Shown here in pieces: positions 1 through 64,000 of a stretch of DNA of 64,000 bases (its first letter is position 1; each line of letters begins with the position of its first letter). The DNA comes from Pseudomonadaceae bacterium. Lineage in GTDB: Bacteria; Pseudomonadota; Gammaproteobacteria; Pseudomonadales; Azotimanducaceae. The stretch lies in assembly GCA_024743175.1 (NCBI GenBank), contig JANSXA010000004.1, positions 310,001-374,000 on the forward strand, written 5' to 3'. The notes beneath the pieces were generated by a model. That model was given only the letters and a program-made list of their open reading frames with translations. It was not told the origin of the DNA and searched no databases. A program made the translations under genes and the position numbers.

Positions 1-803
1 CCAAAATCCTGCTCCATGGCACGCAGCACGTGCAGCAGCGCCCAGGTATAGCCTCGGGTTTCATAGAAAATATTGTCGATTTCCAGCCAGGCGGTTTTCA
101 CCATCTGATCCTGGGGCGCGGCGGTTGCCTGTTGCGCGGCACTGTCTCCGGCCAGATCGATATTCAACTGTCGTTTGCCGACGCTGGCGGCCAGTCGCTG
201 TGACATGCTGCCGAGGCGGGTTTCAATGGCCGCCAACCACTGCTGCAGATTGTCTGCGCGGGCATAAAACTGGGCGTTGGCCTGGCCACTGTCTGCCAGC
301 CGCCCCATATAACTGCGGAACAGCTTGGCGCCATCCCGGTATTCGTCTTCAGTCTGCGGCAGCAGCCAGCTGCTGTTGTCGAAGAAAAATTTGCCTTCAG
401 CTTCAGACAAATCCGGGTCTTCTGCCGACTGACTCTGTGAGCGGGAAAGGTCATTCCGATAAACCCGCGCAGCGTCACGCAACAGAGTCAGAACGCCAAA
501 TTCCCATTCCGGAACGTTGTCCATCCAGACGCCGGGTGGAAACACATCGTTGGACAGGTAGCCGCCGCGCTTTTCCAGCAGGGTGTCTGCCAGGGTAATA
601 ACAGTCACAGTGGTCAGATATCCTGTCACCAGTGAATCGTTGGCACTCTGAGCCATCTGCACAGCATTGTCGCGTACATCGAACTGATCAGGTTCGTAAT
701 CCCACCACCAGCTTAAAACTATGGTTATAGCCAGGTATAAGCCGATCAGGCCACCCGCAACTCTGCCCACGGTGGAAGGCTTACTACTCATATTGTCATC
801 CAT
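1..803 (-). CDS. DUF2333 family membrane-anchored protein (3' end cut by window)
   Basis: The reading frame runs without a stop from an ATG at 803 to the left edge, so about 267 codons are visible and the C-terminus is missing. One membrane segment lies near the N-terminus (GGLIGLYLAITIVLSWWW), followed by the block SWWWDYEPDQFDVRDNA and later GGYLSNDVFPPGVWMDNVP. I recognise this as the DUF2333 family, inner-membrane-anchored proteins common in Pseudomonas relatives and without an assigned function. The long open frames on the opposite strand here are shadows. The ATG at 803 is preferred because the membrane segment follows within about 20 residues; a second in-frame ATG lies four codons downstream. 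Confidence 0.75.
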   Translation of the reverse strand, partial: MDDNMSSKPSTVGRVAGGLIGLYLAITIVLSWWWDYEPDQFDVRDNAVQMAQSANDSLVTGYLTTVTVITLADTLLEKRGGYLSNDVFPPGVWMDNVPEWEFGVLTLLRDAARVYRNDLSRSQSQSAEDPDLSEAEGKFFFDNSSWLLPQTEDEYRDGAKLFRSYMGRLADSGQANAQFYARADNLQQWLAAIETRLGSMSQRLAASVGKRQLNIDLAGDSAAQQATAAPQDQMVKTAWLEIDNIFYETRGYTWALLHVLRAMEQDF

Positions 804-888
804 ATATACAGGTTCAGTGCGTTGCCAGAATTTCCAACTCATGTCGATTGACTCCGGTACTTATCGGGTGATGGACAGTCTGTTCCAG

Positions 889-1326
889 TCACAGCGGCAG
901 CTTACTAAAGGTTACAGGGAGTTGCTCGCCACTGCTGAACTGGAGCGTAACAGGAAAATTGTCGGGTACCTCTGCAACGCCGAATATCATCAGGTGCAGG
1001 CCGCCTCGTTCAAAGCGAACCTGTGAGTTTGGTGCAATCGCCAGGCTGCTGACCCGCTGCATCCCGACTGAGTTCTCGCGTTGTACCGTTTTGTGCATCT
1101 CTATCGCTCTTGCGAGTTCTGAAGTTGCGCCGGTGAGGGTCAGTTCGTTGGTCGTGTTGTTGGTCAACACAAAATATCCCGCTGTTGTGTCTCTGCCAGG
1201 CACCAGGTCTCTCACCTGTGCAGCAGAAACGGCTATTGGCTCCACTGGTTTAGTGCAGCCGCTGCACGCGAGGGCAACCATGATGACCAGAAACATCTGA
1301 CGGGTCACTTTCAGGAAGGGAAACAT
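889..1326 (-). CDS. Periplasmic copper chaperone PCu(A)C family lipoprotein
   Basis: This 145-residue protein carries an N-terminal signal ending in a Cys-rich lipobox-like stretch (ALACSGC), so it is probably exported and lipid-anchored. The family signature H-x10-M-x21-H-x-M is present with exact spacing: MHKTVQRENSVGM, then 21 residues, then HLM. In characterised PCu(A)C proteins these His and Met side chains bind Cu(I) for delivery to cytochrome oxidase. Its start overlaps the end of the upstream lipoprotein gene by 16 bases, so the two are probably co-transcribed. No Sco or oxidase gene is visible nearby, so the copper target is unknown. Confidence 0.85.
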   Translation of the reverse strand: MFPFLKVTRQMFLVIMVALACSGCTKPVEPIAVSAAQVRDLVPGRDTTAGYFVLTNNTTNELTLTGATSELARAIEMHKTVQRENSVGMQRVSSLAIAPNSQVRFERGGLHLMIFGVAEVPDNFPVTLQFSSGEQLPVTFSKLPL

Positions 1327-2042
1327 AGACGCTCTACTTTTGCAGGTGTTCGAATTCTGATTTCCGCACGGATGCGGCCTGCCACATCAGCGGCGGCAAG
1401 CTGTTGATAGATCCAACGGCCCTGGGCATCGTTGCGGGCATAGATGATAAAGCGACAAGGCGTTTTCTGAGGATGGGTGCCGAGGGCGATCAACTGATCC
1501 TTAAGCGCTCGTGTCGGATTGTTCAAAACATGCTGTTGCAATGGTAGTGCCGTTCTCTGTGCTTCTTCCAATAGTCGTATCTGCGCCTGAGTTGGTTCTA
1601 TCGAGGGGTGATCGGGCACAATTAAATCGGCTCGCGCCAGCATTGAGCGTGCTGTGGCAAAGCGGTTGTAGTCCAATGCGTCCTGAGCCATTTTCACGTA
1701 AATTTCGACCAGTTGTTCGAGTCCGCGCAAGGCATCTTCCTGGTCCGGCTGGATGTCGAGAATCTCGTGGTAGAAATCCAGCGCGTTGTTACCTGCTGGA
1801 AAAGTCAGTCGATCATCCGCGATAGCCGCATCTGCACTATCCAGCAGTTTGAACAGCAGCTGGCGTTCGATAACGGGTGGGGGTGCTGGCGCTGGTGGTG
1901 GTGCAACAGGTTCAGCGGCTTGTGTGGGTGCCGAGGGCGCCTGACAACCCACCATGCTGGTAATGGCCAGCAATAAAGGCAGTAAAACTGCTTTTATTGA
2001 GCATAATTTTCTTTCGAGTTTTCGGTTGGTGTCAGAAATCAC
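1311..2042 (-). CDS. Proline-rich helical-repeat lipoprotein, function unknown
   Basis: This 243-residue protein has a hydrophobic signal (KAVLLPLLLAITSMVGC) ending in a probable lipidated Cys near residue 33. A Pro/Ala-rich linker (about 35-58) follows, then a helical region of TPR type (ALDFYHEILDIQPDQEDAL, then MAQDALDYNRFATARSML). The last 60 residues look like a separate small domain containing two cysteines. The layout suggests a periplasmic or outer-membrane-anchored scaffold, but I do not recognise a named family. It sits directly upstream of the PCu(A)C gene and overlaps it by 16 bases. The start codon is uncertain because the signal peptide could begin several codons later. Confidence 0.65.
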   Translation of the reverse strand: MISDTNRKLERKLCSIKAVLLPLLLAITSMVGCQAPSAPTQAAEPVAPPPAPAPPPVIERQLLFKLLDSADAAIADDRLTFPAGNNALDFYHEILDIQPDQEDALRGLEQLVEIYVKMAQDALDYNRFATARSMLARADLIVPDHPSIEPTQAQIRLLEEAQRTALPLQQHVLNNPTRALKDQLIALGTHPQKTPCRFIIYARNDAQGRWIYQQLAAADVAGRIRAEIRIRTPAKVERLCFPS

Positions 2043-2210
2043 AGCGAAGACAGTGTTTTGATGTTACGTATAGGTTTTGGCTGCGCATTGTAACGAACTT
2101 CCCGCTGTTGGCGGGGTCGTATGCGCATGAATATTCGCACCATTTAAGACGTGCTGATTTGCAGCAGGGTCCCTCGAGTGCACAATACATCCACAGTTTC
2201 AGGGGTTACG

Positions 2211-4199
2211 GTGAAGTTCAACGTGCACAATCTCAAACCACTTACTGATCTAAAGACGTTCCTGCGTCATTCATTGCTGCTGCTGACCGCGTTGTTTGCG
2301 CTGTCCGCCACCTCTGCGGAATTCGAATTTGAAAGCGGTGACGGCTGGCTGCAGGAAGAAGATACTTTTCTTAAAGTCGACGAAGCGTTTGCGCTGACCG
2401 CTGAACTGGACAGCGATGGTGCTTTTGTGGCGCGCTGGGAAATGCCTGATGGGTATTATCTTTATCGTCATCGGTTTGCATTTGAGACAAAAGACGACAG
2501 CCGCCTTACCCTGGGTGATCCCGCAATCCCTGATGGCAAGCGTAAAGTTGACGAGTTTTTTGGCGATGTGGAAGTTTATTACCACGATGCTGAAATTGTG
2601 GTGCCGCTGGAATCCCAGCCTGGTGTTAACACACAGATTGGCGTCAGTTATCAGGGTTGTGCGGATGCAGGGCTCTGTTATCCGCCTGAAACGCGATGGT
2701 TTGCCTATGATGGCATGCGCCTCATCTCTGCATCGCTGGCTACCGGTTCACCTGAGTCAGCGGCGACTGCCGGCTATACAGCCAGTCAAACAGCTCCCCA
2801 GGCAACGCCAGCGACTACAGTCACTTCTGGTGTAGCGGATACGGAAGAACAGCTGTTGGCCGGCATTCTCGCCAGCGAAAGTCTGTGGTATGCCCTGGCG
2901 CTGTTCTTCATAGCCGGTATAGGTCTTGCCTTCACGCCGTGTGTTTTACCCATGGTGCCCATTCTTTCCAGCATCATTGTTGGTGAAGGTGACCATATTT
3001 CGAAACGCAAAGCCTTCACCCTGTCGTTTGCCTATGTTCTGGGCATGGCGTCAACTTATGCCCTGGTGGGCACGCTGGTCGGTCTGTTTGGGGCAGAGCT
3101 CAATTTGCAGGCAGCGTTGCAATCTCCCGGCGTGTTGATCTTTTTTGCGCTGGTCTTTGTCGCCTTGTCTCTGTCTATGTTTGGTTTTTACGAATTGCAG
3201 CTGCCTCAGGGGCTGCAGAACCGGCTCAACGCCATGGGCCAGAAGCAGCAGGGAGGCAAGCATGCTTCTGTAGTGGTGATGGGTGCATTGTCCTCGCTGG
3301 TGGTTTCCCCTTGTGTCTCCGCGCCGCTGGCCGGTGCACTGATTTATATCTCTACCTCTAACGATGCCGTGTTAGGCGGCACCGCGCTGCTGGCGCTGGG
3401 CCTCGGCATGGGTGTGCCGCTGATGGTTGTAGGCGCCAGCGGTGGTCACTGGCTGCCGCGCGCAGGCGCATGGATGAACGGCGTGAAAGCTGTGTTTGGC
3501 GTTGGCCTGTTGGCCGTTGCAGTCTGGTTACTGGAGCGGGTAGTGCCGCCAGCTGTCACGCTTGTTCTGTGGGCAGCCTTGCTGATTGGTAGCGGTGTTT
3601 ATCTGGGTGTGCTCGATTTTTCTCCACGACAGGGCTTTGCACAACTGGGTAAAGCTGCTGGTTCGCTGGGTTTCCTGTGGGGTGTCCTGCTGCTGATTGG
3701 TGCTGCCAGCGGTGCAAACGACCCGCTGAAGCCGCTGGCTAAATTGTCCGGTGGTGGTGCCAGCGTGGGTGGTTCGGCTGTTCACGCGGAACCCCAGTGG
3801 CAGGCAGTGAAAAGCCTGGCTGATGTGCAGGCGCAGATTGCGGTGAGTAATAAACCGGTGATTCTCGACCTTTACGCAGACTGGTGTATTTCCTGCAAAG
3901 TGATGGAGCGCAACGTCTTTCCTGAAGCGGCAGTGGCTGCACGGCTGAATCAGTTCACGCTGCTGCGTGCGGATGTCACAGACAACGATGCAATAGATCG
4001 TGAGCTGCTGAATCACTATGGCCTCTTTGGACCACCGAGTTTGGTCTTTTTCGAAGGAGAAGGCGGCGAGTTAACGGATGTTCGTATCCAGGGTGAGGTC
4101 AATGCGGAAACGCTGGCGGCGCATCTGGGTGCGGTTCTGGCTTCGTTGAATGCGGGTAGCGTTAGTAACGTCGGCGAAATTGCTACCATCTCCGGATAA
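2211..4199 (+). CDS. dsbD: Thiol:disulfide interchange protein DsbD
   Basis: DsbD carries electrons from cytoplasmic thioredoxin across the inner membrane to periplasmic isomerases and cytochrome c maturation. All three modules are visible. The periplasmic alpha domain has YQGCADAGLCYPPE. The polytopic beta domain has its two Cys motifs in FTPCVLPMVPIL and VVSPCVSAPLAGA. The C-terminal thioredoxin-like gamma domain has YADWCISCKVMERNVF. I prefer the GTG at 2211, preceded by AGGGG five bases upstream and followed by a signal peptide ending near ALSATSA. An in-frame GTG at 2151 would add 20 unlikely residues. It precedes aroQ on the same strand, an arrangement also seen in Pseudomonas. Confidence 0.93.
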   Translation: MKFNVHNLKPLTDLKTFLRHSLLLLTALFALSATSAEFEFESGDGWLQEEDTFLKVDEAFALTAELDSDGAFVARWEMPDGYYLYRHRFAFETKDDSRLTLGDPAIPDGKRKVDEFFGDVEVYYHDAEIVVPLESQPGVNTQIGVSYQGCADAGLCYPPETRWFAYDGMRLISASLATGSPESAATAGYTASQTAPQATPATTVTSGVADTEEQLLAGILASESLWYALALFFIAGIGLAFTPCVLPMVPILSSIIVGEGDHISKRKAFTLSFAYVLGMASTYALVGTLVGLFGAELNLQAALQSPGVLIFFALVFVALSLSMFGFYELQLPQGLQNRLNAMGQKQQGGKHASVVVMGALSSLVVSPCVSAPLAGALIYISTSNDAVLGGTALLALGLGMGVPLMVVGASGGHWLPRAGAWMNGVKAVFGVGLLAVAVWLLERVVPPAVTLVLWAALLIGSGVYLGVLDFSPRQGFAQLGKAAGSLGFLWGVLLLIGAASGANDPLKPLAKLSGGGASVGGSAVHAEPQWQAVKSLADVQAQIAVSNKPVILDLYADWCISCKVMERNVFPEAAVAARLNQFTLLRADVTDNDAIDRELLNHYGLFGPPSLVFFEGEGGELTDVRIQGEVNAETLAAHLGAVLASLNAGSVSNVGEIATISG

Positions 4200-4303
4200 A
4201 ATTGTACTAAACTAGCCTGTTTAAGCTGATTGAAGGCGAATAAGCGCTTGATTCTGCTTAGTGATCCTCCAAAATGCCTCACTTTGTTTCGGGTGAGCAA
4301 CAG

Positions 4304-4741
4304 ATGCCTTCGATTCTGGTTCTTCACGGTCCCAATTTAAACCTGCTCGGCTCCCGTGAGCCGGAAGTGTATGGCTATGACACGCTGGCGGATGTGGATC
4401 AGAAGATTGTCGCCGCAGCGCCAGCTGGCGTTGATGTTAAAACTTTGCAGAGTAATGCTGAGCACGTTCTGATTGATGCTGTGCATGAGGCCAAGTCTCA
4501 AGGGGTGGACTTCATCATCATCAATCCCGGTGCGTTTACCCATACCAGTATTGCCCTGCGGGATGCTTTTCTCGGGGTCAGCATTCCGTTTATCGAAGTG
4601 CACCTTTCCAATGTGCATGCGCGTGAAGATTTCCGCCAGCATTCCTATTTGAGTGATATCGCGGTGGGTGTGATTACCGGTCTCGGCGCCGATGGCTATG
4701 TCTATGCGCTTCAGGCTGCATTAACCAGACTAGATACTTAA
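4304..4741 (+). CDS. aroQ: 3-dehydroquinate dehydratase, type II
   Basis: This enzyme catalyses the third step of the shikimate pathway, 3-dehydroquinate to 3-dehydroshikimate, as a dodecamer. The 145 residues match the usual family length. Visible motifs are [17 protein letters not shown] (with the catalytic Tyr), [17 protein letters not shown] (substrate binding) and [18 protein letters not shown] (with the catalytic His). The ATG at 4304 is chosen because the protein then begins [11 protein letters not shown], as in homologues, with GGTGAG about seven bases upstream; an in-frame ATG at 4274 would add ten residues. It heads the aroQ-accB-prmA run. Confidence 0.95.
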
Positions 4742-4767
4742 CCCGAACAACAGGACAGGGGGCCTTG

Positions 4768-5202
4768 GTGGCAGTGGATCTACGCAAAGTAAAAAAGCTG
4801 ATTGAACTGGTGGAGGAGTCTGCAATTTCCGAGCTGGAAGTCAGCAGCGGCGATGAATCTGTGCGTATTGTGATGCACCGCTTGCCTGCATCGGGCTTCC
4901 CAACTGCCGCGCCATCTGCGGTGACCGTTCAGGCGCAAAATGACACGCCACCAACAACTGACTCGACGGCAGAAAATCTGCTCGCACCCATGGCGGGGAC
5001 GTTCTATCGCCAGTCCCATCCGGACGCGCCTGTTTTTGTTGAAACCGGCCAGCAGGTACATGCCGGTGACATTCTGTGCATCATCGAGAGCATGAAAATG
5101 ATGCACGAAATCCGTGCTGCGAAAGACGCCTCGATCGAGCAGATCTGCGTTGCTAACGGTGAGCCCATCAGCACCGGAGATGTCTTGTTTAAGCTGTCGT
5201 GA
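4768..5202 (+). CDS. accB: Biotin carboxyl carrier protein of acetyl-CoA carboxylase
   Basis: AccB carries the biotin that is carboxylated by AccC and then donates CO2 to acetyl-CoA for fatty-acid synthesis. The N-terminal helix (DLRKVKKLIELVEESAISE) is typical of AccB. It is followed by a Pro/Ala-rich linker and the biotinyl domain with the attachment motif ESMKMMHEI, where the first Lys is biotinylated. The GTG at 4768 is preferred over TTG at 4765 because of spacing to the strong AGGGGG ribosome site; GTG at 4774 is also possible. The stop codon overlaps the prmA start. The usual partner accC is missing immediately downstream (see findings). Confidence 0.92.
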   Translation: MAVDLRKVKKLIELVEESAISELEVSSGDESVRIVMHRLPASGFPTAAPSAVTVQAQNDTPPTTDSTAENLLAPMAGTFYRQSHPDAPVFVETGQQVHAGDILCIIESMKMMHEIRAAKDASIEQICVANGEPISTGDVLFKLS

Positions 5203-6089
5203 GCTGGCTTCAACTGGAACTGCGTGTTGCTCCTCAATCACTTGCAGCCAGCGAATCTGTTCTGTTGGAAGCAGGCGCTGTTGCGATCACCCTGCTCAGC
5301 GATGATGACGAACCGGTTTTAGAACCTGCCCCTGGGGAGACTCCACTCTGGTCGAGTGTGCGTGTGCTGGCGCTGTTGCCGGTTGACACCAACATGGCCC
5401 TGATACAGGCGCAACTGCAGCAGCTGCCACAGATTCCAGCGGTGCTTGATGTGCAGTTCTTAGCCGACCAGAACTGGCAGGCGCAGGTGAATAATCATGC
5501 CGTTGACCAGGTATTTGCCGAGCGTTTGTGGCTGTTGCCGAAGCACCAGAAGGTTGATGAGGCTGCCGCACAACACTACACCCTGCTGCGGCTTGAGCCA
5601 GGTCTTGCGTTTGGTTCGGGCAGCCACCCAACTACCCGGCTTTGTCTGCAGTGGCTGGCGGAAAATATTCAACCTGGACAGAAAGTGCTGGATTTCGGTT
5701 GTGGCTCAGGTGTGCTGGCCATAGCGGCTGCGCTCTTAGGTGCCGAGGTTGTCGGGGTGGACCACGATCCTCAGGCAGTTCTGGCGACCCGGGAAAACGC
5801 GGATTACAATGGTCTGGATAGTCGTCAGGTAGACGTCGTTTTGGCTGAGCAATGGGATGTGCACCTTTATCCACAACAGTTTGACGTGGTTGTCGCCAAT
5901 ATCCTTGCCGGCCCATTGCAGGACCTGGCTGAACAGTTTGAATCAGTCGTATCACCCGGTGGTGCAATTGTTCTCTCGGGTATACTCGAAGCGCAGGCGC
6001 AAGACGTCGCGGACAGCTATGCCCGCACCCGTTATGCCGAGCCGCAGATCGAAGCTGGCTGGGTTTGTCTGGCTGGGGTTCTGGCCTGA
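5199..6089 (+). CDS. prmA: Ribosomal protein L11 methyltransferase
   Basis: PrmA trimethylates ribosomal protein L11 using S-adenosylmethionine. The 296 residues fit the family. The substrate-binding N-terminal domain (MSWLQLELRVAP) is followed by a class I methyltransferase domain with FGSGSHPTTRLCL, the SAM loop VLDFGCGSGVLAIAA, the acidic end of strand 2 (VGVDHDPQAV) and the NPPY-equivalent VVANILAGPL. It starts with GTG overlapping the accB stop codon (GTGA), so translation is probably coupled to accB. Confidence 0.94.
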   Translation: MSWLQLELRVAPQSLAASESVLLEAGAVAITLLSDDDEPVLEPAPGETPLWSSVRVLALLPVDTNMALIQAQLQQLPQIPAVLDVQFLADQNWQAQVNNHAVDQVFAERLWLLPKHQKVDEAAAQHYTLLRLEPGLAFGSGSHPTTRLCLQWLAENIQPGQKVLDFGCGSGVLAIAAALLGAEVVGVDHDPQAVLATRENADYNGLDSRQVDVVLAEQWDVHLYPQQFDVVVANILAGPLQDLAEQFESVVSPGGAIVLSGILEAQAQDVADSYARTRYAEPQIEAGWVCLAGVLA

Positions 6090-6107
6090 CCGCGCCGCTC
6101 ATTGACC

Positions 6108-7319
6108 ATGTCAGAAGAAAACCTCGACCCCCTCGTTACCGAATGTCCAAACTGTGACACGCGCTTTCGCGTTACTGAATCCCAGCTGCAGATCGCTGGT
6201 GGTCGCGTACGTTGCGGTGCGTGTCTTGTCGTGTTTGATGGCACCGCTCATCTAAGTCTCGATGGTGAAGACTTTGTCTCAGGTGAAGAATCTGAAGATG
6301 TTGACGCGCTGCTGGATGAACTGGATGAAATCTCCTCGCGAGAACCTGCACAGGCACCGACGATGCCGAACTGGTCAGACGTTGACTTCGATCCGGTGTC
6401 TGCGGCGGACCTGGCCAGTGGGTCTTCTGCAGAAGCGCAGGATGCTGACGCGGATGACACCGGCCTGCCGCCGGAGTTACTTGCGTTGGAAGCTCAGTTT
6501 CTGGCTGAAATGCAGGGTGAACCTGTGCAACCAGCAGCGGATGAAGCCGGTACAGTCTCATCTGAGAAAGATACACAGCCTGACTGGGATGAATCTGTCG
6601 CCGATGACATCTGGCAGACGGAAGAGTCCCAAACGCAGGAACCCCAACCTGAGCAGCCAATGTCCGTGCCGGTGGTGGATCAGGAGATCGAACTCCAGTC
6701 GCTGCACGAACCTCCACCTGCCTCATCACCTGACGAAGTGGCTGAGGCTGACAGTCCAGTAGCAGCAGGAATAAGCCAGAGCGAAGGGGTGTCCAGTCAT
6801 CTGCCTGATTATTCCGACGTAGAACTGGAGCTCGAGCCGGATACGCCGGACAAACGCACCTGGCTGACTCTGCTGCTTGTGCTGCTCGGATTGGTTGCTC
6901 TGCCCGCCCAGGTGCTCTGGTTTCAATACGATGCCTGGAGCATGAATCCACAATATCGACCGATTTATGAAACGGTTTGCCGGGTTGCAGGGTGTAATTT
7001 GCCGCCGCTGCGGGACATCACTCTGATTGATGCGCAGAAATCTGTTATCCGCGTTCATCCGGAACGACCAGATGCACGCGTTGTTGATGTCCTGATGATC
7101 AACAAAGCGGAGTTTGCACAACCGTATCCTCTGATCGAATTGCTCGCCACCAACATGCGGGGGCAGCTGATTGCCGGGCGACGGTTCAAGCCTGAAGAGT
7201 ACCTGCGTGGTGAAGTCGGCGGTGGTGCCTTAATGCCTTCGCAAACCCCGGTGCACGTGTCTCTGGAGATTCAGGACCCAGGCGAAGACGCGCTGAACTT
7301 CGAAGTTAAATTCCGTTAG
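6108..7319 (+). CDS. Zinc-ribbon and DUF3426 domain membrane protein
   Basis: The protein starts with an MJ0042-type zinc ribbon: CPNC at residues 13-16 and CGAC at 36-39. A long acidic, Gln/Pro/Glu-rich and probably disordered region (about 50-245) follows. A single membrane segment (about 250-271, TWLTLLLVLLGLVALPAQ) precedes a C-terminal DUF3426 domain that would lie in the periplasm. No biochemical role is established for the family. Position downstream of prmA and upstream of dusB matches Pseudomonas. ATG at 6108 is preferred; an in-frame TTG lies two codons earlier. A 259-codon open frame on the opposite strand is a composition shadow. Confidence 0.85.
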   Translation: MSEENLDPLVTECPNCDTRFRVTESQLQIAGGRVRCGACLVVFDGTAHLSLDGEDFVSGEESEDVDALLDELDEISSREPAQAPTMPNWSDVDFDPVSAADLASGSSAEAQDADADDTGLPPELLALEAQFLAEMQGEPVQPAADEAGTVSSEKDTQPDWDESVADDIWQTEESQTQEPQPEQPMSVPVVDQEIELQSLHEPPPASSPDEVAEADSPVAAGISQSEGVSSHLPDYSDVELELEPDTPDKRTWLTLLLVLLGLVALPAQVLWFQYDAWSMNPQYRPIYETVCRVAGCNLPPLRDITLIDAQKSVIRVHPERPDARVVDVLMINKAEFAQPYPLIELLATNMRGQLIAGRRFKPEEYLRGEVGGGALMPSQTPVHVSLEIQDPGEDALNFEVKFR

Positions 7320-7412
7320 CGCATAAAGCCTGCTTTTAAGCGAAAAGCGGTTGCCAAGCAGGGTCGCGGGCGGGTTTACTAGCGCTCTTTTTTAACCTTG
7401 AGAGGGTGAATT

Positions 7413-7784
7413 ATGCTGGGATATGTAACTATCGGCGTTTCCGATATGGAACGGGCTGAGGCTTTTTATGGTCCTTTACTCGAGCAGATTGGTGCCAAAC
7501 AACTGTTTGGGCAGGATCGTATCAAGTTTTACGGCACAGGTATGGACGGCGCCATGCTGGCGATCTGCATCCCTTACGATGAGCAGGCGCCCCACTGTGG
7601 TAACGGCAATATGATTGCGATTCCCGGCGGCTCACGCGAGGGTGTCGACAAACTCTACGCAAAAGCCATTGAACTGGGTGCCAGCGATGAAGGTGAACCA
7701 GGCGAACGGCTGCCGGTTTTTTATGGTGCCTACTGCCGCGATGCGGATGGCAACAAGCTGTGTTTCTACGAAATGAAAATGTAG
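7413..7784 (+). CDS. VOC (glyoxalase/bleomycin resistance) family protein
   Basis: This 123-residue protein belongs to the vicinal oxygen chelate superfamily. It starts MLGYVTIGVSDMERAEAFYGP and ends with FYGAYCRDADGNKLCFYEM, the usual beta-alpha-beta-beta-beta edges of the fold. One of the normal metal-ligand positions, usually His in strand 1, is Thr or Val here, so metal binding is uncertain. The substrate cannot be told from the sequence. It has a good ribosome site (GAGAGGG) and stands alone between the DUF3426 gene and dusB, an insertion relative to the usual order. Confidence 0.82.
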   Translation: MLGYVTIGVSDMERAEAFYGPLLEQIGAKQLFGQDRIKFYGTGMDGAMLAICIPYDEQAPHCGNGNMIAIPGGSREGVDKLYAKAIELGASDEGEPGERLPVFYGAYCRDADGNKLCFYEMKM

Positions 7785-7855
7785 AAGATCGTGATGGCGT
7801 CTGGCGCGTGAATACGCGCCTCGCCTGACGTTTTTTGCCTGCTAACGCAACTGTC

Positions 7856-8815
7856 ATGAAAATCGGGGCTCTTGAACTTCCTAATACGTTTGCCTTAGCG
7901 CCTATGGCGGGCCTGAGTGACGTACCCTTCCGCAGCATCGCCTGGCAACTGGGTCGCCCCTATCTGGTCAGCGAAATGGTTTCCAGCAAAGTTGAACTCT
8001 GGGAAACTGGCAAAAGCCGCTTGCGTCGTGTGCCCGTGCCAGGTGCAACCCCCGTTGCTGTGCAGATTGCCGGCACAGACCCGCAGGTAATGGCCGAGGC
8101 CGCCAAGCGGCATGTCGACGAAGGTGTTGAAATTATTGATATCAATTTTGGCTGTCCGGCCAAAAAAGTGTGCCGCAAATTTGCCGGCTCAGCTCTGCTT
8201 GCAGATCTGGATCTGGTCGGTCGTATTGTAGATGCCGTTGCACGAGCGGTGCCGGTGCCTGTTACGGTCAAAACGCGGACAGGGCTGACCACCGGAGATG
8301 ATCTGGGTGTTCAGGCGGGTTGTATCGCGGTGGCCAATGGTGCGCAGATGGTGGTGATGCATGGCCGCAGTCGTGCCTGCAAGTTCAATGGCAGTGCCGA
8401 TTACACGGCGGTTCGAGAGCTCAAATCACGGGTTGATGTACCTGTGATGGTCAATGGTGATATCGACAGTCTTGCCGCTGCGCAGCAGGCCCTGGCCGTT
8501 TCGAATGCGGATGGGATAATGATAGGTCGCGGCGCGTTGGGTCAGCCCTGGTTGTTTGCTGAGCTTGCCGGTAATCCAGTGCCGGACCGGCCAGGCAAGT
8601 GGCAGATCATATGCACTCATGTTGAACTGATGCACAGCTTTTACGGCGAGCTGGCAGGTCTGCGGATTGCCAGGAAACACGTTCTGGCCTATCTGCGGAA
8701 TCTGGGGTTGGCTGCGCAGAGCAAAGCTTTCCTGCAGCTCAATGATGCACAGGAACAGTTGGACTGGCTGTTGAGAATGAGCCGATGGGATCAGCAGTCC
8801 CGGGATGCGGCGTAA
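7856..8815 (+). CDS. dusB: tRNA-dihydrouridine synthase B
   Basis: DusB is an FMN enzyme that reduces uridine to dihydrouridine in the D-loop of tRNAs. The sequence has the N-terminal APMAGLSDVPFR flavin motif, INFGCPAKKVCRKFAGSAL with the catalytic Cys, VTVKTRTG, VMHGRSRACKFNG and the phosphate-binding ADGIMIGRGALGQPW. The ATG at 7856 gives the standard start MKIGALELPN; a TTG at 7835 would add seven residues. In most gammaproteobacteria fis follows dusB. Here only 15 bases separate its stop from the most upstream purH start. Confidence 0.94.
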   Translation: MKIGALELPNTFALAPMAGLSDVPFRSIAWQLGRPYLVSEMVSSKVELWETGKSRLRRVPVPGATPVAVQIAGTDPQVMAEAAKRHVDEGVEIIDINFGCPAKKVCRKFAGSALLADLDLVGRIVDAVARAVPVPVTVKTRTGLTTGDDLGVQAGCIAVANGAQMVVMHGRSRACKFNGSADYTAVRELKSRVDVPVMVNGDIDSLAAAQQALAVSNADGIMIGRGALGQPWLFAELAGNPVPDRPGKWQIICTHVELMHSFYGELAGLRIARKHVLAYLRNLGLAAQSKAFLQLNDAQEQLDWLLRMSRWDQQSRDAA

Positions 8816-8830
8816 ATTTGAAGACGGGAT

Positions 8831-10408
8831 TTGCTACCCCGCCCGCACACATTGGAACTCGATTTGACGAAGGTAAGCATAAAACGCGCGCTGCTCAGCG
8901 TATCTGACAAAACCGGTATTGTGGAACTGGCAGCTGCTCTGAGCGCGGGAGGCGTAAGCCTGCTGTCGACCGGCGGCACCTATAAAATGATTGCAGATGC
9001 TGGCATCGAAGTCTCGGAGGTGTCCGCTTACACGGGCTTTCCGGAAATGATGGACGGCCGTGTAAAAACACTGCACCCCAAGGTGCACGGCGGTATTTTA
9101 GGGCGGCGGGATCTGGACCTGGCGGTCATGCAGGAACACGGTATCGATCCGATTGACCTGGTTGTGGTGAATTTATATCCGTTTGCGCAAACCATCGCAA
9201 AACCCGACTGCAGCGAAGCAGAAGCGATTGAAAACATAGATATCGGTGGCCCGGCCATGTTGCGGTCTGCGGCAAAAAACTTTCAGCACGTCACCGTTGT
9301 TGTCGATCCTGCTGACTACCCGGACCTCAAAACTGATCTGGCTGATGGCCTTTCCCTGCAGCAGCGGCGCGCTTATGCGGTAAAAGCTTATCGTCACACG
9401 GCGCAGTATGACGCAACTGTTGCTGCCTATCTTGGCGCAGATGAGCTCCTGCCAGCTTCTCTCAGTTTGAGTTTCAACAAGTTAAGCGATATGCGTTACG
9501 GCGAGAACCCGCATCAGCAGGCAGCCTTTTATACCGAAGCCCTGACGCCGGCGAGCGGGCAGATTGCCAGTTATGTACAACATCAGGGTAAGGCGCTGTC
9601 ATATAACAATATCGCGGACACGGATGCAGCGCTGGAGTGTGTAAAAGAGTTTTCGCAGCCCGCCTGCGTCATTGTGAAACATGCCAACCCCTGTGGTGTT
9701 GGCGTCGCTGAAAGCATTCAAGAAGCTTACGACAAGGCGTTTGCGACGGATCCAACGTCAGCGTTTGGTGGTATTGTCGCGTTTAACCGGACCCTGGACG
9801 ATGAGACTCTGGCGCAGATTCTGGAGCGGCAGTTTGTTGAAGTGGTGATCGCGCCGGAAGTTACGGATGAAGCTGTAGATGTTGCCAAAGCGAAAAAAAA
9901 TGTGCGGCTGCTCAGTTGCGGTGCGCTGCAGGCGTCGGGTCGACGACTCGACTATAAACGTGTCGGTGGCGGACTGCTGGTGCAGTCGCCTGACAATTTG
10001 TGTCTCGACGACAACGCCCTGGCGGTTGTCACCAGGCAGCAGCCTACCGAGCAACAGATGCAGGATTTGCTGTTTGCCTGGAAGGTGGCCTGGTTTGTGA
10101 AATCCAACGCGATTGTTTACGCACGGCATGGGCAGACTATTGGTGTTGGTGCGGGCCAGATGAGCCGGGTGATCAGCGCAAAAATTGCAGGGTTAAAAGC
10201 GGCTGAAGAAGGTCTGCAGGTCAACGGTGCGGTTATGGCATCGGATGCGTTTTTTCCTTTCCGTGATGGTATTGATGCTGCAGCACAAGCGGGAATCAAA
10301 GCGGTGATTCAACCTGGAGGTTCAATGCGCGATGATGAGGTCATTGCAGCGGCGGATGAGCACGGTCTGGCGATGGTATTTACCGGTGTGCGTCATTTCC
10401 GTCATTAA
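8831..10408 (+). CDS. purH: Bifunctional AICAR transformylase/IMP cyclohydrolase
   Basis: PurH performs the last two steps of de novo IMP synthesis. The N-terminal cyclohydrolase (MGS-like) domain has [16 protein letters not shown] and STGGTYKMI. The C-terminal transformylase domain has the conserved Lys-His pair in [13 protein letters not shown], plus [14 protein letters not shown]. The length of 525 residues is normal. Start choice is uncertain: TTG at 8831 has AGACGGGA in front, while in-frame TTGs at 8852 and 8864 would give an N-terminus closer to E. coli PurH. It is followed by purD, as in Pseudomonas. Confidence 0.94.
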
Positions 10409-10444
10409 TTTAAACGTATCTAAAAATCACCGGGGGGAAAGTCT

Positions 10445-11722
10445 GTGAAAGTTCTGGTCATAGGTTCAGGCGGTCGTGAGCACGCGTTGGCCTGGAAGCT
10501 TAAACAAAGCGAAGGTGTGGAAGAGGTGCTGGTTGCGCCGGGTAATGCAGGTACAGCGCTGGAGCCCGGTGTACGCAATATCGACGTAGCCGGCGAAGAT
10601 ATAGGCGTATTGTTAGAGATAGCTAAGGTTGAAGGCGTAGGGTTCACGGTTGTGGGTCCGGAGGCGCCGCTGGTTGCTGGTGTGTGCGATCTGTTTAATG
10701 CGAACGATATGCCTTGTTTTGGTCCCAGCGCGCAGGCGGCACAGCTTGAAGGCAGCAAAGACTTCAGCAAAGAATTTCTTGTGCGTAACGATATTCCCAC
10801 CGCCGCATACGAAACGTTCAGTGACCTCGATAAAGCCAAGGCATACATTCGTGCTCAGGGCGCGCCGATAGTCGTCAAAGCAGATGGATTGGCTGCAGGT
10901 AAAGGTGTGGTGGTCGCAACCAGCGAAGAACAGGCGCTTGCGGCTGTTGAAGACATGCTCAGCCGTAGTGTATTCGGCGAGGCGGGTGCCACGGTGGTTA
11001 TAGAAGAATTTTTGAGTGGTGAAGAAGCCAGTTTTATCTGCCTGTGTGACGGTACTACCGCGGTTCCTTTCGCCTCTTCACAGGATCACAAAGCCATCTT
11101 TGAGGGTGACAAGGGTCCCAACACGGGTGGTATGGGCGCTTATTCACCGGCGCCGGTTATCGACGATGCGCTGCATGAGCGGATAATGGCGGAAATCATT
11201 GAACCCACTCTTGCAGGCATGGCGGCAGACGGCATTCCCTATGTTGGGTTTCTATATGCCGGTTTGATGATTTCAGCAGAAGGTGACCCTCGGGTGATTG
11301 AGTTTAACTGCCGTTTCGGTGACCCGGAAGCTCAGCCGGTCATGATGCGCCTGCAATCGGATCTGCTCGCCGCTTGTCAGGCTGCTCTCGCTGGAGAGCT
11401 GGCACACTTTAACCTCAGCTTTGACCCTCGTGTGGCGTTAGGCGTGGTTATGGCTGCCGGAGGTTACCCGGGGAGTTATAAAACGGGTGATCCCATCAGC
11501 GGGTTGCATAAAGACCTCCTGGACACCAAGGTGTTTCACGCCGGTACCTGCCTGGAGGAGGATCAGGTTGTCACTAACGGGGGCCGTGTGCTGTGCGTTG
11601 TTGGTATGGGCGAGACTGTGGCCAATGCGCGGGCACGCGCTTACGAGCGGATTGAGCTTATCGGTTGGCGTGACCGGTATTTCCGCAAAGATATTGGTTA
11701 TCGCGCGCTGGAACGAGACTAG
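10445..11722 (+). CDS. purD: Phosphoribosylamine-glycine ligase
   Basis: PurD is an ATP-grasp enzyme making glycinamide ribonucleotide, the second step of purine synthesis. The 425 residues include VIGSGGREHALAWKL at the N-terminus, the ATP-grasp segment PIVVKADGLAAGKGVVVA, EEFLSGEEASF, GPNTGGMGAYSPAP and the metal-binding IEFNCRFGDPEAQ. It starts with GTG behind a strong GGGGGGAAA ribosome site. It lies 36 bases after purH, which suggests one operon. Confidence 0.95.
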   Translation: MKVLVIGSGGREHALAWKLKQSEGVEEVLVAPGNAGTALEPGVRNIDVAGEDIGVLLEIAKVEGVGFTVVGPEAPLVAGVCDLFNANDMPCFGPSAQAAQLEGSKDFSKEFLVRNDIPTAAYETFSDLDKAKAYIRAQGAPIVVKADGLAAGKGVVVATSEEQALAAVEDMLSRSVFGEAGATVVIEEFLSGEEASFICLCDGTTAVPFASSQDHKAIFEGDKGPNTGGMGAYSPAPVIDDALHERIMAEIIEPTLAGMAADGIPYVGFLYAGLMISAEGDPRVIEFNCRFGDPEAQPVMMRLQSDLLAACQAALAGELAHFNLSFDPRVALGVVMAAGGYPGSYKTGDPISGLHKDLLDTKVFHAGTCLEEDQVVTNGGRVLCVVGMGETVANARARAYERIELIGWRDRYFRKDIGYRALERD

Positions 11723-11780
11723 ATCCCTCAACAACTATTGTTGATGGCTGCTGAGCGGGTAGCAGCCGCTGCTGCAAGCT

Positions 11781-12695
11781 GTGGCTATGTTAGTGCAGCA
11801 GTTTTTACGCATCCCGGAATTCGAACAAACGTCGAAAGCTGAAATTCAGGCGCTGGTTCAGCGTGTACGGGTGTTGTGTCTGCCTGCGCAACGATGGTTA
11901 CTGCGTGATGGTAGAAAACTGGATGCGTTTCTTTATCTGCTGCACGGGTCGATTTCTATTGAAGGTGCCCACCGGGTCGCCAGCAATCACGGGCCTCTAC
12001 GTCATTTTTATCCAGGTGGCACCAATATCCGAACCGAAACGCCTGCTCAGGTTCTGTGGGTAGATTCTGCGCAGCACGAGTTCCTCAGCCGATGTGCCCA
12101 GGATACACAAACAGTCAAAGAGCTCGCCGATGCCCGCTGGCTGGAGCGTTTTCTGAACTCGCAGATGATGCAGCGGGTGCAGCCGGATCATTGGCGCCAG
12201 ATGGTCCAGTCTTTTCGACCGCAACACTACCGAGCAGGTGAGACTGTTATTAAAAAGGGCGCCAGGGGTGACGTTTGTTTTGTTATCCAACAGGGCCACG
12301 CTGTGGTGCACGACGGTGCACGCACCTTGTGTCATCTTGGCCCCGGCGATTTTTTTGGCGAAGACGCGCTGGTCACGGGTGGCTGTCGAAACGCTTCAGT
12401 GACAGCACTACAACCGGCAATTGTCCAATGTATTGAAAGGCAGGTGTTCAGCCGTTTGTTGCTGGAGCAGGTGATCGAGTTTGTTGCTGTGCATGACGAT
12501 GGCGAGCAACTGAATCTGTCGGATGGTTGCGGCTCGGCTGGTGGCGTAGCGCTGGTGGATCTCCGGGATCATATTCAGCAGCTGGATGGCCGGCAGAAGT
12601 ACTATGTGGGTGGAGGTACCCGACCCCAGCGGGCGCTGGCTGCTTTATTGCTCATACAGCAGGGTTTTACCGCGTTTCCTCTGGCGCAGGATTGA
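11781..12695 (+). CDS. Cyclic-nucleotide-binding-domain protein with degenerate rhodanese tail
   Basis: The 304-residue protein has two cyclic-nucleotide-binding folds: a divergent one (about 1-105) and a clearer one (about 125-235). The second has a phosphate-cassette-like stretch GDFFGEDALVTGGCRNA with the Arg in the expected place. There is no helix-turn-helix after it, so it is not a Crp-type regulator. The last 55 residues resemble the end of a rhodanese domain (YYVGGGTRPQRALAALLL), but the catalytic Cys is replaced by Gly. The likely role is an intracellular sensor without sulfurtransferase activity. GTG at 11781 or ATG at 11787 is the start. It converges on the AAA ATPase gene. Confidence 0.72.
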   Translation: MAMLVQQFLRIPEFEQTSKAEIQALVQRVRVLCLPAQRWLLRDGRKLDAFLYLLHGSISIEGAHRVASNHGPLRHFYPGGTNIRTETPAQVLWVDSAQHEFLSRCAQDTQTVKELADARWLERFLNSQMMQRVQPDHWRQMVQSFRPQHYRAGETVIKKGARGDVCFVIQQGHAVVHDGARTLCHLGPGDFFGEDALVTGGCRNASVTALQPAIVQCIERQVFSRLLLEQVIEFVAVHDDGEQLNLSDGCGSAGGVALVDLRDHIQQLDGRQKYYVGGGTRPQRALAALLLIQQGFTAFPLAQD

Positions 12696-12717
12696 CCGGC
12701 GATGTGGAGGGTCAAGG

Positions 12718-14193
12718 TTAAGCGGGAATAGTACGGTCTTTTGCCCACGCGCGCAGCGACTGTATGCTTTCACCGCGCAGCACGGATATCGGGTATGTGC
12801 GATCCAGGGCGGAAATAATGTCAGCCTGGGTAATTTTGCCGTCGCGCGCAGCGGCCAGGTATCTGGCCGAGACTATGGCCTCTTCAATTTCAGCGCCGGT
12901 GAAATCTTGAGCGCTCTGCGACAGATCAGGCAGATCGAAATCAGCGGGATCAAGGTCGCGTTTAGCCAGGTGGATGCGGAATATTTCCCGGCGTATTTCC
13001 GCATCGGGCAAATCAACAAAAAACACTTCGTCCAACCGTCCTTTGCGCAGCAGTTCTGGTGGCAGTCCAGTGATATCGTTAGAGGTTGCTACGATAAATA
13101 CCGCGTTTTTGTTCTCAGCCATCCAGGTCAGCAGAGTGCCCAGAATGCGCTGTGAAGTAGCATTGTCGCTCTGCCCGGTCGCCAGACCTTTTTCGATCTC
13201 GTCCATCCACAACACACACGGTGCCATCAGCTCGGCCTGTTTCAGGGAGTTGCGCAGGTTGCGTTCAGTCTCACCAAAATATTTATTATACAGGGTGCCA
13301 AAATCAAGGCGTAACAAGGGGATGGACCAGAAACCGGCGACAGCTTTTGCCGCCAGACTTTTGCCGCCGCCCTGAACCCCTAGAAGCATTACGCCTTTGG
13401 GGCGATCAGCCTGATTTTCCAGCAGCGCATCGCGCCGCAGCTTAAGCCACTGTTTCAGGTTGGTTAAGCCCGCTACGTTCGAGAATCGTTCGGTGTCGTA
13501 TTCAAAGTGCAGGACGCCTTCACCGTCCATCAGATCAAATTTAAGTTTATTGATCGCCGGAATATCAGAATCTGTGATGGCACCATCGCCGAACACCGCG
13601 TGGCGGATCAGCACCTGGGCATCCGCGTGGGAGACACCACGCAGATTGGCAATCAGCTTTTTCAAGGTGCGGCTGTCTGTGCGGACTTTCTGGCCACGGT
13701 TCTGCTCTGCCCATTCCTGCGCCTGACTGCGTACCATAGCCATCAGTTCTTCATCACTGGGCAGGCGCAGCGTCAGGTTGGCTGACATGCGCGAGATTTC
13801 GGCCGGAATATCCAGTTTATGGCTGACCAGCACAACCGTGTTCTGGTTGGTGTCGTAGTTCAGACCAATATCTTTAAGGTAGCGGATATTTTTTGGTTCG
13901 CTGTTCAGATACGGATGAAAATCGCACAATACATAAACCCCTGGCCCTGGTTGTTCCGCGATGTGTTTCAGTACTTCTTCCGGGTCCGTGAGATCTGCAT
14001 CGCTGTTATCCGGGCGAGCCCCAAAGCCGCCAAGTTGCAGACCTTTAGTGACGCTCCATTCATTGAAGCTCAGTCCACGCTGAATGGCACTTTGCAGCAA
14101 CAGCGCAAGCACCCGACGTTCGTCAGGAGATTCGATGCCGATAATGGGAATTTTGGCATCAAGCAGAACAGCAAGGTCTTTAGTGTCAGCCAT
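12718..14193 (-). CDS. Ycf46-like AAA-family ATPase
   Basis: This 491-residue protein has an N-terminal region of about 230 residues followed by an AAA+ module. Visible motifs are Walker A (GVQGGGKSLAAKAVAG), Walker B (VLWMDEIEKGL), sensor 1 (VFIVATSNDI), the arginine-finger region (LLRKGRLDEVFF) and a C-terminal lid (DFTGAEIEEAIVSARYLA). This layout matches the Ycf46/FtsH-like group of soluble AAA proteins, which lack the membrane anchor and the zinc protease domain. Its function in bacteria is poorly known. It is divergent from coq7 with about 110 bases between the starts. Confidence 0.85.
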   Translation of the reverse strand: MADTKDLAVLLDAKIPIIGIESPDERRVLALLLQSAIQRGLSFNEWSVTKGLQLGGFGARPDNSDADLTDPEEVLKHIAEQPGPGVYVLCDFHPYLNSEPKNIRYLKDIGLNYDTNQNTVVLVSHKLDIPAEISRMSANLTLRLPSDEELMAMVRSQAQEWAEQNRGQKVRTDSRTLKKLIANLRGVSHADAQVLIRHAVFGDGAITDSDIPAINKLKFDLMDGEGVLHFEYDTERFSNVAGLTNLKQWLKLRRDALLENQADRPKGVMLLGVQGGGKSLAAKAVAGFWSIPLLRLDFGTLYNKYFGETERNLRNSLKQAELMAPCVLWMDEIEKGLATGQSDNATSQRILGTLLTWMAENKNAVFIVATSNDITGLPPELLRKGRLDEVFFVDLPDAEIRREIFRIHLAKRDLDPADFDLPDLSQSAQDFTGAEIEEAIVSARYLAAARDGKITQADIISALDRTYPISVLRGESIQSLRAWAKDRTIPA

Positions 14194-14307
14194 TTCTGGA
14201 ATCTGAAAAATGAGCTTGAATTATAGAGAAAGAGATTGGATCTGGTGGGGAGATGTGTCGCAAAACCCCTGTTAAACTAGGCTGCCTTAAGTTTAGTAAA
14301 TGATGTC

Positions 14308-14937
14308 ATGTCGGAACCCGTCGACAATTTAGTTCTTGGACTCGATCGAGCCCTGCGCACCCTGTCCGGCGCTTACAACGCACAGCGACCAAATCCAGGG
14401 GTAGATGCGGCGCAACAGGACCTTGATGAGACCCAGCGTAAACATGCCGCAGGTCTCATGCGGGTCAATCACACGGGTGAGATCTGCGCTCAGGCGTTGT
14501 ATGAAGGCCAGGCGCTGACTGCGAAGTCGGATGACGCCCGCAAAACCCTTCTGCAGGCCGCCTCAGAAGAGCGCGATCATCTGGCCTGGTGTCGAAGTCG
14601 CCTGGATGAACTGGACGGCAAACCCAGTTTGCTGGCGCCACTGTTTTACGGTGCCTCATATGCCATGGGTGCTCTGACAGGCCTTGCCGGTGACAAAGTC
14701 AGTCTGGGCTTTGTTGAAGCAACTGAAGACCAGGTGGTGGCACATCTGGATCGACATCTGGAAGAACTGCCTGCTGAGGATCATAAAAGTCGGGCAATTC
14801 TTGATCAGATGCGTGAGGACGAAGCGATACATGGAGAGCACGCGCTTGAACAGGGCGGCGAGGCCTTCCCTGAACCGGTTAAACAGGCCATGGCATTGAT
14901 CTCAAACCTGATGACCCGCACCACCTATCGAATCTGA
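14308..14937 (+). CDS. coq7: Ubiquinone biosynthesis hydroxylase (DMQ hydroxylase)
   Basis: Coq7/UbiF-type di-iron monooxygenase, which adds the last hydroxyl group to the ubiquinone ring. The 209 residues contain the carboxylate/His iron ligands in ordered pairs: [40 protein letters not shown] and [11 protein letters not shown]. Gammaproteobacteria usually have either this or the flavin enzyme UbiF, and its presence fits Pseudomonas-like lineages. It converges on the OsmC gene with 20 bases between stops. In Pseudomonas I recall speD between these two genes; it is not here. Confidence 0.93.
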
Positions 14938-14957
14938 GCCGAAGGTGACCCTTTAGC

Positions 14958-15389
14958 TCATACTTCCGCGTCCACCTGCTGAATGTCAAAGCTGTGGGTA
15001 ATGTCCACGCCGGCACGCTGCAACATGATCGAGGCAGAACAGTACTTTTCTGCCGTCAGCGCAATTGCCCGCTCCACTCGCCCCGGGTCCAGCTTGTCAC
15101 CTTCAATGACAAAGTGAATGTGGATGGTTTCAAAAACCTGTGGGATGTCATCCGCCCGTTTTGCTGTGATCTCGGTCACACAATTGGTCACTTTCTGACG
15201 GGATTTGCGCAATATACTCACCACATCAAAAGATGTGCATCCGCCAACGCCCATCAGCATGAGCTCCATGGGGCGAACGCCCAGATTTTCACCGCCGGAA
15301 TCGGCTGGACCATCAATAGATACTTCGTGTCCAGAGTCCGCTGTCGCGGTGAAATGGACGTTGTTCTGCCATTGTATTTTTGTGTGCAT
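14958..15389 (-). CDS. OsmC/Ohr family protein (YhfA type)
   Basis: This 143-residue OsmC-fold protein has its two conserved cysteines in MGVGGCTSFDVVSIL and EKYCSASIML, the pair that reduces organic peroxides in studied members. The sequence (starting MHTKIQWQNNVHFTA and containing RPMELMLMGVGGC) is closest to the YhfA subgroup, often found beside crp. It lies divergent from crp with about 170 bases between the starts, the same neighbourhood as in Pseudomonas and Enterobacteriaceae. Confidence 0.87.
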   Translation of the reverse strand: MHTKIQWQNNVHFTATADSGHEVSIDGPADSGGENLGVRPMELMLMGVGGCTSFDVVSILRKSRQKVTNCVTEITAKRADDIPQVFETIHIHFVIEGDKLDPGRVERAIALTAEKYCSASIMLQRAGVDITHSFDIQQVDAEV

Positions 15390-15562
15390 GTAACGGTTTT
15401 CGGTGTTCAGGTTTGTAAAGACGAGACATTTTCGAGGAAAAACCAGTGAACTGCGACCGTTTAGAGTGTGAAAAAGTGCCGTTTGTCGACCGTGTCTCGT
15501 AACACATCACATTTCTCACCTAGTATTTAAATCACGCACAGTGTTACGAAGGAGCGCAACCG

Positions 15563-16252
15563 ATGCTAGCAACCAAAAACAATCAAATGGGCCGACCGCT
15601 TACCGCTAAGGGATTTCAAATGAATTTGAATGCCGAGGCCAGCAATACGCATCTTGATGCGTTTCTCGCTGCGGCTCACCGCCGTAAATATCCCGCTAAA
15701 AGTACTCTGATTTATGCAGGGGACAAAAGTGACTCTATTTATTTCATCCTTAAAGGTTCTGTTACCGTGCTTGTTGAAGATGAGTCTGGTAGAGAAATTA
15801 TTGTCGCTTACCTGAACAAGGGTGACTTTTTTGGTGAGATGCCTTTATTTGTAGATGACACGCCACGATCCGCCTGGGTGAAAGCTAAAAGCGAATGTGA
15901 AGTGGCTGAGCTGTCTTATAACAAGTTTAAAGAGCTGGCGGAACGTCATACAGATCTGCTTTATGCGGTCGGTAAACAGATGGCGGAACGCCTGAATAAG
16001 ACCACACAGAAGGTCAGTGACCTTGCGTTCCTGGACGTTACCGGTCGCGTTGCACGAACTCTGTTAGAGCTGACCAAGCAGCCCGATGCAATGACCCATC
16101 CAGATGGCATGCAGATCAAGATTACCCGTCAGGAGATCGGTCGTATTGTCGGCTGCTCCCGTGAGATGGTTGGTAGAGTATTGAAAACACTGGTCGATCA
16201 GGGACTGGTCTCCGTGAAAGGTAAGACCATGGTGGTCTATGGGACCCGTTAG
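15563..16252 (+). CDS. crp: cAMP receptor protein (Crp/Vfr)
   Basis: Global cAMP-responsive transcription regulator of 229 residues. The cAMP pocket shows [10 protein letters not shown] followed by PRSAWVKA, carrying the Arg and Ser that contact cAMP. The C-terminal winged helix has [20 protein letters not shown], the recognition helix. The N-terminus is about 20 residues longer than Vfr or E. coli CRP, with a second Met at MNLNAEAS; the upstream ATG is preferred because of a strong AAGGAG eight bases before it. It is followed by a 9-bp stem-loop and then a strong terminator before convergent trpC. Confidence 0.94.
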
Positions 16253-16294
16253 GGACTGAAAACCAGAAAAGAGTTACACACGGATGTGTATAGG

Positions 16295-16316
16295 GTGAGT
16301 CGCTGACGCGACTCAC
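16295..16316 (+). other. Perfect stem-loop in the crp 3' untranslated region
   Basis: A nine-base stem (GTGAGTCGC at 16295-16303 with its exact complement at 16308-16316) closes a TGAC tetraloop. It is not followed by a T-run, so it is not an intrinsic terminator by itself. It may protect the crp mRNA 3' end or mark a small RNA. Confidence 0.5.
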
Positions 16317-16357
16317 TGGAGTAAAAGTCAAACTCGAAAGGGATGGCTATTTACGCA

Positions 16358-16385
16358 GAAAAGGGCTCAATTGAGCCCTTTTTCT
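16358..16385 (+). terminator. Intrinsic terminator after crp
   Basis: A perfect 20-base palindrome (AAGGGCTCAA at 16361-16370 and its complement at 16371-16380) is flanked by an A-rich left arm and followed by TTTCTTT on the plus strand. It would end crp transcription. On the minus strand the T-run is shorter, so termination of trpC there may be weaker. Confidence 0.85.
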
Positions 16386-16406
16386 TTGCCTGGAAGTTGC
16401 CGCTGG

Positions 16407-17195
16407 TTAGAAAAACAAATCGCTGAGCGCCTGGCCCGGGTCATCTGCCCGCATGAAGGTTTCACCAACAAGAAAACAGTACACGCCGTGCTCGTTCATC
16501 AGGCTGATGTCATCTCTGGTGCTAATACCGCTCTCGGTCACCACAGTAATGTTTTCCGGTATGTGTGGCAGCAGGTCAGTAGTGTGGGTAAGAGACGTTT
16601 CAAAGGTTTTCAGGTTTCTGTTGTTGATACCAATAAGAGCCGGCTGCAGGCTTAATGCGGCCTGTAGTTCGCTGAGGTTGTGCACCTCAATCAATACATC
16701 CAGACCAATGCCTTTTGCAGTTTGATTAAGCACTGTCAGCTGCATGATGTTCAGCGCCGATGCGATCAACAGAATGCAGTCAGCACCCAGGGCTTTGGCC
16801 TCGTACACCTGATATTCGTCGACGGTGAAGTCTTTACGGATGACAGGCAGGTCGGTAATTTCCCGGACGGCCTGCAGATACTGGTCGCTGCCCTGGAAGT
16901 AAGTTTCGTCAGTGAGTACAGACAGGCAGGTTGCACCGTTCCTGGTGTAGCTTTCAGCGATGGCCACCGGATCAAAATTCTCGCGGATAACGCCTTTAGA
17001 GGGAGACGCTTTCTTAATCTCGGCAATCACGCCAGGTTTTTTCTGTTCGGCGGCTTGTTGCAAAGCTGCACAGAAGCCACGTGCAGGTTTGACCTGTTCA
17101 CTTTGCTTTTGCAGCTCCGCTAAGGAAAGTTGTTGCTTGCGCTGGGCAACCTCCTGGTGTTTGGTGGCGATAATAGTGTCGAGAATAGTGCTCAT
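16407..17195 (-). CDS. trpC: Indole-3-glycerol phosphate synthase
   Basis: Fourth enzyme of tryptophan synthesis, a TIM barrel of 262 residues. Motifs include [15 protein letters not shown] (catalytic Lys and phosphate site), [33 protein letters not shown] and [11 protein letters not shown], plus VTESGIST near the end. It is monofunctional, without a fused TrpF domain. The start overlaps the trpD stop by four bases (ATGA), the usual sign of coupled translation in the trpGDC cluster. Convergent with crp. Confidence 0.95.
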
Positions 17196-18223
17196 TGTTC
17201 AGTCATCATGCGGGTAACTCTGACCATTTCGTCAAACCGCTCTTTTGCGAGCCCTGCGGCTATTGCATCCTGAGCCATCAGAACACCATTTTTCAAAGAA
17301 GTAGCAACACCTGAGACGTAAATTGCGGCGCCCGCATTTAAACTGACGATATCAGCGGCCGCAGAGTCTGCGGAAGATATGGATTGTTTGACTAAAGCCA
17401 GGCTGCTTTCTGTGGAGTCCGCGCATAGTTCATTAACGGTAGCCGCAGAGATGCGTTCCAGGCCAAAGTCTTCAGGTGTGATTTCGTATTGCTCGATAGT
17501 GCCGTTACGTAACTCGACCACCGAAGTGGGTGCGTCCAGGCGTATTTCATCAAGTCCGTGGCTGTGCACAATCATGGCGTGTTCAGTGCCGAGCAGATCC
17601 AGCACCTGTGCCATGCGTGTCTGCCACTGGCTGTCAAAAACACCAATCACCTGACGTTTAGCGCCGGCGGGATTTGTCATTGGACCTAACACATTCATCA
17701 TGGTGCGAACACCAATCTCCTGTCTTACCGGACCGGCAAAACGCATGGCGCTATGATGTGCCTGAGCGAACATGAAACCTACACCCACATCCAGAATGCA
17801 GGTTGCAATCTGTTCTGGTGATAATGTCAGAGTGACGCCGGCAGCCTCAAGGACGTCAGCGCTGCCGCAGAAGCTGGTCATTTTTCGGTTGCCATGTTTT
17901 GCGACCTTGGCGCCTGCCGCTGCAGCCACAAACGCAGCAGCAGTGGAAATGTTGAACAGCTTGCTGCCACTGCCACCGGTACCGCAGGTGTCCACCAGGT
18001 TCGGGTGGCTGACGTTTACTTTGGTTGACAGGTTGCGCATGGTCAGTGCCGCCCCTGCCAGTTCCTCGGCAGTTTCCCCTTTGAGACGCATCCCTACCAG
18101 AAAAGCACCAATCTGCGCAGGTGTGGCCTCACCTGTCATGATGATATGAAAGACTTCCGCCGTGGCGTCCTGATCAAGATCCTGTCCAGTGACAATTTTT
18201 TCCAGCGCCTGATTCAGATTCAT
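17192..18223 (-). CDS. trpD: Anthranilate phosphoribosyltransferase
   Basis: Second enzyme of tryptophan synthesis, attaching phosphoribose to anthranilate. The 343 residues show [18 protein letters not shown] (PRPP binding), [31 protein letters not shown] and [15 protein letters not shown] (anthranilate sites). Four-base overlaps tie it to trpG upstream and trpC downstream. Confidence 0.95.
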
Positions 18224-18810
18224 GATTTCGACCCGTCTGATTGCAGAAAGTTGTTAAGCAGGTCATGCCCACTTTTGGTCATGATTGACTCGGGATGAAA
18301 CTGTACACCCTCTATTGCCAATGTTTTATGCCGGAACCCCATGATTTCATGAAACGCGCCGTCTTTTTCGGTCCAGGCGGTCAGCTCAAGACAGTCCGGC
18401 AGAGAATCGTTTTTTACAATCAGTGAATGATAGCGTGTGGCGTCGAAGGGGTTGGGTAAATCTTTAAAAACCCCTGTGCCGTTGTGATGAATCATTGAGA
18501 TTTTGCCGTGCATGACATCTTCAGCTCGCACCACCTCGCCACCAAAAGCCTGACCTATACTCTGGTGCCCGAGGCAAACGCCCAGTAGAGGGATTTTGCC
18601 AGCAAAGGTGTTGACGACCTCCAGTGAAATGCCGGCTTCGTTAGGTGTGCAGGGTCCTGGCGAGATGACAATCTTTTCTGGCGCCAGTTTTTTGATTTCT
18701 GCAATACTGATTTCATCATTGCGGAAAACTTCGACCGTAGCGCCCAGTTCGCTCAAATACTGGACGATGTTGTAGGTGAAGGAATCGTAGTTGTCGATCA
18801 TGAGGATCAT
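18220..18810 (-). CDS. trpG: Anthranilate synthase component II (glutamine amidotransferase)
   Basis: TrpG supplies ammonia from glutamine to TrpE. It starts [19 protein letters not shown] and has the oxyanion-hole [12 protein letters not shown], the nucleophile elbow [17 protein letters not shown] and the His-Glu pair in [11 protein letters not shown], so the triad is complete. It may also serve folate synthesis as PabA. Its ATG overlaps the stop codon of the ion-channel gene by one base (TGATG), an unusual coupling. Confidence 0.95.
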
Positions 18811-19676
18811 CAGGTTTTCTCCCTGGTTTGAGCAGAAGCGGCGTCAGAGGTCGATGGCTGGATCGGCACTGATTCAGTGCTGGAGAAATTCTCCAGGCGG
18901 GCCTGGACCCGGGCCAGCGCCGTCTGGGTATCCCGCAGTTCGCGTAGAATTTCATCTGAAGTTGGCGGTGTGCTGAGCTCATTCAAACGTTCTGCCTTGG
19001 CCTCGTCGAGATTATTGATGACAACCGCAATAAACAGGTTAACCACCACAAAAGTGCCCAGCACGACAAAGCTTACAAAGTACATCCAGGCCCAGGGTTT
19101 CACTGCCATCGCTGCGTACATGATGTCGGTCCAGTCTTCTAAAGTGACAATTCTGAACAAAGACAACAAAGCAATACCCAGGGTATCCCAGTGGGTAGGA
19201 TCGACGTCGTGGAAGAGGTGATAACCGGCAACGCCGTAGACGTAGAATATGATCGACATGAGCATCAATACATGACCCATGCTTGGAATTGAACGAACCA
19301 GGGTTGCCACTATCAGGCGCAGTTCCGGCAGTGTTGAAATCAATCTCAATACGCGTAACAAGCGTGCCAGCCGCGCAAGGGTTGCCAGTTGGCCGGTTGC
19401 CGGTATCAGGCTGATGACAATGATGGTGAAGTCGAAAATGTTCCAGCCATCGGTGAAATAGCGGTTAACTTTAGGGTATTCCGCAGCCATCTTTATCAGC
19501 GCTTCGATGATGTAAATCGCAAGGAAGACCTTGTTGGCGATAACAAACAACCAGTGATAGTTGGTATACAGCGCCTTTACTGTGTCCAGCCCAATGGCAA
19601 CAGCATTGAGCAGAATCACAACTGTGATGCCATTGGTGAACCAGCTGCTTGCGACTATGTTACGTGCCCAGATCAC
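18810..19676 (-). CDS. Voltage-gated cation channel of the NaChBac/BacNav type
   Basis: This 288-residue, six-helix single-repeat channel would form a tetramer in the inner membrane. S4 carries four Arg at every third position (102, 105, 108, 111 in [14 protein letters not shown]), preceded by the S3 segment [12 protein letters not shown]. The pore loop is [14 protein letters not shown], with filter residues TLEDWTD at 178-184. After S6 ([14 protein letters not shown]) comes a short coiled coil ([19 protein letters not shown]), typical of bacterial channels. Acidic residues at the second and final filter positions suggest calcium rather than sodium preference. It lies inside the trp operon, between trpE and trpG. 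Confidence 0.88.
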
Positions 19677-19738
19677 GCGAATTCCTGTAGCTCAGTTAAG
19701 GGATAAACACGGCGGTTAGTGTGCATTAGCGGAAATGA

Positions 19739-21208
19739 TCAGTCGATCAGATCGCGGAACTGATTTTCTGCCATCGCAGCGGCGCGAAAAATCGCGCGGC
19801 CTTTGTTGAGGCTTTCTTTCCATTCAAGGCGTGGCACCGAGTCTGCAACGATGCCACCGCCGGCTTCGATGTAAAGCTTGCCGTCTTTAACCACAGCGGT
19901 GCGTATTGCAATGGCCGTATCCATGTTGCCGTTCCAGGCCAGGTAGCCGACGGCACCGCCATAGATGCCTCTTTTTACGGGCTCTAACTCATCGATGATT
20001 TCCATCGCTCGAACTTTAGGTGCGCCGGAAAGGGTGCCTACCGGCAACGTCGCCCGCAGCAGATCCATGGCGGTTTTACCGGGCTTCAGAGTGCCTTCGA
20101 CATTGGAAGAAATGTGCATGACATGGGAGTAACGTTCGATGACAAACTGGTCGGTGACTTCTACTGAGCCTGACTCGGCAACGCGGCCGACGTCGTTGCG
20201 CCCCAGGTCGATCAGCATCAGATGTTCGGCAATCTCTTTCGGATCAGCCAGCAGCTCTGCTTCCAAAGCCAGGTCTTCGGCTTCGTCATGGCCTCGGCGT
20301 CGAGTACCGGCCAGTGGGCGGTTGGTGATGCGACCGTTTTCCACCCGCGCGAGGATTTCAGGCGAGGAGCTGACGATCTGGAAATCACCGAGGTTCATGA
20401 AATACATGTACGGGGAAGGGTTCAGGCTGCGCAGCGCTCGATACAGGTTTATCGCCGGTGACGTGAACGGAATTGACATGCGCTGGGCCAGGACAACCTG
20501 CATGACGTCGCCAGCACGGGTGTACTCCTTGATCTGCTCCACAGATTCTTTAAATGCAGCTTCGCCTGTTTCCGAAACAAAATCCGACTCTTCGATATTC
20601 TGGTTGGCCTGACTGACCGGCACCGTTGGTGTCGCCTGAGCGAGCTTGCGAACGCGTGCCTGCAGCATTTCTTTAGTCTGCACAACCAGACCTTCTTCAT
20701 TCGGGTCGACCAGGCTGACCAGTTGCATGCGTCCTTTGATGTTGTCGAAGATCACTACTTCTTCGCTGACCATCAGCAGGATATCAGGGGTTTTCAGCGG
20801 GTCTGGCGGTGTTGTGTGTTTCAGTCTCTTTTCAACATAACGCACCGTGTCATAACCGAAATAGCCAACCAGGCCACCATAAAAGCGAGGCAGATCTGGC
20901 CGCTCCTCAACAATATACCGAGCCTGGAACTGCTCGATAAATGTCAGCGGATCGTCGGTAGACGTCTGCTCAATAATATTGCCATCGTGGGTCACGGTGA
21001 TGTCGTTACCACGAACGGTCAGGAACGTTCTGGCAGGTAGACCGATAATGGAATAACGCCCCCACTTTTCGCCGCCCTGAGATGATTCGAGCAGATAAGA
21101 GTAGGGGCCGTCTGCCAGCTTGAGATAAACAGAGAGCGGTGTGTCCAGATCGGCCAGGGTTTCGACTACAACCGGCGTGCGGTGGTAAGTAGGAGTTGCG
21201 TCAGTCAT
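19739..21208 (-). CDS. trpE: Anthranilate synthase component I
   Basis: First committed enzyme of tryptophan synthesis, chorismate to anthranilate. The 489 residues include the tryptophan feedback motif [18 protein letters not shown] near the N-terminus and catalytic blocks [53 protein letters not shown] and [14 protein letters not shown]. It leads trpE-channel-trpGDC on the minus strand. No convincing leader peptide with tandem Trp codons is seen upstream, so its regulation is not clear from sequence. Confidence 0.95.
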
Positions 21209-21397
21209 CGGAGCGCCTTAACAAAGAACCAGAAAACGAAGTTATGTGCTGGTGCACAAGTGGCGTGCAGAGGCACGCAGGATGCGGCTATCGCCACCCC
21301 TCGTCGAAGCAATTGATCCTGTCTCTGTCTACTTGGCTGTCCATCGCGGCGAAGATTAGCAGGCTGTTGCCAAAGTATCAAAAGCCTGCAGCTGTCT

Positions 21398-24300
21398 TCA
21401 TCCCGCGCTTTTGGCGCTATCCGGTAAGGGCAGATCCTCCTGGGGCCAGACGACAATTTCTTCATCGTTGGCGGGCAGTTTGCTGATCTGGCGTCTTTTC
21501 AAACCCATGAATACGGCAGGTACCATGTATAGGGCAATAATGGCCGAGCCCCCGACACCTCCGGCAATGGCTGTCGCCAGCGGCGGCCAGAAGGTACCGC
21601 CGTCCAGTATCAGCGGTACAAAGCCGCCAATTGTCGTTGCGGTTGTTGAGACGATATGGCGTGTGGCATCGACGACTACATCCGCGGTGCCTTCGATGTC
21701 TCCCGCTAACGCCACGGGGCTGGCTTTTAATGCGGACAGAACAATGATTGCGCCGTTGATGGCCAGGCCCATCATGCCCAGCGCGCCGATCAGAGCCATA
21801 TAGCCGAATGGGTAGCTGAACAGGCGCACGCCAAACAGTGCCAGGCCAAAACTCAGAATGGCGACGGCGCCAATCAACGCTGCGTATCTGAACGAGTTAA
21901 GGGACAGTATCACTACGGCGGCCATCGCCATGGCAAAAAACAGAAATACCGACATGATGTTGCCGATGGATTCTGAACTGTTTTCTGCTTCGCCGCCGAT
22001 CTGCAGACGATAACCTGCCGGTAGCGCAAAACCCTGGGCGTCGATTTTTTCACGAAACTCTGCGAGCACCCCGGCGGGCAATGTGAACGGCACTACGTAA
22101 CCCTGCACGGTGGAAATACGTTCACCCTGACGGCGATCAATGGCGGACGCTGTGGGTATCATTTCCCAGCGTCCCAGTTCATCCAGCGGCACGCCGCGTC
22201 CACCCGTCGTGAGCATGGGTAATGTGGCCAGGTCGGAAATTTCATTTCGATACTGATTCGCGACGCGAACGCGGACCGGTATCTCAGCGGTGCCTTCCTG
22301 CACGGTACCCGCCAGGTCACCCATCAGTGCAGAGTTCAGTCGCCGCGACAACTCGCCTGTCGACATACCGGCAATTGCCGTCGCATTTTCGTTGGGTATG
22401 AACGACAGTTTGGGTTCAGACGTCGACAAAGTCGCCCGCGTGTAAGTGATCTTATCAACGCCCGCAAGAATGCGTCGCAGCTGTTCGGCATTTTCGCGCA
22501 GCACGTTGAGTTCCGGACCCACAATACGCACTTCAATCGGCGCATCACTCGGCGGACCTTGTTCGAATGGAATCGCAAGCACTTCGGCCTGGGGCAAAGC
22601 CGCTGAAAGTGCCTGTTGGATGGCAGGCAGAATGTCCTGGGTTGCCTGAGCTGAGGTTGTGTTGACCCATGCGGAAGCGTAGCTGACCACCCGTTCATTC
22701 AGTGACACAACATTGTAAAAAACCCGCGGTGCACCCTGGCCGATACTCCAGAAGCTGTCAGTGACATCAGGATTGGCGCGCAGAATATCATCTGCGATAG
22801 CAACCGCTTCACGGGTTTCCCAGATAGAGGCCTGGGCGGGTAGTGACAGTTGCACCTGGAACTGATTGCGGTCAACGGGTGGAAAGAACTGATTCGTCAA
22901 CGTCGGTGCTAACGCAAAACCAATAACAGGTAAAATACAGGCGACGCCAATCCCCAGCCAGGGTTTTTTCAGGACCGCGACAATAGTGCGGCGATAACCT
23001 GCTGTCATTGATCTGTTGCTGAAACCTGATTGCCACCAGCGATGGCCTTCATGACTGGGCCACTTGTTTTCCAGAAATCCGGCTACCGTCGGTACAATTG
23101 TCATGGCCAGGACAAATGAGCTGGTAACAGACAGGGCCACGGTAACCCCGATGGTGCCGGTGAAGTCGCCCACACCACCTGGTGCCAGGGCGATAGGCAT
23201 AAACGCGAATACGGTGGTGGCGGTGGAAGCACCCAGCGGGATCAGCAGGTGTTTAATGGCTTTACTGATGGCTTCCGGAATATCTTCACCGTGTCTGCGG
23301 CGCAATTTGTAGTCTTCAACCACAACAATGGCATTATCAATCAGCAGACCCAGCGATATGATCAGGCCGGTTACGGACATCTGATGCAGAGGAATGTCCA
23401 TCACCTGCATGCCCAGCAGTACCATGCCGCCGGACAGCGGCAGCGCGATGCCCACGGTAAATGCGGAGCGCACGCCCATGAACCACACCAGTACCACCAT
23501 GACAATAACCAGGGCAAACAGCAGGTTTGTACCTAACGACTGCATGCGCTCGCCGGTGTACTGATTCTGGCTGTAGACAATATCCAAACCAATTTCATCC
23601 GGCAGCGATGCCTCAAATCTACTGACAACGTCGAGCGCGTTTTCCGTCCAGGTTTCAACCTGTAGCCCACCCTGCATCTTGGCATTCACCAGGACAACCT
23701 GTTCGTCGCCATTGAAAGCCAGGGAATTGGGTGGATTGACCTGAGACTTCTGTACTTGCGCTACATCAGATACGCGCAGAACGTTGCCCCCGGGAGTTAT
23801 GGCGAGCGGGATACGAGCGATCCGCTCCGGAGAGGAGAGCTCTGCCTCCACTTCAACTAACATATCTGTTGTGCTGGACCGCAAGCGTCCTGAAGGTAAT
23901 TTGGTGTCTGCCGCACGGATGCTGGCGGCTACCTGGGCGGCGGATACATTGGCACTGGCCAGTTTGTAAGGGTCGACGGAGACCAGCAGCTCTTCCTCCG
24001 CATCGCCCCAGGATTCGGCGATTTCGGTGCCGGGCATGTTGGCCAGTTTAAGCCGCAGAGATTCCGCCAGCCGAGACAGGATCCCCTCCTGCATGGGTGA
24101 GTCCTGCAGCCAGCGCAGAGCAATAATCAGGGTTGATGCCAGCGGCTTGTTGATAATCAGTTCTGGTTCGCTGCTGCCATTGGGTAAAGTGGCGCCAACT
24201 TCGCCTAACTTGTCGCGAACCTCAGACCAGATCGCGTCCACCTGACTGGCTTCGATGCTGTCATATAACTCCACGCTGACCACCGAAAGGCCGGCTTTCG

Positions 24301-24547
24301 AGGTGGAAGATATTTCTTTGATTTCGGGTACTTCCCGCAATGCAGTTTCAATCGGTTCGCTGACCAGCGACTCCATGCGCTGAGCCGTGGCGCCGGCCAG
24401 AAAGGTATTCACCCGGGACCAGCGCTCAGTCATGGTTGGGTCTTCCTGGCGTGCCAGGCTGTTGTAAGCCATGCCGCCCATGACAACGATGAACAGTATC
24501 AGCAGCGCTGCCAGACGCGGGTTGGCGTAAAAAGCGTTAGCCCGCAT
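21398..24547 (-). CDS. RND-family efflux transporter permease
   Basis: This protein of about 1049 residues has the RND plan: a first membrane helix (LAALLILFIVVMGGMAYN), a large periplasmic loop, a helix bundle, and the same again. The proton-relay helix has GLLIDNAIVVVEDYKLRRR, with Asp-Asn where AcrB has Asp-Asp. Its second-half counterpart is MGLAINGAIIVLSAL. The ATG at 24547 is chosen because it overlaps the end of the adaptor gene and starts just before helix 1; an upstream start at 24616 would lie deep inside the adaptor gene. No outer-membrane channel gene is adjacent, so it probably uses a TolC encoded elsewhere. Substrate unknown. Confidence 0.9.
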   Translation of the reverse strand: MRANAFYANPRLAALLILFIVVMGGMAYNSLARQEDPTMTERWSRVNTFLAGATAQRMESLVSEPIETALREVPEIKEISSTSKAGLSVVSVELYDSIEASQVDAIWSEVRDKLGEVGATLPNGSSEPELIINKPLASTLIIALRWLQDSPMQEGILSRLAESLRLKLANMPGTEIAESWGDAEEELLVSVDPYKLASANVSAAQVAASIRAADTKLPSGRLRSSTTDMLVEVEAELSSPERIARIPLAITPGGNVLRVSDVAQVQKSQVNPPNSLAFNGDEQVVLVNAKMQGGLQVETWTENALDVVSRFEASLPDEIGLDIVYSQNQYTGERMQSLGTNLLFALVIVMVVLVWFMGVRSAFTVGIALPLSGGMVLLGMQVMDIPLHQMSVTGLIISLGLLIDNAIVVVEDYKLRRRHGEDIPEAISKAIKHLLIPLGASTATTVFAFMPIALAPGGVGDFTGTIGVTVALSVTSSFVLAMTIVPTVAGFLENKWPSHEGHRWWQSGFSNRSMTAGYRRTIVAVLKKPWLGIGVACILPVIGFALAPTLTNQFFPPVDRNQFQVQLSLPAQASIWETREAVAIADDILRANPDVTDSFWSIGQGAPRVFYNVVSLNERVVSYASAWVNTTSAQATQDILPAIQQALSAALPQAEVLAIPFEQGPPSDAPIEVRIVGPELNVLRENAEQLRRILAGVDKITYTRATLSTSEPKLSFIPNENATAIAGMSTGELSRRLNSALMGDLAGTVQEGTAEIPVRVRVANQYRNEISDLATLPMLTTGGRGVPLDELGRWEMIPTASAIDRRQGERISTVQGYVVPFTLPAGVLAEFREKIDAQGFALPAGYRLQIGGEAENSSESIGNIMSVFLFFAMAMAAVVILSLNSFRYAALIGAVAILSFGLALFGVRLFSYPFGYMALIGALGMMGLAINGAIIVLSALKASPVALAGDIEGTADVVVDATRHIVSTTATTIGGFVPLILDGGTFWPPLATAIAGGVGGSAIIALYMVPAVFMGLKRRQISKLPANDEEIVVWPQEDLPLPDSAKSAG

Positions 24548-25694
24548 AGCTGACCTGCGTGGTTGGAACAGGATTAACAACCTGACCTGGAACAATGCGC
24601 TGTACGCCTGTTGCAACTACCTGGTCGTCCGTGCGCAGAGTGCCGCGGACAAAAACCCGATCCGCCTCGCTGTGAACAATTTCAATCAGTCGACGTTCCA
24701 CTATCTGGTCTGCGTTGACCACGTAGACACCCCATAAGCCTCGGTCCGCTTCTGTCAGCGCGCTCAATGGCAGCCAGAACCCAGGATCGTTAACGGCTTC
24801 GTTGATGGCCACCTCCACGGTAGATCCCAGCGGAATATCGTTACCGGCAAGATCAAATATTGCGGTGAGAGTTCGGGTGGCCGGGTCTACTTCCGGCAGC
24901 ACGGCACTGAGCGTGGCGGCGTAGGACTGGTCCCGCCAGTTCACCTGGTAGGTTTGTCCGGGTAACAGGCGTGTGGCGATATCTGCGGGAATGCCGACGT
25001 GGGCTTCCCGATGTGCATCTTCCACCAGGCGCAGGGCAGGTTCGCCGGAGCGAATCTGTGTGCCTTCATCAACGTATCTTGCCTGGATGGTGCCAGGGAA
25101 AGGTGCTCTGATAACCGCTTCGTGCAGGTCAACTTCTATGGTTTTCTGTGCCGCCAGAGCACGTTCCAGATTCGCGCGAGCGACATTCAATTGGGCTTGT
25201 TTGGCGCGCAACGCTAGGCGTGTCTCATCGTAAACCTGGATTGAGGCATGACCCTGTTCACGCAGGGTTCGGAAACGCTGTTCGGTATTGGTGGCCAGTT
25301 CGGTCTCCGCTTGCAGGGCTTCGAGATTTGCTCGCGCCAGAGAAACTTCCGCTGCTGCCTGAGTCAGCTGCGCGCTGATAGACGCAGTGTCGAGTTTGGC
25401 CAGGGTATCCCCTTGTGCGACAACGTCGCCCAGATCGACCTGTATCTGCGCCACCTCGCCACCGCGTTTGAATCCCAGTTCAGCAGCTCGAGCCGCAGCG
25501 GTGCGACCCGCATAAACACGATTTGACTGATAGCTCTGCTGCGCGACAACGTTGAAAACGCTGACATTCACCTCCGCATAAGCGGAACTCGAGAGCAATA
25601 ACAAACCCACCTCAAAGACGAGGGCAAAGGTTGCAATGACGCAGACACGGCGCCAGTTGGTTGAGAAATTCCGTCGAATCATTCGTGCGTGCAC
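24537..25694 (-). CDS. RND efflux periplasmic adaptor (membrane fusion) protein
   Basis: This 385-residue adaptor has an N-terminal signal or anchor (VCVIATFALVFEVGLLLLSS). Two half-motifs of the lipoyl domain follow (GGEVAQIQVDLGDVVAQGD and VIRAPFPGTIQARYVDEGT), on either side of a helical hairpin of about 100 residues. A beta-barrel and membrane-proximal domain complete it. It would link the permease to an outer-membrane channel. It overlaps the permease start by 11 bases and is divergent from a TetR regulator. An alternative start four codons later (MIRRNF) is possible. Confidence 0.9.
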   Translation of the reverse strand: MHARMIRRNFSTNWRRVCVIATFALVFEVGLLLLSSSAYAEVNVSVFNVVAQQSYQSNRVYAGRTAAARAAELGFKRGGEVAQIQVDLGDVVAQGDTLAKLDTASISAQLTQAAAEVSLARANLEALQAETELATNTEQRFRTLREQGHASIQVYDETRLALRAKQAQLNVARANLERALAAQKTIEVDLHEAVIRAPFPGTIQARYVDEGTQIRSGEPALRLVEDAHREAHVGIPADIATRLLPGQTYQVNWRDQSYAATLSAVLPEVDPATRTLTAIFDLAGNDIPLGSTVEVAINEAVNDPGFWLPLSALTEADRGLWGVYVVNADQIVERRLIEIVHSEADRVFVRGTLRTDDQVVATGVQRIVPGQVVNPVPTTQVSYAG

Positions 25695-25710
25695 GGGGTT
25701 ACTCCAAATT

Positions 25711-25764
25711 CGATGTTTACATCGCTAACATTGTTTGCAATGCTAACTTCCATGTAAGCAATGT
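25711..25764. promoter_or_regulatory. Clustered inverted repeats, candidate TetR operator
   Basis: Between the efflux operon and its divergent regulator there is a 14-base inverted repeat (CGATGT, TT, ACATCG; 25711-25724). A second imperfect pair follows: ACATTGTTTGC at 25728-25738 and GTAAGCAATGT at 25754-25764 (9 of 11 positions complementary). The hexamer GCTAAC also occurs twice in the same stretch. Such nested dyads in a regulator-pump intergenic region usually form the repressor operator. Binding is inferred, not shown. Confidence 0.55.
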
Positions 25765-25897
25765 CAACATAGTTTTGGTGAATCTTGTGTGAAATTCGCT
25801 GCATTAGCGCGTGCAGAACTGCACCGTTCAGCGAATAATCGTATTAGAGGTGAGGCAATGAACGAGATGTGCGCAAAAGAAAGGCCAGTAAGCTGTC

Positions 25898-26563
25898 ATG
25901 AGCAGTGACACTGAGGTTGAATCCAAAGGCGGTTATCACCACGGTGAGTTGCCTGCGACTTTAATGTCTCTGGCTATGGAGCACATAGAGGCGGGTGGAA
26001 CAGAAAAACTCAGCCTGCGTGCTCTGGCGCGTGAGGCCGGGGTGTCGCCGACTGCGCCTTATCGTCACTTCCCCACCAAACAATGTCTGCTTGCGGCGCT
26101 TGCAACCCAGGGTTTTGAACAGCTGCACGAGCGGACCTTGAAAGCCTTTCAGTCGGGTGGCTCGACAGATGAGCGCTTTATAAAGCTGGGTGAGACGTAT
26201 GTAGGTTTTGCGCTGGAAAATCCGACAGCCTACCGACTCATGTTTGGTTCAGTGCTCGGCGATTTTTCTGAATACGAAATGTTGAGGGTGGCCTCGGAGC
26301 GGTCTTATCAACCTGTGCAGGAACTGCTGCAGGAGTTGATTGACGAGAAAAACCTTGCTCAGGACGTGGCACTGTTGGGTGGCGTTGTCTGGGCGGGTGT
26401 CCACGGCATGGCTTCATTGCTGATTAACGATATGGACAAGGAGACCACTCACTCTGTCTCGCGTCCCCGTGAATCAGTGCGGGCATTAAGCAGCGATCTA
26501 CGCAGGTCGATACAACTTATGTTTGCCAACCTGGTTGGCAACAGCGGCCAACGTTCAGTCTAA
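25898..26563 (+). CDS. TetR/AcrR family transcriptional regulator (WHG-type C-domain)
   Basis: This 221-residue regulator has a TetR helix-turn-helix (ALAREAGVSPTAPYRHF, about residues 42-58). Its ligand domain is of the WHG type, with VVWAGVHGMASLLIN near residue 170. It is divergent from the RND adaptor gene and most likely represses the efflux operon and itself through the dyads in the intergenic region. Its 3' end overlaps the 3' end of convergent gph by nine bases. Confidence 0.88.
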   Translation: MSSDTEVESKGGYHHGELPATLMSLAMEHIEAGGTEKLSLRALAREAGVSPTAPYRHFPTKQCLLAALATQGFEQLHERTLKAFQSGGSTDERFIKLGETYVGFALENPTAYRLMFGSVLGDFSEYEMLRVASERSYQPVQELLQELIDEKNLAQDVALLGGVVWAGVHGMASLLINDMDKETTHSVSRPRESVRALSSDLRRSIQLMFANLVGNSGQRSV

Positions 26564-27211
26564 CAATTCCAGGAAGCTGTCGATAACCCCGCTTGCACCC
26601 AGGGTGGTGACGTCGGCGCCATGATTATAGCCATCACGGACACACACTACGTCTACGCCGGCGGCAAGCGCGGCGTTGACATCGGTATCAGAATCGCCAA
26701 CAAACAGAGTCTGGTCGGGTAGCAATGCAAAGGTTTCCAGGCAAAGCAGCACGGGCGCAGGATCAGGTTTTGGCGCATGCGCGGTGTCTCCGCTGACAAT
26801 CAGGTCAAAATAAACTGCCAGGTTGATATCCTGCAGTAGGGGCTCGCTCAGCTCTGACAACTTGTTAGTCACGACAGCAAGTTTAGCGCCGTTCGCTTTG
26901 AGTTGTGCAAGCGTCTGCTCAACGCCTGGATAAATCCTGCTGTGGGTGGCCAGGTTGTTGCTGTAGTAAGACAGAAAGTCTTCTAACAAAGGTTCTATAT
27001 CGCGTTGTGGTTGCGCAAGATGAGTCAGCGCCTGGTTTATCAACGTACGTGAACCATGGCCAACCCAGTGCCGGGTCAGGCCGATATCTACGGCTGCAAG
27101 CCCGGCTTTTTCAAGACTGGCGTTGAGGGCCGCGTTAATGTCCGGAGCGGTGTCCACAAGGGTACCGTCCAGATCGAATAGATAGCCGTCATAGCCAGAC
27201 CAGGTGCTCAA
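26555..27211 (-). CDS. gph: Phosphoglycolate phosphatase
   Basis: HAD-superfamily phosphatase that removes 2-phosphoglycolate, for example after DNA repair. The 218 residues have the nucleophile motif FDLDGTLVDTAPD, the second motif VVTNK, and the acidic third motif TLFVGDSDTDVNAA, with a small helical cap. It is 11 bases downstream of rpe. In Pseudomonas rpe-gph runs directly into trpE; here the efflux cassette intervenes. Confidence 0.92.
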   Translation of the reverse strand: MSTWSGYDGYLFDLDGTLVDTAPDINAALNASLEKAGLAAVDIGLTRHWVGHGSRTLINQALTHLAQPQRDIEPLLEDFLSYYSNNLATHSRIYPGVEQTLAQLKANGAKLAVVTNKLSELSEPLLQDINLAVYFDLIVSGDTAHAPKPDPAPVLLCLETFALLPDQTLFVGDSDTDVNAALAAGVDVVCVRDGYNHGADVTTLGASGVIDSFLELLD

Positions 27212-27222
27212 AATCGCTGTTC

Positions 27223-27906
27223 TTATACCTGGGTGGCCAGAGTGATCTGTTGACGCATTTCGGAGATGGTGGCTGCGTAGTCAGGGCTCGCAAATATCGC
27301 CGTGCCGGCAACAAAGGTATCTGCGCCAGCAGCGGCAGCGGCGCCAATGTTGCTCGGCTTGATGCCGCCATCAATCTGCAGGCGAATCTCGTGATCCGCC
27401 TGGTCGATAATACTTTTCACCCGTGCCAGTTTGGTTAAAGAAGAGGGGATAAAACTCTGCCCGCCAAAGCCTGGGTTTACAGACATGATCAGCACCAGAT
27501 CGATACTGTCCAGTACCTCTTCCAGCACTTCCAGCGGCGTAGCAGGGTTCAGAACCAGGCCGGCTTTGGCATCACCGGCGCGGATCATCGCCAGAGTTCG
27601 ATGCAGGTGTTCAGTCGCCTCGGGGTGGACAGAGATATAGGTGGGTTGGGAAGTCAGAAACTCCTCAACAAGGCGATCAACGGGTTTAACCATCAGGTGC
27701 ACATCCACCGGATCGTTCATACCGGCTTTACGTAGAGACTGGAGGACCAGGGGTCCTACGCTCAGGTTCGGTACATAGTGGTTGTCCATCACATCAAAGT
27801 GAATCATGTCCGCACCAGCGCGAAGGACGTTGCTGACCTCTTCACCCAGGCGGGAGAAGTCGGCGGCTAAAATCGAAGGGGCAATTATTGGTTCCATAAG
27901 CGGCAT
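27223..27906 (-). CDS. rpe: Ribulose-phosphate 3-epimerase
   Basis: Pentose phosphate pathway enzyme interconverting ribulose-5-phosphate and xylulose-5-phosphate. The 227-residue TIM barrel has APSILAADFSRLGEEV, MIHFDVMDNHYVPNLS and VDVHLMVKP with the metal-binding His and Asp residues, then MSVNPGFGGQSFIP and LQIDGGIKPSN. The start is only 28 bases from the start of the divergent gene at 27935, so the promoters must overlap. Confidence 0.95.
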   Translation of the reverse strand: MPLMEPIIAPSILAADFSRLGEEVSNVLRAGADMIHFDVMDNHYVPNLSVGPLVLQSLRKAGMNDPVDVHLMVKPVDRLVEEFLTSQPTYISVHPEATEHLHRTLAMIRAGDAKAGLVLNPATPLEVLEEVLDSIDLVLIMSVNPGFGGQSFIPSSLTKLARVKSIIDQADHEIRLQIDGGIKPSNIGAAAAAGADTFVAGTAIFASPDYAATISEMRQQITLATQV

Positions 27907-27934
27907 ATTCTAAACCGCTTCCTATACTTAGCCT

Positions 27935-28663
27935 ATGAAGAAATTGAAATTATCCCTTTTCACTGTGTGTCTGGTGGGATTGTTGCTACCTGGACCTGTT
28001 CTATCTGAAGACGCGCCACCCGAAACTGAGGTGTCCCAGCGCAGCAGCTCGCTTACAACCCTTGTGCAACGCGGAGAATCGCTGCGCGATGTTGAAGAGC
28101 TGCTCTGGTTCGATTTTTCGGGTCAGCAGCGCTGGCTGGCAAAACGGCCGGCTAACGGACCACGCAAGGGTAGTGTGGTTCTGTTTGCCGGTGAGCAGGC
28201 CGGTCCGAACGGCCTGCACCATCTGGCGCAGTTGCGCACGAGCTTGCCGCGATACGGGTGGGAGACTTTTTACTTTAACCTGGATGACGCGCTTGATGCT
28301 GCTGAGCAGGCACTCGCCGCACTGGGCCAGTTATCGGAGCAGGGCCCCCTGGTACTGGTGTGTGAAGGTCTGACCTGTGAAGCGTTACGCACTATGCAAC
28401 CGGAAGCGGCTGGTGCCTGGGTCTACTTGAATCTGCCTTTAGCACAAAACAGCCGGATCACGGTGGAATATCGGAACAGCTGGCAGCCTGCTGCACAACC
28501 CACGCTGATCCTGCAGGAGTTCCCACAGGGCTGGCCTGGCGAACTGGCGCTGTTGGGTGGGTATGAGCTGCATCTTCTGCCAGCGTCGACGGGGCCAAAC
28601 CTTGATGCGACAGTGCAACGAAAAATTCGCGGCTGGTTCAAGCGCAAGCTGGGCGGCGTTTAA
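27935..28663 (+). CDS. Small exported protein, probably DUF3530-like (alpha/beta-hydrolase-like)
   Basis: This 242-residue protein begins with a cleavable signal (LFTVCLVGLLLPGPVLSEDA). The mature part has strands and turns resembling an alpha/beta hydrolase (GSVVLFAGEQAGPNG, then LVLVCEGLTCEALR where a nucleophile elbow would be), but there is no GxSxG, so it is probably not a working hydrolase. It recalls DUF3530-type periplasmic proteins of Pseudomonas. That match is from memory and tentative. It ends in a four-base tail-to-tail overlap with djlA. Confidence 0.55.
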   Translation: MKKLKLSLFTVCLVGLLLPGPVLSEDAPPETEVSQRSSSLTTLVQRGESLRDVEELLWFDFSGQQRWLAKRPANGPRKGSVVLFAGEQAGPNGLHHLAQLRTSLPRYGWETFYFNLDDALDAAEQALAALGQLSEQGPLVLVCEGLTCEALRTMQPEAAGAWVYLNLPLAQNSRITVEYRNSWQPAAQPTLILQEFPQGWPGELALLGGYELHLLPASTGPNLDATVQRKIRGWFKRKLGGV

Positions 28664-29517
28664 GCTGAGTGAGTTTTGATCAGTTCCAGCGCATTGCGCA
28701 AGGCTACCATTTTGTCCTGTGCCGTCTGTTTTTCCGCTGTACTGGCGTCGGCCGCTAATTTGTCTGGATGACTGCGACTGACCTGCTGACGGTAGGCATG
28801 TTTAACCTGATCGAATGACGCTGTCTTATCAATCTGCAGTAACGCGTAGGCTGCCTGCAGCGCTGGATCGGCTGCCTGGTGCTGAGTATCTGATGCCACC
28901 TTGTCCTTTTTTGTGCTCTGGCTGCGGTAACGGTTTGCGATATCGCCATACTCCCGAGCGACACGATTGGGTGCAAAGCCGAGATAACCGCCCAGCAGTT
29001 TCAATTGCGACAGTGCCGCGTCTGAAGGCGCGATAGCAACTAAAGTACAGAAACATCGCAACATGCTCTGCCGCGACGCGGAGCCCTGTTCGGTGGGTTG
29101 AAGGCATTCGCGGGAGAGCGCCTGGAGCGGAAAGTTCGATTTTTTGCCATCACTGAACCAGGCTTTGGCCTGATGGCGCACCGTGTCTGTTAAACCCATC
29201 TGTTTCATCACCTGCTCAGCGTATGCGATATGTTCGGGTTGCACCCGGCCGCCGGCTTTGGCAATGCGGCCCAGGCCGGCAAACAGATACTCCAGGTGCG
29301 GTGATCTGCTGGTCTGGTGGCGTTGGCCCATACGCGTGAGGGTGGCGTGGTCATCGTCATGATGCAGCTGTGCCCAGTGGTCGTAGAGGTGACCCAGGGC
29401 GATGCCGCAGATTATCGCAACAGACAGCCACAGCGGATCTGCAGGTGCCCATATGACAGCGCAGGTAGCGCCGACCGCTTTACCAAACCATTGATTGAAT
29501 AACAGGTGTGATTGCAT
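28660..29517 (-). CDS. djlA: DnaJ-like membrane co-chaperone DjlA
   Basis: This 285-residue protein has an N-terminal hydrophobic segment (PLWLSVAIICGIALGHLY), then a TerB-like helical domain (about 60-185) with HLEYLFAGLGRIAKAGG. A charged linker leads to a C-terminal J-domain (about 215-283) with the HPD triplet in VSRSHPDKLAA. This order (anchor, TerB, linker, J-domain) is that of DjlA, which stimulates DnaK at the inner membrane. It follows amgK-murU on the same strand, as in Pseudomonas. Confidence 0.87.
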   Translation of the reverse strand: MQSHLLFNQWFGKAVGATCAVIWAPADPLWLSVAIICGIALGHLYDHWAQLHHDDDHATLTRMGQRHQTSRSPHLEYLFAGLGRIAKAGGRVQPEHIAYAEQVMKQMGLTDTVRHQAKAWFSDGKKSNFPLQALSRECLQPTEQGSASRQSMLRCFCTLVAIAPSDAALSQLKLLGGYLGFAPNRVAREYGDIANRYRSQSTKKDKVASDTQHQAADPALQAAYALLQIDKTASFDQVKHAYRQQVSRSHPDKLAADASTAEKQTAQDKMVALRNALELIKTHSA

Positions 29518-29564
29518 AACCTGTTAAGCATAGGACATACCGCAAGACCTGCCTGAACTGTGTT

Positions 29565-30224
29565 CTACACTAGCGAGTCTCGCAGCTGGTGGTATTCGTC
29601 CAGCGTGCCAATATCATGCCAGAGCCCCGGATGCACCTGGGCAGAAAGGCTGCCGGATTTGATCAGGGCAAACAACGTATCGCGAAAAGAGAAATGCCGG
29701 GTCGCCTGACCGGCAAACAGTTGTGGGCTGATGACCGCAATACCACAGTAAACATAGTCGCCGCCGCGGCCTGTTACCTGGCCGTCTGCGTAAGTGAAAT
29801 CCCCCTGGGTGCGGTTTGCAGGTTTGCTTGTCAGCACGATGTGTGCGGGTCGGTTTTCCGGCAGTTCGAGCGGCAGCTGACGGAAGTCAAAGTCGGTCCA
29901 GATATCACCATTGAGCAGCCAGAACGGCGCCTCCCCCAGCAGCGGCAATGCGTTGACAATGCCGCCACCCGTTTCCAGCAGCTCTGTCTCATGGCTGTAA
30001 CAGATCTCCACACCGTATTGTCTGCCATCGCCCAACATGTGGCTGATCTGTTCACCCAGATGATGCAGATTGATAACAATCTGCTGTACGCCCGCGGCAG
30101 CGAGCGCTTCAATCTGCCAGATGATAAGCGGCTTACCCGCAAGCTTCAGCAGCGGTTTCGGGGTGGTATCCGTCAGCGGGGCCAGGCGCGTACCTTTACC
30201 TGCGGCGAGAATCATCGCTTTCAT
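29565..30224 (-). CDS. murU: N-acetylmuramate-1-phosphate uridylyltransferase
   Basis: MurU makes UDP-MurNAc from MurNAc-1-phosphate in the peptidoglycan recycling shortcut known from Pseudomonas. The 219-residue nucleotidyltransferase has the N-terminal signature AAGKGTRLAPLTDTTPKPL, then LLETGGGIVNALPLL, the metal-binding FWLLNGDIWTDFDF and WHDIGTLDEY. It lies four bases after amgK, its functional partner. Confidence 0.92.
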   Translation of the reverse strand: MKAMILAAGKGTRLAPLTDTTPKPLLKLAGKPLIIWQIEALAAAGVQQIVINLHHLGEQISHMLGDGRQYGVEICYSHETELLETGGGIVNALPLLGEAPFWLLNGDIWTDFDFRQLPLELPENRPAHIVLTSKPANRTQGDFTYADGQVTGRGGDYVYCGIAVISPQLFAGQATRHFSFRDTLFALIKSGSLSAQVHPGLWHDIGTLDEYHQLRDSLV

Positions 30225-30228
30225 GAAG

Positions 30229-31278
30229 TCACTGTCTTCCAGGCCAGGTCTTGAGAATGAGTGCCGGGTGGGCTTGAGCTTTGGCGTGCACTTGTTTCAA
30301 CTGCGCATTAAGTGATTCAAGTTCGCGGTACTGTGCAGTGAGGTCAAGCAGGCGCAGAAGCAGCGGATTGATTTCCGGCAGATGACTCGATTTGCCGTCG
30401 CGCAGATGCAGGCGTGCAAATATACCTATTGCCTTGAGCTGGCGCTGAATGGCCAGGAAATCAAACCACTGTTTCACCTGCGTGTAGGGCAGCGCGTCAA
30501 GCACAGGCGTCAGACGGATATACAGTTGCAGCCATTGCTCTATTTTTGCTTCGTCGAAGGTGTAGTAACAGTCCCGTAACAGCGATGCGATGTCATATAG
30601 AACCGGTCCGTGCAACGCGTCCTGAAAATCGACAATCCCCAAACGATTATTCTGATACAGCAGATTGCGACAATGGTAATCGCGATGCACACAACACTTA
30701 GGCTGTTGTTCCGCGCTGTGCACCAGCTGTGCGCGGGCGCTCTGGAACACGTCGCTGTCGAGCTGCTGGTGTAAAAATTTCTGCACAAACCATTCTTCAA
30801 ACAGGTCAAGTTCGGTTGCTAAACGTTCTGCGGTATACAGTGGTATTGCCGCATCCTGTACGGCAGACAGTTGCACGAGGGCTTCGATCGCAGCGGTCAG
30901 CGCCTGGTCTTCTGCGGTAGTGCCGTACACTTCCTGCAGGTGTTGTGAACCCAGGTCCTGCAGCAGGAAAAAGCCACGCTTGAGGTCGCTGCTGATGACT
31001 TCAGGAACTGGTAGACCATGGTTGCCAAATACTGCTGCCAGACGCAGAAACTGATCGTTGTTCTCCAATGCTGGTGGACTGAGCATCAGTATCAGAGTTT
31101 CAGCCTGGTCTGCTGACGTGAGCCGGTAAAAACTGCGATGACTGGCTTCTACACGCAGGGCCTCGTACTGCACAGTTTGCCCAGGCGGTAGATTCAGTGC
31201 TTTTGTGCACCAGGCCTGCGCACTTTTGGATATCAGGTTTTCTTCCACCTGCGCATTATAACCCGGCGAGCAATTCAT
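30229..31278 (-). CDS. amgK: N-acetylmuramate/N-acetylglucosamine kinase
   Basis: AmgK phosphorylates MurNAc and GlcNAc at the anomeric position, feeding MurU. The 349-residue aminoglycoside-phosphotransferase-fold kinase has LILMLSPP with VEASHRSFYRL upstream, FFLLQDLGSQHLQ, the catalytic loop CCVHRDYHCRNLLY and the metal site LGIVDFQDALHGPVLYD. The ATG at 31278 is chosen because the longer frame (to 31308) would run into divergent lptD. Only 12 bases separate the two start codons. Confidence 0.9.
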   Translation of the reverse strand: MNCSPGYNAQVEENLISKSAQAWCTKALNLPPGQTVQYEALRVEASHRSFYRLTSADQAETLILMLSPPALENNDQFLRLAAVFGNHGLPVPEVISSDLKRGFFLLQDLGSQHLQEVYGTTAEDQALTAAIEALVQLSAVQDAAIPLYTAERLATELDLFEEWFVQKFLHQQLDSDVFQSARAQLVHSAEQQPKCCVHRDYHCRNLLYQNNRLGIVDFQDALHGPVLYDIASLLRDCYYTFDEAKIEQWLQLYIRLTPVLDALPYTQVKQWFDFLAIQRQLKAIGIFARLHLRDGKSSHLPEINPLLLRLLDLTAQYRELESLNAQLKQVHAKAQAHPALILKTWPGRQ

Positions 31279-31290
31279 TATGATGCGCGC

Positions 31291-33969
31291 ATGGAAATAA
31301 GCCGTCACTTTAAACCCGCTGGGAATCTGCTCAAGCTGTTCGCTCTGTGCTGGACTGCGCAGTTCTGGGCCGCTTCAGGCGCAGAACACCTGTGTGTACC
31401 TGATGCAGACGGAGAAGGATGGGACTGCGACCCTTATAGTGATGAAGTGCCCCCTTTTACCTGGAATCAAATTGTCCCGGTTGCAGTGGCGGAAAAACCG
31501 GCACCAGCGGTTGAGCCCGTAACTGCAGATAAGGTTGTATCGGAAACCATCGATGCGCCAATAGAAGCGGACACGGACCCTGTTACCGGCTTGAGCAACC
31601 GTCCTGAAGACTGGTACACGCCCAGCGTGCCGCGGCCGACCGACCCGGAACACGGTTTGTCGGATGACCTTGCAGCAACGCGATACGTCGTCAGGGACAA
31701 TGGCGGAATCTGTCCCGGCGGCTATCAACAGCGCACCTTTCCGCTGCCATTGAACGCCGATGATGAGGCGCAGCCTGTTGTCATTCTGGCTGATGGGCTT
31801 TCCAGCGTGGTTGGTGAAACCGCCAGCATGCAGGGTAATGTCACCATCGAGCAGGGCAATCGATTGCTGCGTTCGCCGGTTGCAGAACTGGATTATCCGT
31901 CGCAGATAGTGGAGTTTCCCCGGGGACTGAAGCTCGACCAGCCTGGGCTGATCATGCAGGGTGACCAGGCCAGAGTGCATCTGGACACCAAGCAGGCAGA
32001 CTTAAGTGGGACGCAGTTTGTTCTCATTGATGCCAGTCTGCGTGGTCAGGCGTCAACCTTGTCGCAAAGTGAATCAGGCGACCTGACCTTGCAGGGCAAT
32101 CAGTTCACCCGCTGTGAACCCGGCAACAATGGCTGGCTGCTGCAGACCAAAGAGTTGGTGATCGAGAAAGATGCAATTTTCGGCACGGCTAAACATGCTG
32201 TTTTGAAACTCAAGTCTGTACCGGTCTTTTATACACCGCGATTACAGTTTCCGGTTTCAGATCAGCGTCTGTCCGGTTTCCTTTTCCCGAATCTCGGTTA
32301 TTCAGATGAAGACGGGGTTGATGTGGCCATACCTTACTACTTCAACCTGGCGCCCAACTACGATGCCACGCTGATTCCCCGCTACATCAGTGAGCGTGGT
32401 GCGGGCGCTGAGCTTGAATTGCGCCACATGTCCGCTTGGCAGAACACAACCCTCAGCGGTGGCCTGCTGCCTAGTGACAAGCTCTACAACGGGGACCTGA
32501 ATCGTGATGATTTTGACGAGGCGGGTGGCACCGCAGTGCTTGGACCCTTCGAGTCTGCTGACCGGTGGCTGGGTGCAATAGATCACGAAGGTCGGATAGG
32601 CGCATTCCGCACGCTGATAGATTACACCAGCGTCAGCGACCGGGACTATTTCCGCGATCTGGGCTCTGACCTGGGTGTATCCAGTCGTCGTGAACTCGAG
32701 CGTAAAGGCGAAATACAGTACAACCAGGGTGGTCTGTTCATGCGTCTCTGGGCGCAACGATTTCAACGCCTTGATGATTCGGTGATCGAGGATTACCAGC
32801 GCCTGCCGGAGTTTGAAGCCGTTTACTCCACACCTCTTGCAGGACCGTTTGAATTCAGTCTGGGAGCAAAGTGGTCAGACTTTGATCGTGATACAGATGG
32901 CCTTGCCGGTATCCAGGCATTTACCGGTCAGCGCACGCATCTCGAGCCCAGACTGCGTATGTCGCTGCAACAGCCCTACGGCTTTTTCAATGTCATGGGT
33001 GGCTATCGCTATACCCGTTACGACCTTGAGCAGTCTGACCTGAGCGTTGGCGGCGTCCTGTTGGATGACAGCCCGGACCGCAATATTGGCGTTGCCTCAG
33101 TAGATGGCGGTCTGTTTTTTGAGCGCCAGCTGAACTGGTTCGGTCAGAATCTGATTCAAACGCTGGAGCCGCGTCTGTTTTATCTGTGGCAGGAGTTTGA
33201 CGAGCAGGCTGAATTGCCAGTCTTTGATGCATCGCGGCTGACATTTGGTTACTCACAGCTGTTCCGCGATAATCGGTTCTCCGGCCTTGATCGTATCGGT
33301 GATGCGGATCAGCTTTCAGCTGGGGTCACCACTCGATTTCTTGCGTCCAGTACCGGGCGGGAGTACTTCCGATTCAGTTTAGGCGAGATCTTTTATTTCG
33401 ATGATCGGGAAGTGACCTTATCTGGAAGGCAAACCGAGGCTGATCTCGACAGTTCTTCAGCGATTGCCGCGGAAATGGCCGCGTCACTTTTTGGCCACTG
33501 GAAAGTCACCGGAAATATGGTCTGGGACCCGCATGAAAACAAAGTCGAAGAAGGTGGCGCGGGAATTTCGTATCAACGTGATGCGCGGCATATCTTCAAT
33601 ATGGGCTACCGCAACCGGTTTGATCAGAACATAGAGCAGACTGACCTGTCTTTTTTCTGGCCGGTGACCCAGCACTATTCGGTTCTGGCACGATGGAACT
33701 ATGACCTGGAAAGTGGTCGTACTATTGAAGCTTTTGGTGGCGTTGAATATGCCGATTGCTGTCTTAAAGTCCGTTTGCTGGCGCGTCGATTCCTCGACAG
33801 CCCAACTGCAAGCAATTTTGAGAATGTTGAAGCGGACAATGGCGTGTTTCTACAAATTGTATTTAAAGGCCTTGCTGGCTTCGGTACTCAGGTAGAATCC
33901 GTGCTTGAGCGAGGGATACGCGGGTATCGCACGCCGGAAGCTAACGACTTTTTTACCAACAGACCCTGA
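31291..33969 (+). CDS. lptD: LPS-assembly outer-membrane protein LptD
   Basis: LptD inserts lipopolysaccharide into the outer leaflet together with LptE. The 892 residues include a signal peptide ending near ASGAEH. A paired Cys pattern follows (Cys 35 and 46) before a long acidic linker. The OstA-like jellyroll runs from about 150 to 290 (VVGETASMQGNVTIEQGNR). The long beta-barrel includes LSGFLFPNLGYSDEDGVDV and the C-terminal Cys pair in VEYADCCLKVRLLARR. These Cys form the conserved inter-domain disulfides. Its stop overlaps the first possible surA ATG. Confidence 0.94.
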   Translation: MEISRHFKPAGNLLKLFALCWTAQFWAASGAEHLCVPDADGEGWDCDPYSDEVPPFTWNQIVPVAVAEKPAPAVEPVTADKVVSETIDAPIEADTDPVTGLSNRPEDWYTPSVPRPTDPEHGLSDDLAATRYVVRDNGGICPGGYQQRTFPLPLNADDEAQPVVILADGLSSVVGETASMQGNVTIEQGNRLLRSPVAELDYPSQIVEFPRGLKLDQPGLIMQGDQARVHLDTKQADLSGTQFVLIDASLRGQASTLSQSESGDLTLQGNQFTRCEPGNNGWLLQTKELVIEKDAIFGTAKHAVLKLKSVPVFYTPRLQFPVSDQRLSGFLFPNLGYSDEDGVDVAIPYYFNLAPNYDATLIPRYISERGAGAELELRHMSAWQNTTLSGGLLPSDKLYNGDLNRDDFDEAGGTAVLGPFESADRWLGAIDHEGRIGAFRTLIDYTSVSDRDYFRDLGSDLGVSSRRELERKGEIQYNQGGLFMRLWAQRFQRLDDSVIEDYQRLPEFEAVYSTPLAGPFEFSLGAKWSDFDRDTDGLAGIQAFTGQRTHLEPRLRMSLQQPYGFFNVMGGYRYTRYDLEQSDLSVGGVLLDDSPDRNIGVASVDGGLFFERQLNWFGQNLIQTLEPRLFYLWQEFDEQAELPVFDASRLTFGYSQLFRDNRFSGLDRIGDADQLSAGVTTRFLASSTGREYFRFSLGEIFYFDDREVTLSGRQTEADLDSSSAIAAEMAASLFGHWKVTGNMVWDPHENKVEEGGAGISYQRDARHIFNMGYRNRFDQNIEQTDLSFFWPVTQHYSVLARWNYDLESGRTIEAFGGVEYADCCLKVRLLARRFLDSPTASNFENVEADNGVFLQIVFKGLAGFGTQVESVLERGIRGYRTPEANDFFTNRP

Positions 33970-33998
33970 TGAATTTTCCCTTGGAGGTATCTGCAATA

Positions 33999-35294
33999 AT
34001 GCATAAAGTCCTGACAACATTACTGGTTTGCGTGGTTGGCATTACCCTGCTTTACATCCCGGTAAACGGCCATGCGGTTTATCGTGAAATCGAAGGTATT
34101 GTGGCAGTAGTCGACGATGATGTGGTGCTCGCCTCTGAGTTGAAAAATCGCTACGACCAGGTCATCCGCCAGATGCAGACCCAGAATGTGTCGCTGCCGC
34201 CTAACGAGATCCTCATCAGCCAGATCATGGAGCGACTGATTCTGGAAAGCATCCAGAAGCAGGAAGCCGAGCGACGTGGTATCCGCATAGATGATGAAAC
34301 ATTAACCAGAGCGGTTATGTCGTTTGCGCAAGGTAACAACATGACCCTGGAACAGTTTCAGCAGGCGCTGGCTGCTGATGGGGTCAGCTATCGTGAGTTT
34401 CGCGAAGAGATCCGCACGGAAATGGCCATTACCCGGCTGCAACGCAACCTGATCAATCGCCGAATTTCGATTACCGACCAGGAAGTTGAGGGTCTGCTTA
34501 ACTCGCCGTTCTACAAAGAAATGTTTTCAGACGAATATCGCGTTGGCCATATATTGCTGTCGTTAGAAGAGCGGGCATCGGACGAAGTGGTAGAGGCTGC
34601 TATGACTGAAGCCAACGATATTGTGCAGCAGCTTCGTGACGGCGCTGATTTTGCGCAGATGGCCATTGCAAAGTCATCCAGCAGCCGGGCTTTGGAAGGC
34701 GGGGATCTGGGCTGGCGTAAGGCGGGAGAACTGCCCAGCCTGTTTGCCGAGGAGGTACTTGAGCTGGATGTGAATGGTATTGCAGAGCCGATTAAAACCT
34801 CGGGTGCGATCCATATCATCAAACTCCTGGAGCGGCGCGGAGCAGGCGTGCAGAAAGTTGTTGAAACCAACGTACGACATATTCTGGTGCAGCCTTCAGA
34901 GATTCGTTCTCCAGAAGAAACGGCAGCCCTGATTCAGGACATCAAACGTCAGTTGGATGAAGGTGCTGATTTTGCCGAGCTTGCAAAAGAACATTCTCAA
35001 GATCCGGCCAGTGCGTTAAATGGTGGCGATCTCGGCTGGGCAACACCTGATCAGTTTGTTGGCCAGTTTGGAGAAATCATGGAGCGCACTGCAAAAGAGG
35101 GCATCAGCGAACCGTTTCTAACCCAGTTCGGCTGGCATGTTTTACAGGTGCTTGATCGCCGCGAAGAAGATATGAGCGACGAAGCACGGGAAAATATGGC
35201 TGTAGAGATTCTGCACAAACGCCGCTTCGAAGAAGAGCAGCAGGAATGGTTAAAAGAAATTCGCGATGAAGCCTTTGTCGAAGTTCGGCTTTAA
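33999..35294 (+). CDS. surA: Periplasmic chaperone and peptidyl-prolyl isomerase SurA
   Basis: SurA escorts unfolded outer-membrane proteins, including LptD, to the Bam complex. It has a signal peptide, an N-terminal chaperone domain (GIVAVVDDDVVLASELKNR), and two parvulin domains. The first starts at YRVGHILLSLEE with ALEGGDLGWRKAGELP, the second at VRHILVQPSEI with LNGGDLGWATPDQFV. A C-terminal helix follows. I choose the ATG at 33999, which follows GGAGG and opens directly into the signal peptide; the ATG at 33969 overlaps lptD and would add ten residues. Confidence 0.94.
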   Translation: MHKVLTTLLVCVVGITLLYIPVNGHAVYREIEGIVAVVDDDVVLASELKNRYDQVIRQMQTQNVSLPPNEILISQIMERLILESIQKQEAERRGIRIDDETLTRAVMSFAQGNNMTLEQFQQALAADGVSYREFREEIRTEMAITRLQRNLINRRISITDQEVEGLLNSPFYKEMFSDEYRVGHILLSLEERASDEVVEAAMTEANDIVQQLRDGADFAQMAIAKSSSSRALEGGDLGWRKAGELPSLFAEEVLELDVNGIAEPIKTSGAIHIIKLLERRGAGVQKVVETNVRHILVQPSEIRSPEETAALIQDIKRQLDEGADFAELAKEHSQDPASALNGGDLGWATPDQFVGQFGEIMERTAKEGISEPFLTQFGWHVLQVLDRREEDMSDEARENMAVEILHKRRFEEEQQEWLKEIRDEAFVEVRL

Positions 35295-35327
35295 TCAGAG
35301 GCTCCCTTATCCTCTGCGTGTGAGGAT

Positions 35328-36296
35328 ATGTTAGCGATAACGCCCGGAGAACCCGCGGGCATTGGTCCGGACCTGGTAATTCGGCTGGCTCAACAGGAAC
35401 GACAGCAGGGCTGGGTAGTGCTTGCAGATGCGCAGATGCTGGCAGACAGAGCCCGGTTGCTGAAGCTGCCGCTGACAATAGATAACAACGAATCTCAGCC
35501 CAGTTGCGCCCGGGCTCACCTGACGGTTCATCACGTACCCCTTGCAAAACCTGTCAAATCCGGACAGCTGGATTGCGCCAATGTGCCCGGGGTGCTTGCC
35601 GCCCTGGATGCTGCGATACAAGGGTGCCTGAATGACACTTTCACAGCCCTGGTTACCGGTCCCATGCAGAAGTCTGTTGTCAATGACGCCGGTATCGCCT
35701 TCAGCGGGCACACCGAATATCTGGCTGATGCTGCAGGCGTTGATGATGTTGTTATGCTGCTGGTGGCGGGTAAATTGCGAGTTGCCCTGGCGACCACTCA
35801 TATCCCCCTCAGCCAGGTGTCAGCATCGCTCACCCAGGTGTTGCTTGAACGACGCTTGAACATCCTGCATGCAGGGCTGAAGAACTATTTTGCAAAGCCC
35901 GATCCGCACATTCTGGTGGCCGGTCTGAACCCGCATGCGGGAGAAAGTGGTCACCTCGGCTCTGAAGAAATCAATACAATTGCGCCTGTGCTGGAGCGCC
36001 TCCGGGCGAAGGGGCTCAGGTTGAGCGGCCCACTGCCGGCAGACACATTATTCACACCTCGACACCTTGAAAAGGCGGATGCGGTTCTGGCCATGTTTCA
36101 TGACCAGGGTCTGCCGGTGCTAAAATATGCAGGGTTTGGAGAGGCAGTGAACGTCACTCTGGGTTTGCCGTTTGTACGCACCTCGGTAGATCATGGCACG
36201 GCCTTAGATCTTGCCGGTACTCAGGCCGTGGACACAGGTAGTATGGCGGCTGCTCTGCAGTTGGCCGAATCACTGAAAACCAATGCGCGCGCGTAA
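35328..36296 (+). CDS. pdxA: 4-hydroxythreonine-4-phosphate dehydrogenase
   Basis: Pyridoxal-5-phosphate biosynthesis enzyme (NAD-dependent oxidation of 4-phosphohydroxy-threonine). The 322 residues have ITPGEPAGIGPDLVI, LVTGPMQKSVVNDAG, FSGHTEYLADAAG (metal His), LNPHAGESGHLG and MFHDQGLPVLKYAGFGEAV. It follows surA and overlaps rsmA by 14 bases, the conserved lptD-surA-pdxA-rsmA order. Confidence 0.95.
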   Translation: MLAITPGEPAGIGPDLVIRLAQQERQQGWVVLADAQMLADRARLLKLPLTIDNNESQPSCARAHLTVHHVPLAKPVKSGQLDCANVPGVLAALDAAIQGCLNDTFTALVTGPMQKSVVNDAGIAFSGHTEYLADAAGVDDVVMLLVAGKLRVALATTHIPLSQVSASLTQVLLERRLNILHAGLKNYFAKPDPHILVAGLNPHAGESGHLGSEEINTIAPVLERLRAKGLRLSGPLPADTLFTPRHLEKADAVLAMFHDQGLPVLKYAGFGEAVNVTLGLPFVRTSVDHGTALDLAGTQAVDTGSMAAALQLAESLKTNARA

Positions 36297-37098
36297 AAGA
36301 TTCGGTCAGCACTTTCTGACCGACCAGGGGGTGCTGCAGAATATTGTTCGTGCTGCAGGTATAACCGCAAATGATCACCTGTTTGAGATTGGTCCGGGGC
36401 AGGGGGCGTTGACCGATCTGCTGGTCGGCACGCCTGCGCTTTACCGAGCCGTGGAGATCGATCGGGATCTGGCGCCGTTGCTGCGCGCAAGGCACCCGAA
36501 CCTGGAAGTGATAGTTGATGATATCCTGCGCGTAAATCTCGAGGAAATTCTGGATGGTGACGTGCCCTGGCGTTTACTCGGCAACCTGCCTTACAACATT
36601 TCCTCTCCGCTGCTTGCCAGCCTGACACAGTTTGTGGAACAGCATCCGGGACAGATAGCCGATATGCATTTCATGTTGCAGCGGGAAATGGCAGAACGCT
36701 TGAGTGCCATACCTGGCACCAAAGCCTGGGGGCGACTCAGTGTGATGGTGCAGTTGCGCTTTGATGTGGAGCACGTGTTTGATGTGGGTCCTGAGGCGTT
36801 CAGCCCCCCGCCCAAGGTCTGGTCCAGCATTATCCGCCTGCTTCCTAGAAAACATACTGACGCTGGTGTAGACGTGGTGGTTCTGGACCGGGTTTTAAGG
36901 TTGGCGTTTTCCGGCAGACGTAAGCGGCTGTCTAATTCGCTGAAAGTTCTGCAGCTGGATTGGTCAAGCATCGACTTGGATCCAGGTCTGCGGGCTGATA
37001 ACGTGGCGCGCGATGAGTACGTCATGCTGGCGAGGCAGGTTGCAGCTCAGGCAGATGAAATAAAATTGCCTTCCGAACATGAACTTAACAAGCAGTAA
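36283..37098 (+). CDS. rsmA: 16S rRNA adenine-1518/1519 dimethyltransferase (KsgA)
   Basis: RsmA/KsgA dimethylates two adjacent adenines near the 3' end of 16S rRNA during small-subunit assembly; its loss gives kasugamycin resistance. The 271 residues have RKRFGQHFLTDQGV, the SAM loop LFEIGPGQGALTDLL, VEIDRDLAPLL and the catalytic NLPYNISSPLL. A C-terminal helical domain includes FSGRRKRLSNSLK. The start lies inside pdxA, so translation is probably coupled. Confidence 0.95.
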   Translation: MRARKRFGQHFLTDQGVLQNIVRAAGITANDHLFEIGPGQGALTDLLVGTPALYRAVEIDRDLAPLLRARHPNLEVIVDDILRVNLEEILDGDVPWRLLGNLPYNISSPLLASLTQFVEQHPGQIADMHFMLQREMAERLSAIPGTKAWGRLSVMVQLRFDVEHVFDVGPEAFSPPPKVWSSIIRLLPRKHTDAGVDVVVLDRVLRLAFSGRRKRLSNSLKVLQLDWSSIDLDPGLRADNVARDEYVMLARQVAAQADEIKLPSEHELNKQ

Positions 37099-37104
37099 AA
37101 CTTT

Positions 37105-37473
37105 ATGAATCAGGTCGAAGTGTCCGTGGTCACCCACTATGTCGAAGCGCAGTCCGAACCAGCGGAAGAACGATTTGTTTTTGCCTATACAATTACGATT
37201 ACAAACAATGGCTCACAACCGGCACAACTCATGAGCCGACACTGGATCATTACAGATGCCAGTGGTGAGGTAGAAGAAGTGCGCGGTGAAGGGGTGGTTG
37301 GCAAACAACCTGTGCTGGCACCCGGTGAGTCTTTTGAGTATACCAGCGGTGCTATTCTGAAGACGCCAGTGGGTGCCATGCAGGGTGAGTACACCTTTAT
37401 TGGAGATGACCAGACTCCCTTCGGTGCACCGATTGCGGCCTTCTCCCTGTCCATACCTAACCTGGTGCACTGA
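37105..37473 (+). CDS. apaG: ApaG protein
   Basis: This 122-residue beta-sandwich protein is co-transcribed with rsmA and apaH. It shows the family segments FVFAYTITITNNGSQPAQLM, HWIITDASGEVEEV, GEGVVGKQPVLAPGESFEYT and MQGEYTFIGDDQTPF. ApaG binds metal or phosphate compounds, but its cellular task is not settled. It lies six bases after rsmA and three before apaH. Confidence 0.94.
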   Translation: MNQVEVSVVTHYVEAQSEPAEERFVFAYTITITNNGSQPAQLMSRHWIITDASGEVEEVRGEGVVGKQPVLAPGESFEYTSGAILKTPVGAMQGEYTFIGDDQTPFGAPIAAFSLSIPNLVH

Positions 37474-37476
37474 CTC

Positions 37477-38307
37477 TTGGCCACTTACGCAGTGGGTGAT
37501 GTGCAGGGGTGTCTGCGTGAGTTTGAACTTCTGTTAGAGAAAGTGAACTTCAATTCAAATGACCAGCTCTGGCTGGCAGGGGATCTGATCAATAGAGGCC
37601 CCCATTCGCTGGAGGTACTGCGCCTGGTGCACTCAATGGATGCTCAGGTTGAAGTGGTGCTGGGTAATCATGAGTTACATTTCCTTGCTATTTATTTTGG
37701 TGGACACAAGAGCAGCGGATCTGACACCTTTGATGGTCTGCTTGGGGCGCCTGATGCAGAGCAGCTGGCCAACTGGTTGTGTCAGCAGAAAATGCTGCAC
37801 CATGATTCATCATTGAACTGCACGATGACCCACGCCGGGATTCCACACATCTGGAGTTTGAAACGAGCGCGAGTTTTTGCCTCTGAAGTTGAAGCCGTCA
37901 TAAGCGGCGACAATGCGAAAGTAAGTGCAAAAGAATTCTTTGCCGGTTTATACGGCAACGAACCCAACTGTTGGGAACCTGAGTTAAGTGGATTGCCGCG
38001 CTATCGACTTCTGGCCAATTATTTCACCCGCATGCGATTGGTAAACTCCGCGGGCTGTCTGGATTTCAGCCATAAAGGTGCCATCGCTGACGCGCCAGCC
38101 GGCTGGGAACCCTGGTTCAAGCTGTTCCCTCGTTCAACGGATAAAAAAAGCGGCATGAAACTATTGTTTGGACATTGGGCGGCACTGGAAGGTGTAACCC
38201 ATCGGGATGACATTATTGCGCTGGACACCGGTTGCGTCTGGGGGCGCCATTTAACCGCTTATTGTCTGGAAACCGCTGAACTGACAACGGTGCCAGCGGT
38301 CAACTGA
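37477..38307 (+). CDS. apaH: Diadenosine tetraphosphatase ApaH
   Basis: ApaH splits Ap4A and related Np4N nucleotides symmetrically; Np4 caps on RNA are also substrates in E. coli. The metallophosphatase motifs are intact: [37 protein letters not shown] and later FGHWAALEG. It is 276 residues long. It starts with TTG at 37477; no ATG lies nearby in frame, and homologues begin at the same place. Confidence 0.93.
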
Positions 38308-38308
38308 C

Positions 38309-39373
38309 ATGGCGCAGATTCCGAACATTACAGATGAACTGGAAGTTTATCTGGTGGGCGGTGCGGTTCGTGATGGATTGCTGGGACGTGCCGTTGGTGA
38401 TAACGACTGGGTAGTCGTAAACAGTTCAGTTGCGCAGATGCTGGCACTGGGTTTCACCCAGGTAGGGCGGGACTTCCCCGTATTTCTGCACCCGCAGACC
38501 CATGAAGAATATGCGCTGGCGCGCACCGAGCGGAAACAGGGTCAGGGGCATCGCGGCTTTGTTGTTGATGCCAGCCCTGAAGTCATCCTGGAAGAAGATC
38601 TGCAGCGGCGCGACCTGACCATTAACGCCATTGCAAAGGACCCGCAGGGTGATCTGATTGATCCTTTTGGTGGCGCCGCAGATCTGCAGGCGCGCCTGTT
38701 GCGGCACGTGTCTGCGGCCTTTGCAGAAGATCCACTTCGGGTGTTTCGCGTCGCTCGTTTTGCAGCTCAGCTGCCGGAATTCTCTGTAGCACCAGAGACG
38801 CTGGAACTGATGCAGCAGATGTGTGAGGCCGGTGAGCTGGCTTCACTGTCGGCGGAAAGGGTCTGGCAGGAAACTGAAAAAGCCCTGAGCGCCGATGCTC
38901 CGCAACGTTTCTTTGAAGTTCTTCAGCAGGTGGACGGTCTGGATTACTGGATGCCGGAACTACGCGGCAGATCGCCTCAATTCAAAAGAGTAAACGCCGT
39001 GCACCGCTATGCTGAGTTACCGCTTGATGAGGCTGACTTCGACTCGCTGGCAAGTCGCCTGAAAGTGCCCGGGCGCTATCAGCAGATGGCTGCAGATCGA
39101 CTGATGTGGGCTGATATTGTTGTGCGCTGGCGGTCAATCGATGTGGCTTCACTTGCAAGCGCTTTGCAGGCCCTGCAGGTCAATCATGACACCCGGCGTC
39201 TGCTCAGACTGCTGGAATGGTTGCAGCTGGACAAGGTGCATAAAGACAGCGTGCAGCAGCTGGGCGAAGGCTGGCGTGCGGTGCAGATTTCGGCAGAAGG
39301 GCTCAGTGGTAAAGCTTTTGGCAACGCTCTGTATAAAGCGCGTTGCGAATGGCTCGATCAGGCACGACGATAA
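38309..39373 (+). CDS. cca: CCA-adding tRNA nucleotidyltransferase
   Basis: Adds or repairs the 3' CCA of tRNAs. The class II nucleotidyltransferase core shows [18 protein letters not shown], the metal site [38 protein letters not shown] and [17 protein letters not shown]. At 354 residues it lacks the C-terminal HD phosphohydrolase domain of the E. coli enzyme. It begins one base after the apaH stop and overlaps convergent folB by 16 bases. Confidence 0.93.
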
Positions 39374-39723
39374 ATCTCAACGCCAACCTGTTCAGCCTTT
39401 TCCAGAGCGTTGGGCTTGCCGACGGTTACCCGCACAGCCTGTACTAAGGGTTGCGCAAGGGCCAGGCCTGCAATCTGGTGTGCCAGGGTCTCTACCAGGA
39501 GACACTGCTGCTCAACGGCCAATGCTTCCACCGCTTCTGCGAGAAATGCGTAGTCGAGGGTGTCGTTCAAGTCTTTTGATTCAGCCGCGATTTGTGTGTT
39601 GACCGTCAGCTCAAGGGAAACACAAATCGGTTGAGGTGTTACTCGCTCCCTGGGCAGTACCCCGAGAATTGCCTCAAAAACAAGGTTACGAACATAAACA
39701 ATGTCTGTGTTTGTCTGGTCCAT
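39358..39723 (-). CDS. folB: Dihydroneopterin aldolase
   Basis: Folate pathway enzyme cleaving 7,8-dihydroneopterin. The 121-residue protein starts [20 protein letters not shown] with the conserved Glu of [13 protein letters not shown], then [28 protein letters not shown] and [11 protein letters not shown] with the catalytic Lys. The ATG at 39723 is preferred to an upstream start at 39807, which would overlap tsaD by over 60 bases. It is 22 bases after tsaD. Confidence 0.92.
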
Positions 39724-39745
39724 CAGTTCTTCGTCGCTGGTTTGA

Positions 39746-40810
39746 TTATGCGGAGCGAGCGGTTCGAGCAAGCAGCTCAGCACCATTGTTAATCGGGGCA
39801 AGTTCAATCATGGGCCAGCGTGGCTTTGTATTGATCGCAAGGTCGTTAGATTGATCAGCCAGCAGTCGTAGTGCGCCCGCAAATGCAATCATTGCACCGT
39901 TGTCGGTACATAGCGCATTAGGTGCGTAGTGCACGTTGGCATCCAGGTCGCTGGCCAGTTTATGGCGCAGGGCTTTATTTGCGCTGACCCCGCCGGCCAT
40001 AACCAGATCTTTAATACCGGTCTGTTTGATCGCACGTTTGCATTTGATAAATAAGGTATCCACCACGGCTTCTTCAAACGCGGCAGCGATATCGGCAATG
40101 TCCTGTTCGGACAAAGGTTGGTTTGCGGCAACGGTATTGAGCGTGAATGTTTTCAGGCCGCTGAAGCTGAAATCAAGACCCGGCCGGTCGGTCATCGGGC
40201 GTGGAAAAGTGAAGCGGCTGTTGTTTCCTCTGGTGGCTGCTGCAGCGATTGCAGGGCCGCCGGGATAGCCGAGGTTCATCATTTTTGCGGCTTTATCGAA
40301 GGCTTCTCCGGCAGCGTCATCCACAGACTCACCGAGGATGGTGTAGTTGCCAAGACTGGTGACCTTCACCAGTTGTGTATGTCCCCCGGAGACAAGCAGC
40401 GCAAGAAAAGGCAGCTCTGGTGCCGTGTCCTGACCCTGAGAAGGTGCCAGCAGTGGCGCCAGCAGGTGGGCCTCCATGTGGTGTACACCAATGGCTTTGA
40501 TGCCTAAAGCCCAGGCAAGACTGCGTCCGAAAGTGGCGCCAACCAGCAGGGCGCCCATCAGACCAGGCCCGGCGGTGTAAGCGACACCATCCAGGTCAGA
40601 GAGCGTTTTACCCGCTGCCTCCAGGACCTGATGTGTCATGGGGGTTATTTTGCGGATGTGATCACGGGACGCGAGCTCCGGCACAACGCCGCCGTAGTCA
40701 GCGTGCAGGTCGATCTGGCTGTACAAAGCTTCGCTGAGCAGCCCCTGTTCTGTGTCATAAACAGCAAGGCCCGTCTCGTCGCAGGAGGTTTCGATTCCGA
40801 GGATCAACAT
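39746..40810 (-). CDS. tsaD: tRNA N6-adenosine threonylcarbamoyltransferase
   Basis: TsaD completes the universal t6A modification at position 37 of ANN-decoding tRNAs, with TsaB and TsaE. The ASKHA-fold protein has [19 protein letters not shown], the metal motif [23 protein letters not shown] and [13 protein letters not shown]. The ATG at 40810 gives the standard start and a length of 354 residues. It is divergent from rpsU, as in most gammaproteobacteria. Confidence 0.95.
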
Positions 40811-40901
40811 AGTGGCCCGGACTCTAGTGCATAAGCGGTCCTTGAGTAAATCAGTTCCGAATTGCACTGAAGATCGCGAAAACAAAGCAGATGTTGAACT
40901 C

Positions 40902-40930
40902 TGGACGGATTTTATTCCAGCGTGTAGAAT
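40902..40930 (+). promoter_or_regulatory. Candidate sigma-70 promoter of rpsU
   Basis: TGGACG (40902-40907) and TAGAAT (40925-40930) are 17 bases apart, 30 bases upstream of the rpsU ATG. The bases just after the -10 are GC-rich (TCGCGCCCC), the kind of discriminator linked to stringent control of ribosomal genes. Predicted from sequence only. Confidence 0.5.
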
Positions 40931-40959
40931 TCGCGCCCCTTACAGAACTCAGGGCCAAA

Positions 40960-41175
40960 ATGCCTCACGTAAAAGTCCGCGAAAACGAACCCTTTGACGT
41001 CGCGCTGCGTCGTTTTAAACGCTCTTGTGAAAAAGCCGGTGTCTTATCGGAAGTTCGCCGTCGTGAGTTCTACGAAAAGCCTACTGCTGTACGCAAGCGC
41101 AAAGCCGCTGCTGCAGTGAAAAGGCACGCAAAGAAACTGCAGCGCGAAGCGCGTAAGTACGAACGCGCGTTTTAG
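40960..41175 (+). CDS. rpsU: 30S ribosomal protein S21
   Basis: S21 is a short basic protein of the small subunit needed for start-site recognition. The 71 residues ([19 protein letters not shown], then [19 protein letters not shown], ending in a Lys/Arg-rich tail) match the gammaproteobacterial form. The ATG at 40960 is chosen because S21 begins MP-V-K; upstream in-frame codons are untranslated leader. It opens the rpsU-yqeY-manC-dnaG-rpoD run. Confidence 0.97.
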
Positions 41176-41209
41176 GCGATCGACCTGCCGCCCCCAGGCG
41201 GTATCCCTC

Positions 41210-41234
41210 CAGGTGGAAGTGTAACTTCCGCCTG
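41210..41234 (+). other. Strong stem-loop between rpsU and yqeY
   Basis: An 11-bp stem with one G-T wobble (41210-41220 with 41224-41234) closes a three-base loop GTA. CAAAAATCG follows, not a T-run. In E. coli a partial terminator and an RNase E site lie downstream of rpsU and set the ratio of S21 to primase and sigma-70. This hairpin sits in the equivalent place and may do the same. Role inferred. Confidence 0.55.
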
Positions 41235-41278
41235 CAAAAATCGATTTCTTTCCCCTACTGCCCCTGTGTGACGCTGTT

Positions 41279-41728
41279 ATGAGTGAACTCAAAGGTGTCA
41301 TCGGTGACGCCACCAAAGAAGCTATGAAAGCCCGGGACAAAGAGCGCCTGGCGGTGCTGCGGATGGTGAACTCGGAACTCAAACGCATCGAAGTGGATGA
41401 GCGGCGTGAGCTGACAGATGCTGACGTGCACAGCATTCTGAATAAAATGTTGAAGCAGCGGCAGGATTCCCTGAAGCAGTTTACCGATGCCGGTCGCGAT
41501 GACCTGGCTGAGCAGGAAGCGTTTGAAATTGGTGTTGTGCAGGCTTTTTTACCCGCTCAGCTGTCGGATGCGGAACTTGCAGCTCTGGTTGACAAAGTGG
41601 TTACAGAATCAGGCGCCAGCGGCATGCAGGATATGGGTAAAGTGATGGCGGCGGTTAAAGCTGCTGCCGAAGGCCAGGCAGATATGGGCCGCGCCAGCGG
41701 TCTGGTTAAGGCACGACTCAACCAATAG
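41279..41728 (+). CDS. GatB/YqeY domain protein
   Basis: This 149-residue protein starts with MSELKGVIGDATKEAMKAR and has KERLAVLRMVNSELKRIEV, EAFEIGVVQAFLPAQLSD and GMQDMGKVMAAVKAAAEG, the YqeY signature. It resembles the tRNA-binding tail of the amidotransferase GatB. Its free-standing role is uncertain. It commonly sits between rpsU and dnaG, as here. Confidence 0.92.
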   Translation: MSELKGVIGDATKEAMKARDKERLAVLRMVNSELKRIEVDERRELTDADVHSILNKMLKQRQDSLKQFTDAGRDDLAEQEAFEIGVVQAFLPAQLSDAELAALVDKVVTESGASGMQDMGKVMAAVKAAAEGQADMGRASGLVKARLNQ

Positions 41729-41742
41729 TTTAAGGAAATCGA

Positions 41743-43161
41743 ATGGCTCAGGACTCGGCGCCGAATATTATCCCCGTGGTTCTGGCCGGTGGTGTGGGCA
41801 GTCGCCTCTGGCCGGTTTCACGATCCTTTTTTCCCAAGCAGTTTCAGAAACTGCTTGGCGAACACTCATTTCTACAGGCGACACTCCTACGTGCTGCAGC
41901 CATTACTTCAAGCGCGCCGATATTGGTGTGTAATGAAGAACACCGTTTTCTAGTCGCCCAGCAATGCCGCGAAGTTGACCAGCAATGGGGCCAGCTTATT
42001 TTAGAGCCCGAAGGTCGTAGCAGCGCACCTGCCATTGCGTTGGCAGCCTGGGCTGCGGTGGCACAAGATCCAGACGCGGTGCTGCTGGTTTTGCCTTCAG
42101 ATCACCTGGTTGGTGATCTCGAGCTGTTTGCACAGTCGGTGCAGCAAGCGGCCAAAGGTGCGAGGGATGGCGGCCTGGTGACCTTCGGGGTTACACCTGA
42201 ACGTGCGGAAACCGGCTACGGTTATATCCAGGTTGCAGATGCGCAGGCAGGCTTACAGGCGGTCACGTCGTTTGTAGAAAAACCCACGGAAGACTTAGCC
42301 CGGGAATATGTGGACGCGGGTAATTTCCTCTGGAACAGCGGTATGTTTGTGTTGGGCGCGCAGACCTATCTGAATGAGCTGGCAGAATATCAACCGGAGA
42401 TGGCCAGCTGCACAAAACAAGCAATGGCAGATGCGCAGTCTGATATGGACTTTATGCGCCCTGGCCCCAGTTTTCTTGATTCACCAGCAGATTCTATCGA
42501 CTACGCTGTCATGGAAAAAACCAGCCGCGCACAGGTACTGCCGGTGCAGTTCACCTGGAACGATATCGGCTCCTGGTCGGCAATATGGGATGAGTCTGCT
42601 CGTGATGATGACGGCAATCATCTGGAAGGTGATGTGGTGGCCGTGAATACGCATAACTCCTACGTGCGTGCCGGCGAACGTCTGGTGGGCATCATCGGTG
42701 TTGATAACCTTGTAGTTGTGGAAACCACTGACGCGGTGCTGGTTGCAGATCGGGATCAGGTACAGGACGTTAAACAGATTGTGCAGCGTCTGTCTGAAAC
42801 CAAGCGCAGCGAACACCTCTATCACCGGGAAGTGTTCCGGCCCTGGGGTAGCTACGAAGGCATCGCTGAAGGTGATCGTTACCAGGTTAAATGTATCAAG
42901 GTGGAACCCGGTGCCACATTGAGTCTGCAGATGCATCACCATCGTTCTGAGCACTGGATTGTGGTGCAGGGCACCGCGCGCGTCACGCGAGAAGATGAGG
43001 TTTTTACGCTGGGTGAAAACGAGAGCACCTATATCCCGCGAGGCGCAAAACACCGTCTGGAGAATCCAGGCCGGTTACCTCTAGAGCTCATCGAAGTCCA
43101 GGTTGGCCCCTATCTCGGTGAAGATGACATCGAACGTTTTGAAGATGTTTATGGGCGCTAA
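41743..43161 (+). CDS. manC: Mannose-1-phosphate guanylyltransferase / mannose-6-phosphate isomerase
   Basis: Bifunctional type II enzyme (AlgA/CpsB/ManC family) making GDP-mannose. The 472 residues hold an N-terminal nucleotidyltransferase (VVLAGGVGSRLWPVSRS, FFPKQF, EPEGRSSAPAIALAA, VLPSDHL, FVEKP). A C-terminal cupin with SLQMHHHRSEHWIVVQG supplies the isomerase metal ligands. It lies 14 bases after yqeY and 100 before dnaG, an unusual place inside the rpsU-rpoD operon. GDP-mannose is the precursor needed by gmd and fcl at 56.6-58.7 kb. Confidence 0.93.
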   Translation: MAQDSAPNIIPVVLAGGVGSRLWPVSRSFFPKQFQKLLGEHSFLQATLLRAAAITSSAPILVCNEEHRFLVAQQCREVDQQWGQLILEPEGRSSAPAIALAAWAAVAQDPDAVLLVLPSDHLVGDLELFAQSVQQAAKGARDGGLVTFGVTPERAETGYGYIQVADAQAGLQAVTSFVEKPTEDLAREYVDAGNFLWNSGMFVLGAQTYLNELAEYQPEMASCTKQAMADAQSDMDFMRPGPSFLDSPADSIDYAVMEKTSRAQVLPVQFTWNDIGSWSAIWDESARDDDGNHLEGDVVAVNTHNSYVRAGERLVGIIGVDNLVVVETTDAVLVADRDQVQDVKQIVQRLSETKRSEHLYHREVFRPWGSYEGIAEGDRYQVKCIKVEPGATLSLQMHHHRSEHWIVVQGTARVTREDEVFTLGENESTYIPRGAKHRLENPGRLPLELIEVQVGPYLGEDDIERFEDVYGR

Positions 43162-43165
43162 AGCC

Positions 43166-43187
43166 AGACAGCGATAATCTGCTGTCT
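43166..43187 (+). other. Stem-loop between manC and dnaG
   Basis: A seven-base perfect stem (AGACAGC at 43166-43172 with GCTGTCT at 43181-43187) closes an eight-base loop, followed by the small dyad CACCACGGTG. No T-run follows. It may be a processing or attenuation site before dnaG. Confidence 0.3.
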
Positions 43188-43261
43188 CACCACGGTGCCC
43201 TGGACTCGGCTATGGTAGTCTGGTGTGACCGTTTTCGTTTGTCACCACAGGCAGAGTCACT

Positions 43262-44971
43262 TTGGCCGGTCGAATCCCTCAGTCTTTTATCAACGACCTT
43301 CTGACACGCGTCGATATTGTCGATGTCATTGAATCGCGTATGACGTTGAAAAAGACCGGCAAGAACTATTCCGGGCTGTGTCCTTTTCATGATGAAAAAA
43401 CCCCTTCTTTTTCCGTCAGTCCGGACAAACAGTTTTTCCATTGTTTTGGCTGTCAGGAGAGCGGCACCGCGCTGACGTTCATCATGAACTTTGACCGGCT
43501 GGAGTTTGTGGAAGCGGTGGAGAATCTTGCGCAACAGCTGGGCCTGGAAGTCCCGCGGGAACAATCTGGTGTCGTAAAAGCACCTGTCGATCCAGATCTT
43601 TATGAGGTCATGCTCAAAGCTGAACGCTTTTATCGCCAGTCGTTGCGACATGCACCGGAGGCTATCGCTTACTTGAAGAAACGCGGTCTGACGGGAGAGG
43701 TGGCGCGTGATTTTGGCATGGGGTATGCGCCACCTGGCTGGCAGAATCTCATGGAGAATCTTGAGGATGTGAGCGAAAAAAGTTTGCTCGCTGCTGGCTT
43801 GGCCACCAAAAGCGATAAAGGTCGTGTTTACGACCGGTTCCGCGATCGTATCGTTTTCCCCATTCGGGATACCCGCGGCAGAGTCATTGGTTTTGGCGGC
43901 CGTACCCTCGCAGCAGATGATGGACCCAAATATCTGAATTCACCTGAAACCGCTCTTTTCCAGAAAGGCCAGGAGCTGTATGGCTTGTATGAAGCGCGGC
44001 GGGCGTTGCGACGCATCGACAAGCTGATTGTGGTTGAAGGCTATATGGATGTTGTGGCGCTGGCGCAGCATGGTGTGGCGAATGCGGTTGCGACCCTCGG
44101 CACAGCTTCCGGTGAAGCCCATTTCCACAAACTTTATCGATACACCGACGAAGTGGTGTGTTGTTTTGATGGCGATAATGCTGGTCGCCAGGCTGCTTGG
44201 AAAGCGCTGGAAAACGCACTGCCAACACTGACAGAAATGCGCCAGGTGAAACTGGTGTTTCTGCCCGATGGGGAAGACCCGGACAGTCTGATACGCGCTC
44301 AAGGCAAAGCGGGTTTCGATAAATTTGTGAATAACGCGGTGCCTGGTCTGGAGTATCTTTTCTCCCGTCTGGCCCAGGGCCTTGATCTCGAGACGGTAGA
44401 TGGCAAGGCGAAGTTTGGTGGCCTCATTCGACCGTACATCGATAAAGTTGTGAGTACGGAGTTAAAAGCGCTGTTACAGCAGAAAGTTGAAGCACAGACT
44501 GGATTTGGTGCAAGCACGGCGTCGCAGCCCTTGTCTCGACAACCAGCGCGAAACAAACCAAAAGGGCTAGTGCGGTTAAGTGAGCGCTTACTTACGCTCC
44601 TCATTAAACACCCCGGGTATTGGTCTGATGTGCCTGTTGAGAATCGCAATATGCTGGTTGAAGCTGCAGACGATCTGGGCATGCTTGGGGAGATTGTGAC
44701 TTACGTGAACAGGCGTGCCGATGCAGACACAGAAGAGCTGCTGGTTCGCTGGTCAGACAATGAGCGATCCGAACGCCTGCTGATGTTGGCGCAAACAAAA
44801 CTCGAACTGCCGCCGGATGCCATCAAAGGAGAGTTTGTCGACGGGATGTTGCACCTGTGCAGTAAATTGGAGCTGGCTCAACGCAAAAGTGCAATTGATG
44901 AGTTGCAAAAAACGCCCGACGCAACTCGCCTGCAACAGTATTGGCAGCATCACAGTAAAGGAGAGAAGTGA
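43262..44971 (+). CDS. dnaG: DNA primase
   Basis: DnaG makes RNA primers at the replication fork with DnaB. The 569 residues contain the CHC2 zinc finger (LCPFHDEKTPSF, then FFHCFGCQ), the RNAP-basic motif region YDRFRDRIVFPIRD and VIGFGGRTL. The Toprim domain follows (LIVVEGYMDVVALAQHG, CFDGDNAGRQAAWKAL, VFLPDGEDPDSLIR), then a C-terminal helicase-binding region. It starts with TTG (MAGRIPQSFINDLL), as homologues do; no nearby ATG exists. Confidence 0.95.
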   Translation: MAGRIPQSFINDLLTRVDIVDVIESRMTLKKTGKNYSGLCPFHDEKTPSFSVSPDKQFFHCFGCQESGTALTFIMNFDRLEFVEAVENLAQQLGLEVPREQSGVVKAPVDPDLYEVMLKAERFYRQSLRHAPEAIAYLKKRGLTGEVARDFGMGYAPPGWQNLMENLEDVSEKSLLAAGLATKSDKGRVYDRFRDRIVFPIRDTRGRVIGFGGRTLAADDGPKYLNSPETALFQKGQELYGLYEARRALRRIDKLIVVEGYMDVVALAQHGVANAVATLGTASGEAHFHKLYRYTDEVVCCFDGDNAGRQAAWKALENALPTLTEMRQVKLVFLPDGEDPDSLIRAQGKAGFDKFVNNAVPGLEYLFSRLAQGLDLETVDGKAKFGGLIRPYIDKVVSTELKALLQQKVEAQTGFGASTASQPLSRQPARNKPKGLVRLSERLLTLLIKHPGYWSDVPVENRNMLVEAADDLGMLGEIVTYVNRRADADTEELLVRWSDNERSERLLMLAQTKLELPPDAIKGEFVDGMLHLCSKLELAQRKSAIDELQKTPDATRLQQYWQHHSKGEK

Positions 44972-45281
44972 TCTTCAACCCCCGGATGAGCGATCGCCTG
45001 GCAAGATTTTCAGCGAAAACATTGAAAAAAAGTCGCTCAACCCCACCTAGGGGTTTATAATTATCCGTTAGCCTCTCGGGGGTGCTCTGCAAACGAGCAA
45101 TAAATGAAGAGGCATACCCCAGCACCACAAATAACAACGGTGCGTCAAAAAAATATGGCACGAATATCCTGGTAGTACCCCGGTTCTCCGATTTTGTCGG
45201 TATCGCGGTAACCCGGAGCCAGTGAACTAATGCCTCCCGGCTGCGTTCATACATTTATTAACATCTGATTTTTGAGGTCAT
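44972..45281 (+). other. dnaG-rpoD intergenic region (310 bases)
   Basis: No gene is seen here on either strand; the 143-codon minus-strand frame overlapping it is composition noise. It holds the candidate heat-shock promoter described separately, an AACCCC/GGGGTT dyad overlapping it (45039-45055), a TATAAT at 45056-45061 without a good -35, and the rpoD ribosome site GAGG at 45274-45277. Confidence 0.6.
45021..45048 (+). promoter_or_regulatory. Candidate sigma-32 (heat-shock) promoter of rpoD
   Basis: ATTGAAA (45021-45027) and CCCCACCT (45041-45048) are 13 bases apart. They match the RpoH consensus CTTGAAA / CCCCATnT at 6 of 7 and all but one fixed position. E. coli rpoD also has a heat-shock promoter, located within dnaG. 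Predicted start would be near 45055, giving a leader of about 225 bases. Confidence 0.5.
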
Positions 45282-47123
45282 ATGAGCAATCAAATCTCGA
45301 CCGCACAGCAACAGTCTCGCCTGAAAGAGCTAATCGCTAAAGGCAAAGAGCAGGGTTTCCTTACCTATGGTGAGGTGAACGACCACCTGCCGGACGATAT
45401 TTCTGATCCGGAGCAGATCGAAGACATCATCCGCATGATCAATGACATGGGTATTACGGTGTATGAAAACGCACCTGATGCTGATGAGTTGTTGTCCAGC
45501 GAAGAGAACACAGCGGATGAGCTGGCTGCGGAAGAAGCCGCGGCAGCTCTGGCAGCTGTAGAAACCGAAGCGGGCCGCACAACAGATCCGGTACGCATGT
45601 ACATGCGTGAGATGGGCACCGTTGAGCTGTTGACCCGGGAAGGTGAAATTGCCATCGCCAAACGCATCGAAGAAGGTATTCGTGACGTTTTAACCGCGCT
45701 GTCCTACTACCCCGGACCGGTGGAATATATTCTTGATACCTACGCTGAAGTGACCAAAGAAGACAAACTGTCTGATCTGCTGGTGGGTTATCTTGATCCA
45801 ACAGATCATGTGCCCGCGGCGACACAGGTTGGCGCAGATGGCGTAAAGAAAACCACCAGTGACGATGATGACGAAGAAGGGCCGACCGGTCCGGATCCCG
45901 AAGAAGCGAAAAAGCGCTTTGGCACTCTGAAGCGCCAGTTCAATAAAACTCAGAAGGTTATCGCAGACAAAGGTCGCGACAGCGACGAGGCACGCGCTCA
46001 GCAGATCAAGCTCGGTGAGGCATTCTGCTGTTTCAAACTGGTTCCGAAACACTTCGACGAAATTGTCAGCATGGCCCGCGGCGGACTGGATATTGTGCGA
46101 CGTCATGAACGCACCATCCTGACCCTGGCTGTTCGCCACGGTAAAGTGCCACGCGATGTTTTCCGCAAAGAATATGTGGGCAACGAAGTCAGCGTGACCT
46201 GGATTAACAAGCTGGTGAAAGCGGATAAAGAATACTCACAGCCGTTGGATAACCAGCGGGACGATATTCTGCGTGCACAGAAAAAGCTGAAAGTGCTGAC
46301 CAAATTCACCGATCTCAGCGTTGTGGAGATTAAGGACATCAACCGACGTATGTCTCTGGGTGAAGCGAAAGCGCGTCGCGCCAAGAAAGACATGGTTGAA
46401 GCGAACCTGCGTCTGGTAATATCGATAGCGAAGAAATATACCAATCGAGGCCTGCAGTTCCTGGATCTGATTCAGGAAGGCAACATTGGCCTGATGAAAG
46501 CGGTAGACAAGTTCGAATACCGACGCGGTTATAAGTTTTCAACATACGCCACGTGGTGGATCCGTCAGGCAATTACCCGGTCGATTGCTGACCAGGCTCG
46601 TACCATCCGTATTCCGGTACACATGATTGAAACCATCAACAAGCTGAACCGCGTATCGCGTCAGATGCTGCAGGAGATGGGGCGCGAGCCCACGCCTGAA
46701 GAGCTCGGCGAGCGCATGGAAATGCCGGAAGACAAAGTACGCCGCGTACTGAAGATTGCCAAAGAACCCATCTCCATGGAGACACCCATTGGTGACGATG
46801 AAGACTCGCATCTGGGTGATTTCATTGAAGACACCACCATCGGCTCACCCGTGGAGCTGGCCACAGGCGAAGGTCTGCGTGAAGCCACCAAAGATGTTCT
46901 GGGTGGATTGACTGCCCGGGAAGCAAAGGTGCTGCGCATGCGTTTTGGTATCGATATGAATACCGACCACACGCTGGAAGAGGTTGGTAAGCAGTTTGAT
47001 GTGACGCGAGAGCGTATTCGCCAGATTGAAGCGAAAGCGTTGCGCAAGCTTCGTCATCCAAGCCGTTCAGAACACCTGCGCAGCTTCCTGGATGAGTGGA
47101 TGGAAAGCCTCGGCCGCAGTTAG
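45282..47123 (+). CDS. rpoD: RNA polymerase sigma factor RpoD (sigma-70)
   Basis: Housekeeping sigma factor, 613 residues. Region 1.1 is at the N-terminus ([20 protein letters not shown]). Region 1.2 includes [16 protein letters not shown], followed by an acidic non-conserved insert ([15 protein letters not shown]). Regions 2.1-2.4 include [51 protein letters not shown] and [16 protein letters not shown]. Region 4 has [17 protein letters not shown] and [20 protein letters not shown] strong terminator follows. Confidence 0.97.
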
Positions 47124-47145
47124 CCGGTTTTCCAGTCAAGAAATA

Positions 47146-47175
47146 AAACCCTGGGACCTAATCCCGGGGTTTTTG
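47146..47175 (+). terminator. Intrinsic terminator after rpoD
   Basis: An 11-bp stem (47146-47156 with 47162-47172, one G-T wobble) with a five-base loop CCTAA runs into a T-run (TTTTT to about 47174). It would end the rpsU-rpoD operon. The same T-rich stretch lies just upstream of the tRNA promoter. Confidence 0.85.
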
Positions 47176-47191
47176 TTTGCGGTGTTGGTGG

Positions 47192-47197
47192 TAGAAT
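47192..47197 (+). promoter_or_regulatory. -10 element of the tRNA gene promoter
   Basis: TAGAAT is followed by a GC-rich discriminator (CCCGCGCG), typical of stable-RNA promoters under stringent control. Predicted start is near 47204, about 20 bases before the mature tRNA. The -35 is poorly defined and overlaps the rpoD terminator T-run. Confidence 0.4.
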
Positions 47198-47224
47198 CCC
47201 GCGCGTTGCACTCATGTGTATATA

Positions 47225-47301
47225 GGGCCTATAGCTCAGTTGGTTAGAGCGCTGGACTCATAATCCATCGGTCCCAGGTTCGAGTCCTGGTGGGCCCACC
47301 A
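47225..47301 (+). tRNA. tRNA with CAU anticodon, probably tRNA-Ile2 (lysidine-modified)
   Basis: A complete 77-base tRNA. The acceptor stem GGGCCTA pairs with TGGGCCC, the D-arm reads AGCTCAGTTGGTTAGAGC, the anticodon loop is CTCATAA, the T-arm is CCAGGTTCGAGTCCTGG, and CCA is encoded. CAU could mean Met or Ile2. The C4-G69 and C5-G68 pairs are features that TilS uses to choose tRNA-Ile2, so AUA-decoding Ile is favoured over elongator Met. It lies about 50 bases after the rpoD terminator, at the edge of the glycan locus. Confidence 0.9.
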
Positions 47302-47432
47302 TGTCAGTCGCGCTTCAGCGCTCCTTTACCGAGTTTTGCGCTTTGCGCAAAACATCGCTCAGCTCGAAAAACTGTTTGTGCGACCCATCTGTTTGTTGTG
47401 AGAGTGTGCCGGTTTTCATTTAGACTGCCCGC

Positions 47433-48626
47433 ATGACCTTGCAGCCCTCCCGTTTCAAGTTGTTTATGCTCGACCGTATCTCCTGGTTGGCGATTCTTAT
47501 TGTCTGCTGTTTTGTCGCGGTGTTGTTGTTGCCGAGTCAGAGTCGTGCAAGCTATCCGACTTACGTTCTTGCCATTGTCATGCTGATCAGCTTTGCTGCG
47601 TGGCGTGATGTTTTCCAACTACCGCTGATACGTTGGATAGTTGCGCTACTGGTCTGGCTGAATTTAAGTGTTTTCTGGTCTGAGACGTTTGTGCTTCGTG
47701 AAGCCGTATCAGTATGGACGCGATCGATATTGATTCTTGCTTTTGTGGTCGCTGCTGCGGAGTGCCAGCTTCGTGGGCAATTACAGCGCTGGATGGCCAC
47801 TGCGCTGACCTGGGTGGGGTGCCTTGCTGTATTGGCAAGCCTGATCAATTTTTTTGTCACAGACCCAGCTGACGGACGCCTGAATGGTCTTGGTCAGCTC
47901 GACACTCATGTGGTGGCGGCACTTGTCTACGGGACTATGGTGCTTTTCGTCTGGCGTGCTGCGCAATCAACATCCAGAACTTTTCTGCAGCTGGCGGCAT
48001 TTGCGGTTGCCTTGTTGATGGTGTGGGCAGTGTTTCTCTCCGACTCTCGAAATGCCTGGGTGAGTTTAATCATTGGCTTAGCAGTTTTTGGTGTCGCCCA
48101 ATGGTGCAAAGACGTTCGTCAGTTTCTGACAGCAGTTATCTCGGTTGGCATTCTCGGTGGCGTGGTTCTGTTCATATTAATCAGCAGCGAGGCAACGCGT
48201 GAGCTGCTGTTGCCGAGGGGTGATAGCTTTCGATTCACGATATGGGATGCAACTATAAACGCAATTATGCAGGACTCACTGCTGTTCGGACGCGGTATTT
48301 TAACATCGGATGACATCAGCGTCGGAGCCATGAGCTTTTTTCATCCTCACAATATGTATCTGGCGCTGCTGCATCAGGGTGGACTTATTGGATTGATCCT
48401 CTTTTTAATAGTAATTGTTCTCTCGCTGATGCAGTTGCTGCGTAACTACGACAGCTCAGAAGCGAAACTCATGCTAGGGGTTCTGGCGCTGGCGCTGTCA
48501 GCTTATCTTTTAGATGGGCATGAGCTGGTGGATAAGGTGGGGGATACCTGGTTGCTGTTCTGGTTTCCGGTTGGCGTGGCGTTGGGGTTTGGGTGGCGGG
48601 TGCCCCTGAAAAGCAGCATTAACTAG
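47433..48626 (+). CDS. O-antigen ligase/polymerase-like membrane protein
   Basis: This 397-residue protein is almost wholly hydrophobic, with roughly ten to twelve membrane helices and one larger periplasmic loop (about 260-310) containing LLFGRGILTSDDIS and SFFHPHNMYLALLHQGG. The HxHN segment after a short Gly/Arg-rich stretch is the hallmark of the Wzy_C/WaaL superfamily, which joins glycans to lipid A core, polymerises O-units or acts on proteins. Which of these applies cannot be told from sequence. It opens the glycan locus after the tRNA and converges on a glycosyltransferase gene. Confidence 0.8.
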   Translation: MTLQPSRFKLFMLDRISWLAILIVCCFVAVLLLPSQSRASYPTYVLAIVMLISFAAWRDVFQLPLIRWIVALLVWLNLSVFWSETFVLREAVSVWTRSILILAFVVAAAECQLRGQLQRWMATALTWVGCLAVLASLINFFVTDPADGRLNGLGQLDTHVVAALVYGTMVLFVWRAAQSTSRTFLQLAAFAVALLMVWAVFLSDSRNAWVSLIIGLAVFGVAQWCKDVRQFLTAVISVGILGGVVLFILISSEATRELLLPRGDSFRFTIWDATINAIMQDSLLFGRGILTSDDISVGAMSFFHPHNMYLALLHQGGLIGLILFLIVIVLSLMQLLRNYDSSEAKLMLGVLALALSAYLLDGHELVDKVGDTWLLFWFPVGVALGFGWRVPLKSSIN

Positions 48627-48637
48627 AGTGGATTGAG

Positions 48638-49858
48638 TTACCGGGAGTTAAGTGTTTTTGCAGGCCCATTACCCTGTTTTACATTGATCAGTGCTTGCCC
48701 GGACAACTCCGAATAGATCTCTGCGTAGCGGGCTGCCATAACTTGCCCGGTGAACAAGCGTTTGTAGCGATCTCGCGCTTTTCGCCCCATTAACGCTGAC
48801 ATGTCCGGTCGATCATGTAATTGATCCATGGCTTTACGCAAGGCTTTTGGTGAACCTGGCGGCACGACAAAACCAGTATCGCTGTCCGTGTTGATGTGAC
48901 TTGTTCCAGATCCGACTTCGGTTGATATCAGTGGTTTACCGCTCATGGCGCCTTCGAGCAAAGTGACACCAAAAGCTTCCGAGCGCATATAAGATGGGAA
49001 CACGGTGCCTCTGCAAAGTTGGAAAAGCGCCATCTTCTTTTCGTCGGATACGTGGCCAGCAAAAATCACGTTATTAAGCTGCAGATCTTTCGCGTGTTGT
49101 TTCAACTCCATTTCTGTTGGACCAGAACCTGCAATAACAACTTTGTATGGCGCTTTTTTCATCGCATCAAGCAGGATATGTAGTCCTTTGTAGTATCTAA
49201 GGACGCCAACAAAAAGGAAAAAATCTTTACCAAATTCCTGTTCTGTCTCCGCGACAGTTTTATCGGTTGGTTTGGGATAGGTCTGCTCATCCAATCCTAT
49301 TGGAATGACGTCGACTTTTTCTTCGAACTGGCTCAGAACATCGCTGGTAGCAAAATAGTTTGGCGACGTGCAGATAATCCTATCCACAGATTTTAGAAAT
49401 CGGGACATTACAGGTTTATATAGTGCACCAAGAAATCGTTGCCGGACGATGTCCGAGTGATAAGTCACTATGGCTGGTTTGCTAGGTCGATTGGTTAGAT
49501 GAAGATAGTCAACAAAGGGCCAGGGAAAGTGGTAATGGACAACGTCTGCTTCCTCGCAGAGTTTTGCGAATGTTTTGCCAGCGCCGAAAGCGATGCTGCA
49601 GGATGCGATTTCGAGATGTCTCTTAACCCTGACAACCTTTGCCTCTGGAAGTTGAATTTCTTCAGGATCTGGGTTTTCACTCGTGGCAAGTACGGTTGAA
49701 GTAACGCCGTAGACACTAGCCGCACTGCATATTTGGCGAATAGTCTCTTCTAAACCGCCCTGTGTGTCGGGAAAGTAAGTGCGGTAGACGTGGAGGATAT
49801 TCAAAAAGTATTTCTCATCGGTGTTGCCGTGCCAACGGAAGGCATCGTAGGTTGCCAT
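48638..49858 (-). CDS. Glycosyltransferase, GT4 family
   Basis: This GT-B enzyme has about 406 residues. The N-terminal half has LNILHVYRTYFPDTQGGLEE, the acceptor-side Gly-rich start. The C-terminal half has FFLFVGVLRYYKGLHILLD, YKVVIAGSGPTEMELK and the nucleotide-sugar motif SEAFGVTLLEGAMSGKP with the E-x7-E pair. This is the pattern of retaining GT4 enzymes, often mannosyl- or glucosyltransferases in LPS loci. ATG at 49858 is preferred to 49873. It is divergent from the GT2 gene at 49932. Confidence 0.87.
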   Translation of the reverse strand: MATYDAFRWHGNTDEKYFLNILHVYRTYFPDTQGGLEETIRQICSAASVYGVTSTVLATSENPDPEEIQLPEAKVVRVKRHLEIASCSIAFGAGKTFAKLCEEADVVHYHFPWPFVDYLHLTNRPSKPAIVTYHSDIVRQRFLGALYKPVMSRFLKSVDRIICTSPNYFATSDVLSQFEEKVDVIPIGLDEQTYPKPTDKTVAETEQEFGKDFFLFVGVLRYYKGLHILLDAMKKAPYKVVIAGSGPTEMELKQHAKDLQLNNVIFAGHVSDEKKMALFQLCRGTVFPSYMRSEAFGVTLLEGAMSGKPLISTEVGSGTSHINTDSDTGFVVPPGSPKALRKAMDQLHDRPDMSALMGRKARDRYKRLFTGQVMAARYAEIYSELSGQALINVKQGNGPAKTLNSR

Positions 49859-49931
49859 GTACCTTAGCTGCAATATATTTGTAGTACAATTCTCGTTGAA
49901 GCGCGTTGCTCATCAAAGGTTAGATTGCTGC

Positions 49932-50834
49932 ATGGCTGGTTCAAAGGTTTCGATAGTTGTGCCGAGTTTTAACCAGGGCAAGTATGTTCGTCGGACATTG
50001 AATTCACTCGTTTCGGAGGCCAAGCAAGTCGATTTAGAGGTTATTGTTCAGGATGCAGGTAGCTCGGACGAGACCCATGAGATTCTAGCTGATTTTCGGC
50101 AGCATTCGTTTGTAAAAATTTGCATTGAGCCCGACTCTGGTCAAAGCGATGCTCTTAACAAAGGGTTTCGAAAGGCATCCGGGAATATATTGGGCTGGCT
50201 TAACTCAGACGATGTCTTGATTGATGGCTCAATGAGAAGTGTCATAGAAGGCTTCCACAAGAATCCTGATACTGACCTGGTTTATGGGGATGCGCTGTTC
50301 ATCGATGAAAATGATAAAATCATCGAAGCGTATCCTACAGGTGATCTTACCTCTGAAGTCTTGCGCGATCGCTGTGTGATTTCGCAACCGTCTACCTTTT
50401 TTACCAAAAAAGCTTATGAGAGATATGGTCCATTCAGAGATGATCTGCATTTCTGCATGGACTATGAGTATTGGACGCGTTTACTTGTTAATGGCGCATC
50501 TGTTTTGCGCCTAAGAGAAACAGTTTCCTGTACACGTATCCATGATGAAACCAAAACGAGTAATGGGGGGCTTGCGTTCATAGATGAAATTGTAAGAATG
50601 CAAGAATGCCTCCTAGGAGAGGCATCTCCTGTCTGGCAGGTTTACAAAAAAACGCGTAGTGCTCCCCTGAACCACCTGTCTCTCAAGCCACTGCGATTTG
50701 GGATTGCCGCTTTTCAGCAGGTTCTGAAAAATCCTTCATTCATCGTTGATGCGTGCCGTTCGATAAAGGAACGTAGATTGGCCGTGTATCGATCCAGAAA
50801 ACTGTTAAAGAGTTTTGGCGAGCAAATTGAGTAG
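49932..50834 (+). CDS. Glycosyltransferase, GT2 family
   Basis: A GT-A enzyme of 300 residues. It starts MAGSKVSIVVPSFNQGKYVR, with QDAGSSDETHEIL, the metal-binding WLNSDD, CVISQPSTFFTKKAYE and MDYEYWTRLL. The ATG at 49932 gives the normal start; the frame extends upstream to 49857 without support. It overlaps the next gene by 20 bases. It is clearly homologous to the N-terminal domain of the giant protein at 59614, sharing WLN[S/T]DD, QP[S/A]TF and DYEYW. Confidence 0.88.
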   Translation: MAGSKVSIVVPSFNQGKYVRRTLNSLVSEAKQVDLEVIVQDAGSSDETHEILADFRQHSFVKICIEPDSGQSDALNKGFRKASGNILGWLNSDDVLIDGSMRSVIEGFHKNPDTDLVYGDALFIDENDKIIEAYPTGDLTSEVLRDRCVISQPSTFFTKKAYERYGPFRDDLHFCMDYEYWTRLLVNGASVLRLRETVSCTRIHDETKTSNGGLAFIDEIVRMQECLLGEASPVWQVYKKTRSAPLNHLSLKPLRFGIAAFQQVLKNPSFIVDACRSIKERRLAVYRSRKLLKSFGEQIE

Positions 50835-52134
50835 CGCTCACAGCTTAAAATCGACACCAGCTTTGCTCCTGGGGAATGGGCCTTCTCTTAAGCACCTCGA
50901 CCTGGTGAAAGATACAACTGGTCACCATACGTTTGGCATGAATGCAGCTTACCGCCATTGGGAAAAGATCGATTGGTGGCCAACATATTATTCTTGTTTA
51001 GATACAGTTGTTGGGGACAGTCACTATTCGGCTATAGAAGCCTTGGTTGTAAACTCTGCATCAAATGGGATTCAGAAATTTCTCGTTAGGGAGAATGTTT
51101 TTGAGCGGATCCCCAAGGCGCACTTGGGAGTCGTAGATTGTTATGAAGATCTTGTTTCTAACGGACTTTTACCTCATTTGCCCGACATAACAACCGGTTC
51201 CCATACTCTTTTGTGGGCGCAACTTTTAGGCTATCAAACTATCCTTGTTGCAGGCGTAGACTTGAATTATGTGGAGCAGCTGGATCAGTCTTCTTTGATT
51301 GAAGGCGTTTTGGAAGTAACCGAGGAAGGGCAGAATCCAAACTATTTCTTCGATGACTATCAACGCCCTGGTGATCGTTACAACATTCCAAATCCGAGGC
51401 CCAACTTACATAAATCATCCTGGGTGAACGCCTCCCGTCATGTGCATTTCCCCTCAGTGGTAGTGAATCTAAACAAAGACTCTGCAGTGGATGTCTTTGT
51501 TAAAAATCAGTCGGTATCTTTGTCTTCAATCGGTCCCTTTGTTATTCAATCTGGCGCTAAATCTATCGATTTACTGAAGCATCTGAACGCGCAGAAAAAC
51601 ATACCGAAGAATTTTTATGAGATTACAGAGGCTAGAGTCCGAGAACTTTGCAGAAGGGATCATTGGTGCAGGGCACTGGTAGATTACGAATCATCGGATG
51701 CAAATGCCATTGCCCTCGTTTTTAATAGTGAATTGGTTAAGTTCAGGTTTGCTTCCTCAGATGAGGTTCATTCCGGTTTGGAAAATCCTGAACAGTTGGT
51801 TGTGCTTACTGCGGATCAAAGGTTGTTATGTGATTTTCTCGTTTTGTTAACTCAACTGTCTACTGCGCCTCGGTTGCAGAGAGCAAAGGAAACCGTTGCC
51901 AGCATAAGGGATAAGGTCGTGCGACAGTTTGTACCTCGGCGCATTCGTCGGATAAGCTTCTACGAAAACTGGTTAAACTTTTTATCTTATTACGGGTCAG
52001 CGCGTGGTGTTTCGATCCTTCTCCTGAATGGCGGGCTGGCTTATCTCATTGGGTTACCGCAACTAGATTTCTTCACAGTGTTTGTTGCCTGGGTTCTTTT
52101 GAGCTTACTCTTGCCGCTAGCCCACAGGCGATAA
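50815..52134 (+). CDS. DUF115/MptE-like (GT42-resembling) protein with C-terminal membrane helices
   Basis: This 439-residue protein has LLLGNGPSLKHLDL, TFGMNAAYRHWEKIDWWP, YYSCLD, ITTGSHTLLWAQLLGYQ, VAGVDLNYVEQ and NPNYFFDDYQRPGDRYN. The GNGPSL start, the ITxGxxxxxxAxxLGY helix and the GxDxxY turn are shared with the DUF115/Maf group and with GT42 sialyltransferases. A CMP-sugar transferase role is therefore plausible but unproven. Two hydrophobic segments (about 402-436) end the protein. It starts with TTG (50815 or 50827) and overlaps the GT2 gene. A close paralogue is fused inside the protein at 59614. Confidence 0.72.
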   Translation: MASKLSSAHSLKSTPALLLGNGPSLKHLDLVKDTTGHHTFGMNAAYRHWEKIDWWPTYYSCLDTVVGDSHYSAIEALVVNSASNGIQKFLVRENVFERIPKAHLGVVDCYEDLVSNGLLPHLPDITTGSHTLLWAQLLGYQTILVAGVDLNYVEQLDQSSLIEGVLEVTEEGQNPNYFFDDYQRPGDRYNIPNPRPNLHKSSWVNASRHVHFPSVVVNLNKDSAVDVFVKNQSVSLSSIGPFVIQSGAKSIDLLKHLNAQKNIPKNFYEITEARVRELCRRDHWCRALVDYESSDANAIALVFNSELVKFRFASSDEVHSGLENPEQLVVLTADQRLLCDFLVLLTQLSTAPRLQRAKETVASIRDKVVRQFVPRRIRRISFYENWLNFLSYYGSARGVSILLLNGGLAYLIGLPQLDFFTVFVAWVLLSLLLPLAHRR

Positions 52135-52139
52135 CAGAC

Positions 52140-53261
52140 ATGTTGGTCGACAAAGATCATGCTCCAGTTAGGGTACTTATAGTTTCTGTCACCGCGCGGG
52201 ATTCCGCGAGTGCCACAGGTCAGCTGATACAGACCTTATTCGAAACGCTTGAGCCGATTGAGACTTTATCTCTGTACGCTGGCTACCCGTCGGTGAACCA
52301 GCAGTATCGGCAGGTTCTGTTCAAACGCAATCGTTTGTTTTCTGCTTATCAGGCAATCAAAGAGTTTAATCCGGATGTTGTCTACGTTAGACCGTCACTG
52401 AAACCGCTCAGTTTTAACTTCTTCGCTTTGTTCGTGATTCTTACCCTTAGTTCAAGGATAGTACTTCACATAATGGACGATGAGTCGAATGACACAACAA
52501 ATGGTGGCTTTCTCAGTCGCTTTAGCTTTTCACTTTATCTGCGTTGGCTGATACATCGGTCAGACAAGATATTCACTATTTCGCCTGGAATGAGCGCTGC
52601 ATTTTTTGAACGCTATGGCTGTGATTCTCAACCCTTATCCAACATCTTAAGACCTGGCCTTCCCGTCGGAAAAAGAATCTTTAAGCAAAATGAAAAGATA
52701 AAGATTGGGTATTTTGGTTCATTGGACATTCGGATGAACCTGCGTTGTGTGGAAGAGACCTGCGCTACTTTAGATAAGTTAAACTCGATTGGTTATTCGA
52801 TCAGTTTGGACGTCTTTACACGTCCAATGTATCTGGAGTGGGCCAACTCAAATCTTTGCTTCGAAAATACAAGTTTTCATTCTTATGTCCCATCGGAGAA
52901 GTATTTTGAAATTTTACGTACCTATGATGTGCTGCTGATTGCTTACAATTTTGATCCGGTCAGCATTGAGTATTGCAGATTTTCTATAGCGAATAAGCTC
53001 GCGGACTATTTAGGCGCTGGTGTTCCAATACTGGTCGTGGGACCTGATGCGATCGAAACGGTGGCGCATTGTAAGCAGAATGAAATTGGCACGACAATTT
53101 CAAGCGGGTATTCGATGTTAGAACGCGACATCTCCAGGTATTTGGAAAGATTGCAGGCTGGCGGAGCCTCTCAGTCTGGGATGTGGGAACGGCACAATCG
53201 AGCATTGGGACTAAAGTCTGCAATGGATGCGTGGCACTCCGCCTTCAGAGCGGTTGATTGA
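52140..53261 (+). CDS. Glycosyltransferase, GT4-like
   Basis: This 373-residue GT-B-type protein has an N-terminal acceptor domain (VRVLIVSVTARDSASATGQL; VVYVRPSLKP) and a C-terminal donor domain (KIGYFGSLDIRMN; YEFSxANK-type block CRFSIANKLADYLGAGVP). The classical E-x7-E is not obvious, so subfamily and sugar are uncertain. It starts with ATG five bases after the DUF115-like gene, so the three plus-strand genes 49932-53261 probably form one operon. Confidence 0.78.
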   Translation: MLVDKDHAPVRVLIVSVTARDSASATGQLIQTLFETLEPIETLSLYAGYPSVNQQYRQVLFKRNRLFSAYQAIKEFNPDVVYVRPSLKPLSFNFFALFVILTLSSRIVLHIMDDESNDTTNGGFLSRFSFSLYLRWLIHRSDKIFTISPGMSAAFFERYGCDSQPLSNILRPGLPVGKRIFKQNEKIKIGYFGSLDIRMNLRCVEETCATLDKLNSIGYSISLDVFTRPMYLEWANSNLCFENTSFHSYVPSEKYFEILRTYDVLLIAYNFDPVSIEYCRFSIANKLADYLGAGVPILVVGPDAIETVAHCKQNEIGTTISSGYSMLERDISRYLERLQAGGASQSGMWERHNRALGLKSAMDAWHSAFRAVD

Positions 53262-53291
53262 TGTTAGATGTAGAAAGCTTCGAGCGTACTG

Positions 53292-53332
53292 GTCCGCGTT
53301 TGTTGCGGACTGCTTAGCGCAAACGCTGTTTT
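53292..53332. terminator. Possible terminator hairpins between convergent genes
   Basis: Two stem-loops follow the GT4-like gene. GTCCGC/GCGGAC (53292-53310) has a seven-base loop. AGCG/CGCT (53316-53327) has a CAAA loop and is followed by GTTTT. They lie between convergent operons. The T-run is short, so confidence is low. Confidence 0.35.
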
Positions 53333-53379
53333 GAGTTTCCGGATAAATCTGCGGAAGCCTGTACTTCATATCCGAAATT

Positions 53380-54120
53380 TCAGTTTGGATCGTGCAACCT
53401 GGCGCCAATAGCTCCATCAATTGCAATAGTGGCGCCGTTAATGAAGCCTGCCTTCTGTTCAGCCAGAAATAATGCTAACTCAGCAACTTCGTTAGGCTCT
53501 CCTATTCGATTCATAGGATGGAAGCTGCCTAGTCTTTCGATAGACTGGGGCGATTCCGAAAATCCTGATTGCAGCATTGGCGTATTGATTGCGGCTGGCT
53601 CAATCAGGTTAACTCGAATTGAATCTCCCAGTTCGACGGCCAAGGCTTGAGTAAACCCGCGTAAAGCTGCTTTAGAGGTAGCGTATGCAGTGAAGCCGGC
53701 CTTTGTTGCTTTTGCATGGATACTGCCAATGTTGATGACGCTACCTTCGTTTGATATCAATTCTTGAAGAACCAGCTGCGTGATTCTCACTGCGGCGAAC
53801 ACGTTGATTTCGAAAGTGTCTCGCCAGTCTGCTTGGGTCAAGTCGTCAAAATTGCCAAGTCGTTGGAGTGCCGCGTTGTTCACCACTGCGTGGATGCCTG
53901 CCGAATAGCGGGCGCAGATGGAACTTAACTTGTCGATGAAGTCTGCCGCATCAAAATCACTGAGGTCTAGTGTGATAGATTCCTTCGGATATTCAGCTGT
54001 GCGTTGGTCAATACCGATGACCAAATAGCCGCTTTCTTCAAACTTTCTGCAGATGGCCTGGCCAATGCCGCCGCTGCTACCGGTTATGATTGCTGCTTTA
54101 CGACTATCGTTTGGGTTCAC
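53380..54120 (-). CDS. Short-chain dehydrogenase/reductase
   Basis: This 246-residue classical SDR has the NAD(P)-binding GSSGGIGQAICRKFEESGY, VNNAALQRLG, the catalytic Ser in INIGSIHAKAT, YATSK (catalytic Tyr-x3-Lys) and EPAAINTPML. The segment GIDQRTAEYP after the second strand suggests NAD preference (Asp at the tip). The substrate is unknown. Because it is the last gene of an operon with a cytidylyltransferase and a hydroxyacid dehydrogenase, it may act on a sugar acid or its precursor. It overlaps the dehydrogenase gene by four bases. Confidence 0.85.
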   Translation of the reverse strand: MNPNDSRKAAIITGSSGGIGQAICRKFEESGYLVIGIDQRTAEYPKESITLDLSDFDAADFIDKLSSICARYSAGIHAVVNNAALQRLGNFDDLTQADWRDTFEINVFAAVRITQLVLQELISNEGSVINIGSIHAKATKAGFTAYATSKAALRGFTQALAVELGDSIRVNLIEPAAINTPMLQSGFSESPQSIERLGSFHPMNRIGEPNEVAELALFLAEQKAGFINGATIAIDGAIGARLHDPN

Positions 54121-55040
54121 CTGGATAGCATATCGTGAAGCAGGCTCATTGCGCGTTCATTCGTGGCCTGCACGGCTTCTTTGGTGTTGGAAGCGTTGTG
54201 ACTTCCCAGAACTGTCTGGTCTGATAAAGCGAACGGTGAGGCAGTATCCAGCGGCTCATTCTCGAATACGTCCAGTGCACAACCGGCAATGTGACCATCC
54301 TGCATTGATCTCAACAGCGCACGTTCATCAATAAGCGGTCCTCGAGATACGTTGATTAGATAAGCGCCCGGTTTCATATGAGAGATAGCGTCACTGTTAA
54401 CTAAATGTTGGTTTGATTCAGTCAATGCGCAAGCGAGAAACAGGAAATCACAGCGCCCTAAATCCTCAGGCCAATTGCGAATTTCGCTTCCTTCGAGTGC
54501 TTCTACAAAAGGATCGTAGCCAATAGTTGAGACGCCCGAGGTGTGCAGTCTGGCGATAATTGACTTTCCGATGTTACCCAATCCTACAACACCCGCGGTT
54601 TTTCCTCTCAGGCTCATACCCTGAGGCTTTATCCACTGACCTGCACGGACCGACTTGTCGATCTGGGTAATTTTTCTAACCAGGTTGATCAGGTAACCAT
54701 AGGCGAGGTCGGCCACTTCATCTGAAAACATGCCAGGTGTATTGGCGAACTGCAATCCGAACTCTTCTACGGCGTGCAAATCAATATTGTCTACGCCGAT
54801 TCCCCATTTGACAATTGCACGTAACTTCCCGCCCCGTGCCGCCTGAATCACTGTCCTGGATGCAGGGTCATCGCCTGCAATCCAACCATCGTATTCGGGT
54901 AAAAGCTCGAGCAATTCCTGTTCCGTGAGAGTTTGAATTACCTCGGCTTCGGTTGCCTGCATGTCAAACTTTTGCGCGAGTTCGTTAATTTGTTCTGGCT
55001 CTTTAAGCATTGGGGGACATGTGATCAGGATTTTGTTCAT
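54117..55040 (-). CDS. D-2-hydroxyacid dehydrogenase (SerA-like)
   Basis: This protein of about 307 residues has the D-isomer-specific dehydrogenase fold. Features are AIVKWGIGVDNIDL, the NAD loop GVVGLGNIGKSIIARL, INVSRGPLIDERALL (catalytic Arg), ALDVFENEPL (Glu) and LGSHNASNTKEA (His). It resembles 3-phosphoglycerate dehydrogenase without the ACT domain, so it is unlikely to be the main SerA. ATG at 55040 overlaps the cytidylyltransferase stop by four bases. Its place between that gene and an SDR suggests a role in making a sugar acid or a glycerate-type substituent. Confidence 0.85.
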   Translation of the reverse strand: MNKILITCPPMLKEPEQINELAQKFDMQATEAEVIQTLTEQELLELLPEYDGWIAGDDPASRTVIQAARGGKLRAIVKWGIGVDNIDLHAVEEFGLQFANTPGMFSDEVADLAYGYLINLVRKITQIDKSVRAGQWIKPQGMSLRGKTAGVVGLGNIGKSIIARLHTSGVSTIGYDPFVEALEGSEIRNWPEDLGRCDFLFLACALTESNQHLVNSDAISHMKPGAYLINVSRGPLIDERALLRSMQDGHIAGCALDVFENEPLDTASPFALSDQTVLGSHNASNTKEAVQATNERAMSLLHDMLSR

Positions 55041-55723
55041 AGTTGTGTGTCCGAGAAATTGTTCGCAATAGCGTTTGCCAAGTCCCAATCTGAAGGCTCG
55101 TCTATGTCGATAGATTCTATTTTTGGGGTTTCAAATAGAATCGGGTGGTTTCCAATTCGAGCCTTTGTCGATGCGAAACTATCCCGTGTGAAAATATAAA
55201 GGCACGAATTCTCTTCAAACCAAGGCTCGAGATCTTGAGTCCTGAGCAACTTATTGGGATCGTGATTAACAGGCTTACCTTCGGCGGTATAGAAGCGAGT
55301 TTGAAACTTGTTGACCGAGAACAATGAGTCAGACGTTGGACTAGAATCGAATTGATCTATCGCAGCTTGTATTGTGGCTTTGGTGATAAACGGGTTGGTC
55401 ACATGAGTCATTAAGTACCGATCGGATTCTTTTGCTGCGATGTCGTCTTCAATAATAAGGTTCATACTGACGAGATCACCGATAAGCTCAGGTTTACGGT
55501 TTCTTATCGTCACACGATCGTACTTGATACTTTCCAGGTCCAACCCCGCCTCCATAAGCTGGTTGGACGCATCCGTGTTTATCACGACTTCATCAATACT
55601 CGGGACATCAAGCAAAGTATCTAACATCCACAAAAAAAGTGGTTTCCCACCTAGCACACGAAAGTTCTTGCCTGGAACTCGCTCGCTGTTAGCTTTCATT
55701 GGTAACAGTGCAGTGTATTTCAT
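55037..55723 (-). CDS. NeuA-like cytidylyltransferase (CMP-sugar-acid synthetase family)
   Basis: This 228-residue protein has the NeuA/KdsB-type start LLPMKANSERVPGKNFRVLG with the CTP-binding basic residues, then DEVVINTDAS, VTNPFITKATIQAA and the acidic ESIDIDEPSDWDLA near the end, matching the IDT/E-D-xD block of CMP-NeuAc synthetases. It would activate a 3-deoxy-ulosonic or similar acid with CTP. The exact acid is unknown: no neuB-, kdsA- or pseI-like synthase is in the window. Confidence 0.85.
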   Translation of the reverse strand: MKYTALLPMKANSERVPGKNFRVLGGKPLFLWMLDTLLDVPSIDEVVINTDASNQLMEAGLDLESIKYDRVTIRNRKPELIGDLVSMNLIIEDDIAAKESDRYLMTHVTNPFITKATIQAAIDQFDSSPTSDSLFSVNKFQTRFYTAEGKPVNHDPNKLLRTQDLEPWFEENSCLYIFTRDSFASTKARIGNHPILFETPKIESIDIDEPSDWDLANAIANNFSDTQL

Positions 55724-55731
55724 TGAGTCTT

Positions 55732-56622
55732 TTAGCCTCCGGGGTAAAAATATCTTCTCTTTTTCTCAGCAGTCAGCTTACGTGAGCTGTGAGAGCCGGA
55801 AAAGCTGCCCCAGTATTGGCAACATCTGAATCTTATTATGTTGGCTATCTCCTGCAGGAACACTCCTTTCCGGACGGCGATGCTGCTGTCGTACAAAACA
55901 CTCGTCACGATGCAATTTATCAAATCTCTTTTTGACATATGCAGGTGTGGATCAATTTGTTGGAGCGCTAATGCCTCTCTTTCATATCGCCATCGAACCT
56001 GAGCCCATGTTTCATTGTGGATATGATAAACAGCTGCATTGTCTGCGTAGTCAATTTTTTCCCCGGCAGCGATCAATCTCTTACCCAGGTGCATGTCTTC
56101 CAGCCCGGTGAGGTGTTCATCGAACGGATAGTGTTGCCAAACTGATTTGAGGAGGGCGGCATTGGCGTTGTTAACAAAATAGGGTTGTTGAGGCGTACGA
56201 CTGATCGGATCAAAGTATTTTGCAAACACCTGTTTTTCGCTGAAGCGCGTTGTATCCCTACCCACCTGATTGCCATAGCAATAGGACACCCCTTCAGTTT
56301 TTAGGGGAGCCACTATGTTTTTTAGCCAGTCGGTACTGCAGGGTACGCAGTGTCCGCTGACAAAAACTAAATAGTCGCCGCGTGCGTTTTCACATCCCAG
56401 GTTGAGCGAGCGCCCAAATGTAAATTCCTCTTTTGGGATATGTACGACATTGCAATCGTGCTTTTCGGCGATCCGGAGAGTGTCATCGGTTGAACCTGAA
56501 TCAACAATTACAATTTCTGCGCGCATACTTTCAAGGTGCTGTGCACGAACTGCGGTTAAAAGTTCGTCGAGGTATGCTTGTTCGTTGTAGGTTCTAACAA
56601 CTACAGAGATATCTGGCTTCAT
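55732..56622 (-). CDS. Glycosyltransferase, GT2 family
   Basis: This 296-residue GT-A enzyme starts MKPDISVVVRTYNEQAYLDE. It has IVIVDSGSTDDTLRIAEKH, FTFGRSLNLGCENARGDY, a divergent DxD region (LVFVSGHCVP) and FDEHLTGLEDMHLGKRLI. The SGHC in place of DxD and the RSLNLG motif are typical of the rhamnosyltransferase-like subgroup. It lies nine bases after fcl and eight before the cytidylyltransferase, so it belongs to the gmd operon and may transfer the fucose made there. Confidence 0.86.
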   Translation of the reverse strand: MKPDISVVVRTYNEQAYLDELLTAVRAQHLESMRAEIVIVDSGSTDDTLRIAEKHDCNVVHIPKEEFTFGRSLNLGCENARGDYLVFVSGHCVPCSTDWLKNIVAPLKTEGVSYCYGNQVGRDTTRFSEKQVFAKYFDPISRTPQQPYFVNNANAALLKSVWQHYPFDEHLTGLEDMHLGKRLIAAGEKIDYADNAAVYHIHNETWAQVRWRYEREALALQQIDPHLHMSKRDLINCIVTSVLYDSSIAVRKGVFLQEIANIIRFRCCQYWGSFSGSHSSRKLTAEKKRRYFYPGG

Positions 56623-56631
56623 AATACCTTG

Positions 56632-57597
56632 CTAGAGTCTCAGAGAGCCGGAGTTATCCTGGAACCATCTATAAGTTTCCGCCAAACCGGTTTCCAGTTT
56701 CACCTCTGGGTGCCACCCAAGTTGGTTGATTTTACTGGTATCTAAAAGTTTGCGCGGTGTTCCATCCGGCATGTCCGTATTGAAAACGGTTTTTCCCTGA
56801 TAGCCGACACAGGTCTTTATCATTTCTGCCAAAGCCGCAATGGTCAAATCCTGACCGGTACCAACGTTCAGGTGAGACAACTGGGGGTTAGTAACCTCCA
56901 TGTACTTGTGCTTAGGCAAACCTAGCGTAAACAGAACTGCGTTTGCTAAATCGTTAACGTGCAAAAATTCTCTTCTCGCCTTTCCTGTTCCCCAAATCTC
57001 CACCTGTTCGGCATGATTTTCTTTAGCTTCGTGGAACTTACGCATTAGTGCGGGAATAACATGGCTATGTTCGGGGTGGAAATTGTCGCCCGGTCCGTAC
57101 AGGTTGGTGGGCATCAGGGAACGGTAGTCGCAGTCGAATTGGCGATTGTAGCTTTCACATAGCTTTATACCTGCTATTTTTGCAATCGCGTAAGCTTCAT
57201 TGGTGAGCTCCAGAGTTCCGGTTAACAGAGCCGACTCTTGGAGTGGTTGCGGAGCCATTTTCGGGTAGATGCAACTGCTTCCGAGAAAGATTATTTTTTC
57301 AACATCTGCAAGATAACTCTGGTGAACAAGATTGGCTTCGATCATCAGGTTCTCATAGATAAATTCTGCAGGTAAGGTGTTATTTGCGTGAATACCGCCT
57401 ACTTTGGCTGCCGCGATAATGACAATATCGGGCTTTGTTTTGCCTAGAAATGCACGTACCTCATTTTGCTGTGTGCAATCTAGTTCCTTTCTGCTCGCCG
57501 CAAGGACACGCTCCACTCCGGCGTTGGTTAATGCTCTCTTGATTGCTGAACCCACCATGCCTCTGTCTCCAGCGACAAATATTTTTTTGTCTAGCAT
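56632..57597 (-). CDS. fcl: GDP-L-fucose synthase
   Basis: Converts GDP-4-keto-6-deoxymannose to GDP-L-fucose by epimerisation and reduction with NADPH. The 321-residue extended SDR has [46 protein letters not shown] (catalytic Ser and Cys), [18 protein letters not shown] (Tyr and Lys) and [19 protein letters not shown] (His). All the residues needed for epimerisation are present. Its ATG overlaps the gmd stop by one base. Confidence 0.94.
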
Positions 57598-58730
57598 CAG
57601 GTCTCCATGGATGGAACGTATGTGTAGCCGTGTTGCTGGATGATTAGGTCCTTTTTAGCGAGTTCGAGGTCGTTATCAACCATTTCGTTGACGAGCTCAT
57701 CCAGCGTGGTTCTTGGCTGCCACGAGAGCTTGGCTTTGGCTTTTGCAGGATCGCCCAGCAGGGTACTAACCTCTGTCGGGCGGTAATAGCGGGGGTCCAC
57801 ACGAACAATTATGTCACCGGGTTTGAGTTGCTCAATGCTGCTTGTCTTGACTCTTGCATATTCTTCTTCGTCGGCGCCAATCCATTCTAAAGTTATGCCA
57901 AGCCTTTCAGCTGTCTTATTGACGAAGTCTCTAACTGAACATTGCACGCCTGTTGCGATGACATAATCATCAGGCTCATTTTGTTGCAACATGAGCCACT
58001 GCATTTCAATGTAGTCACGCGCATGACCCCAGTCCCGCAGGCTATCCAGATTGCCCAAGTAGAGGCATGGCTCCAAACCGAGGCTAATGCGGGCAAGTGC
58101 CCTTGTGATCTTCCTTGTAACAAAGGTTTCACCACGCATGGGGCTTTCATGATTAAACAGTATGCCGTTGCATGCATAAATCCCATAAGCTTCGCGGTAG
58201 TTTACAGTTATCCAATAGGCGTACAGTTTGGCGACAGCGTATGGCGAGCGAGGGTAAAAGGGAGTTGTTTCTTTCTGTGGGGTTTCCTGAACCAAACCGT
58301 ATAGTTCAGAAGAAGAAGCCTGATAAAAACGTGTCTTTTGGGTCAATCCTGCAACGCGTATTGCCTCTAAGACTCGAAGGGCGCCTAGACCTGTAACATT
58401 AGCTGTATATTCCGGGAGTTCAAACGAGACTGCTACGTGGCTCTGAGCGGCTAGGTTATAGATTTCATCGGGCTGAATTTTTTCTACCAGTTGAATGAGA
58501 TTTGAACTGTCGACGAGGTCCGAGTAGTGCAATATGAAATTGCGGTTTTCTTCGTGCGGGTCTTCGTACAACGGATCCAGCCTTGAAGTGTTAAGCGAAG
58601 AGGCCCGACGTTTGGTCCCGTGCACTTCATAGCCTTTATCTAACAGAAATTTTGCTAGATACGCGCCGTCCTGGCCTGTTGTACCCGTAATTAGAGCCTT
58701 TTTTTGCAACTTCGATCCGCCATGAAACAA
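57597..58730 (-). CDS. gmd: GDP-mannose 4,6-dehydratase
   Basis: First step from GDP-mannose to 6-deoxyhexoses. The 377 residues have [61 protein letters not shown] (Thr replaced by Ser in the catalytic SSE), [19 protein letters not shown] and [19 protein letters not shown]. It heads a six-gene minus-strand operon (gmd-fcl-GT2-cytidylyltransferase-dehydrogenase-SDR). The likely start is at 58730 or at the Lys-rich segment a few codons later. Confidence 0.94.
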
Positions 58731-58956
58731 GGAGGGGCAGTCTAATCGAAATAACGAACAAATCTAAGTGTTGATCATTTCTGAGATATTTTTACTTAGT
58801 CTGGCTTTCAGAACGGCTAACAGCGAGAATAAACAGCTTCGAGGAGCCGAGGTCCAGGAGTTGTGATTTCACCTTCATTCTTAGTTTTCTTCGATACGCC
58901 GCGAATCAACTTTCGAAAGCGGACTGGGGTTACTTTTTGCGGTTCGGAGAAAACTA

Positions 58957-59610
58957 TTGCTCGAGATTGTTCCCAAACGAATTGTGTTTGAATATTTGGA
59001 ATCTGCTAACCTGGACCCAAATGATATAAGTTTGCCAACGATCCAGGCTGCGGGAATTTCAGCCTGCACCGCTGGGACAGAAATGTCGCGGATTGCTGAA
59101 GTTGTATCTGGTGAACCAATAATCTTGGAGACTTTTGACTTAGGTAATGAGTTTTTAACATTAGACCTTAAGGAATCATCACCACGGTTAAAGCCCTTTA
59201 ATCGAGGGCGTAAGCACTCCTCATTTGCCTCAGACTCACCTGTCAATTTGCTGGTGTCGTGTGGTCAATTTGACAGCATTGACAATGCTGGCCTGACAAA
59301 CGCGTTAGAAAGAATGTTAAGTTTTGTCCGCCCTGGAGGCTTGATGTTTCATGGTATAACGCTATACGTAGAAGATTCACCTTCAGCATATTGGCTTGAA
59401 CGGGTCGCGGAGCTGCGTGCCTTCGCGGATCGAAAAAACTGTGCTTTAGCAGGCCAGGATGAGGTTGGTGACCTAACTATCTCGATGAGTCACGCAACGC
59501 TATCTGATAGGGCGATGTTTAGCTTGTATCGCGACTCCAAAGCCATGAAAAACCTGCGAATTAGTGCACAAGCGGTAGCATTGATCATTGGATATCGGAG
59601 AATAGCCTGA
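58957..59610 (+). CDS. Short methyltransferase-like protein, possibly truncated
   Basis: A 217-residue frame starting with TTG; a stop at 58882 limits any upstream extension. The middle part (VNLLVSCGQFDSIDNAGL, then LSFVRPGGLMFHGITL) looks like motifs II-III of a class I SAM methyltransferase. The Gly-rich SAM loop (motif I) is not recognisable, so it is either very divergent or a remnant. It ends three bases before the giant protein gene and is probably co-transcribed with it. No close family is recognised. Confidence 0.5.
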   Translation: MLEIVPKRIVFEYLESANLDPNDISLPTIQAAGISACTAGTEMSRIAEVVSGEPIILETFDLGNEFLTLDLKESSPRLKPFNRGRKHSSFASDSPVNLLVSCGQFDSIDNAGLTNALERMLSFVRPGGLMFHGITLYVEDSPSAYWLERVAELRAFADRKNCALAGQDEVGDLTISMSHATLSDRAMFSLYRDSKAMKNLRISAQAVALIIGYRRIA

Positions 59611-59613
59611 ATC

Positions 59614-62600
59614 ATGGCTCGCCCATTTTTTTCAATCGTCACACCCAGCTATAATCAATCCGCCTACGTACAGAGTTGTATTGATAGTGTTGCTCGACAA
59701 ACTTTCACAGATTACGAGCATTTGGTTTTCGATGGCGAATCTACAGATGGAACAGTTGAAATTTTGCGTTCTTATTCAGCCATGTCAGAGAGGGTTAAGC
59801 TCCGTATTGGCAAAGATCGCGGACAGGTAGATGCAATAAACCAGGGCTTTCATGCGGCTTCTGGTAAATACCTCATATGGCTCAATACAGACGATTTCTT
59901 TCTGGACGATAGTGTCTTGGCTGATGTTCATTCAGCGTTAAAGTCCCAGAGCGTAGATTTTTTGTACGGCCGAGGAGAATTTGTTGATCCTCAAGGCCAG
60001 AAAATCAAAGATGTGTTTATCAATGAAGACCCTAGCTTGTTGTACAACCGGCTTATGGTTTCTGTGGGGATTCTGCAGCCAGCGACTTTCATCAAACGTG
60101 AAGCATTTGAGCAATTGGGTGATCTCGTAGAAACACATCCCTATTGCTTTGATTATGAATATTGGATGCGGGGCGTTTCCACAGGCATGAATTTTGAGTT
60201 CATTCCGAGAAAATTAACTCGTGCTACTCTCCATAACGATTCCAAAACGATTGGCGACCGCCTCGACTCCTTGCGGGACACATGTCTTGTAAACAAAAAA
60301 CACTATGGATTTGTGAGTTCGACCTGGATAGATAAGTTAGTCGAGTGTGAGCTTTATGGTGCTGACGGCATAGTTTCTTCAGGATCCGAAAACAGCAATG
60401 AAAAAGAACATCGTTTAATGGAGGTCTTCAAGCAATTGAATGGCGGAAAAGCAGCTGCAGCTGCAATTTATAGTAAGGCGCATATTGCTGAGGCGCAAAG
60501 TACGCTAGAGGCTTTGCGAGATTCGCGTGAAGTGTCGACGAAAAACACTATCGTAACTGCTTTTGATGAGCAGTTTTTTACCAGTGGGCTCTCCCTTGTT
60601 TCTGGTTTGCAATCTCGCCATTCTGAAATCTCCGTATTTGTTTATGACATCGGTCTGAATGGAGAGCAGCGTCAAGTTCTCAACTCGCTGAAAAACGTGT
60701 TCGTATTGGACTTTGACAAACGCGCGAGACCCTTTTGCGAAAACTACTTTACACCTCAAACTTACGGGTTTAAGTCCTACGCGATGTGGCATGCGCGCCA
60801 CTATTTAGGCAAGCACGATCGCTTGCTTTGGCTAGACGCCGGTGTTTATCCATTGAAAAATCTGAACAGGATTTTTGACCTGATCGAAGATCGAGAGATT
60901 TTCCTGGTCGATCACGATGATAAAGGTGTGTGGCCGGTCCACAATATCACTTTTACTTCTAATGAGTGCTTAGCTCGAATGCGCGCTACGGCCGAGGAAA
61001 TGACCAGTCCAGCGCTGCGAGCAGGCGTCGCTGGTTATAAAATCGGAGGCAGGTATGCCTCTTTGTTTGACGAAGCATTTGAGTTTTCGCTAGATGCAGA
61101 CATCCTGTGCGGAGAGAAACACCCAAAGCCGCCATTGTATAAAACTCGTTCAGGTGGTTCGCCGGAAGAGCGTAAAAAGTCAGTCGAAGATGAAGCGTGG
61201 TTACACTCTCAGCCAATGGAAAAACTTCGGCAGATTTTTGGCTATTTTGGTCACCGGCACGACCAATCAATTTTGTCGTTGCTGGCAGCACGTCACGGCG
61301 CACCCTTTCAGTCTGCCAGCGCGTTCTGTGTTGCTGATGACGCATCTTCTGCATTCTCTAAAGCCCGCTGGACCAACGGCGCCGCTGTTTCTGCGTCTGA
61401 TGAGATACCGCAATATTACCGGGATGCCGATGTTGAATTGATGCAGCATCGAGGTTTGTTCAGGAATACCAACGACCTCATTTTTGAACACCGTCCTACA
61501 AATTCAGCGCCTGCAATGGTGATGGGGAACGGCCCTTCACTTAAGAACTTTGATTTCAAGCGTCTCAGTCGTTTTGATGTGTTCGGTATGAACGCGGCCT
61601 ATAGATATTGGGAAGAGATCAATTGGTATCCGACATATTATTCCTGTCTTGATCTCGTAGTCGGGCTCAGCCACAAAGCTGAAATTGGCAACCTGATTGA
61701 GAATGCCGATCGGTTGGGCATTAGGCTATTTCTTTTACGCAGAAATCTGATAGAAGAACTAGGTGATATTGGACGCTCCGAAAAAGTGCTCAACTTTGAT
61801 CTCCTACAGAACCACATTTCACTGTTACAGGCGCCCACCATAACTACTGGTAGCCACACTGCTGCCTGGGCTGCCGTCCTGGGCTATAACAATATTTATA
61901 TGCTAGGCATCGACTGCAATTACGTTGAAAGGGTCGACGGTTCCCGCGATGTTGGGCGAGGTACAGAATTGGAAATTGTAGAAGAATCCGATAATCCGAA
62001 TTACTTCTTCAAGGGATATCAACAAAAGGGTGACCGGTATAACGTCCCGAATCCAGATCGGGATATCCACATGGCATCCTGGAGAGAAGTTTCACAGCGA
62101 ATCCATCGGGTACAAAAGTCAATTCTGAATGCGAATTTGCTATCCAAGGTAGATTCTATCGATTTTTGCAGTTTTGATGACGTCGAGAATTCTGATACAC
62201 CGAAAGTAATCCCCTTGGAAACTATCCTTGGGCCCGTATCTTCTGATGCTCCACAAACGAAAGAAAACATCTCGAACACCGAACGGGAATCGCAAGTCGT
62301 TGTGACCGCTTTGGAATCAAATAAAGGTGCTGTGGGAGAGCAGGATATGCATGAAGAGCGAAATACCAACGACTCGATCGGAAGCGAGCCAAGTTCCTCA
62401 ATAAACGGACGGCGAATTCGTGATCTGTTGGGTGCGCTGGGCAGGCACGCGAAGAGATATGGTCTACTCGTAGTCCCCTATGGATTAGTTGTTGCTGGCC
62501 TCAGTTACCTAACACTTAAAAGTGACGGTAATACGCAAATATTATTCCTGGGGCTTGTGCTGCTAGCAGTATTTGCTGGAGCCGTTCTGATGGCCGCAGA

Positions 62601-63978
62601 AGCCGCGAGACGAACAAAGTTGCACTACTTTAATCTGCAAAGTCAGTTGGATTCCGCTCGACATGGTCTTCGTCAGGATCAAAACAGGTTTGAACGTCAA
62701 CTTGCGGAACTTGCGAAAAAGACCAGCACGGTTGCACAAATGGGTAGCGATGTCCGCAAGCTAAAACGCGAGTTGGAAACAATTGATGGAAAAGTTGCAT
62801 CCAAAGCGCCGAAAAAATCTATTGAAAATCTGCGGGATCGTATCGATCAGATAAATACGCAAGACCTGCTGCAAAGAGAACAATTAGCGCCTGTTGAATT
62901 CGAAGTCTCTGAATTGGCGGTAACTCTAGAGTCCTATCGACGTCAGTTAGATCAAGCACTTGAATTACAGGATGATTACAAGACGCTACTCGGGAAACTG
63001 TCGCAAACAGTGACTGTAGAGCAATTGGATTACAAGTTAGAAGACTCCGTGGGGCGGCAAGAATTCCAGCAACAGCAGGAACAACTAAGAGAGTTGCAGC
63101 AGTACAACAGTAGTTTTAATGAAGTAGCCGATGAGCTCACTGGACGTTTGCAACATATGCAGACCGAAATAGACAAAGTGAGTGCGTCCGATGAAGCCAT
63201 CGAAGAAACAAGAAAGCTAAGCGCTAGGTTAGATGCGCTACCCGAAAGCAACCTCAGGAATTACAACTTATTCAATCGGGCTTTACAGCCTGAGCACGTT
63301 AAAGAATATCGGGAGAAATGGTCCCGTGCTCTTGGAGTTTCACTTCCAGAAAAAGCGATGTACTACATGGCCCATCGCTTCACAACAATTGAGAGTCAGC
63401 TCAGAGGCCGGTTAGCAACAAATATAGAGACGGCTGTCCTGCGTGCCTTGGTTCTTGATGGGGTTGCGAAAAAGTCGGTGTCCATCCTGGAAATTGGGAC
63501 GCTTTTCGGGGTAGGTGCAGCCATGCTTTTTGATCATGCACGCGATAAATTCGACCACGTTGAAATTACTGTACTGGACCCACTGGATGGTTATTACGGA
63601 AATGCGCTAGACGTGCTTTCTGGAATTGGAGTAAATGAAGGTACTTTGATCGACAATTTGCAACGCGCTGGGTTGAGTGAAGATAACTTCAGAGTTATCA
63701 AACACTTCAGCTACGAAGAAGAAGCTATAAAACAGGCAGGAGATCGAGAGTACGACTACATACTCATTGATGGCGATCACACACGCAGCGGGATAGAGAT
63801 TGACTTTAAGCACTATTCGGAATTTCTGACGCGCGGTGGAGTTATCCTGTTTGACGATTACGGCTCCGACGACTGGCCCGACGTTGCCAGCTTTGTCGAT
63901 GAAGTTGTTGCGAATGATGAGAGGTTTGCATTTGTTGGTGCTGGGTGGCGTACAGCAATTTACAGGAAAATTGCCTAG
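59614..63978 (+). CDS. Giant fusion: GT2, GT8-like, DUF115/GT42-like, membrane hairpin, coiled coil, methyltransferase
   Basis: 1454 residues. A family-2 glycosyltransferase fills about 1-240 (SIVTPSYNQSAYVQS, FDGESTDGT, WLNTDDF, FDYEYWMRG). About 308-600 resembles GT8-type transferases (NTIVTAFDEQFFTSGLSLVS; LLWLDAGVYPLKNL where DxD is expected). About 634-840 is a DUF115/GT42-like domain (MGNGPSLKNF, FGMNAAYRYWEEINWYP, ITTGSHTAAWAAVLGY, LGIDCNYVE). Two membrane helices follow (about 950-968 and 976-996), then about 215 residues of charged heptad-rich coiled coil. A class I methyltransferase closes it (about 1280-1454: ILEIGTLFGVGAAML, LIDGDHTRSGIEIDF, ILFDDYGSDDWPD). It probably acts on the cytoplasmic side of the inner membrane. 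The frame is intact and ends 22 bases before the window edge. Confidence 0.82.
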   Translation: MARPFFSIVTPSYNQSAYVQSCIDSVARQTFTDYEHLVFDGESTDGTVEILRSYSAMSERVKLRIGKDRGQVDAINQGFHAASGKYLIWLNTDDFFLDDSVLADVHSALKSQSVDFLYGRGEFVDPQGQKIKDVFINEDPSLLYNRLMVSVGILQPATFIKREAFEQLGDLVETHPYCFDYEYWMRGVSTGMNFEFIPRKLTRATLHNDSKTIGDRLDSLRDTCLVNKKHYGFVSSTWIDKLVECELYGADGIVSSGSENSNEKEHRLMEVFKQLNGGKAAAAAIYSKAHIAEAQSTLEALRDSREVSTKNTIVTAFDEQFFTSGLSLVSGLQSRHSEISVFVYDIGLNGEQRQVLNSLKNVFVLDFDKRARPFCENYFTPQTYGFKSYAMWHARHYLGKHDRLLWLDAGVYPLKNLNRIFDLIEDREIFLVDHDDKGVWPVHNITFTSNECLARMRATAEEMTSPALRAGVAGYKIGGRYASLFDEAFEFSLDADILCGEKHPKPPLYKTRSGGSPEERKKSVEDEAWLHSQPMEKLRQIFGYFGHRHDQSILSLLAARHGAPFQSASAFCVADDASSAFSKARWTNGAAVSASDEIPQYYRDADVELMQHRGLFRNTNDLIFEHRPTNSAPAMVMGNGPSLKNFDFKRLSRFDVFGMNAAYRYWEEINWYPTYYSCLDLVVGLSHKAEIGNLIENADRLGIRLFLLRRNLIEELGDIGRSEKVLNFDLLQNHISLLQAPTITTGSHTAAWAAVLGYNNIYMLGIDCNYVERVDGSRDVGRGTELEIVEESDNPNYFFKGYQQKGDRYNVPNPDRDIHMASWREVSQRIHRVQKSILNANLLSKVDSIDFCSFDDVENSDTPKVIPLETILGPVSSDAPQTKENISNTERESQVVVTALESNKGAVGEQDMHEERNTNDSIGSEPSSSINGRRIRDLLGALGRHAKRYGLLVVPYGLVVAGLSYLTLKSDGNTQILFLGLVLLAVFAGAVLMAAEAARRTKLHYFNLQSQLDSARHGLRQDQNRFERQLAELAKKTSTVAQMGSDVRKLKRELETIDGKVASKAPKKSIENLRDRIDQINTQDLLQREQLAPVEFEVSELAVTLESYRRQLDQALELQDDYKTLLGKLSQTVTVEQLDYKLEDSVGRQEFQQQQEQLRELQQYNSSFNEVADELTGRLQHMQTEIDKVSASDEAIEETRKLSARLDALPESNLRNYNLFNRALQPEHVKEYREKWSRALGVSLPEKAMYYMAHRFTTIESQLRGRLATNIETAVLRALVLDGVAKKSVSILEIGTLFGVGAAMLFDHARDKFDHVEITVLDPLDGYYGNALDVLSGIGVNEGTLIDNLQRAGLSEDNFRVIKHFSYEEEAIKQAGDREYDYILIDGDHTRSGIEIDFKHYSEFLTRGGVILFDDYGSDDWPDVASFVDEVVANDERFAFVGAGWRTAIYRKIA

Positions 63979-64000
63979 TGCCAATTCAAGCGCGGGTGCT

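Follow-up and report, generated by a model that had tools for sequence, protein, structure and literature searches.

A single-chain glycosyltransferase, coiled-coil and methyltransferase protein that may build, measure and cap a surface polysaccharide

Module architecture of P0001

We propose, with a probability of about 60%, that P0001 is a single-chain builder, coiled-coil ruler and methyl capper of an ABC-transporter-dependent surface polysaccharide. The protein is encoded at positions 59614..63978 on the plus strand of the 64,000-nucleotide stretch analyzed here (the window). Its modules are, in order, a GT2 domain, a GT8-like domain (weak match), a DUF115/GT42-like domain, a membrane hairpin, a coiled coil and a C-terminal SAM methyltransferase, all on the plus strand. 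The first-pass annotation had described a single intact frame with these domains. The frame is indeed open from ATG to stop over 1454 residues, lies within a 396,871-base contig and was recovered entire when the source genome was searched; the domain list was confirmed by Pfam, profiles, hydropathy and a heptad test, the GT8-like part weakly. An artefact joining separate genes, which that annotation had named as a possible refuter, is unlikely because the same kinds of modules occur both as single frames and as neighboring genes in unrelated genomes. Although 584 plasmid and 63 phage records matched P0001, none covered 80% of the protein, and among the matches listed (25 plasmid, 15 phage) all align to the GT2 part. 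No protein with this module order was found in the titles and abstract openings returned by literature searches.

The GT2 domain (residues 4–240; 59623..60333) matched Glycos_transf_2 in Pfam at residues 7–120 (5.9e-24) and, by sequence, chondroitin synthase in the PDB at residues 4–213. Foldseek analysis of a model of residues 1–900 (mean pLDDT 67.6) returned heparosan synthase 2, WrtF and K4CP. Both a family profile match and a DxD-like motif are thus present; the motifs read NTDD and FDYEYW, with N91, D93, D94, D180, Y181 and W184 invariant in five rows. For the middle domain (MID; residues 256–615; 60379..61458), Pfam gave DUF1647 alone, below threshold, at residues 287–388. The earlier GT8-like label for this domain rests on a five-row profile that weakly matched the solved WbbM chain (E 0.031), and a canonical DxD is absent: WLDAG, with W, D, A and G invariant, stands at the expected position. 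A second motif, GHRxDQxI, contains D550, which is kept in four of five rows. The model has a pLDDT of about 43–85 up to residue 570 and below 50 at 571–631. Four relatives of this domain were found in three loci, arranged GT2-MID-DUF115 every time.

The DUF115/MptE-like, GT42-like domain (residues 623–850; 61480..62163) matched CST-I above the Pfam cut-off (6.7e-7) only across the 30 residues 634–663, and MptE-like below the cut-off at residues 628–772 (0.0025; 18 versus 34.6 bits). Sialyltransferase chains in the PDB matched residues 635–803 (E about 0.003–0.004). A seven-row DUF115 profile matched GT42 sialyltransferases (CstII) with a whole-sequence E of 5e-8, the two stretches taken singly giving 0.34 and 0.0033. 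The motifs GNGPSLK, T-T/S-G and LGY..I.L.GID are common to this module, CstI/CstII (GT42) and MptE-like (DUF115) proteins, and the module is presumed to use a CMP-sugar. In contrast to GT42 sialyltransferases, a nonulosonate is an improbable donor, since NeuB had no match in any of the seven genomes searched (one of them, G128, only 57% complete).

The membrane hairpin and coiled coil of the first-pass annotation were upheld by hydropathy, the heptad test and model helices in agreement. Hydropathy and the family alignment placed the hairpin at residues 950–968 and 976–994 (62461..62595), a region modeled by AlphaFold as helices 928–969 and 974–1060; the scan also marked residues 1288–1306, a stretch within the methyltransferase. 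The coil (residues 1000–1205; 62611..63228), the presumed ruler, holds 8 Pro+Gly among 206 residues and showed a heptad power of 0.61 against a shuffle mean of 0.18, with 0 of 1000 shuffles as high. In the other domains, 79 (GT2), 28 (middle), 424 (DUF115) and 36 (methyltransferase) of 500 shuffles were as high. The AlphaFold model of residues 925–1454 (mean pLDDT 72.7, pTM 0.50) contains long helices at 974–1060, 1067–1132 and 1145–1190 with pLDDT of about 50–70.

In position, the SAM methyltransferase (residues 1206–1454; 63229..63975), which presumably adds the methyl cap, follows hairpin and coil. Pfam placed Methyltransf_24 at residues 1292–1416 (2.7e-13), profile searches matched MycE, SpnH and MycF, and Foldseek returned MeT1 (1.6e-9); the model lies mostly at pLDDT 85–97, with one ten-residue block at 58. 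Its fold is of class I, and it aligns with MycF/TylF/MeT1-type enzymes at the GD and DDY motifs, residues that would bind metal. The motifs are EIGTLFG, IDGDH and DDY, and E-I-G, D-x-D-H and DD are invariant in 14 rows. By sequence and predicted fold, the domain thus resembles the sugar O-methyltransferases MeT1, MycF and SpnH. With these and NovP it has the fold and the aligned GD/DDY region in common, whereas identity is 15–20%. Those proteins are single enzymes whose substrates are small glycosides or oligosaccharides. The searches made gave enzymes of the MeT1/MycF/SpnH type as the nearest matches, and the idea of a WbdD-type methyltransferase was given up on that basis. Searches across the class with the methyltransferase and with the middle domain each found, among 369 genomes drawn evenly from a larger group, the source genome alone.

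Gene neighborhood and exporter

Directly downstream of the fusion, on the same strand and past the window end, lie Wzm/Wzt ABC exporter genes, followed on that strand by a sulfotransferase-like gene, a sulfotransferase and a pyruvyltransferase. The best curated families for this Wzm/Wzt pair were galactan-export Wzm/Wzt, below the cut-off. According to PMC11231755, Wzt carries a carbohydrate-binding domain in all terminated O-polysaccharide examples. The source-genome Wzt has 288 aa and lacks this cap-reading domain (Wzt_C, PF14524), which found no match anywhere in the genome, so cap-gated export is unsupported here. This leaves two options here: export proceeds without a check of the cap, or the methyl group does not serve as one.

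A 217-aa gene without a Pfam match (58957..59610, plus strand) ends 3 bases upstream of the fusion. It is weakly similar to the small Methyltransf_11 genes that immediately precede the L042 and L044 fusions (41 and 44 bits), and also to genes in L037 (39 bits) and L055 (42 bits). Further upstream on the plus strand, an unfused trio comprises a stand-alone GT2 gene (49857..50834, Pfam), a stand-alone DUF115 gene with a hydrophobic C-terminal end (50815..52134), whose product is 48% identical to fusion residues 629–847, and a GT4-like gene with sub-threshold Pfam support (52140..53261). The trio keeps its order in genomes G021 and G029; the 442-aa Wzt of G029 had no Wzt_C match. An O-antigen-ligase-like gene lies nearby at 47433–48626.

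On the minus strand, a cytidylyltransferase gene (CTP_transf_3; 55037..55723), PseF-like but far under that model's cut-off, is a possible source of CMP-sugar for the GT42-like module. A nonulosonate donor was considered for it and is not claimed, given the NeuB result. Recurrent neighbors on the same strand are an SDR gene, named by eye, with a 2-hydroxyacid dehydrogenase gene (together 53380..55088), which adjoin it, and a GT2 gene (55732..56622; Pfam) that belongs to this conserved group.

Related loci

A genome scan with the methyltransferase alignment gave 57 loci, of which 42 had a methyltransferase domain of at least 115 bits over at least 200 residues and were kept; G021, G107, G109 and G128 recur as four of these. 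L073 was excluded since a break separates the methyltransferase frame there from the coil; that locus has a Wzt with Wzt_C. At 27 of the 42 loci the methyltransferase belongs to a protein of 700–2748 aa, and recognized GT, DUF115 or FkbM modules precede it in 25 of these. At the other 15 it lies in a short protein (<700 aa), with a membrane segment and coil in 12. A hydrophobic segment occurs within 560 residues before the methyltransferase in 34 of 42; among the eight with none in reach (L045, L046, L052, L054, L058, L069, L077 and L078), L058 and L069 have it in the preceding gene, and L077 and L078 also lack a coil. A homolog of the cytidylyltransferase occurs on 26 of the 42 loci.

Wzt was present on 24 loci, 23 of them with Wzt_C (17 by phmmer and 6 by Pfam; the phmmer match L038 is below the Pfam cut-off), and no Wzt was within reach at 18. 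One relative, L049, resembles the source genome in having a Wzt (223 aa) that lacks Wzt_C.

Arrangement varies as well. L057 is a split P0001, with GT2-MID-DUF115 and TM-coil-methyltransferase as adjacent genes, and in L066 a single chain contains the GT2-MID-DUF115 set more than once. In L084 and L087 a related methyltransferase domain comes first and the coil follows; only L087 goes on into DUF115 and a GT1-type domain. The methyltransferase tree requires at least nine changes between long and short (<700 aa) proteins, which fits modules that work together whether fused or split. Under a slightly different labeling, in which L049, L061 and L085 were taken as split by the score threshold, there were 11 changes, eight forced by well-supported branches. 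P0001 has no resolved position in this tree (node support 22/78), and therefore no nearest relative is named.

Comparison with known polymerase-terminator systems

PMC11231755 describes systems in which the far end of a coiled coil carries the terminator and the length of that coil sets chain length; as presented there, the ruler idea rests on a few enterobacterial systems. By analogy, P0001 appears to follow, in inverted order, the plan of polymerase, coiled-coil ruler and terminator known from WbbB, WbdD and Klebsiella O7 ORF6; the closest architecture is that of O7 ORF6 or WbbB, turned round. Common to P0001 and such systems (WbdD, WbbB, O4 and O7) are an extended coil, a catalytic domain, in P0001 the putative terminator, at the membrane-distal end of the coil, and Wzm/Wzt in the cluster.

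Like P0001 as proposed here, ORF6 of Klebsiella pneumoniae O7 is one polypeptide in which a coil lies between polymerase GTs and a methylating terminator at the opposite end, and its cluster also has an ABC exporter (PMC11231755). Its order is methyltransferase-kinase-CBM-coil-GT (two GT2 modules), whereas that of P0001 is GT-hairpin-coil-methyltransferase. Neither a kinase (E up to 0.1) nor a CBM family was found in P0001 by Pfam, and its methyltransferase has other nearest structures. WbbB (Klebsiella O12/Raoultella terrigena) is described as one protein that polymerizes and terminates, with the coiled coil as ruler (PMC11231755); it has an N-terminal Kdo glycosyltransferase terminator and C-terminal polymerase GTs of families unlike those of P0001.

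The first-pass annotation had likened P0001 to WbdD of E. coli O9a; WbdD proteins occur in E. coli O8/O9 and Klebsiella O5/O3. A coil between methylating terminator and membrane, reported for WbdD (PMC11231755), is what P0001 also has, and this part of the likeness held. The rest did not: WbdD has N-terminal catalysis and a C-terminal amphipathic helix, whereas P0001 has a C-terminal methyltransferase and a hairpin anchor; the O3/O9 form carries a kinase, although the O5/O8 form is given there as adding methyl alone (PMC11231755); its Wzt carries a CBM for an export check, unlike the Wzt beside P0001; and WbdD is separate from its polymerase WbdA, whereas P0001 carries GT modules itself. P0001 thus separates a coil-borne putative terminator from a cap-reading Wzt, which are paired in described terminated systems.

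Proposed function and alternatives

In the proposed mechanism, the GT2, GT8-like and GT42-like modules would lengthen a lipid-linked glycan at the cytoplasmic membrane face, with one donor probably a CMP-activated acid sugar. The hairpin would anchor P0001 with both halves remaining cytoplasmic, and the 206-residue coil (up to about 31 nm as a single continuous helix) would space the methyltransferase from the growing end. Only glycans long enough to reach it would receive an O-methyl group on their non-reducing terminal sugar; this methylation would stop growth, and the finished chain would exit via the adjacent Wzm/Wzt. We infer polymerizing rather than oligosaccharide-forming activity, the terminal cap, the ruler, the topology and the donor and acceptor sugars. 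The earlier idea that P0001 could be a builder with ruler and cap is partly supported, by the exporter genes downstream, the 42 related loci and the labile coil length.

The methyltransferase might instead act within repeats or on a side branch, with the coil as an oligomerizing scaffold holding enzymes at the membrane. Methylation does not necessarily imply capping, as 19 of the 27 long relatives also contain an FkbM-type methyltransferase module; the source-genome Wzt without a binding domain and the gene weakly resembling small methyltransferases directly upstream point the same way. We nevertheless consider this unlikely, as the same methyltransferase recurs beyond coils that differ greatly in length, and the domain by which known systems read terminal caps is present in 23 of 24 Wzt neighbors. 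That each GT acts once to make a short capped segment, with the genes at 49857–53261 polymerizing, would suit the separate, partly paralogous trio, its conserved order and the O-antigen-ligase-like gene, but is improbable: it is not obvious what a ruler would do for a short segment, the GT set recurs within a single L066 chain, and it is the fusion rather than the trio that has the exporter genes beside it. That the fusion arose by chance or has no function, or that its modules have decayed and persist solely as scaffold, would fit WLDAG at the expected DxD site and the L052 DUF115 module, in which most signature residues are lost, but is very hard to reconcile with the motif residues of the GT2, DUF115 and methyltransferase modules, which P0001 retains and which do not vary in their alignments, or with the repeated long/short changes in the tree.

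Coil-length variation

By sequence, coil length is labile, in part through tandem repeats in heptad register, next to a conserved methyltransferase. In the heptad test, none of 500 shuffles reached the observed value for 28 of 35 linkers; the L043 linker was not heptad-periodic (109/500). L042 and L044 form a close pair whose main length difference lies in the coil: their methyltransferases are identical at 224 of 247 positions, gap-free, whereas their coils are identical at 61 of 137 with 95 gap columns. Across the family, one conserved methyltransferase comes with coils of many lengths, which makes the relation of coil length to glycan size directly testable, and this pair suits such a test. 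More tentatively, and at less than even odds, P0001 may belong to a widespread undescribed branch of inverted single-chain assemblers in which heptad-register coil duplication tunes length, with ruler and cap alone setting size in P0001 itself, where export is not cap-checked.

The L044 coil contains a 42-base unit (14 residues) in 7.1 copies. Tandem arrays were found in 14 of 54 frames, and in the coil or linker in 11 of 54; the period was 7, 11, 14 or 22 residues in eight of these 11. These are raw counts, and any coiled coil may favor heptad steps. Arrays outside the coil (L050, L072 and L079) were not counted as support, nor were non-heptad coil arrays of 18 (L062), 9 (L071) and 60 residues (L087), or those of 10 (L051) and 6 (L063).

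P0001 joins glycosyltransferase modules, a coiled coil and a methyltransferase in one frame

The fusion protein P0001 (59614-63978, +) is encoded by an intact, complete frame of 1454 residues on a contig of 396,871 bases, in a 4.7 Mb genome rated 98% complete. Its modules follow in the order GT2 (Pfam, 5.9e-24), a GT8-like middle domain of ~360 residues (MID), a DUF115/CST-I-like domain (CST-I exceeded the Pfam cut-off, across 30 residues), a pair of hydrophobic segments, a coil and a C-terminal Methyltransf_24 domain (Pfam, 2.7e-13). The single open reading frame, with Pfam and hydrophobicity support, confirms the unbroken fusion proposed in the first-pass annotation; the domains listed there were also recovered, the GT8-like one only weakly. 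Alignment of CstII to the DUF115 region spanned GNGPSLK and TTG...LGY..I.L.GID, and the profile comparison gave an E value of 5e-8 for the whole sequence and 0.34 and 0.0033 for the two stretches singly.

MID is the module of which we are least sure. Its 5-row profile matched WbbM weakly (E 0.031), WLDAG occupies the place of DxD, and there is a conserved DQ motif similar to the DQ of GT8 enzymes. In an AlphaFold model of moderate quality, the strand-helix succession was, by eye, compatible with a GT-A domain. Every MID found stands as GT2-MID-DUF115 (loci L052, L057 and, twice, L066). The DUF115 module that follows MID in L052 (4157-10783) has neither the GNGPS nor the NPNYFF signature and appears to be decayed.

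Foldseek placed MeT1 first among structures for the P0001 methyltransferase (1.6e-9, 16% identity), followed by, among others, TrmR, MycF, NovP, SpnH and CalS11, while MycE, SpnH and MycF ranked first in a sequence-profile search. MeT1 is the enzyme that O-methylates methylmannose polysaccharide in mycobacteria. The motifs EIGTLFG, IDGDH and DDY are all present in P0001, and a 14-row alignment shows no variation at the E-I-G, D-x-D-H and DD positions. Because no kinase family was matched in P0001 (Pfam, E up to 0.1), the predicted product is more likely a plain methyl ether than a methyl phosphate.

The coil varies in length between relatives

The heptad periodicity of the P0001 coil (residues 1000-1205) was matched by 0 of 1000 composition-preserving shuffles. 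AlphaFold modeling of residues 925-1454 with 13 relatives showed the hairpin continuing into long helices, interrupted at 1061-1066 and 1133-1144. In this single-chain model the methyltransferase was predicted well and the coil helices with moderate confidence (pLDDT about 50-70). The linker, defined as the stretch from the last hydrophobic segment to the methyltransferase, could be measured in 36 of 54 frames. It ranged from 30 (L048) to 514 residues (L053) in 35 of these and reached 743 residues, other modules included, in L045. When heptad periodicity was tested in 35 linkers, none of 500 shuffles scored as high in 28, 1–20 did so in six, and 109 did so in L043.

Comparison of the closely related L042 and L044 fusions gave 1056/1283 identical positions with 18 gap columns before the membrane segments and 224/247 with 0 gap columns in the methyltransferase, as against 61/137 with 95 gap columns in the coil. 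Within the coil of L044, a Hyphomonas fusion, a tandem repeat of 42 bases, equal to two heptads (14 residues), runs for 7.1 copies with 93% matches (9651-9950). Tandem arrays were detected in 14 of the 54 frames scanned and fell within the coil or linker in 11; as raw counts, the periods included 7, 11, 14 or 22 residues in eight (L040, L044, L046, L051, L054, L061, L063 and L075) and were of other lengths in L062, L071 and L087.

Relatives of P0001 are widely spread

Full-length P0001 was matched at 1e-40 in 3 of 40 genomes of the genus, its own included. The match in genome G029 covers the DUF115 part only; that in G021 is a 1691-aa GT2-MptE-GT4-like-FkbM-hairpin-coil-methyltransferase protein near the permease (Wzm) and ATPase (Wzt, with Wzt_C) of a polysaccharide ABC exporter. 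The methyltransferase domain occurred in 6 of 206 genomes of the taxonomic family, again including its own (the relative in G128 has 2320 aa), and, among 369 genomes spread over the class, in one, the window's own. Scanning genome contigs with the methyltransferase alignment yielded 57 loci, of which 42 passed 115 bits and 200 residues; four of these are G021, G107, G109 and G128 again. The hosts are Alpha- and Gammaproteobacteria, Planctomycetes, Chloroflexi, Cyanobacteria, Nitrospirae and one member of the Desulfovibrionaceae.

Proteins of at least 700 aa account for 27 of the 42, and recognised modules precede the methyltransferase in 25 of them (exceptions, L061 and L085). Lengths reach 2748 aa, and the modules include GT2-MID-DUF115, GT4-like and FkbM. 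Among the 15 shorter proteins, 12 have a membrane segment and a coil, L046 has a coil only, and L077 and L078 have neither. A methyltransferase tree of 43 rows implied at least nine changes between the long and short states, and L057 represents P0001 in split form, its GT2-MID-DUF115 gene adjoining a TM-coil-methyltransferase gene.

In L013, a locus of G029, a TM-coil protein (3108-4376) immediately before Wzm/Wzt ends in another kind of domain, whose resemblance to a methyltransferase is faint (Methyltransf_24, E 0.17), as if terminators could be swapped on one kind of stalk. Two loci outside the 42, L084 (9878-11770; 79 bits) and L087 (9617-14842; 76 bits), encode proteins that start with a related methyltransferase and continue into a long coil, an order opposite to that of P0001. 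In L087 the coil spans about 700 residues and leads to DUF115 and GT1-type domains.

P0001 resembles polymerase-terminator-ruler proteins

In the WbdD, WbbB and Klebsiella O7 systems, as described in PMC11231755, polymerase glycosyltransferases lengthen the chain near the membrane, while a coiled coil carries the terminator at its far end, so that only chains of sufficient length are capped. A binding domain borne by Wzt then lets only capped chains through; terminator orthologues with an N-terminal methyltransferase fused to C-terminal glycosyltransferase modules are also reported there. P0001 likewise has counterparts of the polymerase and the coil-borne terminator, both in a single chain. 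Its order is reversed, the Klebsiella O7 order being that of L087, and the window's Wzt is short and lacks the C-terminal carbohydrate-binding domain that would read the cap. The Wzt_C family (PF14524) had no match in the window's genome or G029 and was present in the other five of the seven genomes searched. The best curated families for the window's Wzm/Wzt pair were galactan-export Wzm/Wzt, under the cut-off. A Wzt lies in reach in 24 related loci, and in 23 of them it has the binding domain; L049 of Stappia sediminis encodes the sole Wzt without it (14471-15142, 223 aa).

By analogy, P0001 most likely works like a polymerase-terminator-ruler protein. Its polymerase-like modules would extend the chain, and the methyltransferase beyond the coil would cap those long enough, as in the described systems; the hairpin would hold both ends in the cytoplasm and set the base of the coil at the membrane. 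The first-pass reading of P0001 as builder and as ruler or cap is partly supported; of its comparison with WbdD, the methyltransferase at the distal end of a coil stands, but P0001 matched no kinase family and the cap-reading Wzt is absent. Loci of the family mostly hold all three parts, namely polymerase, terminator-on-coil and cap-reading Wzt. The window's locus is not counted as a full member of these systems because the cap-reading export check was sought there and was absent.

The overall polymerase/ruler/terminator plan is already known. For the inverted order, we found no earlier description in the open-access literature searched; most subscription papers lie outside that scope, and an earlier description is possible. 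As far as the same literature shows, the MeT1/MycF-like methyltransferase on a coil, the module sets (GT2-MID-DUF115, GT4-like, FkbM) in proteins of up to 2748 aa, the heptad-register variation of the coil and a member whose Wzt lacks the cap-reading domain also appear to be new.

Neighboring genes suggest a possibly decorated glycan

On the same strand, beyond the window end, P0001 is followed by genes for a Wzm-like permease, a Wzt-like ATPase, a sulfotransferase-like protein (named by eye, with no Pfam match), a sulfotransferase and a pyruvyltransferase. The last two raise the possibility that the glycan carries sulfate and pyruvyl groups. A sulfotransferase-like gene with weak family support stands next to the fusion or Wzt in several loci, namely the window's own past the window end (L010, 5567-8281), L041 (12313-13065), L047 (10828-11640) and L049 (10702-11640).

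Three bases upstream of P0001, a 217-aa gene is weakly similar to the small methyltransferase genes immediately preceding the L042 and L044 fusions. Farther upstream, an unfused trio (49857-53261) of GT2, DUF115 with a hydrophobic end and GT4-like genes forms a second set alongside the fused one, its order kept in G021 (L012) and G029 (L013). A group at 53380-56622 (-), comprising GT2, cytidylyltransferase, 2-hydroxyacid dehydrogenase and SDR genes, has homologues that recur beside the family, the cytidylyltransferase on 26 of the 42 loci. Homologues of the group were seen in L013, L027, L030-L032, L038, L040, L041, L064 and others, with membership varying by locus. NeuB had no match in any of the seven genomes searched, and the group is presumed to make a putative CMP-activated sugar acid. 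Finally, mannose-1-phosphate guanylyltransferase, GDP-mannose dehydratase and GDP-fucose synthase genes, recognised by eye at 41743-43161 and 56632-58730, suggest GDP-mannose/fucose donors.
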